Positions 1 to 64,000 of a DNA stretch of 64,000 nucleotides are shown piece by piece. Origin of the DNA: Chiridota heheva (taxonomy: Eukaryota > Echinodermata > Holothuroidea > Apodida > Chiridotidae); the NCBI GenBank assembly GCA_020152595.1, contig JAIGNY010001857.1, forward strand, positions 548,501-612,500, given 5' to 3'. The position numbers and the translations under genes are program-made. The notes under the pieces are model-generated. The model did not search any database. It was not told the origin of the DNA and saw only the letters and a list, made by a program, of their open reading frames with translations. Each line of letters starts with the position of its first letter. Within the stretch, counting starts at the first letter, position 1.

Positions 1-119
1 ATTGTAAACACCCTAATTCCGCCCATGCATTGCTGAACCAAACTTTATACTCCATACATAGGCCCAGCACAGCATATCTCCATACAAAAGGGTAACAGCA
101 GGTAGGGTCAATTACTTAC

Positions 120-436
120 TTTGCGCTATCACTTCCTGACCTCCTTGAGCGCCTTTTTCTCCTCCTTGCACAGCAAAAATGGCCCTGATACATCCAGGCT
201 TCTTCTCAATGTGTGAGAATTCACTTTCGTTGTCACTGTCAAAGCTTTCTTCAGCTTTGCGTCTATTTTGGGAGCTTCCTTTAATCGAAACGATTCGTTG
301 CCCATTTTTTGACTGAAGCGGAGCCTGCCTCAAGAGTTAAGGCTGAATTGGCTACTTTCATCGACCGTGGTCCAGATGAGGAATCGGCATCATGGCTTCC
401 CACACAGCTCTTAGGATTTTTGAAGCGGAGTTTTTT
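120..436 (-). pseudogene. Exon B, unit 1 (frame-disrupted copy)
   Basis: Same exon as the intact copy at 12,661-12,982, with acceptor TTTTTATAG before 436 and donor GTAAGT after 120. It is 317 bp instead of 322. The five missing bases are each in a mononucleotide run: the A run at the acceptor, the A run in the SASKNPKS codons, the A run before the internal ATG, a GGG run, and the A run in the codons after AIF. The conceptual frame from the preceding exon meets a stop soon after the acceptor. Either the copy is decayed or the runs are miscounted in the assembly. Splice sites remain intact. Confidence 0.6.
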
Positions 437-800
437 CTATAAAAACAAGAAAATAGAGTGGGGAAAACCAAAAATTGTTAGTTAGGCAGTGAAATTCTCA
501 AGAGCTTTAACTTTCTAAAGAGACTTTAATTTGCAAAATTGTTTTGCATCCATAAATAAGGAAAAATTGGATAATGGAAAATTTGCAAAGTAAGGAATGG
601 GGTAAGGTGGGGTGGGATAGGGGATACGAAATAATACAATTATGCCTAATGTTGCATCCAATATCTCCCCCATGGTTTAATTGTTGTTGTTTACATCAAC
701 GTCAGCTTCAAAGGGTGATGTCAGCGAGAAGAAGAGTGGGGGTATTACCTCCTCCTCTCTCATGCCCCAATATAATACGCATAAGCTGTTGTATTCTTAC

Positions 801-1314
801 CATGTCCGTCTGTTTTGCTGACATTTGGTGGCGTTGGGCTGTAGCATTGACCAAAGCTAAGAACCAAAGAGTTGAGCGCACAGGAGTTGTAGATATCTCA
901 CGTCGTATCGATCGCTTCTGGGATAGGCCTGATTGAAGAAGTATCTTATCATTTACCACCTCATCCTCTTTGGAGCAGTGAAGGACCGTTTCTAATCCAT
1001 GTTCGGGGAAAAGACGTATCAAGATGCAAACCATGGTGTTTGTCTTTGTCCAGGAAAGCTCATCGCGCCTTTCCTTGTTGGATGGTCCAACAGAGGCGTC
1101 AATATCTTGGCTTTCCGCACCGCTCTTAGGATTTTCTGAAGCAGAGCTTCGATCAAGGGTTGAGGTTGAACTGGCAGCTGTCATCAGCCATGGTTCAAAA
1201 GAGACATCGACATAATCGCTTTCCACGCCGTTCTTAGATTTTGCTGATGTGGAGCTTGGCTCAAGACTTGAGGTTGAACCGGCAAATTTCACCGACTTTA
1301 TTGAACGGGATTTC
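801..1314 (-). pseudogene. Exon A, unit 1 (514 bp, shifted frame)
   Basis: Homologous to the intact exons A3-A5. Acceptor TTTTGTCACAG precedes 1314 and donor GTAAGA follows 801. Relative to 518 bp it lacks one G (near 1049), two G (near 1004) and one T (near 816). The first two losses sum to three, so a stretch of about 24 codons is read in another frame and the frame then recovers. The third loss moves the donor out of phase with exon B1. No stop interrupts the exon body. All losses are in homopolymers, so this may be an assembly artefact rather than a broken exon. Confidence 0.6.
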
Positions 1315-2212
1315 CTGTGACAAAATATAAAACAATTATAAATATAATTCACTCAAACGCAGGTTTCTAGCCGTTAGATATATTGAGCAGTTTAGTAAAA
1401 CGGAAATCGGTTGGGTCTGTTAGTACAATAAGATTTGAATGCATGGGCGTAGGAAGGGTTTTTTTCTGGAAAGAGGGATGGGGGTGGTTGTGAAAGTTTT
1501 TAACTTCATATCTGGTTACTCTTCCCACCCCCACCGTTCTTTCCACACAAAAAATATAAAAACATAATGTTTTGCTTTCATATCTTTTTAAAGGAACTCA
1601 TGGCAAAATGATAACACTTCGTAGCTAAAATGCTTAATTGGGATCATAAGATATATTGACAGGTACAATACTCAGATATACGCAGGCGCGTTATATACTA
1701 TTTTAACTAGTGGTGTGAATTATAAGATTAACCAACAACCTTAAATAAACATAATCCATATGGAAAAAGAAAATAAGTATTTCACCTTGGCGGAATGCAC
1801 GCTTTTCCACTTTTTTGTAAGTTAAACGAATTGTGAATCTGAAGGAATTTTTGGAAGAATGGCAACAATTTCGGAGAATGGCTGGTAATTTCCGATTAGC
1901 ACCAATCTTTAGTGGGATGGGGTGGGGTGGGGTAAAATACTTTCTTCCCCCCTTCCCCCACCCTCCACACACACACACACACACACTTTTGTGAATGTGG
2001 CGGCTAAGGTTACCAGCGGGGCCCGTATCCTGTCACTATGGTTGAATGCTAGTACGCGTCCACATACCCAAATAAAGCAGATCTCCAAATCTACCGATTT
2101 GAGTATGTGCCGATGTCCATTGAAAAAGTGGCGCCACACACTATTCAAAGGTCAATGGGATTTAACACATCTCAAAAAAAAAGTTCCCACATTTTTCTGG
2201 GACACGTTATTA

Positions 2213-2893
2213 TTACTCAGACCCTTAGGCTCAGACGACCAACGCCCCTAGCCCCAGATACCCTAGGCCCAGACCCCAGAATTTGTACAATACGCGCATT
2301 CAGAACGTGTGAGATTTCCCCAGTTAGGATTTTCTTTAAAATAACAATTCAACAAAATTTCACATGAACTTAAGTTAGCTCCACCCATTTCTGACTATCC
2401 TCATACCCCATATACTGCCTAGTCCCAGATCCCCTAGACTTTATTTTTAAACTAGACTTGATTTTGTATTATTACTCAGGCCTATAGGCTAAGACAACCA
2501 TTACCCCTAGCCCCAGTTCTCCTATGCCCAGACCCCAGAAATCGTACAATTTTTGCATTCAGAACGTGTGAGATTTCCCTAATTATGATTTTCTTTTAAA
2601 TAACAATCCAAATAAAACTTTCACTTGAACTAAAAATTCCACCCGATTCTGACTATCCTCAAGCCCCATACTGTCATAGTCCCAGATCCACCAGAACCAG
2701 ATTATAGAGACCCAGGCCCTTAGGCTCAGGCCCCATATGCCCAGACTCTCTAGGCCAAGACCCCGGGGTCAAGGTCCCCTGCCCAGATTCTCTCTCCCCA
2801 TCCCTAGGCCCAGGTACCCTCGGCCCAAATCACCTCAACCCAGATCTGATCTCCTATGTTCAGGCTCCTAGTAGGCCCAGACTCATAACTCGG
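2213..2893. repeat. Intronic sub-repeats inside each array unit (AGGCCCAGACCCC-rich)
   Basis: The long intron between exon B and the next exon A contains about three diverged subunits of roughly 250-350 bp. Each has a C-rich part built on AGGCCCAGA and CCCTAGGC words followed by an AT-rich part (TGTGAGATTTCCC, then GATTTTCTTTAAAATAACAAT). Starts are near 2,270, 2,535 and 2,885. The same block recurs near 5,350-6,020, 8,510-9,180 and 11,615-12,295 and, diverged, at 37,141-37,670. The array is thus a higher-order repeat with older repeats nested inside its intron. Confidence 0.8.
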
Positions 2894-3257
2894 TGTGTGT
2901 GATCATTCCCAAGCACGATTTTCTTATCTTCTTAGAATAGCGATCAAACAATCTGTGCATATAAACTTGAACGGTGACTTGAACGATTACTTGAGACACA
3001 ATGCGGGTATCTTTAGAAATAATCTTATACGTGCCTACACTAGGCCCTATGTGTATTGGACCATGAATTGGCTTAACAGTTACTTCCCAATATTGTTTGT
3101 GGTGTCCAGGCTTATTCAAGTTTTTATTTTTGTAGCCATTGTAAACACCCCTAATTCCGCCCATGCATTGCTGAACCAAACTTTATACTCCATACATAGG
3201 CCCAGCACAGCATATCTCCATACAAAAGGGTAACAGCAGGTAGGGTCAATTACTTAC

Positions 3258-3578
3258 TTTGCGCTATCACTTCCTGACCTCCTTGAGCGCCTTTTTCTCC
3301 TCCTTGCACAGCAAAAATGGCCCTGATACATCCAGGCTTCTTCTCAATGTGTGAGAATTCACTTTCGTTGTCACTGTCAAAGCTTTCTTCAGCTTTGCGT
3401 CTATTTTGGGAGCTTCCCTTTAATCGAAACGATTCGTTGCCCATTTTTTTGACTGAAGCGGAGCCTGCCTCAAGAGTTAAGGCTGAATTGGCTACTTTCA
3501 TCGACCGTGGTCCAGATGAGGAATCGGCATCATGGCTTCCCCACACCGCTCTTAGGATTTTTGAAGCGGAGTTTTTTT
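3258..3578 (-). pseudogene. Exon B, unit 2 (321 bp, frame lost near the 3' end)
   Basis: Acceptor and donor are as in the other copies. The exon is open from the acceptor almost to the donor. One lost A and one gained G near the 5' end restore each other, so a short stretch of residues is replaced. Later the A run before the Cys-Cys-polybasic segment has five A instead of six, turning the conserved AIFCCARRRKRR segment into an unrelated glycine-rich frame and moving the donor phase by one. The change sits in a homopolymer, so base-calling error is possible. Confidence 0.6.
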
Positions 3579-3944
3579 CTATAAAAACAAGAAAATAGAG
3601 TGGGGAAAACCAAAAATTGTTAGTTAGGCGGTGAAATTCTCAAGAGCTTTAACTTTCTAAAGAGACTTTAATTTGCAAAATTGTTTTGCATCCATAAATA
3701 AGGAAAAATTGGATAATGGAAAATTTGCAAAGTAAGGAATGGGGTAAGGTGGGGTGGGATAGGGGATACGAAATAATACAATTATGCCTAATGTTGCATC
3801 CAATATCTCCCCCATGGTTTAATTGTTGTTGTTTACATCAACGTCAGCTTCAAAGGGTGATGTCAGCGAGAAGAAGAAGAGGGGGGTATTACCTCCTCCT
3901 CTCTCATGCCCCAATATAATACGCATAAGCTGTTGTATTCTTAC

Positions 3945-4460
3945 CATGTCCGTCTGTTTTTGCTGACATTTGGTGGCGTTGGGCTGTAGCATTGACCAAA
4001 GCTAAGAACCAAAGAGTTGAGCGCACAGGAGTTGTAGATATCTCACGTCGTATCGATCGCTTCTGGGATAGGCCTGATTGAAGAAGTATCTTATCATTTA
4101 CCACCTCATCCTCTTTGGAGCAGTGAAGGACCGTTTCTAATCCATGTTCGGGGAAAAGACGTATCAAGATGCAAACCATGGTGTTTGTCTTTGTCCAGGG
4201 AAAGCTCATCGCGCCTTTCCTTGTTGGATGGTCCAACAGAGGCGTCAATATCTTGGCTTTCCGCACCGCTCTTAGGATTTTCTGAAGCAGAGCTTCGATC
4301 AAGGGTTGAGGTTGAACTGGCAGCTGTCATCAGCCATGGTTCAAAAGAGACATCGACATAATCGCTTTCCACGCCGTTCTTAGATTTTGCTGATGTGGAG
4401 CTTGGCTCAAGACTTGAGGTTGAACCGGCAAATTTCACCGACTTTATTGAACGGGATTTC
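3945..4460 (-). pseudogene. Exon A, unit 2 (516 bp, premature stop)
   Basis: Same splice signals as the intact copies. A G run near 4,150-4,155 has four G instead of six. This two-base loss shifts the frame after the residues DTSFP and gives a stop within about 16 codons. Everything upstream of the lesion matches the intact exons: the Ser-rich repeats, the acidic stretch and the K/R-rich stretch. If the G run is under-called, the exon would be 518 bp and fully open. Confidence 0.6.
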
Positions 4461-6392
4461 CTGTGACAAAAATATAAAACAATTATAAATATAATTCACT
4501 CAAACGCAGGTTTCTAGCCGTTAGATATATTGAGCAGTTTAGTAAAACGGAAATCGGTTGGGTCTGTTAGTACAATATGATTTGAATGCATGGGCGTAGG
4601 AAGGGTTTTTCTGGAAAGAGGGATGGGGGTGGTTGTGAAAGTTTTAACTTCATATCTGGTTACTCTTCCCACCCCCACCGTTCTTTCCACAAAAAAAATA
4701 TAAAAACATAATGTTTTGCTTTCATATCTTTTAAAGGAACTCATGGCAAAATGATAACACTTCGTAGCTAAAATGCTTAATTGGGATCATAAGATATATT
4801 GACAGGTACAATACTCAGATATACGCAGGCGCGTTATATACTATTTTAACTAGTGGTGTGAATTATAAGATTAACCAACAACCTTAAATAAACATAATCC
4901 ATATGGAAAAAGAAAATAAGTATTTCACCTTGGCGGAATGCACGCTTTCCCACTTTTTGTAAGTTAAACGAATTGTGAATCTGAAGGAATTTTTGGAAGA
5001 ATGGCAACAATTTCGGAGAATGGCTGGTAATTTCCGATTAGCACCAATCTTTAGTGGGATGGGGGGGTGGGGGTAAAATACTTTCTTCCCCTCCCCACCC
5101 TCCCACACACACACACACACACTTTTGTGAATGTGGCGGCTAAGGTTACCAGCGGGGCCCGCGTATCCTGTCACTATGGTTGAATGCTAGTACGCGTCCA
5201 CATACCCAAATAAAGCAGATCTCCAAATCTACCGATTTGAGTATGTGCCGATGTCCATTGAAAAAGTGGCGCCACACACTATTCAAAGGTCAATGGGATT
5301 TAACACATCTCAAAAAAAAGTTCCCACATTTTTCTGGGACACGTTATTATTACTCAGACCCTTAGGCTCAGACGACCAACGCCCCTAGCCCCAGATACCC
5401 TAGGCCCAGACCCCAGAATTTGTACAATACGCGCATTCAGAACGTGTGAGATTTCCCCAGTTATGATTTTCTTTAAAATAACAATTCAACAAAATGTTCA
5501 CATGAACTTAAGTTAGCTCCACCCATTTCTGACTATCCTCAGACCCCATATACTACCTAGTCCCAGATCCCCTAGACTTTATTTCTAAACTAGACTTGAT
5601 TTTTGTATTATTACTCAGGCCTATAGGCTAAGACAACCATTACCCCTAGCCCCAGTTCTCCTATGCCCAGACCCCAGAAATCGTACAATTTGCATTCAGA
5701 ACGTGTGAGATTTCCCTAATTATGATTTTCTTTTAAATAACAATCCAAATAAAACTTTCACTTGAACTAAAATTCCACCCGATTCTGACTATCCTCAAGC
5801 CCCATACTGTCATAGTCCCAGATCCACACAGAACCAGATTATAGAGACCCAGGCCCTTAGGCTCAGGCCCCATATGCCCAGACTCTCTAGGCCAAGACCC
5901 CGGGGTCAAGGTCCCCGCCCAGATTCCTCTCCCCATCCCTAGGCCCAGGTACCCTCGGCCCAAATCACCTCAACCCAGATCTGATCTCCTATGTTCAGGC
6001 TCCTAGTAGGCCCAGACTCATAACTCGGTGTGTGTGATCATTCCCAAGCACGATTTTCTTATCTTCTTAGAATAGCGATCAAACAATCTGTGCATATAAA
6101 CTTGAACGGTGACTTGAACGATTACTTGAGACACAATGCGGGTATCTTTAGAAATAATCTTATACGTGCCTACACTAGGCCCTATGTGTATTGGACCATG
6201 AATTGGCTTAACAGTTACTTCCCAATATTGTTTGTGGTGTCCAGGCTTATTCAAGTTTTTATTTTTGTAGCCATTGTAAACACCCCTAATTCCGCCCATG
6301 CATTGCTGAACCAAACTTTATACTCCATACATAGGCCCAGCACAGCATATCTCCATACAAAAGGGTAACAGCAGGTAGGGTCAATTACTTAC

Positions 6393-6712
6393 TTTGCGCT
6401 ATCACTTCCTGACCTCCTTGAGCGCCTTTTTCTCCTCCTTGCACAGCAAAAAATGGCCCTGATACATCCAGGCTTCTTCTCAATGTGTGAGAATTCACTT
6501 TCGTTGTCACTGTCAAAGCTTTCTTCAGCTTTGCGTCTATTTTGGGAGCTTCCCTTTAATCGAAACGATTCGTTGCCCATTTTTTTGACTGAAGCGGAGC
6601 CTGCCTCAAGAGTTAAGGCTGAATTGGCTACTTTCATCGACCGTGGTCCAGATGAGGAATCGGCATCATGGCTTCCACACCGCTCTTAGGATTTTTGAAG
6701 CGGAGTTTTTTT
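6393..6712 (-). pseudogene. Exon B, unit 3 (320 bp, 5' frame lesion)
   Basis: This copy keeps an intact second half, from the MKVANSALTLEAGS segment to the polybasic CCARRRKRRSRRS segment and the correct donor phase. The first ~20 codons are disturbed: one A is missing from the AAAAAA run and one G from the GGG run, which together produce a stop (TGA) in the frame entering from exon A3. Both lesions lie in mononucleotide runs. Acceptor TTTTTATAG and donor GTAAGT are intact. Confidence 0.6.
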
Positions 6713-7086
6713 CTATAAAAACAAGAAAATAGAGTGGGGAAAACCAAAAATTGTTAGTTAGGCGGTGAAATTCTCAAGAGCTTTAACTTTCTAAAGAGAC
6801 TTTAATTTGCAAAATTGTTTTGCATCCATAAATAAGGAAAAATTGGATAATGGAAAATTTGCAAAGTAAGGAATGGGGTAAGGTGGGGTGGGATAGGGGA
6901 TACGAAATAATACAATTATGCCTAATGTTGCATCCAATATCTCCCCCATGGTTTAATTGTTCTTGTTTACATCAACGTCAGCTTCAAAGGGTGATGTCAG
7001 CGAGAAGAAGAGTGGGGGGGGGGGGGGGTATTACCTCCTCCTCTCTCATGCCCCAATATAATACGCATAAGCTGTTGTATTCTTAC

Positions 7087-7604
7087 CATGTCCGTCTGTT
7101 TTTGCTGACATTTGGTGGCGTTGGGCTGTAGCATTGACCAAAGCTAAGAACCAAAGAGTTGAGCGCACAGGAGTTGTAGATATCTCACGTCGTATCGATC
7201 GCTTCTGGGATAGGCCTGATTGAAGAAGTATCTTATCATTTACCACCTCATCCTCTTTGGAGCAGTGAAGGACCGTTTCTAATCCATGTTCGGGGGGAAA
7301 AGACGTATCAAGATGCAAACCATGGTGTTTGTCTTTGTCCAGGGAAAGCTCATCGCGCCTTTCCTTGTTGGATGGTCCAACAGAGGCGTCAATATCTTGG
7401 CTTTCCGCACCGCTCTTAGGATTTTCTGAAGCAGAGCTTCGATCAAGGGTTGAGGTTGAACTGGCAGCTGTCATCAGCCATGGTTCAAAAGAGACATCGA
7501 CATAATCGCTTTCCACGCCGTTCTTAGATTTTGCTGATGTGGAGCTTGGCTCAAGACTTGAGGTTGAACCGGCAAATTTCACCGACTTTATTGAACGGGA
7601 TTTC
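7087..7604 (-). CDS. Exon A, unit 3 (intact, 518 bp) of the array gene
   Basis: Internal coding exon on the minus strand. The acceptor is a T-rich tract ending GTCACAG and the donor is CATG|GTAAGA. It carries one base completing a codon from the previous exon, 172 full codons, and one base of the next codon. The product is rich in Ser and charged residues and probably disordered. Two related ~32-residue blocks (around LEPSSTSAKSKNGVES and LDRSSASENPKSGAES) are followed by a charged stretch (ERRDELSLDKDKHH) and a short hydrophobic patch (STLWFLALVNATA). No known domain is recognised and no function can be assigned. Differs from A5 by about seven substitutions, roughly five of them amino-acid changing. 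Confidence 0.65.
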
Positions 7605-9551
7605 CTGTGACAAAAATATAAAACAATTATAAATATAATTCACTCAAACGCAGGTTTCTAGCCGTTAGATATATTGAGCAGTTTAGTAAAACGGAAATCG
7701 GTTGGGTCTGTTAGTACAATAAGATTTGAATGCATGGGCGTAGGAAGGGTTTTTTTCTGGAAAGAGGGATGGGGGTGGTTGTGAAAGTTTTTAACTTCAT
7801 ATCTGGTTACTCTTCCCACCCCCACCGTTCTTTCCACACACAAAAAATATAAAAACATAATGTTTTGCTTTCATATCTTTTTAAAGGAACTCATGGCAAA
7901 ATGATAACACTTCGTAGCTAAAATGCTTAATTGGGATCATAAGATATATTGACAGGTACAATACTCAGATATACGCAGGCGCGTTATATACTATTTTAAC
8001 TAGTGGTGTGAATTATAAGATTAACCAACAACCTTAAATAAACATAATCCATATGGAAAAAGAAAATAAGTATTTCACCTTGGCGGAATGCACGCTTTTC
8101 CACTTTTTTGTAAGTTAAACGAATTGTGAATCTGAAGGAATTTTTGGAAGAATGGCAACAATTTCGGAGAATGGCTGGTAATTTCCGATTAGCACCAATC
8201 TTTAGTGGGATGGGGTGGGGTGGGGGTAAAATACTTTCTTCCCCCCTCCCCCCACCCTCCACACACACACACACACACACTTTTGTGAATGTGGCGGCTA
8301 AGGTTACCAGCGGGGCCCGCGTATCCTGTCACTATGGTTGAATGCTAGTACGCGTCCACATACCCAAATAAAGCAGATCTCCAAATCTACCGATTTGAGT
8401 ATGTGCCGATGTCCATTGAAAAAGTGGCGCCACACACTATTCAAAGGTCAATGGGATTTAACACATCTCAAAAAAAAAGTTCCCACATTTTTCTGGGACA
8501 CGTTATTATTACTCAGACCCTTAGGCTCAGACGACCAACGCCCCTAGCCCCAGATACCCTAGGCCCAGACCCCAGAATTTGTACAATACGCGCATTCAGA
8601 ACGTGTGAGATTTCCCCAGTTAGGATTTTCTTTAAAATAACAATTCAACAAAATTTTCACATGAACTTAAGTTAGCTCCACCCATTTCTGACTATCCTCA
8701 GACCCCATATACTGCCTAGTCCCAGATCCCCTAGACTTTATTTTTAAACTAGACTTGATTTTTGTATTATTACTCAGGCCTATAGGCTAAGACAACCATT
8801 ACCCCTAGCCCCAGTTCTCCTATGCCCAGACCCCAGAAATCGTACAATTTGCGCATTCAGAACGTGTGAGATTTCCCTAATTATGATTTTCTTTTAAATA
8901 ACAATCCAAATAAAACTTTCACTTGAACTAAAATTCCACCCGATTCTGACTATCCTCAAGCCCCATACTGTCATAGTCCCAGATCCACCAGAACCAGATT
9001 ATAGAGACCCAGGCCCTTAGGCTCAGGCCCCATATGCCCAGACTCTCTAGGCCAAGACCCCGGGGTCAAGGTCCCCGCCCAGATCCCTCTCCCCATCCCT
9101 AGGCCCAGGTACCCTCGGCCCAAATCACCTCAACCCAGATCTGATCTCCTATGTTCAGGCTCCTAGTAGGCCCAGACTCATAACTCGGTGTGTGTGATCA
9201 TTCCCAAGCACGATTTTCTTTCTTCTTAGAATAGCGATCAAACAATCTGTGCATATAAACTTGAACGGTGACTTGAACGATTACTTGAGACACAATGCGG
9301 GTATCTTTAGAAATAATCTTATACGTGCCTACACTAGGCCCTATGTGTATTGGACCATGAATTGGCTTAACAGTTACTTCCCAATATTGTTTGTGGTGTC
9401 CAGGCTTATTCAAGTTTTTATTTTTGTAGCCATTGTAAACACCCCTAATTCCGCCCATGCATTGCTGAACCAAACTTTATACTCCATACATAGGCCCAGC
9501 ACAGCATATCTCCATACAAAAGGGTAACAGCAGGTAGGGTCAATTACTTAC

Positions 9552-9870
9552 TTTGCGCTATCACTTCCTGACCTCCTTGAGCGCCTTTTTCTCCTCCATG
9601 CACAGCAAAAATGGCCCTGATACATCCAGGCTTCTTCTCAATGTGTGAGAATTCACTTTCGTTGTCACTGTCAAAGCTTTCTTCAGCTTTGCGTCTATTT
9701 TGGGAGCTTCCTTTAATCGAAACGATTCGTTGCCCATTTTTTGACTGAAGCGGAGCCTGCCTCAAGAGTTAAGGCTGAATTGGCTACTTTCATCGACCGT
9801 GGTCCAGATGAGGAATCGGCATCATGGCTTCCCACACAGCTCTTAGGATTTTTTGAAGCGGAGTTTTTTT
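9552..9870 (-). pseudogene. Exon B, unit 4 (319 bp, three single-base losses)
   Basis: The 5' third is intact and reads in frame from exon A4 (EKNSASKNPKSCVGSHDAD). Then one A is missing from the run before the internal ATG, one G from a GGG run, and one A from the run before the Cys-Cys segment. The frame entering from A4 stops shortly after the first loss. The three losses sum to three bases, so the donor is back in the expected phase. Splice signals are unchanged. All lesions are in homopolymers. Confidence 0.6.
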
Positions 9871-10232
9871 CTATAAAAACAAGAAAATAGAGTGGGGAAA
9901 ACCAAAAATTGTTAGTTAGGCGGTGAAATTCTCAAGAGCTTTAACTTTCTAAAGAGACTTTAATTTGCAAAATTGTTTTGCATCCATAAATAAGGAAAAA
10001 TTGGATAATGGAAAATTTGCAAAGTAAGGAATGGGGTAAGGTGGGGTGGGATAGGGGATACGAAATAATACAATTATGCCTAATGTTGCATCCAATATCT
10101 CCCCCATGGTTTAATTGTTCTTGTTTACATCAACGTCAGCTTCAAAGGGTGATGTCAGCGAGAAGAAGAGGGGGTGTTACCTCCTCCTCTCTCATGCCCC
10201 AATATAATACGCATAAGCTGTTGTATTCTTAC

Positions 10233-10750
10233 CATGTCCGTCTGTTTTTGCTAACATTTGGTGGCGTTGGGCTGTAGCATTGACCAAAGCTAAGAACCAA
10301 AGAGTTGATCGCACCGGAGTTGGAGATATCTCACGTCGCATCGATCGCTTCTGGGATAGGCCTGATTGAAGAAGTATCTTATCATTTACCACCTCATCCT
10401 CTTTGGAGCAGCGAAGGACCGTTTCTAATCCATGTTCGGGGGGAAAGGACGTATCAAGATGCAAACCATGATGTTTGTCTTTGTCCAGGGAAAGCTCATC
10501 GCGTCTTTTCTTGTTGGATGGTCCAACAGAGGCGTCATTATCTTGGCTTTCCGCACCGCTCTTAGGATTTTCTGAAGCAGAGCTTCGATCAAGGGTTGAG
10601 GTTGAACTGGCAGCTGTCATCAGCCATGGTTCAAAAGAGACATCGACATAATCGCTTTCCACGCCGTTCTTAGATTTTGCTGATGTGGAGCTTGGCTCAA
10701 GACTTGAGGTTGAACCGGCAAATTTCACCGACTTTATTGAACGGGATTTC
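10233..10750 (-). CDS. Exon A, unit 4 (intact, 518 bp) of the array gene
   Basis: Full-length open copy of exon A with the same acceptor, donor and phases as A3 and A5. It shares most of its changes relative to A3 with A5 (for example KKRRDEL instead of KERRDEL, SMRREISPTPV instead of SIRREISTTPV), so units 4 and 5 are closest relatives in this exon. Private changes include QDNDAS for QDIDAS and QMLAK for QMSAK. The intron to exon B4 is 362 bp and ends in a good polypyrimidine tract. Function unknown; it contributes 172 full codons to the 280-residue module. Confidence 0.65.
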
Positions 10751-12660
10751 CTGTGACAAAAATATAAAACAATTATAAATATAATTCACTCAAACGCAGG
10801 TTTCTAGCCGTTAGATATATTGAGCAGTTTAGTAAAACGGAAATCGGTTGGGTCTGTTAGTACAATATGATTTGAATGCATGGGCGTAGGAAGGGTTTTT
10901 TTCTGGAAAGAGGGATGGGGGTGGTTGTGAAAGTTTTAAACTTCATATCTGGTTACTCTTCCCACCCCCACCGTTCTTTCCAAAAAAAAAAAATATATAA
11001 AAACATAATGTTTTGCTTTCATATCTTTTTAAAGGAACTCATGGCAAAATGATAACACTTCGTAGCTAAAATGCTTAATTGGGATCATAAGATATATTGA
11101 CAGGTACAATACTCAGATATACGCAGGCGCGTTATATACTATTTTAACTAGTGGTGTGAATTATAAGATTAACCAACAACCTTAAATAAACATAATCCAT
11201 ATGGAAAAAGAAAATAAGTATTTCACCTTGGCGGAATGCACGCTTTCCCACTTTTTGTAAGTTTTTTGAATCTGAAGGAATTTTTGGAAGAATGGAACGG
11301 AGAATGGCTGGTACGATTAGCACCAATCTTTGTGGGATGGGGTGGGGTGGGGTAAAATACTTTCTTCCCCCTCCCCACCCTCACACACACACACACACAC
11401 ACACACACTTTTTGTGAATGTGGCGGCTAATTACCAGCGGGGCCGCGTATCCTGTCAATGGTTGAATGCTAGGCGTCCACATACCCACAGCTCTCCAAAT
11501 CTCGATTTGAAGATGTCCATTGAAAAAGTGGCGCCACACACTATTCAAAGGTCAATGGGATTTAACACATCTCAAAAAAAAAAAGTTCCCACATTTTTCT
11601 GGGACACGTTATTATTACTCAGACCCTTAGGCTCAGACGACCAACGCCCTAGCCCCAGATACCCTAGGCCCAGACCCCAGAATTTGTACAATACGCGCAT
11701 TCAGAACGTGTGAGATTTCCCCAGTTATGATTTTCTTTAAAATAACAATTCAACAAAATGTTCACATGAACTTAAGTTAGCTCCACCCATTTCTGACTAT
11801 CCTCAGACCCCATATACTACCTAGTCCCAGATCCCCTAGACTTTATTTCTAAACTAGACTTGATTTTTGTATTATTACTCAGGCCTATAGGCTAAGACAA
11901 CCATTACCCCTAGCCCCAGTTCTCCTATGCCCAGACCCCAGAAATCGTACAATTTGCGCATTCAGAACGTGTGAGATTTCCCTAATTATGATTTTCTTTT
12001 AAATAACAATCCAAATAAAACTTTCACTTGAACTAAAATTCCACCCGATTCTGACTATCCTCAAGCCCCATACTGTCATAGTCCCAGATCCACCAGAACC
12101 AGATTATAGAGACCCAGGCCCTTAGGCTCAGGCCCCATATGCCCAGACTCTCTAGGCCAAGACCCCGGGGTCAAGGTCCCCCGCCCAGATCCCTCTCCCC
12201 CATCCCTAGGCCCAGGTACCCTCGGCCCAAATCACCTCAACCCAGATCTGATCTCCTATGTTCAGGCTCCCTAGTAGGCCCAGACTCATAACTCGGTGTG
12301 TGTGATCATTCCCAAGCACGATTTTCTTATCTTCTTAGAATAGCGATCAAACAATCTGTGCATATAAACTTGAACGGTGACTTGAACGATTACTTGAGAC
12401 ACAATGCGGGTATCTTTAGAAATAATCTTATACGTGCCTACACTAGGCCCTATGTGTATTGGACCATGAATTGGCTTAACAGTTACTTCCCAATATTGTT
12501 TGTGGTGTCCAGGCTTATTCAAGTTTTTATTTTTGTAGCCATTGTAAACACCCCTAATTCCGCCCATGCATTGCTGAACCAAACTTTATACTCCATACAT
12601 AGGCCCAGCACAGCATATCTCCATACAAAAGGGTAACAGCAGGTAGGGTCAATTACTTAC

Positions 12661-12982
12661 TTTGCGCTATCACTTCCTGACCTCCTTGAGCGCCTTTTTC
12701 TCCTCCTTGCACAGCAAAAAATGGCCCTGATACATCCAGGCTTCTTCTCAATGTGTGAGAATTCACTTTCGTTGTCACTGTCAAAGCTTTCTTCAGCTTT
12801 GCGTCTATTTTGGGAGCTTCCCTTTAATCGAAACGATTCGTTGCCCATTTTTTTGACTGAAGCGGAGCCTGCCTCAAGAGTTAAGGCTGAATTGGCTACT
12901 TTCATCGACCGTGGTCCAGATGAGGAATCGGCATCATGGCTTCCCACACAGCTCTTAGGATTTTTTGAAGCGGAGTTTTTTT
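12661..12982 (-). CDS. Exon B, unit 5 (intact, 322 bp) of the array gene
   Basis: The only full-length, fully open exon B. The acceptor TTTTTATAG leaves two bases that complete the codon begun by exon A5 (G|AA, Glu). 106 full codons follow, then AA before GTAAGT. Order in the product: EKNSASKNPKSCVGS (resembling the Ser-rich blocks of exon A), a second related block ending SASVKKMGNES, an acidic/Ser stretch (EESFDSDNESEFSHIE), then KKPG followed by the compact motif CIRAIFCCARRRKRRSRRS. Adjacent cysteines beside a hydrophobic patch and a polybasic run could suit lipid-modified membrane attachment or nuclear import; neither is shown. The final AA is completed by G at the start of the next exon A, giving Lys. 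Confidence 0.65.
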
Positions 12983-13352
12983 CTATAAAAACAAGAAAAT
13001 AGAGTGGGGAAAACCAAAAATTGTTAGTTAGGCGGTGAAATTCTCAAGAGCTTTAACTTTCTAAAGAGACTTTAATTTGCAAAATTGTTTTGCATCCATA
13101 AATAAGGAAAAATTGGATAATGGAAAATTTGCAAAGTAAGGAATGGGGTAAGGTGGGGTGGGATAGGGGATACGAAATAATACAATTATGCCTAATGTTG
13201 CATCCAATATCTCCCCCATAGTTTAATTGTTGTTGTTTACATCAACGTCAGCTTCAAAGGGTGATGTCAGCGAGAAGAAGAGTGGGAAGGGGGGGGGTGT
13301 TACCTCCTCTCTCATGCCCCAATATAATACGCATAAGCTGTTGTATTCTTAC

Positions 13353-13870
13353 CATGTCCGTCTGTTTTTGCTGACATTTGGTGGCGTTGGGCTGTAGCAT
13401 TGACCAAAGCTAAGAACCAAAGAGTTGAGCGCACAGGAGTTGGAGATATCTCACGTCGCATCGATCGCTTTTGGGATAGGCCTGATTGAAGAAGTATCTT
13501 ATCATTTACCACCTCATCCTCTTTGAAGCAGCGAAGGACCGTTTCTAATCCATGTTCGGGGGGAAAGGACGTATCAAGATGCAAACCATGGTGTTTGTCT
13601 TTGTCCAGGGAAAGCTCATCGCGCCTTTTCTTGTTGGATGGTCCAACAGAGGCGTCAATATCTTGGCTTTCCGCACCGCTCTTAGGATTTTCTGAAGCAG
13701 AGCTTCGATCAAGGGTTGAGGTTGAACTGGCAGCTGTCATCAGCCATGGTTCAAAAGAGACATCGACATAATCGCTTTCCACGCCGTTCTTAGATTTTGC
13801 TGATGTGGAGCTTGGCTCAAGACTTGAGGTTGAACCGGCAAATTTCACCGACTTTATTGAACGGGATTTC
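13353..13870 (-). CDS. Exon A, unit 5 (intact, 518 bp), first array exon in transcription order
   Basis: Open throughout, with acceptor TTTTGTCACAG before 13,870 and donor GTAAGA after 13,353. Because transcription runs leftward, this is the first array exon reached. It begins with a single G that would complete the AA left by the exon at 38,253-38,440, giving AAG (Lys). The intron to B5 is 370 bp. Private changes include RCFKEDE for RCSKEDE. No homologous exon A is seen to the right of 13,870, so if the exon at 38.3 kb belongs to the same gene the joining intron is about 24.4 kb, unless unrecognised exons lie between. Confidence 0.65.
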
Positions 13871-14499
13871 CTGTGACAAAAATATAAAACAATTATAAAT
13901 ATAATTCACTCAAACGCAGGTTTCTAGCCGTTAGATATATTGAGCAGTTTAGTAAAACGGAAATCGGTTAGGTCTGTTAGTACAATAAGATTTGAAGGCA
14001 TGGGCGTAGGAAGGGTTTTTTTCTGGAAAGAGGGATGGGGGCGGTTGTGAAAGTTTTAAACTTCATATGTGGTTACTCTTCCCACCCCCACCGTTCTTTC
14101 CACAAAAAAAAAATATAAAAACATAATGTTTTGCTTTCATATCTTTTTAAAGGAACTCATGGCAAAATGATAACACTTCGTAGCTAAAATGCTTAATTGG
14201 GATCATAAGATATATTGACAGGTACAATACTCAGATATACGCAGGCGCCGTATATACTATTTTAACTAGTGGTGTGAATTATAAGATTAACCAACAACCT
14301 TAAATAAACATAATTCCATATGGAAAAAAAAATAAGTATTTCACCTTGGCGGAATGCACGCTTTCCCACTTTTTTAGAGGTTGAACGAATTGGTGAATCT
14401 AAAGGAAATTTTGGAAGAATGGCAATATTTCTGGAGAATGGCTGGTGATTTTCCAATTAGCAGCAATCTTTATTGGAAAATGGGAATGGGGTGGGTGGG

Positions 14500-14575
14500 G
14501 GTGAAATATACTTAATCGCCCCCATCTCCCATCTCCCCCCCCCCCCTCCCCTCCCCCCCCGCACACACACACTTT
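14500..14575. repeat. C-rich and (CA)n tract at the array edge
   Basis: A G-rich stretch, then a run of C and CCCTCCCC words, ends in (CA)n. The equivalent site in the other units is a G-rich plus (CA)n microsatellite near 1,915-1,986, 5,060-5,122, 8,210-8,280 and 11,336-11,408. Tract length differs in every unit, so it is the fastest-changing part of the unit. Confidence 0.85.
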
Positions 14576-14984
14576 TATGACTGGCGGCTAACGCTACCAG
14601 CTTGATTTACCAGCTAGGCCCCGTGTCCTGCAAATATGGTTGAATGCTAGTACGCGTCCACACCCAAATAGAGCAGATCTCCAAATCTACCGATTTGGAT
14701 ATGTGCCGATGTCCATTACAAAAGTGGCGCCACACACTATTCAAAAGTCAATGGGATTAACCGCGTTTAAAAAAAAAAGTTCCACATTTTTCTGGGAGAC
14801 TTTATTTTCGATATCAAAATCAACTCGCTTATCAATAAAAAATTGAACACACTTACAGTTTGTTTCCAGTTGCAGTTGTAAAATTTGTAAAGAAAAAACA
14901 ACAATAGATGGTAAAAATTAAAAGGAAAGGGGAAAAAAGCAACAATTTTTTGTCAGTTTTTTTACTTCAAAATCGTGAAACGCT

Positions 14985-15390
14985 CACAACAATGATGTAA
15001 TGCCGGCGCATGGGTATGTGCGTGCACATATAACATGTATTACGTCGCGCAATTATCATGCGCAATATTTTATTTATTTTCGTGACGCGTACGTACGCGC
15101 ATAGCGCCTATGCCGTTATATGCGCTCGAATTACAACACTTAAGCAGTACAATCCAATTCCTGCGCTTTATATACGCCGGTGAAAAACGCCTGTGAAAGT
15201 CCTCGCCCGTGTTAATCTTTCTCTAACTTGTGTACACTCGTGAAAATTCAGTTCTACGCAGGAATTTTACTGTAAAAGACCACGAAGCCTAAACTTCCAG
15301 AGAATAACGTTTTTTGTGCATTTCTATTTGATTCGGAAACATCTCCTTAATACCGAGGACTAAATTCTTCCTGATTAGGCCTACAAGGTA
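14985..15390 (+). promoter_or_regulatory. CpG-rich candidate promoter and first exon beside the array
   Basis: CpG is locally frequent (GGCGCATG, TACGTCGCGC, GACGCGTACGTACGCGC) in otherwise CpG-poor DNA from about 15,003 to 15,190. A TATA-like TTTATATA lies at 15,167-15,174, and a consensus donor CAAG|GTAAGG with GT at 15,388-15,389. A transcript starting about 30 bp after the TATA box would have a ~190-nt untranslated first exon. No long open frame is present. Strand and use are inference. Confidence 0.3.
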
Positions 15391-16243
15391 AGGAGAGAAG
15401 TTGGTAGCCATCGGAAGTAAAAGTTTGTTGTTTCGGTGATGTTGCATAATTGTAACAGCATTGTATTGAGGTGTAGGCTCACACGTTTCTGATACGTCTG
15501 ACGGAGATTGTGGGTTAGAATTATACGTTGCTGCTCGTTCCTAATGTGCCAGTGTATTTTAGCGTTAAAATTATAATCATGTCTAATTTTTCAATCGTAT
15601 TTTACTTATCTTTTGTAGTTTTTATTTTGCATATTTACATGTCTTATAGTTTCACACTATCTCTTTAACTTATTTGAGAAATAACATACGGTAGTTATTT
15701 TGTATTATCGCACGTCTTGTTTAAACCAGGGATCTATAACAGTATCCCTGGTTAAACGTTTTAGTTGTATATAATCGAATTTAGTACTTACTACTAGCAT
15801 AATGACGTCACTAGACTAAGTTTCATTCAATAATATTTACAAGAGCGGTCAAGTTAAAGGGGCACGAGAACGCAAAGTTTGGGCGTACCTTTAGGGAGAA
15901 CCCACCCACCCCCTCCCCCTCCCTCTCAAATATCAAATGCTTATATATCATGCAACGGTATCAAGGCTAGTTAATAAGAATATTCAAGTCACCTTAACCT
16001 TTGCCCTCATGTCGTCTGAGGGCTATGGAGGCATCAAGTTTATGGATCTGTTGTGGATAATATATATATGAAATTAAACAAAAGGGCGCCCCACATTCGG
16101 TCTAGTGCACTTTTGAGCAAAACCACCATATCTGCCTATTGTAAACATCCGCCCTTTCCCTAAAATAGTGCGCGACAAAGAACATGTGATACTTAAGTTA
16201 TATGTAAAGAGATATATTGTCAGCCTGAGACAATACAGGGAAT
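15391..16243. other. Unannotated AT-rich stretch
   Basis: No coding or RNA gene seen. It holds a strong hairpin at 15,719-15,757, a CRE octamer TGACGTCA near 15,804-15,811 and a C-rich patch near 15,900-15,930. Confidence 0.5.
15719..15757. repeat. Hairpin with 14-bp stem and 10-nt loop
   Basis: GTTTAAACCAGGGAT (15,719-15,733) is the reverse complement of ATCCCTGGTTAAAC (15,744-15,757), apart from one bulged A. No second copy was noticed in the window and no function is evident. Confidence 0.6.
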
Positions 16244-16415
16244 CCTGTTAGAGTTAAGTTACCCCAACCTGTTACGTAAGGCTACCCCAACCTGTTAGGG
16301 CTAGGCTATCCCAATCTGTTAGGGCTAGGCTACTCCAACCTGTTAGGGTTTAGTGAGATAAACATCTCACCCAGTATGCCCTACATGCTACACACTACTT
16401 GCAATACTGTGTGGG
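16244..16415 (+). repeat. 24-bp tandem repeat plus conserved hairpin (dispersed family)
   Basis: About 4.5 units of CCTGTTAGGGCTAGGCTACCCCAA at 16,244-16,352 run directly into a perfect hairpin GTGAGAT-AAAC-ATCTCAC (16,353-16,370) and then CAGTATGCCCTACATGC. The 24-bp motif returns at 18,776-18,900 and 25,218-25,297. The hairpin with its downstream sequence returns almost unchanged at 39,257-39,325. This looks like a dispersed non-autonomous element whose parts are found separately. Confidence 0.7.
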
Positions 16416-18240
16416 ACAACCTAACACAAACTTCCATCAGGATTTTTATTTTAAACTATGATACGATCAACACTTTTACTAATTGTGACTGCAAAAACAT
16501 TAATAATAGCTACCAATTTGATGACAATAATATTGTAAACTTACTAAATACATTTTTATCTCCTTATATAAAACAAAAAATAATGAAATTGAATGATTTT
16601 CGGAGCTAATCGTTTACCTTGACAACTTTGTCCGTCCGACTCATGACGGGCGTACAAAAGTAACGCACAGCTTTAGTTAGATTACGCTGGCGAGTATTAG
16701 TTTTAAGATATTCGCACTTAGATCTTTCTCGAGAGACAACAAGTCACCAGTGCAAAAAAAAAATTACATCACATATTACGATGGAGTATCATGTTTGATA
16801 TTTAATAAAATATCATTTAAGCGAAATAAAATATATGTTGCAAAACGGCCAAAAAATATTTGGGGAAAGAATTTAGGTCTATACACTTAAAAGAAAGTCT
16901 AGCTTAGTCATTGTTTTGAATGAATATCATGTACATGTTGTGATGCTCAATACATAAGTGTAGGAACGGAAAGGGCAGGGGGAACGTGCCCCACACAAAA
17001 ATGAATAAAGTGCCCCTTTTAAAAAGGTTATTGAATTAGTGTAAAACGGAACTAATTATTCTCAATATTGAAAGCGATGATGAAAGAGTCAAGTTCGGGG
17101 TTCTTTTTGTACCAGAATGTTATAGATTTGGGATATTTTGTGATGTTTTCTAAAAAGTACCATCTAATATCTCTCGGATGAGGGTACTTTTGATAGGGGG
17201 TCACCAGCGGTTTTGGTCTTTTTTTTTTTTTAGGGCGATGTGAAGAGGTGTTGTACATAAGGGCATTTTAATAATTTCATTGACACCGTCAGTGTCCCCC
17301 TCCCCTAACTCACTATAATAATTGTCCTTCCCCCTCCCCATTCAATATTGGCTATTGTTACTGTTTTCCCTGGAAATTTACGTTAAGAAAGGAATAAATT
17401 TAACATTGAAATGGAGAATAGGGGGTTACAATTCCCGGAAAAATGTTAAAGAAACATAACACTATAACATATGAAGTTCTCAAAAAGCTGAAGTGTTCCA
17501 GCTGTTTTGTCCAAGATTGTAGGCCTAGGCCTACTCCCAATAAAAAATATATCCCTTAATATTTCCTTTAACTTATGATGATCTGCAAGAATTTAAACTG
17601 CAGTCACAAATGCTAAATTAACCCTGTTAACGGTAGGTAAGGAAGTTTTGGCATTATTGGAACCCCCCACCCAAATCTTATCCTCATGTACCCCCCCCCA
17701 CCCCTGAATTCCAAATCCTATCATCCTCCCCGAATCCCAAATCAGTCCCCTCCTCACCCAAATCACGAACCCCAAATCTTAAACTACCCTAAATACCAAA
17801 ACCATATGTCACTGACCCCCATTCACCCCCACCCCGTGGGGTGGGGACTAATTATTAAGTATAGGGGCTAATTATTAAATATAGCCTAATTTTAGACCCC
17901 AGATAGTCTAGGCCATTTTACTTCCATTCAACAACTTGGAAGTTCTAAGCACTTGTATGGCACCTGATGAAATCACTCCACCTATTCAGTGCTGTCATGC
18001 AAAATAAATAACACACTATCCATTTAATAGTACCTCAGACTCCATAACAAACGCTATTTAGAATTAGCTATCAGTCATAGTTGTATAGTAAGCTTGCTGC
18101 CTATGGATACAACTAACTGGCCAACGCTAGTGTTACTGCTATTAACGTGCGTGGGACCCGCGAAACAAACATTTAGATATTAACAAAGTAAAAAGTTTCA
18201 GGATATCCCGCGGAAAATTTACAAAAACTTTAATCAGGTG
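16416..18240. other. Gene-free stretch
   Basis: Only short unsupported frames. GTGCCCC-type words near 16,985-17,025 resemble those at 53,040-53,280 and may be old transposon sequence. A C-rich tract of CCCAAATC and CCCCACCC words spans 17,660-17,840. No splice-supported exon was recognised. Confidence 0.5.
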
Positions 18241-18337
18241 ATGTACACGACGGTGTGCGCAGAATCATAGTGGTGTTTGCATTATAATTTGCGACTTCAG
18301 TATGACATCACTCTGTGTAAGCTGCCGTACCAAGAAA

Positions 18338-18392
18338 TGACGTCAAAAAGCCATAAGGAGAAATGACGTCAAATTGACGTCATAAAAAGACA
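18338..18392 (+). promoter_or_regulatory. Cluster of three perfect CRE octamers near a TATA-like box
   Basis: TGACGTCA occurs at 18,338-18,345, 18,364-18,371 and 18,375-18,382, followed at once by CATAAAAAG. The full palindromic CRE is bound by CREB/ATF-type bZIP factors in animals. Three copies in 45 bp are far beyond chance in AT-rich DNA. A candidate core promoter could fire to the right at about 18,420-18,450, but no downstream coding exon is recognised. Confidence 0.5.
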
Positions 18393-18737
18393 CCCGGTTG
18401 ACGATTCTGTTGATTGCGGTACAGACACTTTAGCGCTTTGCACAGTGAACCACCACGGAGAAGGATCAGTGAAATAATTTCTTATTTTAACCAATTTACG
18501 ACAGCCATTGAGGTTTAAAACGTAGGTGCCCAATAAGATTAAGTCTTTTTTAGTATGTTCATGATATTTTTATATAGTAGGACGTATTTTAAACTTATAA
18601 TTACAAAAGGCAACAGCCACAAATTCGTTGCGGAAAGGTTTATATAAAGCTGTGCGTCGTCAATATTATTATGTTGAGTCAATGTAATCGTTTTCCACGT
18701 TGTAATTTGTACAATGACTTCTGACTGTACAGCAGAT

Positions 18738-18900
18738 GCATATGGCTACAGTATACAGTCATATGTTACCTGACTAGTTAGGGTTAGGCTATTCCAGGGT
18801 TAGGCTACTCCAACCTTGTTAACTTGTAGGGTTAAATTACCCCAACCTGTTTTGATTAGGATACTCCAAACTGTAGGTTAGGCTAACCCAACCAGCCCAG
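18738..18900 (+). repeat. Dispersed-repeat copy with diverged 24-bp units
   Basis: GATGCATATGGCTACAGTAT and the following bases (18,735-18,778) match 39,322-39,365. They lead into several GGGTTAGGCTACTCCAAC units related to 16,244-16,352, here interrupted and diverged. Confidence 0.65.
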
Positions 18901-20909
18901 CCTGTTAAGGCTTTGTCAGATAATTAATACGCGATAGCCACTACATGGTAGAGCTGTAACCGTTTAGCGTGTACATGCTACACGCTCGCAAATCCTTGTA
19001 AACGTTTACTAAATACTTCATCGTGACTAATCATTTTTCATAGTCAGTCTTGCCATTGAAAATCAATAAGATCATTTATAATTCAATTCACACACACATT
19101 CGGCTGACAAAATTAAAATCAATGACTTTTAACAAACTGTGAACCCGATTAACATAACCTTTTTTAAATGTGAGAATCACAAATGCGCAGTAATCACCTA
19201 TGAATGGGGATATTATGCACTTTGATTTTGCCGAAATCCGAGGCTGACTTGTAAAATGCACCACGAATGTGCAGTAAACAGTGAAACTAACAATAGGCCT
19301 AGGCCATAATTAATAAGGCTTTAAATCCCACCCAATCAAGGCCCGTTTTACAAAATGTTAAATCGACCAACAAACACAATCAAAATATTTCAATCGTGAC
19401 AAGCAGTACATTTACATGTAAATATTACCTAATGAGTCAAAAAAAAATTGCAAGAAAGAAAAAATACTGCAAAATAAACAAACATAAAAAGGTTTTGACA
19501 GAACTAAAATTCTAGGTGCTTCGCAAAGATGGCGGCTGCTATTTTTTCGAAAGGACTAATATTTCAGAACTTCTAAAGTGGTGGCGTAGTTTTGAAATGT
19601 TTTACAGCAAGGTATCATAAGCCTAGTATGCAAGGTTTGTACAGTGGAACATTGAAAGCCATAGCGAGTGCGGCAAAAAATGTTACGCGATGTTGAGTTT
19701 AAATGACATTGAAAGGAAGTTATCTGTTCTTTCTAAACTGAATTTCCATGCGAATTTTCCATTAAAATGATGATTTATACTGTAGAAGTAAACTTTTTAC
19801 AATTTGGAAAGCAAAACTCGAGCGTCTATTTGGGCAATGGAATCAATACTTTTGCCGTGTTAGTTGCGCGATTTTTACTTCGCATTGTTAATTTAGAGCA
19901 ATTTTGGTGTATTTTGAAAAATTACGGTACTAAACGCGTGTAAACGAAACACGCTCACTTTTTTTGGCTTTTACAGGTTTACTAAAATCCATAAACGTTC
20001 ACAGCTCTACTACTGTACATGGCTGCTATACACAGTCAGAAAACACTATATACCCTAAAACGTTAAAACTGCTGCATTGGCTTATCATAGAAGTGTAGAT
20101 GAATTCGACTGCACGCTAAAAAAAACTAGGCCTTTTCGCGACGATCACAAGTCAACTTTTGACAATACTTTTTATCGCCATGGATTACTTTTACGTGATA
20201 CAAAATAAATAGATATATGCAATAATACTATATTGAGACGTCATTTACGTTTTGTGCGTGAGTTTAATCAAGAAAACTGAAAAGTTGCGTTTTGTGTAAG
20301 AGCCTTCGCTACTGACTTAGTTTCAAACAGCGCCTTGGATGGATGTATTTAATTAGTTGAAAAGTTGTCGAACAATAGATCTTTAGAGGGATGGTGAAAT
20401 CAACGTGCGTATAGCATTAAATCGAACACTGCACGCATTAATTGACAAATTTTCAAAATAGCAGTTGCCAGAGCACTCGGGTGATACGCGCACTAATTGT
20501 TTATGCGTTTCCTAAAGTGGGGTATTTGCGAAGTAATCGGAATGTCATTTCTTCCGTAATTTAGATACTTTTTACATACAAAATGTTCATCATTTCATTT
20601 GTAACTTAGTTTGAAAGATACTTTAAACTTTTAAGACGCTAATGAAATCAAAATTATAGCTTGTAAATACTTTTGTCAGTTTTGAGAAAAGTTTTCATTT
20701 CATGATTATGTTATTTGTTGTTGTCTGAGTGGTTTTCAATGTTACGAGTGTATTATGCATTGTCACACTCAGTATGCAAGTATTGCTTTGCAAGTAGTGC
20801 CCTACTGAGTGAGGTGTTAATCTCACTAGTTCAGGCCAGGCTACCCTAACCAGTTCAGGAGATGTCTTATTTTAAAGAACCTGTAAAATACCTAAGGCTA
20901 ATTCTGGCA
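18901..20909. other. Gene-free stretch with one YY1-like site
   Basis: AAGATGGCGGC at 19,526-19,536 is an exact YY1-type motif, often seen just after animal transcription starts, but no linked exon is visible. A fragment of the dispersed repeat (CACTCAGTATGCAAG, then GCCAGGCTACCCTAACC) lies at 20,766-20,860. Otherwise nothing recognised. Confidence 0.45.
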
Positions 20910-21330
20910 TGACAGACGGGACAAATTTACACTACTTACTAAAAAAAAATTTTAAGGCTTGCCAAAAACAATCTGTAAGATGTAACCTTCTTAGTTATGT
21001 AGACAGTCATTGTAAACAATGTGCAATTTATATTTAGAAATAATCCATGAAACTAGAGGATCAATGTCAGTGTAGTGACAAAGTAAAATCAGCGTGACAG
21101 ACGGGACGCAAACTACACTCACTTTTTTGAAAACGACTCTCCTTGGAAAAAGCTTTCTGTTCCCACATGAAATTAAATGTTTTCTCTCTGTCAAGTTAAT
21201 CAATTTTATACAAATAATCAGTAAACATATGACTTAGTTATTCAAAATATGTAACTGGAAATACATGTACCAGACTCATTAATGTTGTGACAGACGGGGC
21301 ATTTTTGCACACTTAAAAATGAAATTTTTG
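20910..21330 (+). repeat. ~190-bp diverged tandem repeat led by TGACAGACGGGAC
   Basis: The 13-mer TGACAGACGGGAC occurs at 20,910-20,922 and 21,095-21,107 and, with one change, at 21,288-21,300 (spacing 185 and 193 bp). Each copy is followed by a related ACACTNNCT and A/T-rich stretch, so these are diverged tandem units. Further motif copies are at 22,506, 22,533 and (partial) 23,182 and 23,341. Confidence 0.6.
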
Positions 21331-22505
21331 AAACTATACTTATGTGATGATAAAAAGTCTGTTCTAAAAAAAAATATTCAATCAACAACAATAACTAATG
21401 TTACGAATTAATAATAAAACGCTTTCAACAACCCTTTCAATATTCCGTCATTTGGAGCACCTTCATTAATACCAGAATTGAAGCTATTTTCGGTTTGCCT
21501 GTTTCATTGGCCAATATTTCACTTCAAAAGGCAATTTTTCATAATAACTTAATATTTTGGCACTGACAAGTATGTGCAAAACGATGTCAATAAAGAATAT
21601 GCACTAGATTAGTCTTCACAATCTGAGTAAAAGTGTAACATTTACATTTTGGCACTTTTGCATTAAAATCATTCAGTTTTCCTGCATCTTTTAAGTATAA
21701 CTTCTAGTATAACTTCAAACAATGTAACTTGAAATGTAGGCATACAATAAGCACTCAACATGTAGGTTAACTGTTTTATGTACGGTGAGTCAGGTTTTCT
21801 TCACCATACACAAGGGTGTTGGCGATAATGGCTCATCTACCTCAGAATTGCCTTTTCCAGGTTGCACAGGTAGGTTATCTGGTTAAATGCCATCTGAAAG
21901 TAGTTGAGTCAGTTTCACACTAGGATGCTGTCATCGCATATTATATAACATAAGGTTCCACACTCTAAAGATAGTGAGCACCACGGGTTCCAGGAAGGGT
22001 AGGAATATCTGCACCATCTGGTTGCCATGAGGCATCCAGTTACCTCCTCAAGTGATACAGGACATGTTTATTTTCGTACACTTATTGTGCAATATTTGGT
22101 GTTTCTGTTGGTGCCATTGGCCATGCCATAATCTATGACATGTCCCCTATTAAGGGAGCCTCTTCCCCCAATATCATCAGTATTTCCCTTGTTGTGAAAT
22201 GTAGCTGAGCATGTACATTACATGTTCTGCACATCCCATGTACAGTAAACATATGTGTAGTGTGTGCGCAGGAATCATGACTGACATGACCGGAACAAAA
22301 AGATGGGCTAAGAAGGCAGTCAAAGTATCACTGCCCTAAAGGCTGAAATGTGTATTTTTATAATTGATATTGAGTTTACTTTTTTACTGATAAATTAATC
22401 AATTAAATTATTAACAAAGACATGGAGTATTATAAGTAAAATAGTCTCTATGTTTACCATTTTTTACAACCTAGAGTTGATAAAAAAATATTTAAAAAAA
22501 ACATG
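21331..22505. other. Gene-free stretch
   Basis: Mixed AT-rich sequence with no open frame worth reporting and no repeat recognised elsewhere in the window. Confidence 0.45.
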
Positions 22506-22550
22506 TGACAGACGGAACAAAAGGGAAAATTGTGACAGACGGGATGTGAT

Positions 22551-23181
22551 TTTTTTTCTTAGGCCAGATAAGCAATGGCAAATTTATTGACCAATCAGGT
22601 GTGCAGATAGAAAGTTGAAAACATGGTTATTCATGTTTATTTAGTGTACGAATATGTATATATTAATATTTCAGTAGAGATGAGTGATACATTAATTGTC
22701 GCATATGCATACACAACGCGTACGAGATCTTTGACCACGTTTATTCTTAGAGAGCATTTGAGATTGGCGAAAGTTTTATTTATCTGTTTATTTTCTAGCA
22801 AATAGTTACCACTAGGTACCATTTATTATTATATGAAGATTTCTCTGCGATGACACACTTCCACACATACACTAGACTGCTAACCTCGAGTTAGTTCTTC
22901 AAAAACTGTGCATTACCTGATTACGAGAGAGCAAGTACCTTGTGTGGTAGGTCCTTGGAGAGAACAAAACTACTTCCCAGCCATTACGCATTCTGAACTG
23001 CAAAGTTTCTCGTGTGTACATCCTACGCATATGTGAGGAACTTCACTTCGGTGCATACAGTTTTAGACAAGCGTTAAAACTTAAAGAATATTCATAACAC
23101 CATCATAGCAACAAGGTGAAGTAATACTAGAATCTGATTGGTCAATAAATTTGCCATCGCTTATCTAGCCTAGGAAAAAAA
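22551..23181. mobile_element. 631-bp element bounded by 48-bp inverted repeats
   Basis: The left arm (22,551-22,598, TTTTTTTCTTAGGCCAGATA onward) and the right arm (23,134-23,181) are reverse complements with about three mismatches in 48 bases. Short frames inside (60-61 residues) resemble no known transposase. The flanks are copies of the (T)GACAGACGGGA motif on both sides (22,533-22,545 and 23,182-23,193). This fits a MITE or foldback element set in the motif field. No clean target duplication could be assigned. Confidence 0.6.
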
Positions 23182-23541
23182 TGCAGACGGGACAGATTTT
23201 GACTTGGAATATCAGATCAACTATACATCACAGGTTATTTTTATTTCACTTTCATCTTGACAGATCATAGGAATTTATCTTTAGAGCAAAAAAAAAAAAT
23301 CTTTGCATGTAAAAAGTAAACAACTTTTGTTTTATTTTAAGAGACGGGGACATGGCAATGTGATTATTTCAAAAGAGTACAAGATTGTCATATTTCATTT
23401 TTTTGGCTTTTCTCTAGCGGTGGATAGGGAAGGTATCGTACTTCATCAACCAATAATGATTATCTTTGAAGCATAAGAACTGTAACAAAGGAAAACAAAA
23501 TTTCCATCACAAAATAGGTGGAAATGCTACTTCTTGTCCCT

Positions 23542-23613
23542 GTTTTGACATAGTGGCGAATGTAGGATCGACTGGAAAAGCATTTTTTAAATTTTGACAT
23601 AGTGACGAATGTC
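23542..23613 (-). repeat. Two inverted copies of the 31-bp minisatellite unit
   Basis: TTTGACATAGTGGCGAATGT and a second copy 46 bp on are the reverse complement of the unit tandemly repeated at 24,291-24,532. The outermost bases (CAGGGACA against CAGAGACG) also correspond, so this is the opposite end of one structure rather than a chance match. Confidence 0.7.
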
Positions 23614-23636
23614 TTTAAAGGCATATTACTATCAGT

Positions 23637-24159
23637 CAGCTGCGTAGCCAGTGGGGGTCGCTCCCAATATTATAATCCGTCAGTTCAAATTTTAATCCAT
23701 CAGTTTAGATTGCTGCCATCGGTTCAACAAGCTTTGATGTTCCAGGTGCTTATTATAAACTACTAAGACAGAGAGAGAGAGGGAGGAAGGGACCTTTCTT
23801 TTAGACAACCCTTATTTTCCATAGAGTGACGATAAACCTAAGTATGTACAATACAACATTATATTTCCACATGCATTTTCACGATTTAGTTTGGGATATG
23901 GTGTATTACAGCTTTCTTTGACATGAATTTGGACTTGTATAATATACCTTCTTACTATGCATTGTACCTTCTTACTATGCATTGTAAACATACGTTTTTG
24001 TGCTTGAAATGTCAATTTTGCGAGAGCTTTCGGGGGCTTTGTCCCCTGGACCCCACCAGGGGCCCTTAAGCGGGCCCCTGGACCCCAGGCCAACAAGTCG
24101 AGTGGCACCTTCAATTCAATCTCCTCACTTTCCATATGAAAAACCTGGCTACGCCACTG
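23637..24159. mobile_element. hAT-like MITE, 523 bp, 8-bp target duplication
   Basis: Ends are CAGCTGCGTAGCCAG and the reverse complement of CAGTGGCGTAGCCAG (two mismatches in 15). Flanks are CTATCAGT (23,629-23,636) and CTATCAAT (24,160-24,167), 7 of 8 matching. Terminal CAG with 8-bp duplications is typical of hAT-superfamily elements. No transposase is encoded. The interior has GGGGGCTTTGTCCCCTGGAC-type sequence also seen at 47,380-47,450. Confidence 0.7.
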
Positions 24160-24290
24160 CTATCAATCATATGTATGTTTTCCTCGTTTTCTTAAAATAA
24201 TAAACTGTAAAACTGTAAATAATCAATAAATGACACAAACACAAAAACAGATACTTGTTAATCATAGTTATTTGCAATTTGAATTTGTTA

Positions 24291-24532
24291 TTGCACATTC
24301 GTCACTATGTCAAAACTACTTTTGCACATTCGCCACTATGTCAAATCTACTTTTGCACATTCGCCACTATGTCAAATCTACTTTTGCACATTCGTCACTA
24401 TGTCAAATCTACTTTTGCACATTCGTCACTATGTCAAATCTACTTTTGCACATTCGCCACTATGTCAAATCTACTTTTGCACAATCGCCACTATGTCAAA
24501 TCCACTTTTGCACATTCGTCACTATGTCAAAA
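24291..24532 (+). repeat. 31-bp minisatellite, ~7.8 copies
   Basis: The unit contains TTGCACATTCGCCACTATGT followed by CAAATCTACTT. All three forward frames stay open across it because 31 is not a multiple of 3 and the unit lacks stops in each frame in turn; the overlapping open frames of 107-113 residues are therefore products of repetition, not genes. Confidence 0.9.
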
Positions 24533-26149
24533 CAGAGACGTTCTGTTTCCCCAAACTTCAAGCCTTGGTAAAAATTAAATCCAAGTGCAGTAGAAGAAAA
24601 GCAAAAATAGTTTCTGAAAGCTTGATTAGTGTACTATCTAAGTAAAAATGATTTACAAATAGAAAATATACTTTGAAAATTCATGCAAGTGCAAGCTTAA
24701 TCCGGAATTGGCCCTGAGCTAAAAGACGCCCAGCGGCCATTTTGTTCATATTTTGCGATAAACATATACAACCATTTGTCATATAGATTGTAAGATTTTG
24801 CGATGTGTAATTTTATTCCTTAAAATCTGCCATCTCAACAACAGAATTATAGTGTTACAAACATTTGCATTTTTAAAATGACTTAATTCGTGCCTAAAAG
24901 CCTAGCTTTCTTCTTGATTTTTCCTCATATTTCAAAAAAAGCATGGTAAATATTTAACAGTTTAAAAGAAAGTGGATAATTTTTAGCCATGAAAGCAATG
25001 AAGTTTGTCACTGAGTTCTAACTGTCACCGGGCAAAGATATTTTTCGCAGAGTTATTTAATATTTCAACATTTTAGCACTACATAAAGCTTTAACGTAAG
25101 TATTGCAAAGCATCATGGGAAATATCTCAAAATGGCAATGTCCATGTTACGAAAAGTTCTTCATTTTAGGAACTTTTTGGGTCCTTATTTTAGGACCTCC
25201 CGGACTGACAATCTGCTAGTGTTAGGCTACCCCATCCTGTTAGGAATAGGCTACCCCAACCTGTTAGGGTTAGGCTACCCCAACCTGCTAGGTTTTGGCA
25301 GTGGGTTATGTTTCAAAACCTGCTATGTTTGGCAATTAATCAACTTCAGGCTTAAAATGCAAGACATTTATTTCATGTTATAGTGTAAGGACGTGGAGAG
25401 GGTACTACCTTACTATATACTAAAATCATGTAAATAGCACGTGTTACCAATTCCGGGGAACATATAGCATTTATGTCGGCCCCTAAAATTTGAAAAACAA
25501 AACAAAAGGAACAAAGAATAAATAAAAACAGTCAGGAGTGAAGAAAGGAGGTGGATTGGGGTGAGGTTCAAATTTTTGTGATTCTTTGTGGTAGGTATAG
25601 GATACTGAGGAATCCACTTTATATGCTCTTAGCTTAGACCCTGAGATGCATAAGAATCAGGCACCAAATTTGTTTAAGCGTAAAGCCCTTTATTTTATAA
25701 TAAACTTTGAATTTTGAGGGGATTCCCCCTCTTCCCATGCACATTTTTCTGAATGTAATCTTTTATATGGTGATTTCTTGTATCTCATAGCGTGATTTTG
25801 CCCCCGTCCCACATACATCTTTTGACATTTCTCCCACTTTCGGTACGCAACGCCCGTCTAAGATAGATATATTTGGTAAAGCTTCCCCCTTCACTTCCTT
25901 TAGTTTTCTAAATTTCTATTTCAGAAAAGTTTGCTGTCAGAAATCGAAAAATGATAGGCCTATTCGGAAACATCAGAAAATGATCTATAATTAATCGAAA
26001 TTGTATTGGTTTGATTCATGGAAAATGGTCTATCAATGACAGTGAGGGACGAGAAGAATGAGTGGGGGGAGAGGAGGTGGGTGCAAGGGATGATTACCAA
26101 TATCTGCTCTGTTTATTTTTAACGGCTGTCCCTATCACATGGCAGCTTT
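24533..26149. other. Gene-free stretch with a 24-bp repeat patch
   Basis: At 25,218-25,297 there are three units of the GTTAGGCTACCCCAACCT family. An inverted YY1-like motif (GCGGCCATTTTG) lies near 24,732-24,743. Nothing else recognised. Confidence 0.5.
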
Positions 26150-27283
26150 AAGGTCTTGGTGAGTTAATATATTACACATTGTGATGTATGACCAAGAGGG
26201 TTGCTCCGTATTTTTAAGTAATTCCTTTTTTCGTGTGACATAATTATCATGTCGAGGAAAGTAACCCATTCTGAAAAAAGGTGTGTAGTTCTTTTACACC
26301 CTCAAGGCCTTAATTCCCATGAGGACGGGTGACTTTACCAGAAATAAAGAAAATCATAACTTTAAAAAGCACCACATGTCTCCTAACTTTGTGGACAAAA
26401 ATGCCCCCCCCCCTTCCTTCCATACACACACTTTTGTGAAGATAAAGTACGGTCATGCATACTCTACGTCAAATTCTAGCTCAGAGTATAAATGTTAGAT
26501 ACAAACTCTTTTCAGTTGGGAACATGACCTTGCTATATGACAGTTACTCCGATATTATTAATTTTTGAGGACTTGACTTGGAAGTTAGAATTGAGCGTTT
26601 GAGGGTTTGTAAAACGATCACTCCCGAATAAATCCGGATAATTCAAATTGCTCTAACTTATGCAGTTTCATTGTTCGTCACTATAGGAGATGATTAGATG
26701 ACGTACAAGACAATATATTAAGGTCTTGGTGAGTTAATATATTACACATTGTGATGTATGACCAAGAGGGTTGCTCCGTATTTTTAAGTAATTCCTTTTT
26801 TCGTGTGACATAATTATCATGTCGAGGAAAGTAACCCATTCTGAAAAAAGGTGTGTAGTTCTTTTACACCCTCAAGGCCTTAATTCCCATGAGGACGGGT
26901 GACTTTACCAGAAATAAAGAAAATCATAACTTTTAAAAAAACACCACATGTCTCCTTTGTGGACAAAAAATGCCCCCTTCCTTCCATACACACACTTTTG
27001 TGAAGATAAAGTACGGTCATGCATACTCTACGTCAAATTCTAGCTCAGAGTATAAATGTTAGATACAAACTCTTTTCAGTTGGGAACATGACCTTGCTAT
27101 ATGACAGTTACTCCGATATTATTAATTTTTGAGGACTTGACTTGGAAGTTAGAATTGAGCGTTTGAGGGTTTGTAAAACGATCACTCCCGAATAAATCCG
27201 GATAATTCAAATTGCTCTAACTTATGCAGTTTCATTGTTCGTCACTATAGGAGATGATTAGATGACGTACAAGACAATATATT
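26150..27283. repeat. Recent direct tandem duplication of ~570 bp
   Basis: Copy 1 (26,150-26,719) and copy 2 (26,720-27,283) are almost identical. Differences are an indel of a few bases after ACATGTCTCC, C-run length (GCCCCCCCCCC against GCCCCC) and A-run lengths. The junction is seamless. No gene is inside. Confidence 0.95.
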
Positions 27284-27503
27284 TCGGATTAAATCGGAAT
27301 CCGCGTATTTTTAGTCTCGGTAAAGTTCTCAAAATAAAGATTTTACGTGGCTCATTTTGTGAAGATATTTGAAAAGTTAAGATTCATCAATCATTTTTCC
27401 TATCTGTGAAGGTCACTTTTCTTCATAGTAGGCAACTTTTTATTAGGCTCAATATGCTTTTGTAAAGTGAATTATTAGTGTCGTCAAATTTAATCCATCT
27501 TCA

Positions 27504-27607
27504 AGTTGTGACTAAGCTAGGCCTATCATTGGGCCTGGGGGGCTAGTACTAGGGCCTATCACTATTATGACCCGAATTTGTTACCCACCTTAGCGAAGTC
27601 AGACAGA
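27504..27607. repeat. Dispersed ~104-bp repeat, copy 1, between 27-bp direct repeats
   Basis: AGTTGTGACTAAGCTAG to GCGAAGTCAGACAGA recurs at 27,961-28,080. Copy 1 is flanked by near-identical 26-28 bp direct repeats (containing TTTAATCCATCTTCAAG) at about 27,479-27,504 and 27,607-27,634, which is unusually long for a target-site duplication. Confidence 0.75.
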
Positions 27608-27960
27608 GTCATCAAATTTTAATCCATCTTCAAGTACTTTTAGTAGGTGAAAATGCTCAGAGAAAAAGCCATTCCAAATTCTCACTTTTTAGACCTTATT
27701 CCTTCCTAAAGTGATAAGGTGTATCTTTTCTGTAACACTAGTTTGTTACTATGGCAATGCATTGAGACAGGACGGAATTATGCTAAATGAAATAAATTTG
27801 GTAGGATGATTATTGACAGAGCCTACGGATATAAACAAATGATATTCTTGTTACTGTTATCCACATTTTTGGATATGCTATACTAGGTTTAGGTCTACCA
27901 AATGCAAAGAACGATCTGTTTATGCACCCAATATTTAAGCCCCTGCATTGGCACTTTGGC

Positions 27961-28080
27961 AGTTGTGACTAAGCTAGACCTATTAATAGGCCAAGGGGAG
28001 GGGAAGGGGGGGGGGCTAGTACTAGGGCCTATCACTATTATGACCCGAATTTGTTACCCACCTTAGCGAAGTCAGACAGA
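27961..28080. repeat. Dispersed ~104-bp repeat, copy 2 (expanded G run)
   Basis: Same ends as copy 1 with a longer purine/G tract (GGGGAGGGGAAGGGGGGGGG) in the middle. No flanking direct repeats are visible here. Confidence 0.75.
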
Positions 28081-35204
<7,124 letters not shown>

Positions 35205-35206
35205 GC

Positions 35207-35373
35207 CACTGATTGTGGCGTAGCCAGCTTTCAAAAAGTGAGGGGTCCTAGATCCCCTCCAAAGACAAAAGTGAAATTTTATAAACCAAAATTATCCCAA
35301 ATTCCTAAATTTTCCATCGAAAAGTGGGGGTACTTACCCCTCCCCCATGCACCCCGTGGCTATACCACTGACT
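35207..35373. mobile_element. Degenerate short hAT-like MITE
   Basis: GTGGCGTAGCCAG on the left and GTGGCTATACCAC on the right form imperfect inverted ends of the same type as the better copies at 23,637, 37,672, 41,571 and 43,118. CACTGATT and CACTGACT may be the 8-bp duplication, but the exact ends are ambiguous. Confidence 0.4.
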
Positions 35374-35930
35374 AATGCAGCGCAAATTTACATTTTTTCC
35401 AACTTATTTTGGAAGCCTGCTCCGTCACTGAAATGTATTTTAAATAATTCAACAAGGGGGTTTTCAATAAACAGTGCTGGACCTGTGGGGGTGGTTCATG
35501 GTAAAAAATGTCCAACTTTTGCCAGAAAATAGCAAAAAAGTAAGTAATAGATATATATAAAACTTATTTTCCAGGCGAAATATGAAAGCTGTTTTGGGAC
35601 CCCACAACCCCCCCTTCCACTAAATTTCAGAAAATTGTGTTCGATTGTTGGCTGATAGAAATTACACAAGTAAATGACCAAAGTTGTAATAAATGCTACC
35701 TCATATTATTAAATTAGGTCGTAAAATACTTATGGAGCCTATTTATCTATCTGAACTTGACATTTATAAACATTGGGAGTTATCAGCTTTTAACGCTAAA
35801 GCTGATATGACGGGTACACATCTCGATATTAGGTATGAAATTACTCTTATAAATCACAAAATAAATTCTTTTTCTTGATATTCAATCGAATCTATGCGTA
35901 TTTTGTAAACCTCCAGCGTTTATTTCCACA

Positions 35931-36185
35931 CCAATAGCATCAGTTGTTCTGGAGAAGCAGGAGCGCTGTAGATCGACTATTGGTCTTGTACATCCGGTTT
36001 ACGGATATACACTCAATGCGCATGCGTTACAATCATGGCTTTTAATTCTAGCCGACAGCGGGTCTAATCGAATTGGGATAGAACTTTTCTTAGGTTCTTG
36101 GGTTGTGATTTGTCCCGAGATGAATTTGAAATTATTTTATTCATAGATAAAACAACATTTGGTTTTACTTCACGAATTGGTAAGT
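35931..36185 (+). promoter_or_regulatory. Candidate TATA-less promoter and first exon (CCAAT, NRF1-like, donor)
   Basis: CCAAT at 35,931-35,935, its inverse ATTGG at 35,979-35,983 and an NRF1-type palindrome TGCGCATGCG at 36,017-36,026 are followed by ATGG in fair context (36,034), which stops after ten codons, and then a perfect donor GAATTG|GTAAGT (GT at 36,180-36,181). This fits a housekeeping-type promoter with a mostly untranslated first exon on the plus strand. The next exon is not identified. Confidence 0.35.
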
Positions 36186-37000
36186 TGTTTTTTTCGTAAT
36201 TTTCATCATTTTTTTGTTTCGGTCGGTTGTCAATTTTATTACGTTTTTTTATCTTTCATAGGCTGTTGTGCAAAAAGTAGTACTCACATTGTGACATAAA
36301 ACGATGTCGTTAATTCTTAAAAGTCGTATCTTTTATCGTGCACTCATACGATAAATATGTGTTCTTCGGTTTAAGAGCAAATTGCTCTGATCCACAACAG
36401 AGATTAAATGGAAATTCATCACTTGAATTCAAATTCGTTATCACGTGATTTTGATTAAAGTTTTTGGGTTTTATACAAAGATTTAATAGATTAAAATCAA
36501 AAATTTTGCAAACTGTGGGCAGCCATAAGTAAAAAAAAAATATGTTTTCTTTTCTTTTTTTGAAAAAAATGTTTTATTCCGAATTTTTATTTTTTTTTTT
36601 TTTTGCTGGAATATCAACCTGCCGGTTTATGCATGTAGTCATTCAAAATTAGACATGCCTTCTTGAGGACACAAAGGCAATTTGGGTTGAAAGTGCGTCA
36701 ATATCGTGTTCGATCCCAGAGAAATCAAGTATTAAACACTTAAAGGAACTTTTCTTGAATTATTTTCAGTAGATAACGATATTTTTTGTCAACATTTTCT
36801 ACCGATATAAGGAAAAAAACCTCTGGACTGTTGAACGTGTATAATGATAATAGAACTCTTCAAATTTCCTGCAAATTTGTGATGCATAATAGAACAGACT
36901 TTTCACTTTTTATCTTTAAAATCCCGTCACAAAATGTATTACAATAAGCATAACTTTTTCTTTTTTCTTGGTTTGTATGTCCTGGCTTCTAAAAAGGCCC
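36186..37000. other. Gene-free stretch with T and A runs
   Basis: Contains long T and A homopolymers (36,530-36,605). No repeat family or exon recognised. Confidence 0.45.
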
Positions 37001-37140
37001 AGGCGGAGATCCATAAGCCTAGGCGGAGATCCATAAGCCTAGGCGGAGATCCATAAGCCTAGGCGCAGACCCATAAGCCTAAGCGCAGACCCATAAGCCT
37101 AGGCGCAGACCCATAAGCCTAGGCGCAGACCCTGAAGCCA
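37001..37140. repeat. 20-bp tandem repeat, 7 units
   Basis: Seven exact-register units of AGGCGGAGATCCATAAGCCT and its variant AGGCGCAGACCCATAAGCCT. The first three units share one variant and the rest the other. It resembles the AGGCCCAGACCC words of the array intron and lies exactly where homology to that intron begins. Confidence 0.95.
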
Positions 37141-38252
37141 AGACCCATGCTAATTTGTACAATTCACGCATTCGGTGTGTGTGAGTGTATTCCAATCAAG
37201 ATTGTCTTAAAAATAAACCAACAATATTTTCACATAAAATTAAATTCCACTCATTTCTGATCATGCTCAGGCCCATAGGCTCAGACGCCCAAGGCCTCTA
37301 GCCCCAAATCTACTTGGCCCAGATCTAGAATTCATACAATCTGCGCTTTTCCGAAAGTGTGAGTTTTCCCCAATGATTTTCTTCAAAATATTCCAACGAA
37401 ATTTTCACATGAACTTAAATTCCACCCATTTCTGACAATCCTCAGGCCCCATACTGTCATAGTCCCAGATCCTCTAGAACCAGATCACAGAGACACAGGC
37501 CCCTAGGCTCAGACCCTATATGCCCAGACCCCTAGGTTAAGGACCCGAGGCCCAGATCCCCCATTGTGGTACGATCCACGCATACGGTGTGTGTGATCAT
37601 TCCCAAGCACGATTTTCTTCAAAATAGCCATCAAACAATCTGTGCATATAAACTTGAACGGTTACTTGAGGCAGGCGCGGAGCCAGGATTTTTTTAACGG
37701 GGGGCCTAGACCATCAGCCCTTGGTGAAGTTTGCCCTATTGTAACTGCGCTACGTACGCACCACTGTGGGTTGGCGTGTAACGTATATGGAGTCTCTATA
37801 TGTCCAGTCTCTATATAGTTCATTACTGGTGTTTAGATTAGATCTCGAGTTTGTTACTTGGTGGGGAGGTGGGGGTATTCCTTCTTTTAAAGGTATTTCC
37901 GTAGTGAGCGAAAACTTTTACTTTTTTTGCGAAGGAATGGAGGGGACCTAGCCCCCCCCCCCTCCCCCCCCCTTCTGGCTACGCGCCTCACTTGAGACAC
38001 AATGCGGGTATCTTTAGAAATAATTTCATACGTGCCTACTCTAGGCCCTATGTGTAATGGACTATGAATTGGCCTAGCAGTTACTTCCCAATATTGTTTG
38101 TGGTGTACAAAGGCTTTAAAAAAAAAAAAGCCATTGTAAACACCCATAATTCCGTTCATGCATTCCTGAACCTTACTTTATACTCCACACATAGGCCAAG
38201 CCCAGCATACAACAGTACACAAGCGTAACAGCAGGTAGGGTCAATTACTTAC
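37141..38252 (-). repeat. Diverged copy of the array's post-exon-B intron
   Basis: Segment order matches 2,265-3,257 of the array: AGGCCCAGA-rich subrepeats, TGTGTGATCATTCCCAAGCA, CACAATGCGGGTATCTTTAG, CATTGTAAACACCC, then the donor region of exon B. It is clearly more diverged than array units are from one another, so it separated before array expansion. Apart from the MITE at 37,672-37,989 it is collinear. Confidence 0.85.
37672..37989. mobile_element. hAT-like MITE, 318 bp, with visible empty site
   Basis: Begins CAGGCGCGGAGCCAGG and ends CTGGCTACGCGCCTC; flanks are ACTTGAGG and ACTTGAGA. The array units read CGATTACTTGAGACACAATG uninterrupted at this place, proving ACTTGAGA as the pre-insertion target. 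Interior sequence (CCATCAGCCCTTGGTGAA, CGCTACGTACGCACCACT) is shared with the copy at 41,571. Confidence 0.88.
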
Positions 38253-38440
38253 TTTGCGCCATCACTTCTTGACCTTCTTGAGCGCCTTTTTCTCCTCCTT
38301 GCACAGCAAAAAATTGCCCTGAGACATCTGGGCTTCTTCTCATTATCTGAGGAGTCACTTTCGCTGTCACTGTCAAGGCTTTCATTACTTTTGGGTTTAT
38401 TTTGAGGGCTTTCCTCCAATTGAAACGGTTTGTTGGCCAT
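38253..38440 (-). CDS. Diverged single exon B; candidate first coding exon of the array gene
   Basis: Starts at an ATG (38,440) in good context (A at -3, G at +4) that corresponds to the internal ATG of array exon B. It gives 62 codons plus AA before GTAAGT, the same donor and phase as the array copies. The N-terminal part is Ser/acidic (ESLDSDSESDSSDNE) and diverged; the end, CLRAIFCCARRRKRRSRRS, is nearly identical to the array motif, so that motif looks constrained. AA would be completed by the G that opens exon A (13,870). The frame is also open upstream to a possible acceptor (ATTATACAG near 38,475), so it could instead be internal. Function unknown. Confidence 0.55.
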
Positions 38441-38833
38441 TTTTTCGACTTGAAGAAGTATCACTTTATCGCAATACTGTATAATAAAACAAACACAACT
38501 CTTGCGTTGTTGAACTAAATGATTATGACGTATACTGTGCCCATATGTTATCTTATCATTAGTCATTTTAATTATGACGTATGACAATGCGTTCAAAGCT
38601 TGTCCTCGCAAAAAGCTTACTTCAAGATGCGCTGCGTTTAAGCAGTTAAAACGTGCTCAGAAGAAAATAATGTTATGCGCAAACCCCGCATCTGGATATG
38701 TGGTAACTGCACGAATATCACAGAGTGCACAAAGAGTATTTCTGCGCATATTTCCGCGTGGAAAGTCACACCCGCTACATAAAGACCTTTTCAAATCAAG
38801 TTTAGCCGAACGTGAAACGTCAGGGTACTTTAA

Positions 38834-39190
38834 CCAATAAAATGCCGAGGAACTTTCGCTTTTACTAACCAACCAATTAGCTGCAGGGAAAATAGTATAA
38901 AAAAAACAATACGCGCGCGTATTACCTTCATAAACTTGTACGCACGTACATTATAGCACAACATTACATGCACGCCGTAGGCCTACGTACGTAAACGTTA
39001 TGTGAAATGTATTTAAGCTTTGTGTTGTATTCACACGTAAAGTATCTAAATTTGCGTCAAAGTTTCAACTGCTCTGCCTGGATACTTCTTTTCTTATGGG
39101 GGTTGTTTTTTGTTGTCACATTTCAAGAGGATCCGTACTGTCTTCCATTCAGACTGTCTCAATTAAGGAATACGCGATAACCAGGTAAGA
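38834..39190 (+). promoter_or_regulatory. Candidate promoter and first exon, divergent from the 38.4 kb exon
   Basis: CCAAT at 38,834-38,838 and 38,873-38,877, TATAAAAAA at 38,896-38,904, CpG-rich DNA (ACGCGCGCGT at 38,911-38,920) and a donor CCAG|GTAAGA with GT at 39,185-39,186. A plus-strand untranslated first exon of about 260 nt would fit. The CCAAT boxes also lie about 400 bp upstream of the minus-strand ATG at 38,440, so the region could serve both directions. Confidence 0.3.
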
Positions 39191-39252
39191 TTTCAAGTTA
39201 CAACTTGGCCTCAGGTACGTTTATAACACTAACGTTACGTTCAATGCATGTA

Positions 39253-39366
39253 GGCCCTTAGTGAGATAAACATCTCACTCAGTATGCCCTACATGCTACA
39301 CACTAGGCCTACTTGCAATACTGATGCATATGGCTACAGTACACAGTCATATGTTATCTGACTAGT
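39253..39366 (+). repeat. Dispersed repeat with conserved GTGAGAT hairpin
   Basis: GTGAGATAAACATCTCAC (39,261-39,278) and the following CAGTATGCCCTACATGCTAC match 16,353-16,412. GATGCATATGGCTACAGTAC and downstream bases match 18,735-18,778. Here the two parts are adjacent, suggesting this is closer to the full element. Confidence 0.7.
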
Positions 39367-41570
39367 AGGCCCTAGGCCTAGTGTGCACGTTAAAATTTTG
39401 TTTTTTCTGAACGGAACATTGTATATTCGTTGGGTTTCACATTTACGAAACATTAAAAGTATTTTTGCACATTTGAAACACAAAAATAGGACGAATTGGC
39501 AAAAATTGTTCAAATTTGAAGACGTTGATGTTCAGTGCGGAGACCCCAATGGTATGAAATGTGCCGTTGACCTCGCTGCACAAAATGTGAAAATAGTATC
39601 GAGAACTTTCGGCAGCAAATCTTTTGTTATCTGTGAGGGAGACAACTAGTTGTGCATATCGAGGAGGTCGGACATCCGGGAATGTTGTAGTGCACGGCGA
39701 CGTAACAATGTTTTTTTGACGATCTCGAACTTCAGTCAAGGGGGAAAACAAACAGTCAGTTATCATTGCATTCAACGGGAAAAGAGAAAAACATAATTTT
39801 TGTCATTTTCCTAAAAATACTCCACAGAATTTATTTTTCTTAACACATGTTGTGTATTAGACAGTAGTTTCTAAAATATATAAGTACCATTAATTTTCGC
39901 TGACTGGCTGAGGCGACACAAGTATTCATAAAAAGATATCCCATTGACTGTAATGATACAGTTTTCCCTTCAACTTGATTAAAGTGTTTTGAGCCCGTGC
40001 ACGGTTACGTCGAACCGACCACCTCAATTGGAAACATTGTGTGAATGGAGAGGATACAGTTTATACGAAGTTTTCTGTTTGGTATGGAATTTCCTAACCA
40101 AATTAAACTACCATTTAAGTCTCAGTGATGTGCTTATTTGTGTATGTAGGCCTCTTTATACTGTTGATTATTGTGTGAAATTGTATTTTAAATGGGCTTG
40201 ACCCCATACGCTAGTAAATTGTGCAGACATCAGGATTCCTCGGAATTTGATTGGTCCATTATGGTCACGTGAATTTCGGCCATGTGACGTTATTTAAATG
40301 ATATTTCCGGAAACGACCGATTCCGATATTAAAAGTTTAAAGCGTCCGCCAATTTGAGTTGCGAGTAAATTACAAACAAATTGTACAAAGTGCGTATTAC
40401 TAAACGACGCGCGATAATACTATGCAAGCCAAGAGCATATTTTGCTGGGCGCTCAAGCCGGTTGGTTTGTTTACTTTAAACTTAAATTCATACGTCCTTG
40501 TGCGCAATAGCATACTGGAACTGTTTAACGGTGTATTGCACGTATACGGTTATCCATCGGTGTTAATATTGTTGTCGTGTATTTTGAGCATGGATTTGTT
40601 GGTTCTTAAAAATCTGTTTTGCCTAAATTCATGATAACCACCTGACACGACATGCCATGACATGCCAGGGATTTATTAAAAGCTCCCTGTTCTGACGTTA
40701 GCATTTGCCTTTTCGTTGAGTAATTTTCCTTCAGAAATTTTCCCCTCAATCCCGTGCTCAGGGGGCCACGAATGTACCTGAATATATTTCGGGCATTAAA
40801 CAAGTAAAATATAGCCTAAATATAAAAATATAAGCAAAAATCGTCGAAAACCCATGCTTGCCTAAAGCGAAAACAGTATAAAGTGGATTTAAAATAGCTG
40901 TAGACCTTTTTTTATTATTTATGTTTTTCGAGACATGAAAATGTTAGTTTGCCCCAGGCTACGAAATTCTATTGGCGGGTCTGGGTAGGCCAATTACCCG
41001 TTAACTAGCGAGACCAACAGTCTTAATTTTAACTACAGTGACACCAGCTAGAATTTCTCAGGATTTCAAAATTAGAAGAGCTTTCAAAAAACCTCTTTGG
41101 AGATGAGAGGACCGTGAAAAACTTTTGGGACGTAGTCGCTCTTTACTTGTCCTCTATCATATAAAATGAAAATGTTTGACTGACTCCAAAGATCTCCCGG
41201 TCTGCCGGTGTAAAAGTAAATTTTGTCTCTCCAGTAAACTTTTCCCCCTCCCCCCCCCGCCCCTATTTCCTATAAAATTTGGGCTCCCAGACAATTAAGC
41301 CGTAGCCATCCAGTAAATTTGGTCCCCCGCCCCTCTCAAACGGTCCGCTAGGAAATTTGGGCCCCCAGCCTTTCTTTCCTAGGAAATGCTTAAGGTCCTA
41401 GGCCTAACGTAGGCATATGTCCTTAGTCTATTTCTCCCATGAGCATTAATGACCCTACTGTAGGGGGTTTCGACTAGGACCTGGGCCTAAAGGATTAACA
41501 CTAACGTTAGATTATAAATGATCATTACAATTTACAGTTCATGCCTTGGTTAGCCCATCCTACCTCCAAC
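39367..41570. other. Gene-free stretch
   Basis: Frames of 65-110 residues on both strands lack convincing structure. CACGTG and CATGTGAC E-box-like words occur near 40,265-40,287. CCCGCCCCT-type words at 41,245-41,345 suggest old repeat sequence. Confidence 0.45.
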
Positions 41571-41818
41571 CAGGCGCGTAGCCAGGAATTTTTTTAATGA
41601 GGGGGCCCAGACCATCAGCCCTTGGTGAAATTTGCCCTATTGTAACTGCGCTACGTACGCACCACTATGGGTTGGCGTGTAACGTATATGGAGGAAATTT
41701 TTGAAAAACGCCCCCTAGTGCAGGAACTGCCCTTCCAAAATGACAAAGTGACAATATTTTCTCAATGAAGGGAGGGGGCCTAGCCCCCCCTCCCCCCCCC
41801 CCTCTGGCTACGCGCTTG
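41571..41818. mobile_element. hAT-like MITE, 248 bp, perfect 8-bp target duplication
   Basis: Termini CAGGCGCGTAGCCAG and the reverse complement of CAAGCGCGTAGCCAG (one mismatch). CCTCCAAC at 41,563-41,570 and 41,819-41,826 is an exact 8-bp duplication. First ~130 bp closely match the element at 37,672. Confidence 0.92.
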
Positions 41819-41826
41819 CCTCCAAC

Positions 41827-43109
41827 ACCGCAATGAAGCAATGTTAAGCATTTTTCTTCCCTCCTCAACGGACGAGACAACAACTTGTCCCCCTTATGCA
41901 AGAAAGAGCCCTTCTTCTCCCTTCACAGTAAATCTCACTGCCGTTTTGCGTAAAGCACGTTTTTTCTTTAGTAAATCCCGATGGGTACTTCCCAGATCGA
42001 AGAAAATATTTCTTCTTCACCGAAGTACTTATACTGCAAACCATTTTCTGTTCGTGGGCAAATTCTACGAGTACAGCGGCGCTGTATTCCGTACATAAAT
42101 ACTAATATTTATACTAACTATATAATATAAATACTAACTAAGGTTTTAGCTTATCACTTCAGTACACAAAATTTATTGAAGGAACCGTACAGACACCAGC
42201 AAATTATCTAGTAAAATCAGTCCGGTGGGGGTCAAATTCACTAGACATTTCTTAGGAAATAAGGACGGAAGGGGGAGGCGAAATAAGGACCGAAGGGGGC
42301 AAAATTTAATATCACACCGGCCTGAAGTCTCCCATTTGGGCCAGTGTGTGTCAGACCAGGGGCGTAAGAAGTGTCAACTTTCTGATGGAGGTACCCCCAG
42401 AATTTCCCAGCGGCTAGACAAGCAGACAAGCAGAAACATTTCACATGTAAATTAGGTTCCCATCTGTCCAGGAAACATTGGTGTTCATTGGGAAATCTCC
42501 TTCACTTTTCGGGAAGTCTCCGTCAGTTCTGGGAAAATTTCCTTTATTTTCAGGAAGCTTTCTTCAGTTTTCGTGAAATTATCTTAATAATGCGATCATG
42601 CAACCGGGATGTAGCCTTTGTGACAGAGTCGTATATAATTCTCCTTCACAAAGCATGCAAAGTGTTTTTCACAACCTTTTTTATTATGCTGAAAAGTGGA
42701 GGGGGTGGGGACACGTTTCCCTGTCCCTCCAGGGAATTAAGGCTCTGGTACTTAAAACCGTTTCCTACGTCTCAGGAGATGTCCTTATACTGTTGTCTCC
42801 ATGTGGATACAAGTATCTTAGTGCTTCTCATGTTGTTGCTCGGTCAATTTAACAACATTGATACCTTCTTCTTCATCAATGATCAGATGATTGAAGGCAG
42901 GACCACGTCTCCTGAGGATAAATGTCTCCTTGGCGAGGACATGTGCTTGTTTGGTTTTGCTTTTCTAGTCTGTTATTACTCTCTGATGGTGACGCCTGTT
43001 GTTATATAGGTTAAAGAAAGAAAAAACGAAATAAACATAATTATTCTTCATGCATTTGACTGTTCAATATAGTATAGTAATTTTGTGTTCGTATTTTCAC
43101 TGTATGTCA
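41827..43109. other. Gene-free stretch with short degenerate repeats
   Basis: At 42,240-42,305 a GAAATAAGGACGGAAGGGGG motif is repeated. At 42,480-42,590 there are ~30-bp degenerate units (GGGAAATCTCCTTCA, GGGAAAATTTCCTTTA) related, in opposite orientation, to 46,470-46,790. The 173-residue frame at 42,488-43,009 starts in that repeat and shows no domain. Confidence 0.5.
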
Positions 43110-43117
43110 TATGATAT

Positions 43118-43304
43118 CAGGCAAGTAGCCAAGGGAAAGCTGCGGCTCCCCCCACCTTGCTGAATGTAGATTTTTGGGGAGACCTTATTTTGATTATTGT
43201 AATAGTTATGCTTATGAGTTTTTCCGCTTTATATATAGTTCACTCGGGTAAGAAAACAAATGTCCATAGACCCCCTCCCTTTTAGATTTCTGGCTACGTG
43301 CCTG
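43118..43304. mobile_element. hAT-like MITE, 187 bp, perfect 8-bp target duplication
   Basis: Ends CAGGCAAGTAGCCA and the reverse complement of CAGGCACGTAGCCA (one mismatch). TATGATAT flanks both sides exactly (43,110-43,117 and 43,305-43,312). Shortest family member here. Confidence 0.92.
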
Positions 43305-43312
43305 TATGATAT

Positions 43313-45889
43313 TACAATTAAGATGCATGGGTTTTACGCGAATGTCGTTTCCCACCCGTCCCGCAAGTGTGCGTTAATTGACAGGGTTGAGGTTGCGATG
43401 CGCAAAATGCTAATAGAGTGACGCATATTAAAGAAAGCATATTCTTCTACTAACACGATATTGAAGTATAAATTTTTTTTTTTTTTTTTAGAAACGACTG
43501 AAATCAGACTACAAGTGACATCACATCCTAACATTCCTCCAAACGCTTCGGGTAGATTTATTCAGAACAGACTATAATGTTCATGAAATGAGGCTTTCAA
43601 GCAATGGCGAGGAAGGGGGTTAAAAGTTTGAACCAATATCTACAACTAAGGACCAAAGACCTTCCATTTTGGACCAAGATAGGGAGGTGAACGTCTTGAT
43701 GAGATGTCTTTTTATGGGGCTTTAGCCCCTGAAAGTACGTAAAGCTAGAAACGCCCGTGCTTTCAAGTTTCAATTATTGCATATATATTAGCACGCAATG
43801 CAGTGAAGTACAGTAATTATTTTTACCATGTGGAAAATTTACAAACAGTTATTTTGAATTTGCAAAACTGCAAAAATTAAAACAACTTGCACTTTTATAC
43901 GTAAATTATCAACCGACACGAAATATGAACAACTATTACATGCAATGGTAAAGTTTATAAAAGAAAAATATCTTGCGATTTTCCCAACTTGTCACTCATA
44001 ACCGTACGTTAGCGAATGCTTGCACCACGGAAGAGGGAGGGGGGATGACTGGGGATTAGAGTCACAAGACCCCCACTTATCGGCAAGATCGAATTTTTAA
44101 TTCGTTTAAATCCGAGGAGAAACTGTCTTGGGGGGGAGGGGAAGGGGGTGGGGGTACGTGATCCACTGAAAGGTTATTGCAGAATCACTTGTACTGTTTA
44201 TGGATATTGGGACAGGGACACAATTCAATCAGTTTACTTTCGTATGACAAGGGCATAGTCCCACAAACTTTTTGGGTCAATTTTTCCCAAGTTAGTGGTG
44301 CCTGGCGCCATCACTGGCTTGTGTTATTTCAAACGGATTTCGTGGATCCCCATCCGACTGGAATTTTGGGCAGTGTTAACGTCATACCGATACTTTTCCG
44401 AACGACATGCATGCCTATGAAATTTAATCTCACGTCGAGCCCATTTCAAAGTTAGGTCATTGTGTTGCTAATGAATTAGTCATTTCAACTTCAACGCTCT
44501 AATTGAGCAATCAAATATTAAAAATTAGTCCCATGCACCTCATGACAAGTTTCGGAACCAATCAAGTGGTGACAACATATGAACTAATTAGCATACTGCA
44601 CCCCTGATTGAGAAACATTTTGCAGCCGAAGTGCCAAGTTTTTTCGACCGACTGAGAATGATCGGATTACGCTTTTATATCTACGTCTCTAGATCAGTGG
44701 CGGCACTACGAGGGCAAGGAACACGACCCCACCGTGACGAGATCGCATTTACGTACTTCCCCCAGAACATTCTGTACGGGTGACATATTTTGTCTGGTCG
44801 ATTTGCATGACATAAATGTTCATATTTGTATACAATGAAAGACAGAGACATACAAGTTTGGATTTTATTAGATATATCTTTTGCAGATATTTGCCGATCC
44901 ACTGCGAATTCATTATAAAGAGTATCTCTGGTGGAGGTACCCTCCATGTTTGTACGAAAGTCTGAAGTCAGCTAAAATTCTAATGAATTCCATAGCAAAA
45001 GAGTAGCGACGCATTTTCACAAAAAATTGACGCTGATGCAGATTTTTGAAGTTTCAGTAGTAAGCCTATATGCAAATGTTCATGCAAATTTTAAATAAAC
45101 GGGCAGACCGCTGTGTTTTCCTATGTGAATTCATTGTTTTTAGGACTCTTCCGTGTCTTCTTATTTTCTATGAGATTATCGAAAGCAGCTAATTCTGAAA
45201 AATTATACGATGTTAAGCATACCTTGTAAAGTAGAAAAGATAATCTCATTTTCTGTTATAAGAAATCAAACAGCAATTAAACATAATATCATTGACATAT
45301 GTAAATTAGATGTTTAATATTGAATTATATAGAACAATATTTTTTTAATTGAAGCAGTATATTATTGACGAATAGAAACAAGAATTAAATATATCACCTA
45401 ATGTAATTTTAAATCACCTTTCCCCGCGCGTAGGGGCGTAAGTTAAGGGGCGTGACACACCGTTCAGAATGTTTTTTATCGCGGGCAATTGACTATTTCG
45501 TCGGGGAAAAAGGTGGCCTAGTATTGAAGCAAAATTGAAGACAAAATTAATTAAAATGTTGGATGCTTGTTCTGTTTAAATTAGAGATAAAACTCAATCA
45601 CGTCTGAATCATCAGATATCAGAATCATTTCCAACAGTCCACTCGACTTGGCATGATGCTGATTGGACTCGGGTTTGGTAACTGCAGGAGATGTATATAG
45701 GAAAGATGCCCGCCCACACAAGAGCCATGCATTTTTCTGTTGTTAGACATCAAACATGTCAAAAACTGTAATATAAATCTTCCAGCAAACCAGGGGATTC
45801 GCCAATTCGACCCTAGAGCTGCATCCGTGAACCCAACAGTATTGTGGACGAATTTGTAGGAGAAATTTCTCTTCTGCTTGACAGTGTTA
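43313..45889. other. Gene-free stretch
   Basis: No supported exon. CAGTGGCGGCACTACGAGGG near 44,696 looks like one end of a hAT-type element without a visible partner. G-rich DNA at 44,130-44,160. Confidence 0.45.
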
Positions 45890-47480
45890 GCTGGTTAATG
45901 GTAAACCAAATACTTATCTGAGTAGATTTTAACATTATAATTTATTTTGTTGTTCTTTTCGTAAATTACATTTCGTTTTTTTGTGTGTTGATTTGAAGCC
46001 ACTTTGCTGCAACAAAAACTTTAGACCAAGACTTGATACCCACAGTTTTGCCCAAATTTTCTCAATTTTCAAGGTAGATTTCGAAATTGATCAGTTTGTG
46101 TTGATTTTCATACATTTACTTCATTTTGGGAATATTTTCTTCAATTTTGGCGAAATGGTGCCTGATTTTATCAATATTTCTTATAATATAAGGACCACCC
46201 CCTCCCTCCTTTACAAATACTTTTTGGATTGTGATAAAGACATACATTTTGGTACATAGCCTTTTTTAAAGAAACCTGGAGTTGGGGGAAAACATGCAGA
46301 ATGGATATATCATATCCACACAATTTATAACGTCAGTGGCGTAGGATTCTAGGAAGGTATTTGACATGGGTGAGGTAGGGATGGGGAGCCAAATATTATT
46401 TTTGTCTCAAAAAGGCTAGAAAATATAAGAGTCTATTATGTCCAATAACTATTTGTAAATGGCTTCGTAAAATTATTGGAAATTTTGGCAACAATCCAGA
46501 AAATTGAAGAAATTTTTTTCATAATAAAGAAAATTCCCCGAAAATGAAGAAATTTTTCCAAAAATAAAAATGAGGCAAATTTCTTTAAAATGAAAGGAAT
46601 TTCTCGAAATCAGTCGTGAAAAATTCCCCAAAAATTGAAGAAGACAAAAAAACTCCTGAAAATTAAAAAACATTTCGCAGAAATTGAAGAAAATTTCATG
46701 AAAATGAAAGCCAAATTTCTCGAAAAAGGAAACTCCCCAAAAAATGGAAAAATAATTCCAAAAATTTAAAGGAAATTTCTCGAGATATTCCTTTTATAGA
46801 AATATTTTCCAGGGGCAAAGCCTCACCACTGGGGGAGGTGGGGTGCTCTTAGTATGTTTGAAAAAAAGGCTATGTACTGAGGTTTATTGAGGCAAATGAT
46901 AAAATCTATCCCCCAATATCATATAATTTCCTACCCCGCTGCTTCCAAGGCTTCGCCTATAAACCCCCACAATTTCCCCCGAATTTTCTCAATTTGCAGG
47001 GAAATTCCGCAAATACTTATCTGAATAGATTTAAAGAAACACGAAATTGTCTTCTTTTCACATACATGTTGGAAATTTGTGTTGATTTTAAACGTTACCA
47101 TTGTGGGGCATAACAAATCAAGAGCTTCCGGGATGCCGCGGCTTCGCCCTTGGACCCAAGCTATATAATTGCAAGGCTTCGCCCATGAGCCTCACAATTT
47201 TGCCTGAATTTACTCAATTTGCAGAAACCTTTTCCCCTATGCTTGTTTAGAAATGGTAACCCAAATGATTATCTGAGTAGATTTAAACATTAAAATAAAA
47301 ATTGTCTTCTTGCCGTCAATCAAATTAGCGAACTTTGTGTTGATTTTCAGCCATTTTGGAGCACCAAAAACAAGAAATCTTCGGAGCTTCGTCTCCTGGA
47401 CCCCAACCAAGGATTCGCCCCATAGGCCTCGCCAGGGGCCCATAAGCGGGCACACGGTCTTACGCAGTACCGCATTTGAC
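45890..47480. mobile_element. Degenerate, internally repetitive transposon remnant
   Basis: A module with CAAATACTTATCTGAGTAGAT then GTGTTGATTTT recurs near 45,905, 47,010 and 47,265. GGCTTCGCCC/CTGGACCCCA words recur near 46,950, 47,140, 47,180 and 47,385. At 46,470-46,790 there are ~30-bp A-rich units (GAAATTTCTCGAAAA). Similar GGACCCC sequence is inside the MITE at 23,637. No coding capacity remains and ends are not defined. Confidence 0.5.
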
Positions 47481-48454
47481 ACTTCAGTTAGACCTCATTG
47501 GTGGGAGGGGAGGGGGTGATCTGTCCCCAACTGTTCTATATTGTGTGATTGTATAGCCTGGACATGTTATGATTTTTGGAAACAAGCTTATATAGGCTTT
47601 GATACTGATACTTTTGTTTTTAATTTCTATATTATTATGATATCAACCTCGGCCTAGATGTTTCTCAATTAATTTTCTTTTTATTGGAAGGTCTGTCAAA
47701 TGCTTGATATTGTTGTTCAATTTCAAAACAATTGATTCAATAAAAGAACCTCAATATACAAATCAGCTGTTAAGCTTAGCCTAAACATAATGCTTTACAT
47801 TGTTCCATATTGGATGCTAGCCTTATACTAACGTATATCAAATAACTAGGGCCTAATTTATATCTGAAATATATAGAGATTTCCCTGACATGCTCATCAC
47901 TACTTCTTATTAAGCCACAATTGGGGTGCCATGAAATAAGTTTATTGATACCCTTGTAAATAACTTGTAATGTTGTGTACAGTATTTCAAACTCAATCCA
48001 ATGGGTCATAGGCATACAATATGTGATTTAGAGACTGCCAAAAGGTGCGTGTTTACAAAGTCATTTTTATTTGGAATAAATCTGATGGCGTGTAGTTTCA
48101 TTAACCTGTTAACTATACTGTGCAATAATAAAAGGTTTTTGGTGAGTATGCTGAACATAATGCGAACCTTATGTAATGGCGATTTCGTCAGTCCACAGTT
48201 GCTGAGTTCCTCAGAAAAAGTTAAAATTTCTTCAGTTATTCTCATGGAAGGGCTGGAATTTCCTTATACTATACATCTTAAAAGAAATTACTCTTAAGGC
48301 AGGTTAAAGACTAGTTCCTTAAACAAATCTACAAAACGTTTGATATTTCCTTCGAAGATAAGTGTAAGATGATAAAATTTCCCTAAATTCTTCAGAGATC
48401 ATCAAGTGTCTCTCATAATACTGAAGATTTAAAACCTTTAAAACTTCTTCAAAA
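47481..48454. other. Gene-free stretch
   Basis: Frames of 79-98 residues at 47,776-48,297 overlap on opposite strands and show no domain. Confidence 0.45.
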
Positions 48455-48820
48455 TATTTGTGCACCAACGTCTGTATCAGGCATGATTTTAAAACTCCTC
48501 CTTTATTATTGTGGTTATTTGCCTAAAGTTGCTACAGTATATGAACTGACAAGACTTTTTATTCTATTTAGTATGCTCAGTCAGGAGTGTGACTGCATGT
48601 GGACAATTAGGGAGGGATGCAACACAGTGCATGGATGGGTGCCATGCGTGGACATATGATAGAATATATAACATGTGGTATGCACCAAGGGCTATATCAG
48701 GCATGATTCTTTGACTCCGCCTTTTTTGTTTCCTTATTAAACAGGTTTTTGCATATAACTTATTATATTGACTGACAGACTTGCATACATAGTGTGCTCA
48801 ATCAGGGACTGATAGCTAAG
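48455..48820. repeat. Diverged ~215-bp tandem duplication
   Basis: GCACCAACGTCTGTATCAGG at 48,461 and GCACCAAGGGCTATATCAGG near 48,680 begin two related segments sharing CATGATT, ACTCC, GACTGACAGACTT-like and TGCTCAGTCAGG-like words in the same order. Confidence 0.5.
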
Positions 48821-48852
48821 ACGAGACTTCTGACAGTCTTATAGAGCCTTTG

Positions 48853-49705
48853 GGATGTCGTGGGGTGGGATGCCATGTGGAACATGGGGTGGAATGCCAT
48901 GTGGAACAGGGTGGGATGCAATATGGGATATATGGTGGAATTCTATGAGGGACAGGGTGGAATGCTATGGGATAGGTCATGAGGGACATGAGATGGTATG
49001 GGATGTCATGTTGGACATCGGGTGGGATGCCATGTGGGACATGGGGTTGGTTGCCACGAGTAACATAGAGTGTTGTAGGCTATGTGGAACATAGGGTAGG
49101 AGGCCATGGGGACAAGGGATGTGATGCCATGTGGGACATAAAGTAGGATGTCATTGGGAGTTAAGGAAGCCACTAATGCGGGATATAAGGTGGGATGCCA
49201 TGGGGGACATTCGGAGGGATGCCATGTGGGACACAGAGATGGATGCCATGTGGACATAGGGAGGGATGCCTTGTGGGACATATGATTATATTAATGTGGG
49301 ACATAGGATGGGATCCATGTGGAACATATAGTGGGATGCCATGTGGGTCATAGGGTAGGATGCCATGTGGGACATGGTGGAATGCCGTGTGGGACATATG
49401 GTGGAATGTCATGTGGGACATACTGTATGGTGGAATGCCATGTGGGAGATATGGTGGAATGCCATAAAGGGTGGGATGGGATGTCATGTGGGACATGGGG
49501 TGGGATGCCATTTAGGAAATGGGATGGGATTTATGTGAAACATGTGGGATCATAGGATGGGACGCCATGTGGGACATATGGTGGAATGCCATGTAAGAGA
49601 TATGGTTGAATGCCATGTCGGACATAGAATGGGATGTCATGTAGAACATGGGGTGGGATGCCATGTGGGACATGGGATGCCATGTGGGACTTGCATCTTG
49701 TGTGA
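48853..49705. repeat. Minisatellite of 24-27 bp (GGGATGCCATGTGGGACAT type)
   Basis: Roughly 30 imperfect units over 850 bp. The open frames of 67-112 residues on both strands (HGIPPYVP-type on minus) are by-products of repetition: unit length varies and no single frame persists. Confidence 0.92.
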
Positions 49706-50350
49706 GATACCATTTTTAAAATTGGCTGGTTCATATGATATGGGTGTCACTTTGCATTGGCATGCGAACCATGACGGTATTTACCGTTCTAGTCAAAGTT
49801 TCTGCCTGCACTGAGAATTACAACAAACTTTTTCAATTTAAAAAAATAAGGTTGATGGCCTCTGTTATTAAAACAAATGTTTAGTATTACTTATTATAAT
49901 TTTTTTCCAGATGCACATCATGTTTGAAGAAATTTTATTTTATTTTCATTTGGTAATTCTTCGTGAAGGCGAAGTAATTTATTGAAAAATATATGTACTT
50001 TTAATTTGTTTAAATGCACATTTCTAACAGCTATTATTCAACACAAAAACATAGGCTTTTAATATGGAGCTCTACATTCACACTTTACATATAGCCTATA
50101 CTATTTTTTATATTACAGTTGTATGACAGCCTGACATATGACAGCCTGACATATAACTAAAGCAATACGTCATACTTGTGGTTAACTTATGGATAATATC
50201 TATTAGACGGCGAAAGAAGATGTGATTTTAGACCTCTAAAGATAACATCCAATAGGCATATGAAGTAGATAAGAGTGACAATTTTTTCAGGTTTAAAACG
50301 ATGTCAGGTGGACATCTGAGGTAGATGCACATAACAGAAGAAAATATTTG
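49706..50350. other. AT-rich spacer leading into a minisatellite
   Basis: Nothing coding. From about 50,219 two strongly diverged units of the next minisatellite can be seen. Confidence 0.5.
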
Positions 50351-51282
50351 TCAGGTTTAACAGAATAATGCCAGGTATACATCTAGAGTAGATGTACATG
50401 TCTAAGAGTGACAAATATTTGTCAGGTTCAACAGAATAATGCCAGGTATACATCTAGAGTAGATGTACATGTCTAAGAGTGACAAATATTTGTCAGGTTT
50501 AACAGAATAATGCCAGGTATACATCTAGAGTAGATGTACATGTCTAAGAGTGACAAATATTTGTCAGGTTCAACAGAATAATGCCAGGTATACATCTAGA
50601 GTAGATGTACATGTCTAAGAGTGACAAATATTTGTCAGGTTTAACAGAATAATGCCAGGTATACATCTAAAGTAGATGTACATGTCTAAGAGTGACAAAT
50701 ATTTGTCAGGTTTAACAGAATAATGCCAGGTATACATCTAAAGTAGATGTACATGTCTAAGAGTGACAAATATTTGTCAGGTTTAACAGAATAATGCCAG
50801 GTATACATCTAAAGTAGATGTACATGTCTAAGAGTGACAAATAGTTGCCAGGTTTAACAGAATAATGCCAGGTATACATCTAGAGTAGATGTACATGTCT
50901 AAGAGTGACAAATAGTTGCCAGGTTTAACAGAATAATGCCAGGTATACATCTAGGAGTAGATGTACATGTCTAAGAGTGACAAATATTTGTCAGGTTTAA
51001 CAGAATAATGCCAGGTATACATCTAAAGTAGATGTACATGTCTAAGAGTGACAAATAGTTGTCAGGTTTAACAGAATAATGCCAGGTATACATCTAAAGT
51101 AGATGTACATGTCTAAGAGTGACAAATAGTTGTCAGGTTTAACAGAATAATGCCAGGTATACATCTAAAGTAGATGTACATGTCTAAGAGTGACAAATAG
51201 TTGCCAGGTTTAACAAGAAAATGTCAGGTAGACATTTAATGTAGATGTACATATATAACAGACAAATAGTTGTCAGGTCTGA
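50351..51282. repeat. 71-bp minisatellite, ~13 units, each with a palindrome
   Basis: CAGAATAATGCCAGGTATAC starts recur at 50,361, 50,432, 50,503 and so on, exactly 71 bp apart. Each unit includes TACATCTA-GAG-TAGATGTA, an 8-bp stem with a 3-nt loop, followed by CATGTCTAAGAGTGACAAAT. Central units are nearly identical; edges are diverged. No frame stays open. Confidence 0.96.
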
Positions 51283-52775
51283 TCTGCCATATTTTAGTAT
51301 GCCAGTATGTAAAAAGGATTATACTGGGCCTAATTCAATTTGTATCTCTTTACCTCATTAGAAGCGTATGGTTGTGTATAGGCTAAAATAACTCAATTGT
51401 TTTGAAATATAAACCATCCAAGTGGGAAAACATTTCATCAAAATCGGTTAAACAGTGGTTAAATCTCAGGCCTCAATTTGCATACTTTATGTAGATTTTG
51501 TGATATAGACTTACTACAGGCCAGGACGACCTTAACGTTTTCTTTTAAATTAGTAAATACTTTGTTACTTAGATGTCTTTCATAATTCATTGATGTGGTG
51601 TTTAAAATTTTGACCACTTGATCATTTTTAGTATAAACTTTTAGTGCTAAGATCTTTCCAATCCTTCAATTTATGTAAGAAATTAAAGATTGTGACTAGG
51701 ACATGAATTGCAGTGATTATCAAAAAAAAAGCTATTATTTGCTCCAGGAAGTGGGATATATAGATTGAAAATATTTGCTCCCTGCTCTGATTGAAATGTG
51801 AATGGCTTTAGTGATTCTAAGATTGAACTAAAAGGCGTAGAATACGAGAAAAAAATAATAAAGAAAAACACAATTCCTTAGCTGCATTAACTTCGGTCCC
51901 ACTATCAGACTGCTACTCATAGGCCTATTAGGCCTTACAGCCTAACGTTAGGCATAGTAGGCCTATTGTGGGTCTAGGCCTAGTTGCAAAAGTTGATATC
52001 CTGGACGGCCTAAAGTACAATAACCGACGTCAGTGAGTTTTCACTGTGACTGATTTATGTCAGATCCGTAACATTAACCTTAACGTTGGACTATTTGTAA
52101 TATTGCTTCCGTGCGAGAAAAAATAAAAATCACAATCACGAAATTGTATAAATTATTGGTCAGTACTATTTTGCGCACTAATTTCTGATCAAATTGAAGT
52201 GTTTCGTTGGAATATCATTAAATAAGCTAAAATAACCCATTTTACGTGTATTTCGTGATCAATCAAAGTAATTTTCGAGTAGAAGTTGTTATATACGCCT
52301 TGTTTCTTCCCACAATGCGCGTATAGTCTCGAACAAATACACCTTAAATTTAGTTAAACATAAAGAACATTAAATGAAAATATTTATCCAGAAAAATAAT
52401 GCAAAATAAAATCGATAACTATACAAATTTAGACTCGTATACCACTTTTTACGAAATCCATCATTCACTTAAATGTATGTACCGTGCTTTTCAAAGCTTA
52501 TACGAAAAAAAGCACGCTGGAGAAAGAAAAATGGCTACATCAACACATCACGTTTTCCCCACACTTTATGTATAGGAAGTTTTGTCTCTCGACCTTCGGC
52601 TTATACGTAGTATTGGGCGAATGACGTCACGCTCTATGATAGACATTTTATAAACGCATTCAATGCACTGGGCAAAATGACTTTGGCTCGAGTGGAATGG
52701 CCCGACTTTAGGAGGGCCGCGGTGAGTGCAAAATCCTTTAAATGCGCATTAAATGCGTGTATAGACAGATAAACC
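51283..52775. other. Gene-free stretch
   Basis: AGGCCTA-rich patch at 51,920-51,985. A CRE octamer TGACGTCA lies near 52,623-52,630. No exon recognised. Confidence 0.45.
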
Positions 52776-52860
52776 ATTCGCCGGGGTCAGTATACACAAT
52801 TCGCCGGGGTCAGTATACACAATTCGCCGGGGTCAGTATACACAATTCGCCGAGGTCATT
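52776..52860. repeat. 23-bp minisatellite, ~3.7 units
   Basis: ATTCGCCGGGGTCAGTATAC plus ACA, three identical copies and a fourth with changes. GC-rich CGCCGGGGTCA core in AT-rich surroundings. Confidence 0.95.
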
Positions 52861-55834
52861 TATAGAATTCCCAAATCGAACGGAACTCATCACTATTTTA
52901 CGCAATGATTTTAATGATCATGAAACATAAAATTTCTATGAATTTCCCCTGTAAAAAAGACCATTTCTAGAAATCAAATAGGGTCTTTTGAAACGATAGT
53001 TTGTCACGCTTTTTGACCAGAATTCAAGAGAGCCACGTGCCCCCTACTTTTCCGTAAAATGACGAAAGTGCCACTTTTGAAAATAAAAAGTGCCCTGAAT
53101 TACTTTCAAAGGTGCAAGAACTGGTAGAATGTGCGCCCACTTTTAAAGAAAGTTACAAAAATGCGCCTTTCAAAATGAAATGTCCCTTTTTTACTGACCT
53201 AATAGAAAGGAAACTGGCTACTTTTGTCAGTCCCATGTACGGGAGGAATGTGTCCCCATTGAAAAAGTGCCCCTTTTACTTTATTATGTATATAGTGGGG
53301 GCGTATGTCAGTATGTATATGACTTGGGAAGTTCCCCCTAAGAGGTCGTACCCTCAATTTTCGGAAGCTTCCTACACCCCTGGCAGCAATATGGAGGAAA
53401 GGGTGGGTAAATCGCACGGGCCACGAACAAAATTCGAGATTTGAGGTCTCCGAACAATAACACTGATAAGTTTGTAATTGACAACAAATTTCCCACGGGC
53501 ATCCTGGATCAGCACTCTAGTTGCGCCACTGGTCAAAAAAAGTTTTGTATAGCACATTGGCAACATAAATACAGGAACATTTCGAGATGATGTTGGCCTA
53601 TATTTTTCTCTTTCAATTTTTCAGACCAAGATTTTCTGTCTAAGATTTTCGACAATATATGACGTCATTAGAACATCATGCTGAGCTGTCAAACTGGTCT
53701 GACTCTTTTTGAATTTCAAAATGACAGCGTTCTGCCAGTGGCGACGCCTGGATTTTGATGCCGGGCATGAGATTCTTATCATTCCGTTCGAGAGTTGGTG
53801 AGCTATCTGTATCTAAGCCGACGTCACTTAGAGCATAAATGAGGTCCTCTTTGCATGCATCTACCTGCCGTATGGAACGAAACAAACGGAAGGAAAACAG
53901 ATCAATACAGGCATCCGTATTTTTATTGGTATGGACTATATATGCCCACATTTCAGAGGAATTGACCTTCATCAGTGGTAGAAGTATATAACTAAAATCG
54001 AGAAATATGTCTGTTACATTCATTATTTCTCTTATTGATTTTGCTCAATAGGGGGCTAGAGCATGGACCCCGCTAGTGCCACCTCGTGCATCCACTCGCT
54101 TCCCCACATATATTCTGGTGTGACAGTCGCTCTAATTCTTTCGGCGACCCTATTTGATATCATCACTTCCCAAATTTCAACGAATTACAACATGACCACG
54201 AATTTGTTCAACTTTTTAATCTGCTGAGTGTAATAAGCCTGAAATTCGGATGACTTAAAATTGTATTTTGTAAAAGATCGATTGCCCCAATTATTAACTT
54301 TTATTCAATCACGAAAGTCTTCAAATGCTATATGTATATGGGCGATATGTCAGCGCTACATCTGTCGAGAACCATGGAATCGCTCCTACACGGTTGAAAA
54401 CTCCAAATTCCGACTAAATGTTAACATCTGCTCTTCAGAAAATATTAAAATGAATTTATAAAGATTACTCTAAAATTCCCAGGTAAAAGTCAAATTTGCG
54501 CCGGTGAAAATGGAGAAAACAATTTCCTCATTCTGTTGCACCAATAAAATTAGAATGTTTCTCTTGCATTTTCCTACCTCTGGCTAAAACCTATTTTACC
54601 GTATGTATTTCTTAAGAGAGATATGAATTTTGAAAGATGCACGGTGGGTTATAATGACAAAACATCTTCCCATTGGGAGGACTCCCGTTCGGGAGCGTGG
54701 TTGGAACTGGTGATTGCGCGCTGTTGGTGCTATAATATTCATCATGTGAGTTATATTTATCATACGACAGCACTTCTAACGGCATATGCTAAGTGATGAT
54801 AATTGTGAGAATGATGACGTTGACAACATCGAAAACGAACATAATTGTGATTATGACAACAATGATACTGGTAAAGCATGATGATCGTATAGTAATGATC
54901 GTAATAAGAATAATACTGACGATAAGAACAAGGACGGCGTTGACGACGACATATGCTTATGATGGCGATGATAATTGATGATGGTGATACTGATAATGGC
55001 GATGATGACTCTGAACTTAACGTATATACGATAAAGCATCATCGTGGTAATGCTAATTACAATAGCAAAGATGTGATGAAGACGACAATGCCAACGGTGA
55101 TGATGACGTTATTTCCATTCTCAAACTAAGATCAATGGAAAGTAAGAACAATTTACATGTTTGATTGACGTTTCAGTTAACACTAGACAGCTAGAAAGTA
55201 ACTTTTAATTGCATATTTCCGTGGTCATGAATATGCAATTAACAATAGACTGGGCGACTCGCTATAAGGACAAAGGGTGCACTCCCCCTCCTTCTACCCC
55301 AAAATAAGGTGGCTAATCATTTTTCTTCATTTTTTATTGAATTATATGTATAATCAAAAAGATATTCAGTTTTTGCTGAAATTGTGATGTAAAGGCGCCG
55401 GGTGGCCAATTCAAACTCTTAATATGTTTAACTCCTGTTGGAGTTTTGATTGGAGATATGGAAAAGACTAAAAAGGTTTTATTCAGAATTTGCTGCACCA
55501 CTTCAAACAATTATAATAGAATTGTATCCAACAAAGGATTCAAAAATAAAATACCAAAGCTGTCGTGATGTAAACATGATATATATTTATGCCTGAGATG
55601 TCTAAATGCTGTAAGATGGTCAATTTTGAATGATTTTGATGATGTGCTATTTTCATGGTTGGCAATAAATGTTAAAGCAATGTAGCTAATGTTACCTTTA
55701 CATTTTCATACACTTTTAATTGTCCTCTGTCATTTAAACTTCACAACTTTGACGATAGGATCATTTCTTTATAATACGAACCATGGCGACGACCAACTTA
55801 CAGTGTACCTTGCCGTGAAGGGAGAGAGAGAGAG
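52861..55834. other. Repeat-derived stretch without supported genes
   Basis: GTGCCCCTTTT-type words at 53,040-53,280 resemble 16,985-17,025. TTGCGCCACTGG (53,520) and CCAGTGGCGACGCC (53,737) look like hAT-type ends without partners. GAT/GAC triplet-rich low-complexity DNA spans 54,795-55,120 and makes spurious frames. A CRE octamer lies near 53,660. Confidence 0.45.
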
Positions 55835-56100
55835 TTGAACACACAATTACATTACAATGACGGGGTCGTCGCCTGCGTATTCGGTTATGATAGTACAAAT
55901 GCTATCACGAAACGCTTAATACGACCCGGACGAGAACACAGGTACGACGTACGGACAGACATAACATCGACAACCAAGTCAATGTCCACGGCCTTTGATA
56001 ACCAGTTGTGGTGCACTGGCGTGTCTACCCACCCCAGGCTTGAACCCAGGGCCTCGTGGTCTGTAGACAGGTATAATAACCGCTACGCCACAGTAGGTAG
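55835..56100 (-). mobile_element. tRNA-derived SINE
   Basis: Read on the minus strand, the head has a pol III A-box-like TGGCGTAGCGG and, about 40 nt on, a B-box-like GGGTTCAAGCC, as in a tRNA gene. A ~190-bp body follows, with a tail rich in TGTAATGTAATTGTG, typical of tRNA-related SINEs. It abuts a GAGAGA run. The cloverleaf is incomplete, so it is not a working tRNA gene. Confidence 0.6.
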
Positions 56101-56105
56101 ATAGG

Positions 56106-56219
56106 TAAAGCCGTGCCTTTATATACAACACCAAATTCTCCCTCGCCGAGCTGTTCCTCGAGATTCACGCTGTCGCGACTGATCTCAAACTTGGTCAAAG
56201 CAGTGCAAAGTGGAATGTG
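56106..56219 (-). CDS. Exon fragment encoding a protein-kinase glycine-rich loop (tyrosine-kinase-like)
   Basis: After the acceptor GTCAAAACAG the minus strand encodes TKFEISRDSVNLEEQLGEGE then FGVVYKGTAL. This is the start of a kinase N-lobe: strand beta-1, the GxGxFGxV nucleotide-binding loop and beta-2. The FEI-R--V-L-E-LGEGEFG pattern is typical of receptor tyrosine kinases in animals. The exon is phase-compatible with a Leu/Ile-rich lead. No lysine-AxK strand, catalytic loop or activation loop was found nearby. The donor is unclear (a GTATAT lies inside at 56,126), and a SINE starts immediately after KGTAL. It may be one exon of a long gene or a stranded fragment. Confidence 0.5.
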
Positions 56220-56680
56220 CTGTTTTGACCGCGGAGGGTGCTTGATTGAAAATATGATGGTCTGGAAAATATATAAACCAGTAAGATCAAGAATAGCGTC
56301 GCTAATTGAGGGGGGGGGGCGTGGGGTGAAGGAGGGGTGAGGTAAAGATGGAAGACGTGAGGTGATGGAGAAAAAACACAACCTCATTTCCGTAAACAAT
56401 TAATATATCATCTTAAATATCTTCCCATTTTTGGTTATCCACAACTACAAGCATGAAGTTGCAAATCATTTTGTTGGTTACTTGCGTTAGCAAAGGAACC
56501 TATGTATTCAACTTGGCGTGTGTGTGTGTCTGTGACACTTGCTTAGGTACGCTCTAACTTAAGATAGGAAAATCGGTATGGAGTCACATTTGGTAGGTAG
56601 GTCCGCCATATTGTGAAGATGTGCCCTATTGTTTTTGGTGCCCGTAGGGGTCACCTGGGGTCAGATATCGGCCAAAAATG
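56220..56680. other. Spacer upstream of the kinase-like exon
   Basis: Short G-rich tract near 56,310. No further exon recognised on the minus strand. Confidence 0.4.
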
Positions 56681-57175
56681 GAAAAACTTTTAGTGACAAT
56701 AACTTTTAGTGCCAAGATTCTGTACATTTGATATTTTAGGACAAGTTGTGTATGGAATAGGGGAACATTTTAATACAAAACGGCCATGTGATTGAAGGTC
56801 AAGGTCAGGGTCAAAAACATTTTTTGTCAAAGTGCATGGAAAAACTTTTAGTGACAATAACTCTTAGTGCCAAGATTCTGTACATTTGATATTTTGGGAC
56901 AAGTTGTGTATGGAGTAGGGGAATATTTTCATACAAAACGGCCATGTGATTCAAGGTCAGGGTCAAAAACAATTTTTTTGTCAAAGTGCATAATATTGAA
57001 TTTGGACTTGGACTATGGACATTGGACTCGAATTTGACAATGATAATAACTCTTAGTGCCAAGATTTTGTACATTTGATATTTGGGACAAGTTGTGTATA
57101 AAGTAAGGAAATATTTTTTTACAAAACGGTCATGTGATTGAAGGTCAAGGTCAGGGTCAAAAACAATAATAAAAT
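56681..57175. repeat. Three tandem repeats (~158-200 bp) carrying nuclear-receptor half-sites
   Basis: Units begin near 56,681, 56,839 and 57,040 (AATAACTCTTAGTGCCAAGA, then ACAAGTTGTGTATGGA). Units 1 and 3 end with AGGTCA-AGGTCA-GGGTCA in direct contact (56,796-56,813 and 57,142-57,159). Unit 2 has two hexamers (56,954-56,965). The 173-residue minus-strand frame over them is repeat-derived. Confidence 0.85.
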
Positions 57176-58097
57176 AATGAAAATAAGCTTGACGCCAAAT
57201 AGTTATTGATTTGAAGAACAAATGATATAATTTATATTTATGATTTACTTGAATTAAGTTTACTTGTTTTCCATTAAACACAGTTTTTGATAAGAATACA
57301 TGGAGTGGTATAAATAGAAGTCCAGAGTCCATGCCATGATGCCCTAAGAGTTGTTGAAAGACTAGTGTGGTTTCACATTAGCAAGGCCAGGAACTATCAT
57401 TCTATTTTGCTATTACATAATACACTTTTTTAACATTGACCTCGCTCTGTCTCATTGTGAAGTTACATTTAAAGTGTTATGGATATCTTTTGTGAGGTGG
57501 TATGAATGATGCATTCCAGTGGGTTGTATTATTGGTTTATATATATTCTTAAGAATAGAATTTCTGTCTAGCAGACCCCATCAGTGTGATATAGTAAAAA
57601 TACAAATTCCTGAAGTGTGATTAAATCTTGAATGCCACTGACATACTACAATCCAGGGTTCAATACTAAATGCACAAAGTATAAAGACCAATGAGCCTAA
57701 AAGCTATTTCAGTTTTGATGGCTGCTTATCATCTTTTATGTAAAAAAAACAGACACCTGAGAAATATATAATTCACCCCACCTGTTGCATTAAAAAACAA
57801 GTCATAAAGATGTCAACAGAAAGTCATTGGTCCATGTTGCTGACCTGTTTTGTTTTCTTTGCCACCTGTATTAGTTTAGCTTAGAAAGGGAATTTACTGT
57901 GTGTTGTCTACCTCCATGTGTCTACAGACATTTTCTCCGTGCAATAAAATGTAGAAGGTCACTTATGAGGCAAATACTAACCATGGATATACACTATTTA
58001 ATCAACCAAAGATATGTGTAATGAACACATCCCTGAATCAAGCAATTACACTGCACCTTGTTTAAAACCAAGACTGTTAGAACACCACTCACGTTTT
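57176..58097. other. Gene-free stretch
   Basis: AT-rich, no exon or repeat recognised. Confidence 0.45.
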
Positions 58098-58220
58098 TCA
58101 CAAGTTTTACTCTTTTGCATATTAAAAATTGGCCAGTGGTGGTTAAGTGAAGAGTATCACAAGTTTTGCTCATTTGCATATTAACAATTGGCCAATCATA
58201 GAATTAGGGTTGGTTAACTG
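58098..58220. repeat. 59-bp tandem duplication with octamer and CCAAT-type motifs
   Basis: TCACAAGTTTTRCTC begins at 58,098 and 58,157. The second copy has a perfect octamer ATTTGCAT (58,172-58,179) and ATTGGCCAAT (58,187-58,196); the first has TTTTGCAT and ATTGGCCAG. Such sites bind POU and NF-Y factors, but no transcript start is evident. Confidence 0.6.
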
Positions 58221-59265
58221 AAGAGGATGTCAGTTGGGAGTGGGAGTTGCACCAGTGTAATTGTCTTGCCATTCTGCTTCATATTGACTTTGACCTCTGG
58301 TGACCTCTTAATGTTAACATTTTTTTGTTGGTATTTCGATAATTTTGACCCCATTTTCGGATTTCAAAAGTACCTTTTGATCAAAAAAAGGCAATTGGTT
58401 GATTCCTGTACGACCTTCATGTGCGGAGTTATCGCAGGTCAAAATTTCTTAAGTCTAGTTAGGATGGTTGTACGGACTTGCCTTTTTGTTTTGGGAATCA
58501 GAGTGTCAAGTTACATTTGACTCGAGGTCAATAGTCAAATCTGTAAAATTATGCTTATTTTGGGAGAAAAATGGCTATAATAACAAGTTAATAATTTTTT
58601 GGTATGTGATTAGACCTTGATGAGCTGCAAAGAATGAGCCATTTCCCCACTTAAATAGCATGCCTGGTTCTGGAGTTACGGATGACCTCCATCTGCCCCA
58701 AAATTTCATTCTGTAGCAAGGAACCATAGTGCCCTTGGGCTCTTGTTTAAATAGCAAGACCTTTTGACCGCAATACCTTGAAGAAAAAACGTATTATAGC
58801 TGCATAAATGAATAGTCTTTCTCATTAAATATATATGACTCGTGCAATAGCATGCTTGCTAATAAATCAGTTTTGCTGTTTCTGAATCAACCAAAAGTAT
58901 CATCACACGTTCGCTCACGTAGACAAATTTCGAAAAAATCTTGAAAATTGGAATTGGCACATGAAATTTCTTTCTACATTCCGAAACGTTGCCGATTTAA
59001 GGATTTGGTGAAACCAAAATCCCAAATTACACCATAAATTACGTATTCATCATTATTGGCTCTAATTACAAATTAATTGGGTCCACCATATAGGCCTTTA
59101 CGTTCCTATGCAGGCTTAAACTTCAAAATTCACCAGCATCGTCTGTTGTTTTAATAGAATTATTAATTTTCTTAAGTTTAAAATGACGAACTGACGACAT
59201 GAAGTCAGCAATGCAGGCATTGTCGTGGCTCTCAGGACAACAGAAAAATCAGCTTTCCAACTAAC
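58221..59265. other. Gene-free stretch, repeat-like
   Basis: TTTGACCTCTGGTGACCTCT (58,288) and GGAGTTATCGCAGGTCAAAA-type words look like dispersed repeat sequence. The 97-residue frame at 58,227 lies in it. Confidence 0.4.
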
Positions 59266-59408
59266 CATCGAAAAGTATAGAGTGTTCTTTTGCAACATAT
59301 CTTGCTGGTATGCCCCCGTCATCACTTCTTTTATACCACAAGAAAAACAGTCGCCATCCAATGCAAGTCTTGTGACAGCTAATTTGGCCCCAGGCAAGCT
59401 ATTGGCCA
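59266..59408 (-). CDS. Possible exon of unknown identity
   Basis: The minus strand has an acceptor GGTCCCTCAG before 59,408 and a donor ATG|GTTAGT after 59,266, with an open frame between (GAKLAVTRLALDGDCFSCGI, then KEVMTGAYQQDM). Composition looks protein-like and it lies upstream, on the same strand, of the kinase-like exon, but no family is recognised. It could be an ectodomain exon or chance. Confidence 0.2.
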
Positions 59409-59479
59409 CTGAGGGACCGGATGAACAGATGAAGGCGTTATTGAAGATTAAATTGAATGATCACGAGAAAAACTATGTT

Positions 59480-59508
59480 GGTGTGTGTGGGTGTGTGTGT
59501 GTGTGTGT

Positions 59509-59543
<35 letters not shown>
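59480..59543. repeat. (GT)n microsatellite
   Basis: About 60 bp of GT with a few GG interruptions. Confidence 0.97.
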
Positions 59544-59546
<3 letters not shown>

Positions 59547-60650
59547 GGGCCTGTTTTGATGTCGTAGGCCGTTTCAGAATTTAGTATCGACATTTTTGGG
59601 TAATGTCTATATAAATCCATTTTCGATGAAATTCCTAGATGGTGGAGAATTAAGTTGAATGGTAATATTTGACGAACCGACACACAGATGCTATGAATGC
59701 TCAGAAAAAGTTCACTTCTCAATCAGTTGCCTGGTCAGAATTTGCTGCATGACTTCAAAGAATTAAAAAAGACATTTAAAAAGAACAAAGGATGTACAAA
59801 AAGACATACCCAAGTTGTCTCTTCGCAAAATATTTCCAAAACAGGATAGCAATGGCACACATTTATTCTTGTCTGATTGGCTTAAATTCTGGATTCGAAC
59901 CTTAACCTAACTTAATTCAAATGAGTGCAATTACTATCCTGTTCAAGGAAAAAAGTTATCTCTACCCAGTCATGCATCACAGATTTGCCTATAGGTTAAT
60001 GTTTAACCGATTTAAAGTACAGAACAATTTGGGTTTCTAACGATTCTGAAGTAGTAAATATTCTACCAGTATTAACTAATCCTGCCTAGAATCAGCATAA
60101 CGGTCTTACACACATTTCCTTTTGTAAAAAACAAAAACAGCAGATTCAAACTACCAAGGGCCGAGCTAAGTTTGAACGGTTATGCTGTCGTTTACACTGA
60201 AAATGGCTGCACAGAGGAACAGCTCTTTACATCAGCTTGCAGTCGTGTGTGATGTAATGTATATACCGTAACCGTAGTCCAAACAGCATTATATAGTGAG
60301 AATAACGAGGCGCTTAATGAATTGTTGAAGGGGACTATTTCCGCGAATTTTCATTTTCATATATGTATGATCTAGGACTATTTAAAGTGGTCCTGCCATG
60401 CCTTTAAAAAAAAAATGAGATTTAACCTGATATAGGTTTTTCATATCCCTAAATTTAATAATCCATCAAGAAATCCTGGTTCTAAGTCCATTTTCATGAT
60501 GAAAAAGGACCTAGAAATTGATCATTTATTGCTTGCTCCGGAAAAAGTTGAAAAGATTTATGACATCATAACAATTTGCTACGTCATTGCAGGGTCTGCT
60601 GATCGTAAGTAAACACTGCATCACACACATACTAAACACGTACAAATAGC
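59544..60650. other. Gene-free stretch
   Basis: AT-rich. 60,390-60,620 has the look of dispersed transposon sequence leading into the fragment described next. Confidence 0.4.
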
Positions 60651-60651
60651 G

Positions 60652-60834
60652 TCTGATTACGAAAGTTGTTCTGGCTGTTCAGATCTTAATTTGTCATTTT
60701 CAAGTTCAAGCTATGATAAAAATGATTTGGAAATAAATGAAGAACATTCTTATAATAAAGGGGATATCGTTCCTTTTTAATTTGGACCGCTTTTAAACGA
60801 GAAAGAAGGATCAGGCTTACAACCCTTACACGGT
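60652..60834 (+). pseudogene. Possible decayed transposon-associated ORF fragment
   Basis: The plus frame reads SDYESCSGCSDLNLSFSSSS, then acidic residues, then IVPF-stop-FGPLLNEKEG. The Ser/Asp-rich run followed by a Y/F-x-F-E/G-P-L motif resembles the N-terminal region of the widespread P2X7-C-terminal-like proteins found in many marine invertebrate genomes. Here the motif is broken by TAA and the frame ends soon after. Assignment is from memory of the pattern only. Confidence 0.25.
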
Positions 60835-61280
60835 CTTTAATAATACAGTACTACGCTTGCGTAGTCAGGTAGTGGGCATGAAATTCTAATTGTTTCGCAA
60901 GTAATATTTTGTTAAACTTAATCAAATTGAAGTGTTTGCAACAACATCTACCTCTCTTTATTTTACGTCTAATGGAAATATAAAGTTTTATCTATCAATG
61001 TTCAAGTCTCTGTTGCTTGACGTTTAGTCATCAATCAATCAACATGCCTACGTGAACTGAATAGTTCATTCACGCAATTCCGTTTTGCGTTTTTGCATTT
61101 GAATTGAAAGTTTTTGAAGAAATTGTGAAAATTTTGTTAGTTTATTTCAAAGTTTTGATATGCTAAAAGGGACGGCTTGGCATATGGACACAAAAATTGC
61201 AATTCAGTTCTAATCTAACGATTTTTCTTCCTTCGATCATATTCCACACTATATAGAAAATAAATCATAACAACTTTTTA
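60835..61280. other. Gene-free AT-rich stretch
   Basis: Nothing recognised. Confidence 0.4.
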
Positions 61281-61350
61281 AGTGATTAAGTAGCATAGTC
61301 GGTTACGGCATACTATTTTAAGCGAGAGGTTATGCGCTCGAATCTCACTA
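61281..61350 (+). repeat. tRNA-like segment (SINE head or tRNA pseudogene)
   Basis: AGTGATT at the 5' end can pair with AATCTCACT at the 3' end. An A-box-like TAGCATAGTCGG and a B-box-like GCTCGAATC are about 35 nt apart. The anticodon arm is poor and a T/C-rich sequence follows. More likely a tRNA-derived SINE head than a functional tRNA. Confidence 0.45.
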
Positions 61351-61753
61351 ATTCTTATTCTATTTTGTCTTCTTCCTCTGTTTCTCTTATTTGAATTTGT
61401 ATTATTCGCGAAACAGTAACAGTTTCAGAGATGATGCAGTCAAGCTACTGTTTAAATCAAACAGAACAGGGGTAACAATCTGGCGTGAGCTGAATATGAC
61501 ACTGTACCTGGTAAGCTCTGAAGAAAACTCAGTTAATATCAAGTGCACAAAAAAAGTCCAGAATCATCGTCTCGTTTTGTTGTCCTTTGCCCTTGATAAT
61601 CGACTTTTAGTTGAAAAATCTATATTTCTAAAATCTCCAACTTACACAAAGCTGCGGGATTTTGTTTATAATTACTTGAAAAATATCCACATTTAAAAAA
61701 ACAAAGGAAGATGATAATTGATACTAGTCACAAAACTACAATGGCATACACAC
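61351..61753. other. Spacer with one 101-residue frame
   Basis: The plus-strand frame at 61,391-61,696 has mixed composition and no recognisable domain or splice signals; left uncalled. Confidence 0.35.
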
Positions 61754-63048
61754 GATAGGACGATAACATCAAAGAGTGGACCGGGTAACGATAGGACGAT
61801 AACATCAGAGAGTAGACCGGGTAACGATGGGACGTTAACATCAAAAAGTGGACCGGGTAACGATGGGACGATAACATCAACGAGTGGACCGGGTAACGAT
61901 GAGACGATAATATCAAAGAGTGTATCTGGTAACGATAAGACGATAACATCAAAGAGTGGACCGGATAACGATGGGACGATAAAATCAAAACGTGGACCGG
62001 GTAACGATGGGACGATAACATCAAAGAGTGGACCGGGTAACGATGGGACGATAACATCAAAGAGTGGACCAGGTAACGATGGGACGATAACATTAAAAAG
62101 TGGACCGGGAACCGATGGGACGATAACATCAAAAAGTGTACCGGGTAACGATGGGACGATAACATCAAAGAGTGGACCGGATAACGATGGGACGATAAAA
62201 TCAAAGAGTGGACCGGGTAACGATGAGACGATAATATCAAAGAGGGGACCGGGTAACGATGTGACGATAACATCAAAGAATGAACCGGGTAACGATGGGA
62301 CGATAACATTAAAGAGTGGACCAGGTAACGATGGAACGATAACATTAAAGAGTGGACTGGTTAACAATGGAATGATAACATCAAAGAGTGGACCGGGTAA
62401 CGATGGGTCGATAACATCAAAGAGTGGACTGGTTAACAATGGAACGATAACATCAAAGAGTGGACCGGGTAAGGATGGGACGATAACATCAAAGAGTGGA
62501 CCAGGTAACGATGGAACGATAACATCAAAGAGTGGACCGGGTAACGATGGGACGATAACATCAAAGAAAGGACCGGGTAACGATGGGACGATAACATCAA
62601 ACAGTGGACCGGGTAACGATGGGACGATAACATCAAAAAGTGGACCGGGTAACGATGAGACGATAACATCAAAGAGTGGACCGGGTAACGATGAGACGAT
62701 AACATTAAAGAGTGGACCAGGTAACGATGGGACGATAACATTAAAGAGTGGACCAGGTAACGATGGGACGATAACATCAAAGAGTGGACCGGGTAACGAT
62801 GTGACGATAACATCAAAGAGTGGACCGGGTAACGATGAGACGATAACATTAAAGAGTGGACCAGGTAACGATGGGACGATAACATTAAAAAGTGTACCGG
62901 GTAACAATGGGACAATAACATCAAAGAGTGTACCGGGTAACAATGGGACGACAACATCAAAGAGTGGACCGGGTAACGATGGGACGATAACATCAAACAG
63001 TGGACCGGGTAACGATAGGTCAAAAACATCAAACAGTGGACCGGGTTG
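61754..63048. repeat. 36-bp minisatellite, ~36 units, no indels
   Basis: GATAACATCAAAGAGTGGAC plus CGGGTAACGATGGGAC repeats in strict 36-bp register for 1.3 kb. Because 36 is a multiple of three and the unit lacks stops in several frames, long frames exist on both strands: 443 residues plus (TITSKSGPGNDG unit) and 416 and 205-230 residues minus (SLPGPLFDVIVP, SSHRYPVHSLML units). Substitutions hit all codon positions (TCA to TTA, GGG to GAG, GAT to AAT), which argues against a protein under constraint. No splice context supports any of the frames. Confidence 0.95.
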
Positions 63049-63726
63049 AGCTTCGGAACATCACAGAGAGCATCGAAGAACTGTAAGAAGGGGTGGTAAC
63101 AGGAAGTCATTAGTGGTGCATCCAAAATCCAGCTTGATTACGAGTTGAGCGAAGTGAAGACGTGTGCTTGCATTTGGTGTGTGAAGTATGCAATGACCCG
63201 CTGAACTGCATGTTCGATTCAAGTACCACTCTCTATGCTATAATCCTAAAAGCGGTCGAATACAAGATAGATGCACATCACACTAGCTAAATTTGTTCAA
63301 AAAATTGATAAACTATTATTGTGCTGTGTCATGCGAAGGCCAGTGAAGGGTCTATATAATAGCACAGTCATCAAATAATATATCATCTGACTTCTGGAGT
63401 GTTCTGGCTGATTGTTCAACTTGTAGTTTTTTTTTCAAGGTAGATTTTGTCTTGAAATCCCTATTTCACCTCATCATGCATATATGTTGATGTAGGGACC
63501 TACTCAAAATGTAAATGCTACTTATGTCTACATCTTGAGAAGCCATTAAACCAGCAACTCAACCAATTAAGTGTCAAAAGTGTTAGCAGATCTGACCTTC
63601 ACTCCTTTTTGGAAGTCATGGTCACCACATTGCTTGAGAAGGACTGATAGAAGCCTATGGCCACCTTATATTTTATTTGACGCTTTTTTGTTTTCAATTA
63701 CAACTGCTTTGTCAACATTTACTGTT
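63049..63726. other. Gene-free stretch
   Basis: Spacer between the minisatellite and the right-edge open frame; nothing recognised. Confidence 0.45.
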
Positions 63727-64000
63727 TCATGACATACCCTGCCTGACACTGACAATAAGACCCACTGGATGGTCCTTAACATTAAGGGGGTCAATGCATA
63801 TTTTTAATTTCTGTGTTATGTTGCCCATATCTTTGGCATCCGATTTCATCCAAGCCATGGCATTCTTCTTTGTCAGTTTGTGGGATGCCACTCCATTGGG
63901 TGTCTTGCTGGATCCTTTTATTTCTTCTGTTAATTGCTTGATGAGACGGCTGCAGGTGTGGAGACTACGTGCCCAACGTTGCATGGCTGAAGGGTTCAGT
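63727..64000 (-). CDS. Partial open frame of unknown protein, continuing past the right edge
   Basis: The minus frame is open from the window end to a stop at 63,727. It contains AMQRWARSLHTCSRLIKQLT, EEIKGSSKTPNGVASHKLTK and DPLNVKDHPVGLIVSVRQGM. The mixed, amphipathic composition and length look like real protein sequence. The basic/aromatic start followed by a DPLN-x-x-DHP-x-x-L segment resembles uncharacterised proteins, probably repeat-associated, that occur in many marine invertebrate genomes; the match is from memory and unverified. The frame is open upstream of its first ATG (63,984), so the start lies outside the window. Confidence 0.4.
   Translation of the reverse strand, partial: LNPSAMQRWARSLHTCSRLIKQLTEEIKGSSKTPNGVASHKLTKKNAMAWMKSDAKDMGNITQKLKICIDPLNVKDHPVGLIVSVRQGMS

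Follow-up and report, generated by a model that had tools for sequence, protein, structure and literature searches.

Two described systems come closest to the locus reported here. The kringle IV-2 (KIV-2) repeat of LPA is an expressed sequence coding for a folded kringle, and the NBPF genes are primate genes with known transcripts. The KIV-2 unit of human apolipoprotein(a) is 5.5 kb long, has exons of 160 and 182 bp with one long and one short intron, and is repeated in tandem within one gene in 1 to >40 copies (PMC4378929). In NBPF, the DUF1220 (Olduvai) domain consists of an exon doublet, a short and a long exon (PMC5556342). Its repeats are described as arranged in tandem, and the term exon doublet gave no hit in the searchable text of PMC3429928.

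The locus lies within 64 kb of the 1.1-Gb genome of Chiridota heheva (C1795:548501-612500), here called the window. Its arrangement is of the KIV-2 kind and of the NBPF exon-doublet kind. KIV-2 and the array share a two-exon unit in tandem, and NBPF and the array share a repeated exon doublet, a comparison of arrangement and not of sequence. The array differs from KIV-2 in that its pair appears to consist of a former last exon and a chimeric first exon, and in that most of its units have broken frames in the assembly. We consider it probable that a two-exon gene, one of a family in this genome, underwent tandem duplication here in recent times, a judgement that applies to the origin of the array and not to an expressed chain of exons. 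The locus seems to be a small, fast-evolving orphan gene copied head to tail, with most copies broken in the assembly.

Layout and reading frames of the array

The repeat array is on the minus strand, with five A-B units inside the window and three A-B pairs beyond it. The features within the window are as follows.

38253..38440, minus strand: exon B0, putative first coding exon of the array gene; ATG at 38440, with an acidic stretch ahead of CLRAIFCCARRRKRR; exon end AAA, donor GTAAGT
13871..38252, minus strand: long B0-to-A1 intron, aligns piecewise with the intron of the single-copy relative on C69
13353..13870, minus strand: exon A1, 518 nt, open; encodes the C-terminal part and, before it, two repeats of 36 aa
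12983..13352, minus strand: A-to-B interval of unit 1, 370 nt (range over the five units 362-374); beyond A's GTAAGA come an in-frame stop after 13 codons, ATTAAA after 126 nt, and then the new acceptor
12661..12982, minus strand: exon B1, 322 nt, open; A-repeat fragment fused to B0 sequence
10233..10750, minus strand: exon A2, 518 nt, open
9552..9870, minus strand: exon B2, 319 nt, broken frame (three 1-nt indels in homopolymers)
7087..7604, minus strand: exon A3, 518 nt, open
6393..6712, minus strand: exon B3, 320 nt, broken frame
3945..4460, minus strand: exon A4, 516 nt, broken frame
3258..3578, minus strand: exon B4, 321 nt, broken frame
801..1314, minus strand: exon A5, 514 nt, shifted frame
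120..436, minus strand: exon B5, 317 nt, broken frame
13870, 10750, 7604, 4460 and 1314, minus strand: A acceptor GTCACAG, 5 of 5 units
12982, 9870, 6712, 3578 and 436, minus strand: B acceptor TTTTTATAG, 5 of 5 units
Exon ends, minus strand: A donor GTAAGA after ATG and B donor GTAAGT after AAA, each in 5 of 5 units

The acceptor-to-acceptor distances within the window are 3120, 3146, 3144 and 3146 bp, while the distance from A5 to A6 across the window edge is 2558 bp. Units 1-4 differ from each other by only 17-44 substitutions over about 3,100 aligned bases, so the repeat is not a chance similarity. Unit 5, aligned as far as A6, differs from them by 117-128 substitutions over about 2,540 bases. 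Beyond position 1, the same contig continues with A6-B6 (about 91%), A7-B7 and, some 17 kb further, A8-B8; A7 carries deletions of about 108 and 105 nt.

A sequence-only reading of the window had proposed a single gene in which A and B alternate and each unit adds 280 codons, with a copy number possibly variable between individuals. In full, this model would have an mRNA B0-(A-B)n translated into one long repeat protein with 280 residues per unit. Judged from the sequence features below, we regard such a gene as possible but doubtful. The splice motifs named in that reading are indeed kept, each of the two acceptors and two donors in all five window units, which favours the chain, as does the observation that the repeat-derived first 134 nt of B1 are open in the frame common to A and B. 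The predicted A-to-B junction reads GACATG^AAAAAAACTCC. The proposed phases (one base in and one out for A, two in and two out for B) and the total of 518 + 322 = 840 nt fit the unit at 12661-13870 exactly, but as assembled they do not hold in full for the other four. That every unit adds 280 codons, as had been claimed, is not confirmed either; as assembled, this is true of one unit in five.

Taking the units in order, A measures 518, 518, 518, 516 and 514 nt and B 322, 319, 320, 321 and 317 nt. The sums are 840, 837, 838, 837 and 831 nt, of which four are multiples of three, and only the first unit is open throughout. The proposed frame is intact in A of three units and in B of one. The other four units are broken by indels of 1-2 nt, so that there is no read-through as assembled, and this counts against the chain. 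Starting from B0, the chain B0-A1-B1-A2 is open, and its first stop follows after 567 codons, within B2. An expressed coding exon-pair VNTR of the KIV-2 kind has the same two exons and splice sites in each tandem unit, which is what all five window units show; in such a repeat all units are also open and add whole codons, which is not seen here as assembled. Two features outside the window also argue against the chain: A6 has lost its acceptor AG, and no further A follows B8 in the sequence examined, down to C1795:488501.

Relatives of the array at other loci

Homologous exons in the order B-A occur at no fewer than six further loci (C69, C907, C3237, C3267, C1525 and C1540), counts of family loci being lower bounds. 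The array shares this order, and at each of the six loci at least one B and one A were found. In addition, C3274 has at least two B-like matches, and C713 has, among the matches listed, an A-like match only. Separate unrelated genes or satellite DNA were considered as explanations of the array and ruled out, since the same exons belong to a family present at these other loci.

In this family, exon B holds the ATG, an acidic stretch and a cysteine/arginine-rich segment, which we take to resemble palmitoylated or nuclear basic tails. Exon A carries the 36-aa repeats and a conserved C-terminal part and ends with a stop, behind which comes a poly(A) signal. In C69, a single exon A contains the 108-bp repeat about 29 times; in contrast to the array, C69 has expanded a repeat within one exon and not an exon pair.

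Behind exon A, all four relatives that were read (C69, C907, C3237 and C3267) have a stop and a poly(A) signal. The in-frame stop lies 9 codons past A's GTRAGA in the C907 clade (C907, C3267, C3237) and 14 codons past it in C69, compared with 13 codons past GTAAGA in A1 and A2. ATTAAA is found 118-138 nt past the GTRAGA in C69 and in seven of the eight array A exons, A7 being without it, and AATAAA follows A in C907, C3267 and C3237. The array therefore has the exon order of the family as well as its stop and poly(A) signal after A, except for the signal of A7. Since A continues through GTRAGA to a stop in the four relatives, with a poly(A) signal behind it, the ancestral gene is most simply taken to have had two exons, with A last.

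The donor-like motif after A is GTAAGA in C69, C3237 and C3267 and GTGAGA in C907, and no B exon was found after A in these four. The GTAAGA of the array was considered as proof of A-to-B splicing and rejected, because the relatives carry GTRAGA too and read on to the stop; family matches at further loci likewise extend beyond the motif. A donor that is present where no following B is found, the stop and poly(A) signal kept after A, and the B-then-A order of the six loci all weigh against a chain.

Alternatively, each unit could be a two-exon gene of its own, reaching from B's ATG to the region after A. Both B0-A1 and B1-A2 also form a complete 248-codon frame with ATG and stop, and the B-A order at the six other loci and the ATTAAA behind seven of the eight array A exons fit such tandem genes. 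However, the match to B0 reaches no more than about 14 nt upstream of B's ATG, which would leave these genes without the old promoter and 5' UTR. The gap between A and the next B is just 362-374 nt in the five window units, and the frame of B6-A7 gives 67 codons only. From these sequence comparisons, we find separate B-A genes unlikely.

The claim of one A-B-A-B gene hence fares unevenly. The tandem exon pair, the compatible phases of the intact unit, the eight conserved B acceptors and the loss of the upstream region are in its favour, but the B-A order elsewhere, the stop and poly(A) signal after A, the 248-codon frames and the four units out of frame are not. In particular, the lost upstream region favours the chain, whereas the stop, the poly(A) signal and the pre-existing GTAAGA favour A as the last exon, and both ways of reading the locus are possible.

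The 248-aa B0-A1 protein had no Pfam match above the gathering cut-off; the best was TAF1D with 14.5 bits against a cut-off of 27, and TAF1D scored 15.6 against 27 when the B0 frame was searched. For exon A of C907 and the end of exon A of C69, no Pfam family came up with E of 1 or less, and exon A1 compared with PDB sequences gave nothing over the cut-off (best E 0.32). In six aligned exon A sequences, the invariant positions include LE..L.C...D......IL.QSGLS, and LQSGLSQKR is a motif of the predicted protein.

Origin of the chimeric exon B

The array exon B is chimeric. Its nucleotides 5-131 match the A repeat, with an identity of 85% to the best C69 repeat and of 69-85% to the C69 repeats listed. 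B0, on the other hand, matches B1 only from nt 121 on, with the ATG at nt 135. The junction of the array thus consists of A's 3' flank, about 1.2 copies of A's 108-bp repeat, and B, where the B portion begins about 14 nt before the ATG. The old region upstream of the ATG is missing from the array B copies, which is easier to accommodate if these exons are internal to a chain. The junction AG is absent in C69 and in the sequence after B8, while each of the eight array B exons has it, four sequence versions occurring among them. The acceptor phase is alike in B1-B4, B6 and B7; B8 is 3 nt longer and B5 is one A short. Both the kept AG and the kept phase speak for the chain. Finally, the C69 intron aligns piecewise with two long introns, one at each end of the array: B0-A1 and, outside the window, B7-A8.

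From the chimeric B, the new AG and the intron alignments with C69, we suggest that the array arose by the following steps, whose order we infer: (i) a B-intron-A unit was duplicated, leaving a fragment of A at the junction, (ii) the intron was shortened, and (iii) the resulting 3.1-kb unit was multiplied through unequal crossing-over. Transcription would start upstream of B0. Exon A could then act as the last exon, giving the 248-aa protein, or be spliced via GTAAGA into the next chimeric B, which would lengthen the protein by 280 residues for each intact unit. One would expect a repeat protein, probably disordered, to which every B exon contributes one cysteine/basic patch that perhaps anchors it to a membrane or directs it to the nucleus.

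More tentatively, we propose that the duplication junction made an internal exon out of a terminal one. The A-repeat fragment behind the T-rich 3' flank would have provided a new in-frame acceptor and a chimeric exon. In a single event, the closed two-exon gene would have become an open-ended, phase-locked chain that gains 280 codons per unit and diversifies faster than its introns. Should this chain be expressed, the locus would clearly illustrate how exon-pair coding repeats of the KIV-2 kind begin: single-copy relatives survive in the same genome, and the sequence itself shows the breakpoint that created the acceptor and kept the frame. Should it not be, the array would be a warning that matching phases and preserved splice motifs in a young repeat are no proof of a repeat protein.

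Next to KIV-2 and NBPF, the unusual part is the proposed origin from a terminal exon via a self-made acceptor.

Frame breaks and divergence

The frame breaks could be errors of the assembly, or they could be real, in which case the amplified units may be decayed and no longer functional. Such a decay is a serious possibility in our view, though we would not call it the probable outcome. It overlaps with the chain and with the separate B-A genes, and our confidence in the three need not sum to one.

In the exons of the five aligned window units, substitutions occupy 15 columns and indels form 9 blocks. Each of the nine blocks is in a homopolymer, which speaks against decay and makes assembly error a plausible cause of the breaks in the window. 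A similar break was seen in the HSP70 control from the same assembly, where one of three long exons is split into two frames at an A run with conserved surroundings. (Sequence was inspected for two of the three exons, the one on C94 being open according to the match table; there were 48 HSP70 matches in all, mostly to short exons, and a long match with many stops on C2410 was left out.) This again counts against decay, and residual consensus error in the assembly is therefore likely; it may be worse in near-identical repeats through ambiguous polishing.

The relatives suggest otherwise. C69 has 17 indels over 29 repeats, 13 of them frame-breaking (a few mutually compensating), and of these 13 only two are in runs of 3 or more. 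C3237 has a stop by substitution and has lost an acceptor AG, C3267 has a 1-nt insertion in A, and C907 has a 1-nt loss in B. As none of these four relatives is intact as assembled, some family members are probably dead, and broken frames in four of five window units and four of four relatives are consistent with a decayed array.

Divergence gives a mixed picture. In 21 comparisons involving A7, A8 or C69, the dN/dS of exon A is 0.79-1.73, values at which the array may well have no function. Within A1-A5, the ratio lies at 0.18-0.77 where computable, on 7-11 changes. Purifying selection on exon A is thus not clear in the clade of the window, a further point against the chain. For B counted from its ATG, the pairs listed range from 0.14 (B6-B8) to 1.29 (B1-C69). 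Exons are more divergent than flanks for A1-C69 (81/495 vs 78/708, p 0.009), B1-B6 (23/188 vs 13/279, p 0.004) and B1-C69 (27/186 vs 15/257, p 0.003), and the two are equal for A1-A8, whereas for B0-B8 and B0-C69 the exon is the less divergent (B0-C69 14/186 vs 31/256, p 0.15). Exons thus appear mostly to evolve as fast as introns or faster, and an exon divergence equal to or above that of the flanks in most array/C69 pairs fits decay.

Stops point partly the other way. No substitution stop in A was seen in eight overlapping comparisons with A1, where only 0.2-2.7 were expected (2.7 for C69, P 0.05; 0.2-1.8 for the others), which argues against decay. In B from the ATG, one stop occurs in 2 of 12 comparisons, matching expectation. 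From these comparisons, the branch of the window may be relaxed, diversifying or dead.

In the C907 clade, dN/dS is 0.73, 0.43 and 0.42 for the A frame and 0.28, 0.60 and 0.64 for another frame, so by codon changes the A frame does not stand out from the others, as decay would have it. On the other hand, A is less divergent than its flanks in this clade, in two comparisons (20/413 vs 99/662, p 8e-8; 38/412 vs 108/653, p 7e-4), which counts against decay. Indels of 3 nt or more are multiples of three in 5 of 10 cases in exons and in 13 of 43 in flanks, a contrast too weak to be used.

Repeat growth within one exon

C69:1561623-1565028: 108-bp (36-aa) repeat, approximately 29 copies, inside one exon

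The expansion of this repeat in the single-copy relative on contig C69 would be a second route by which the same gene reaches a longer repeat protein.

Probable residual errors in the assembly

G000:C2902:695272-696914: conserved HSP70 exon, split

The split of this exon, on another contig of the same genome, looks like a one-base loss within a run of A. This apparent loss points to indel errors that were left in the assembly.

Other tandem repeats

Window 61718-63049: 36-bp satellite, 36 copies (TRF)
Window 16244-16348: 24-bp CCTGTTAGGGCTAGGCTACCCCAA-type array
Window 25223-25292: 24-bp CCTGTTAGGGCTAGGCTACCCCAA-type array
C1795 ~539592-539681: 24-bp CCTGTTAGGGCTAGGCTACCCCAA-type array
Window 50342-51278: 71-bp tandem repeat, 13 copies, matches 96%

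The 36-bp satellite, in which TRF reports 0% indels across the copies, has an open frame on each strand, one of 443 codons and one of 455, and its two matches in Pfam are both under the cut-off. It is possibly a coding 12-aa repeat, but more probably it is a satellite with a period divisible by three. The 24-bp arrays at 25.2 kb of the window and at 539.6 kb of C1795, the contig holding the window, lie at corresponding positions in the two long introns.
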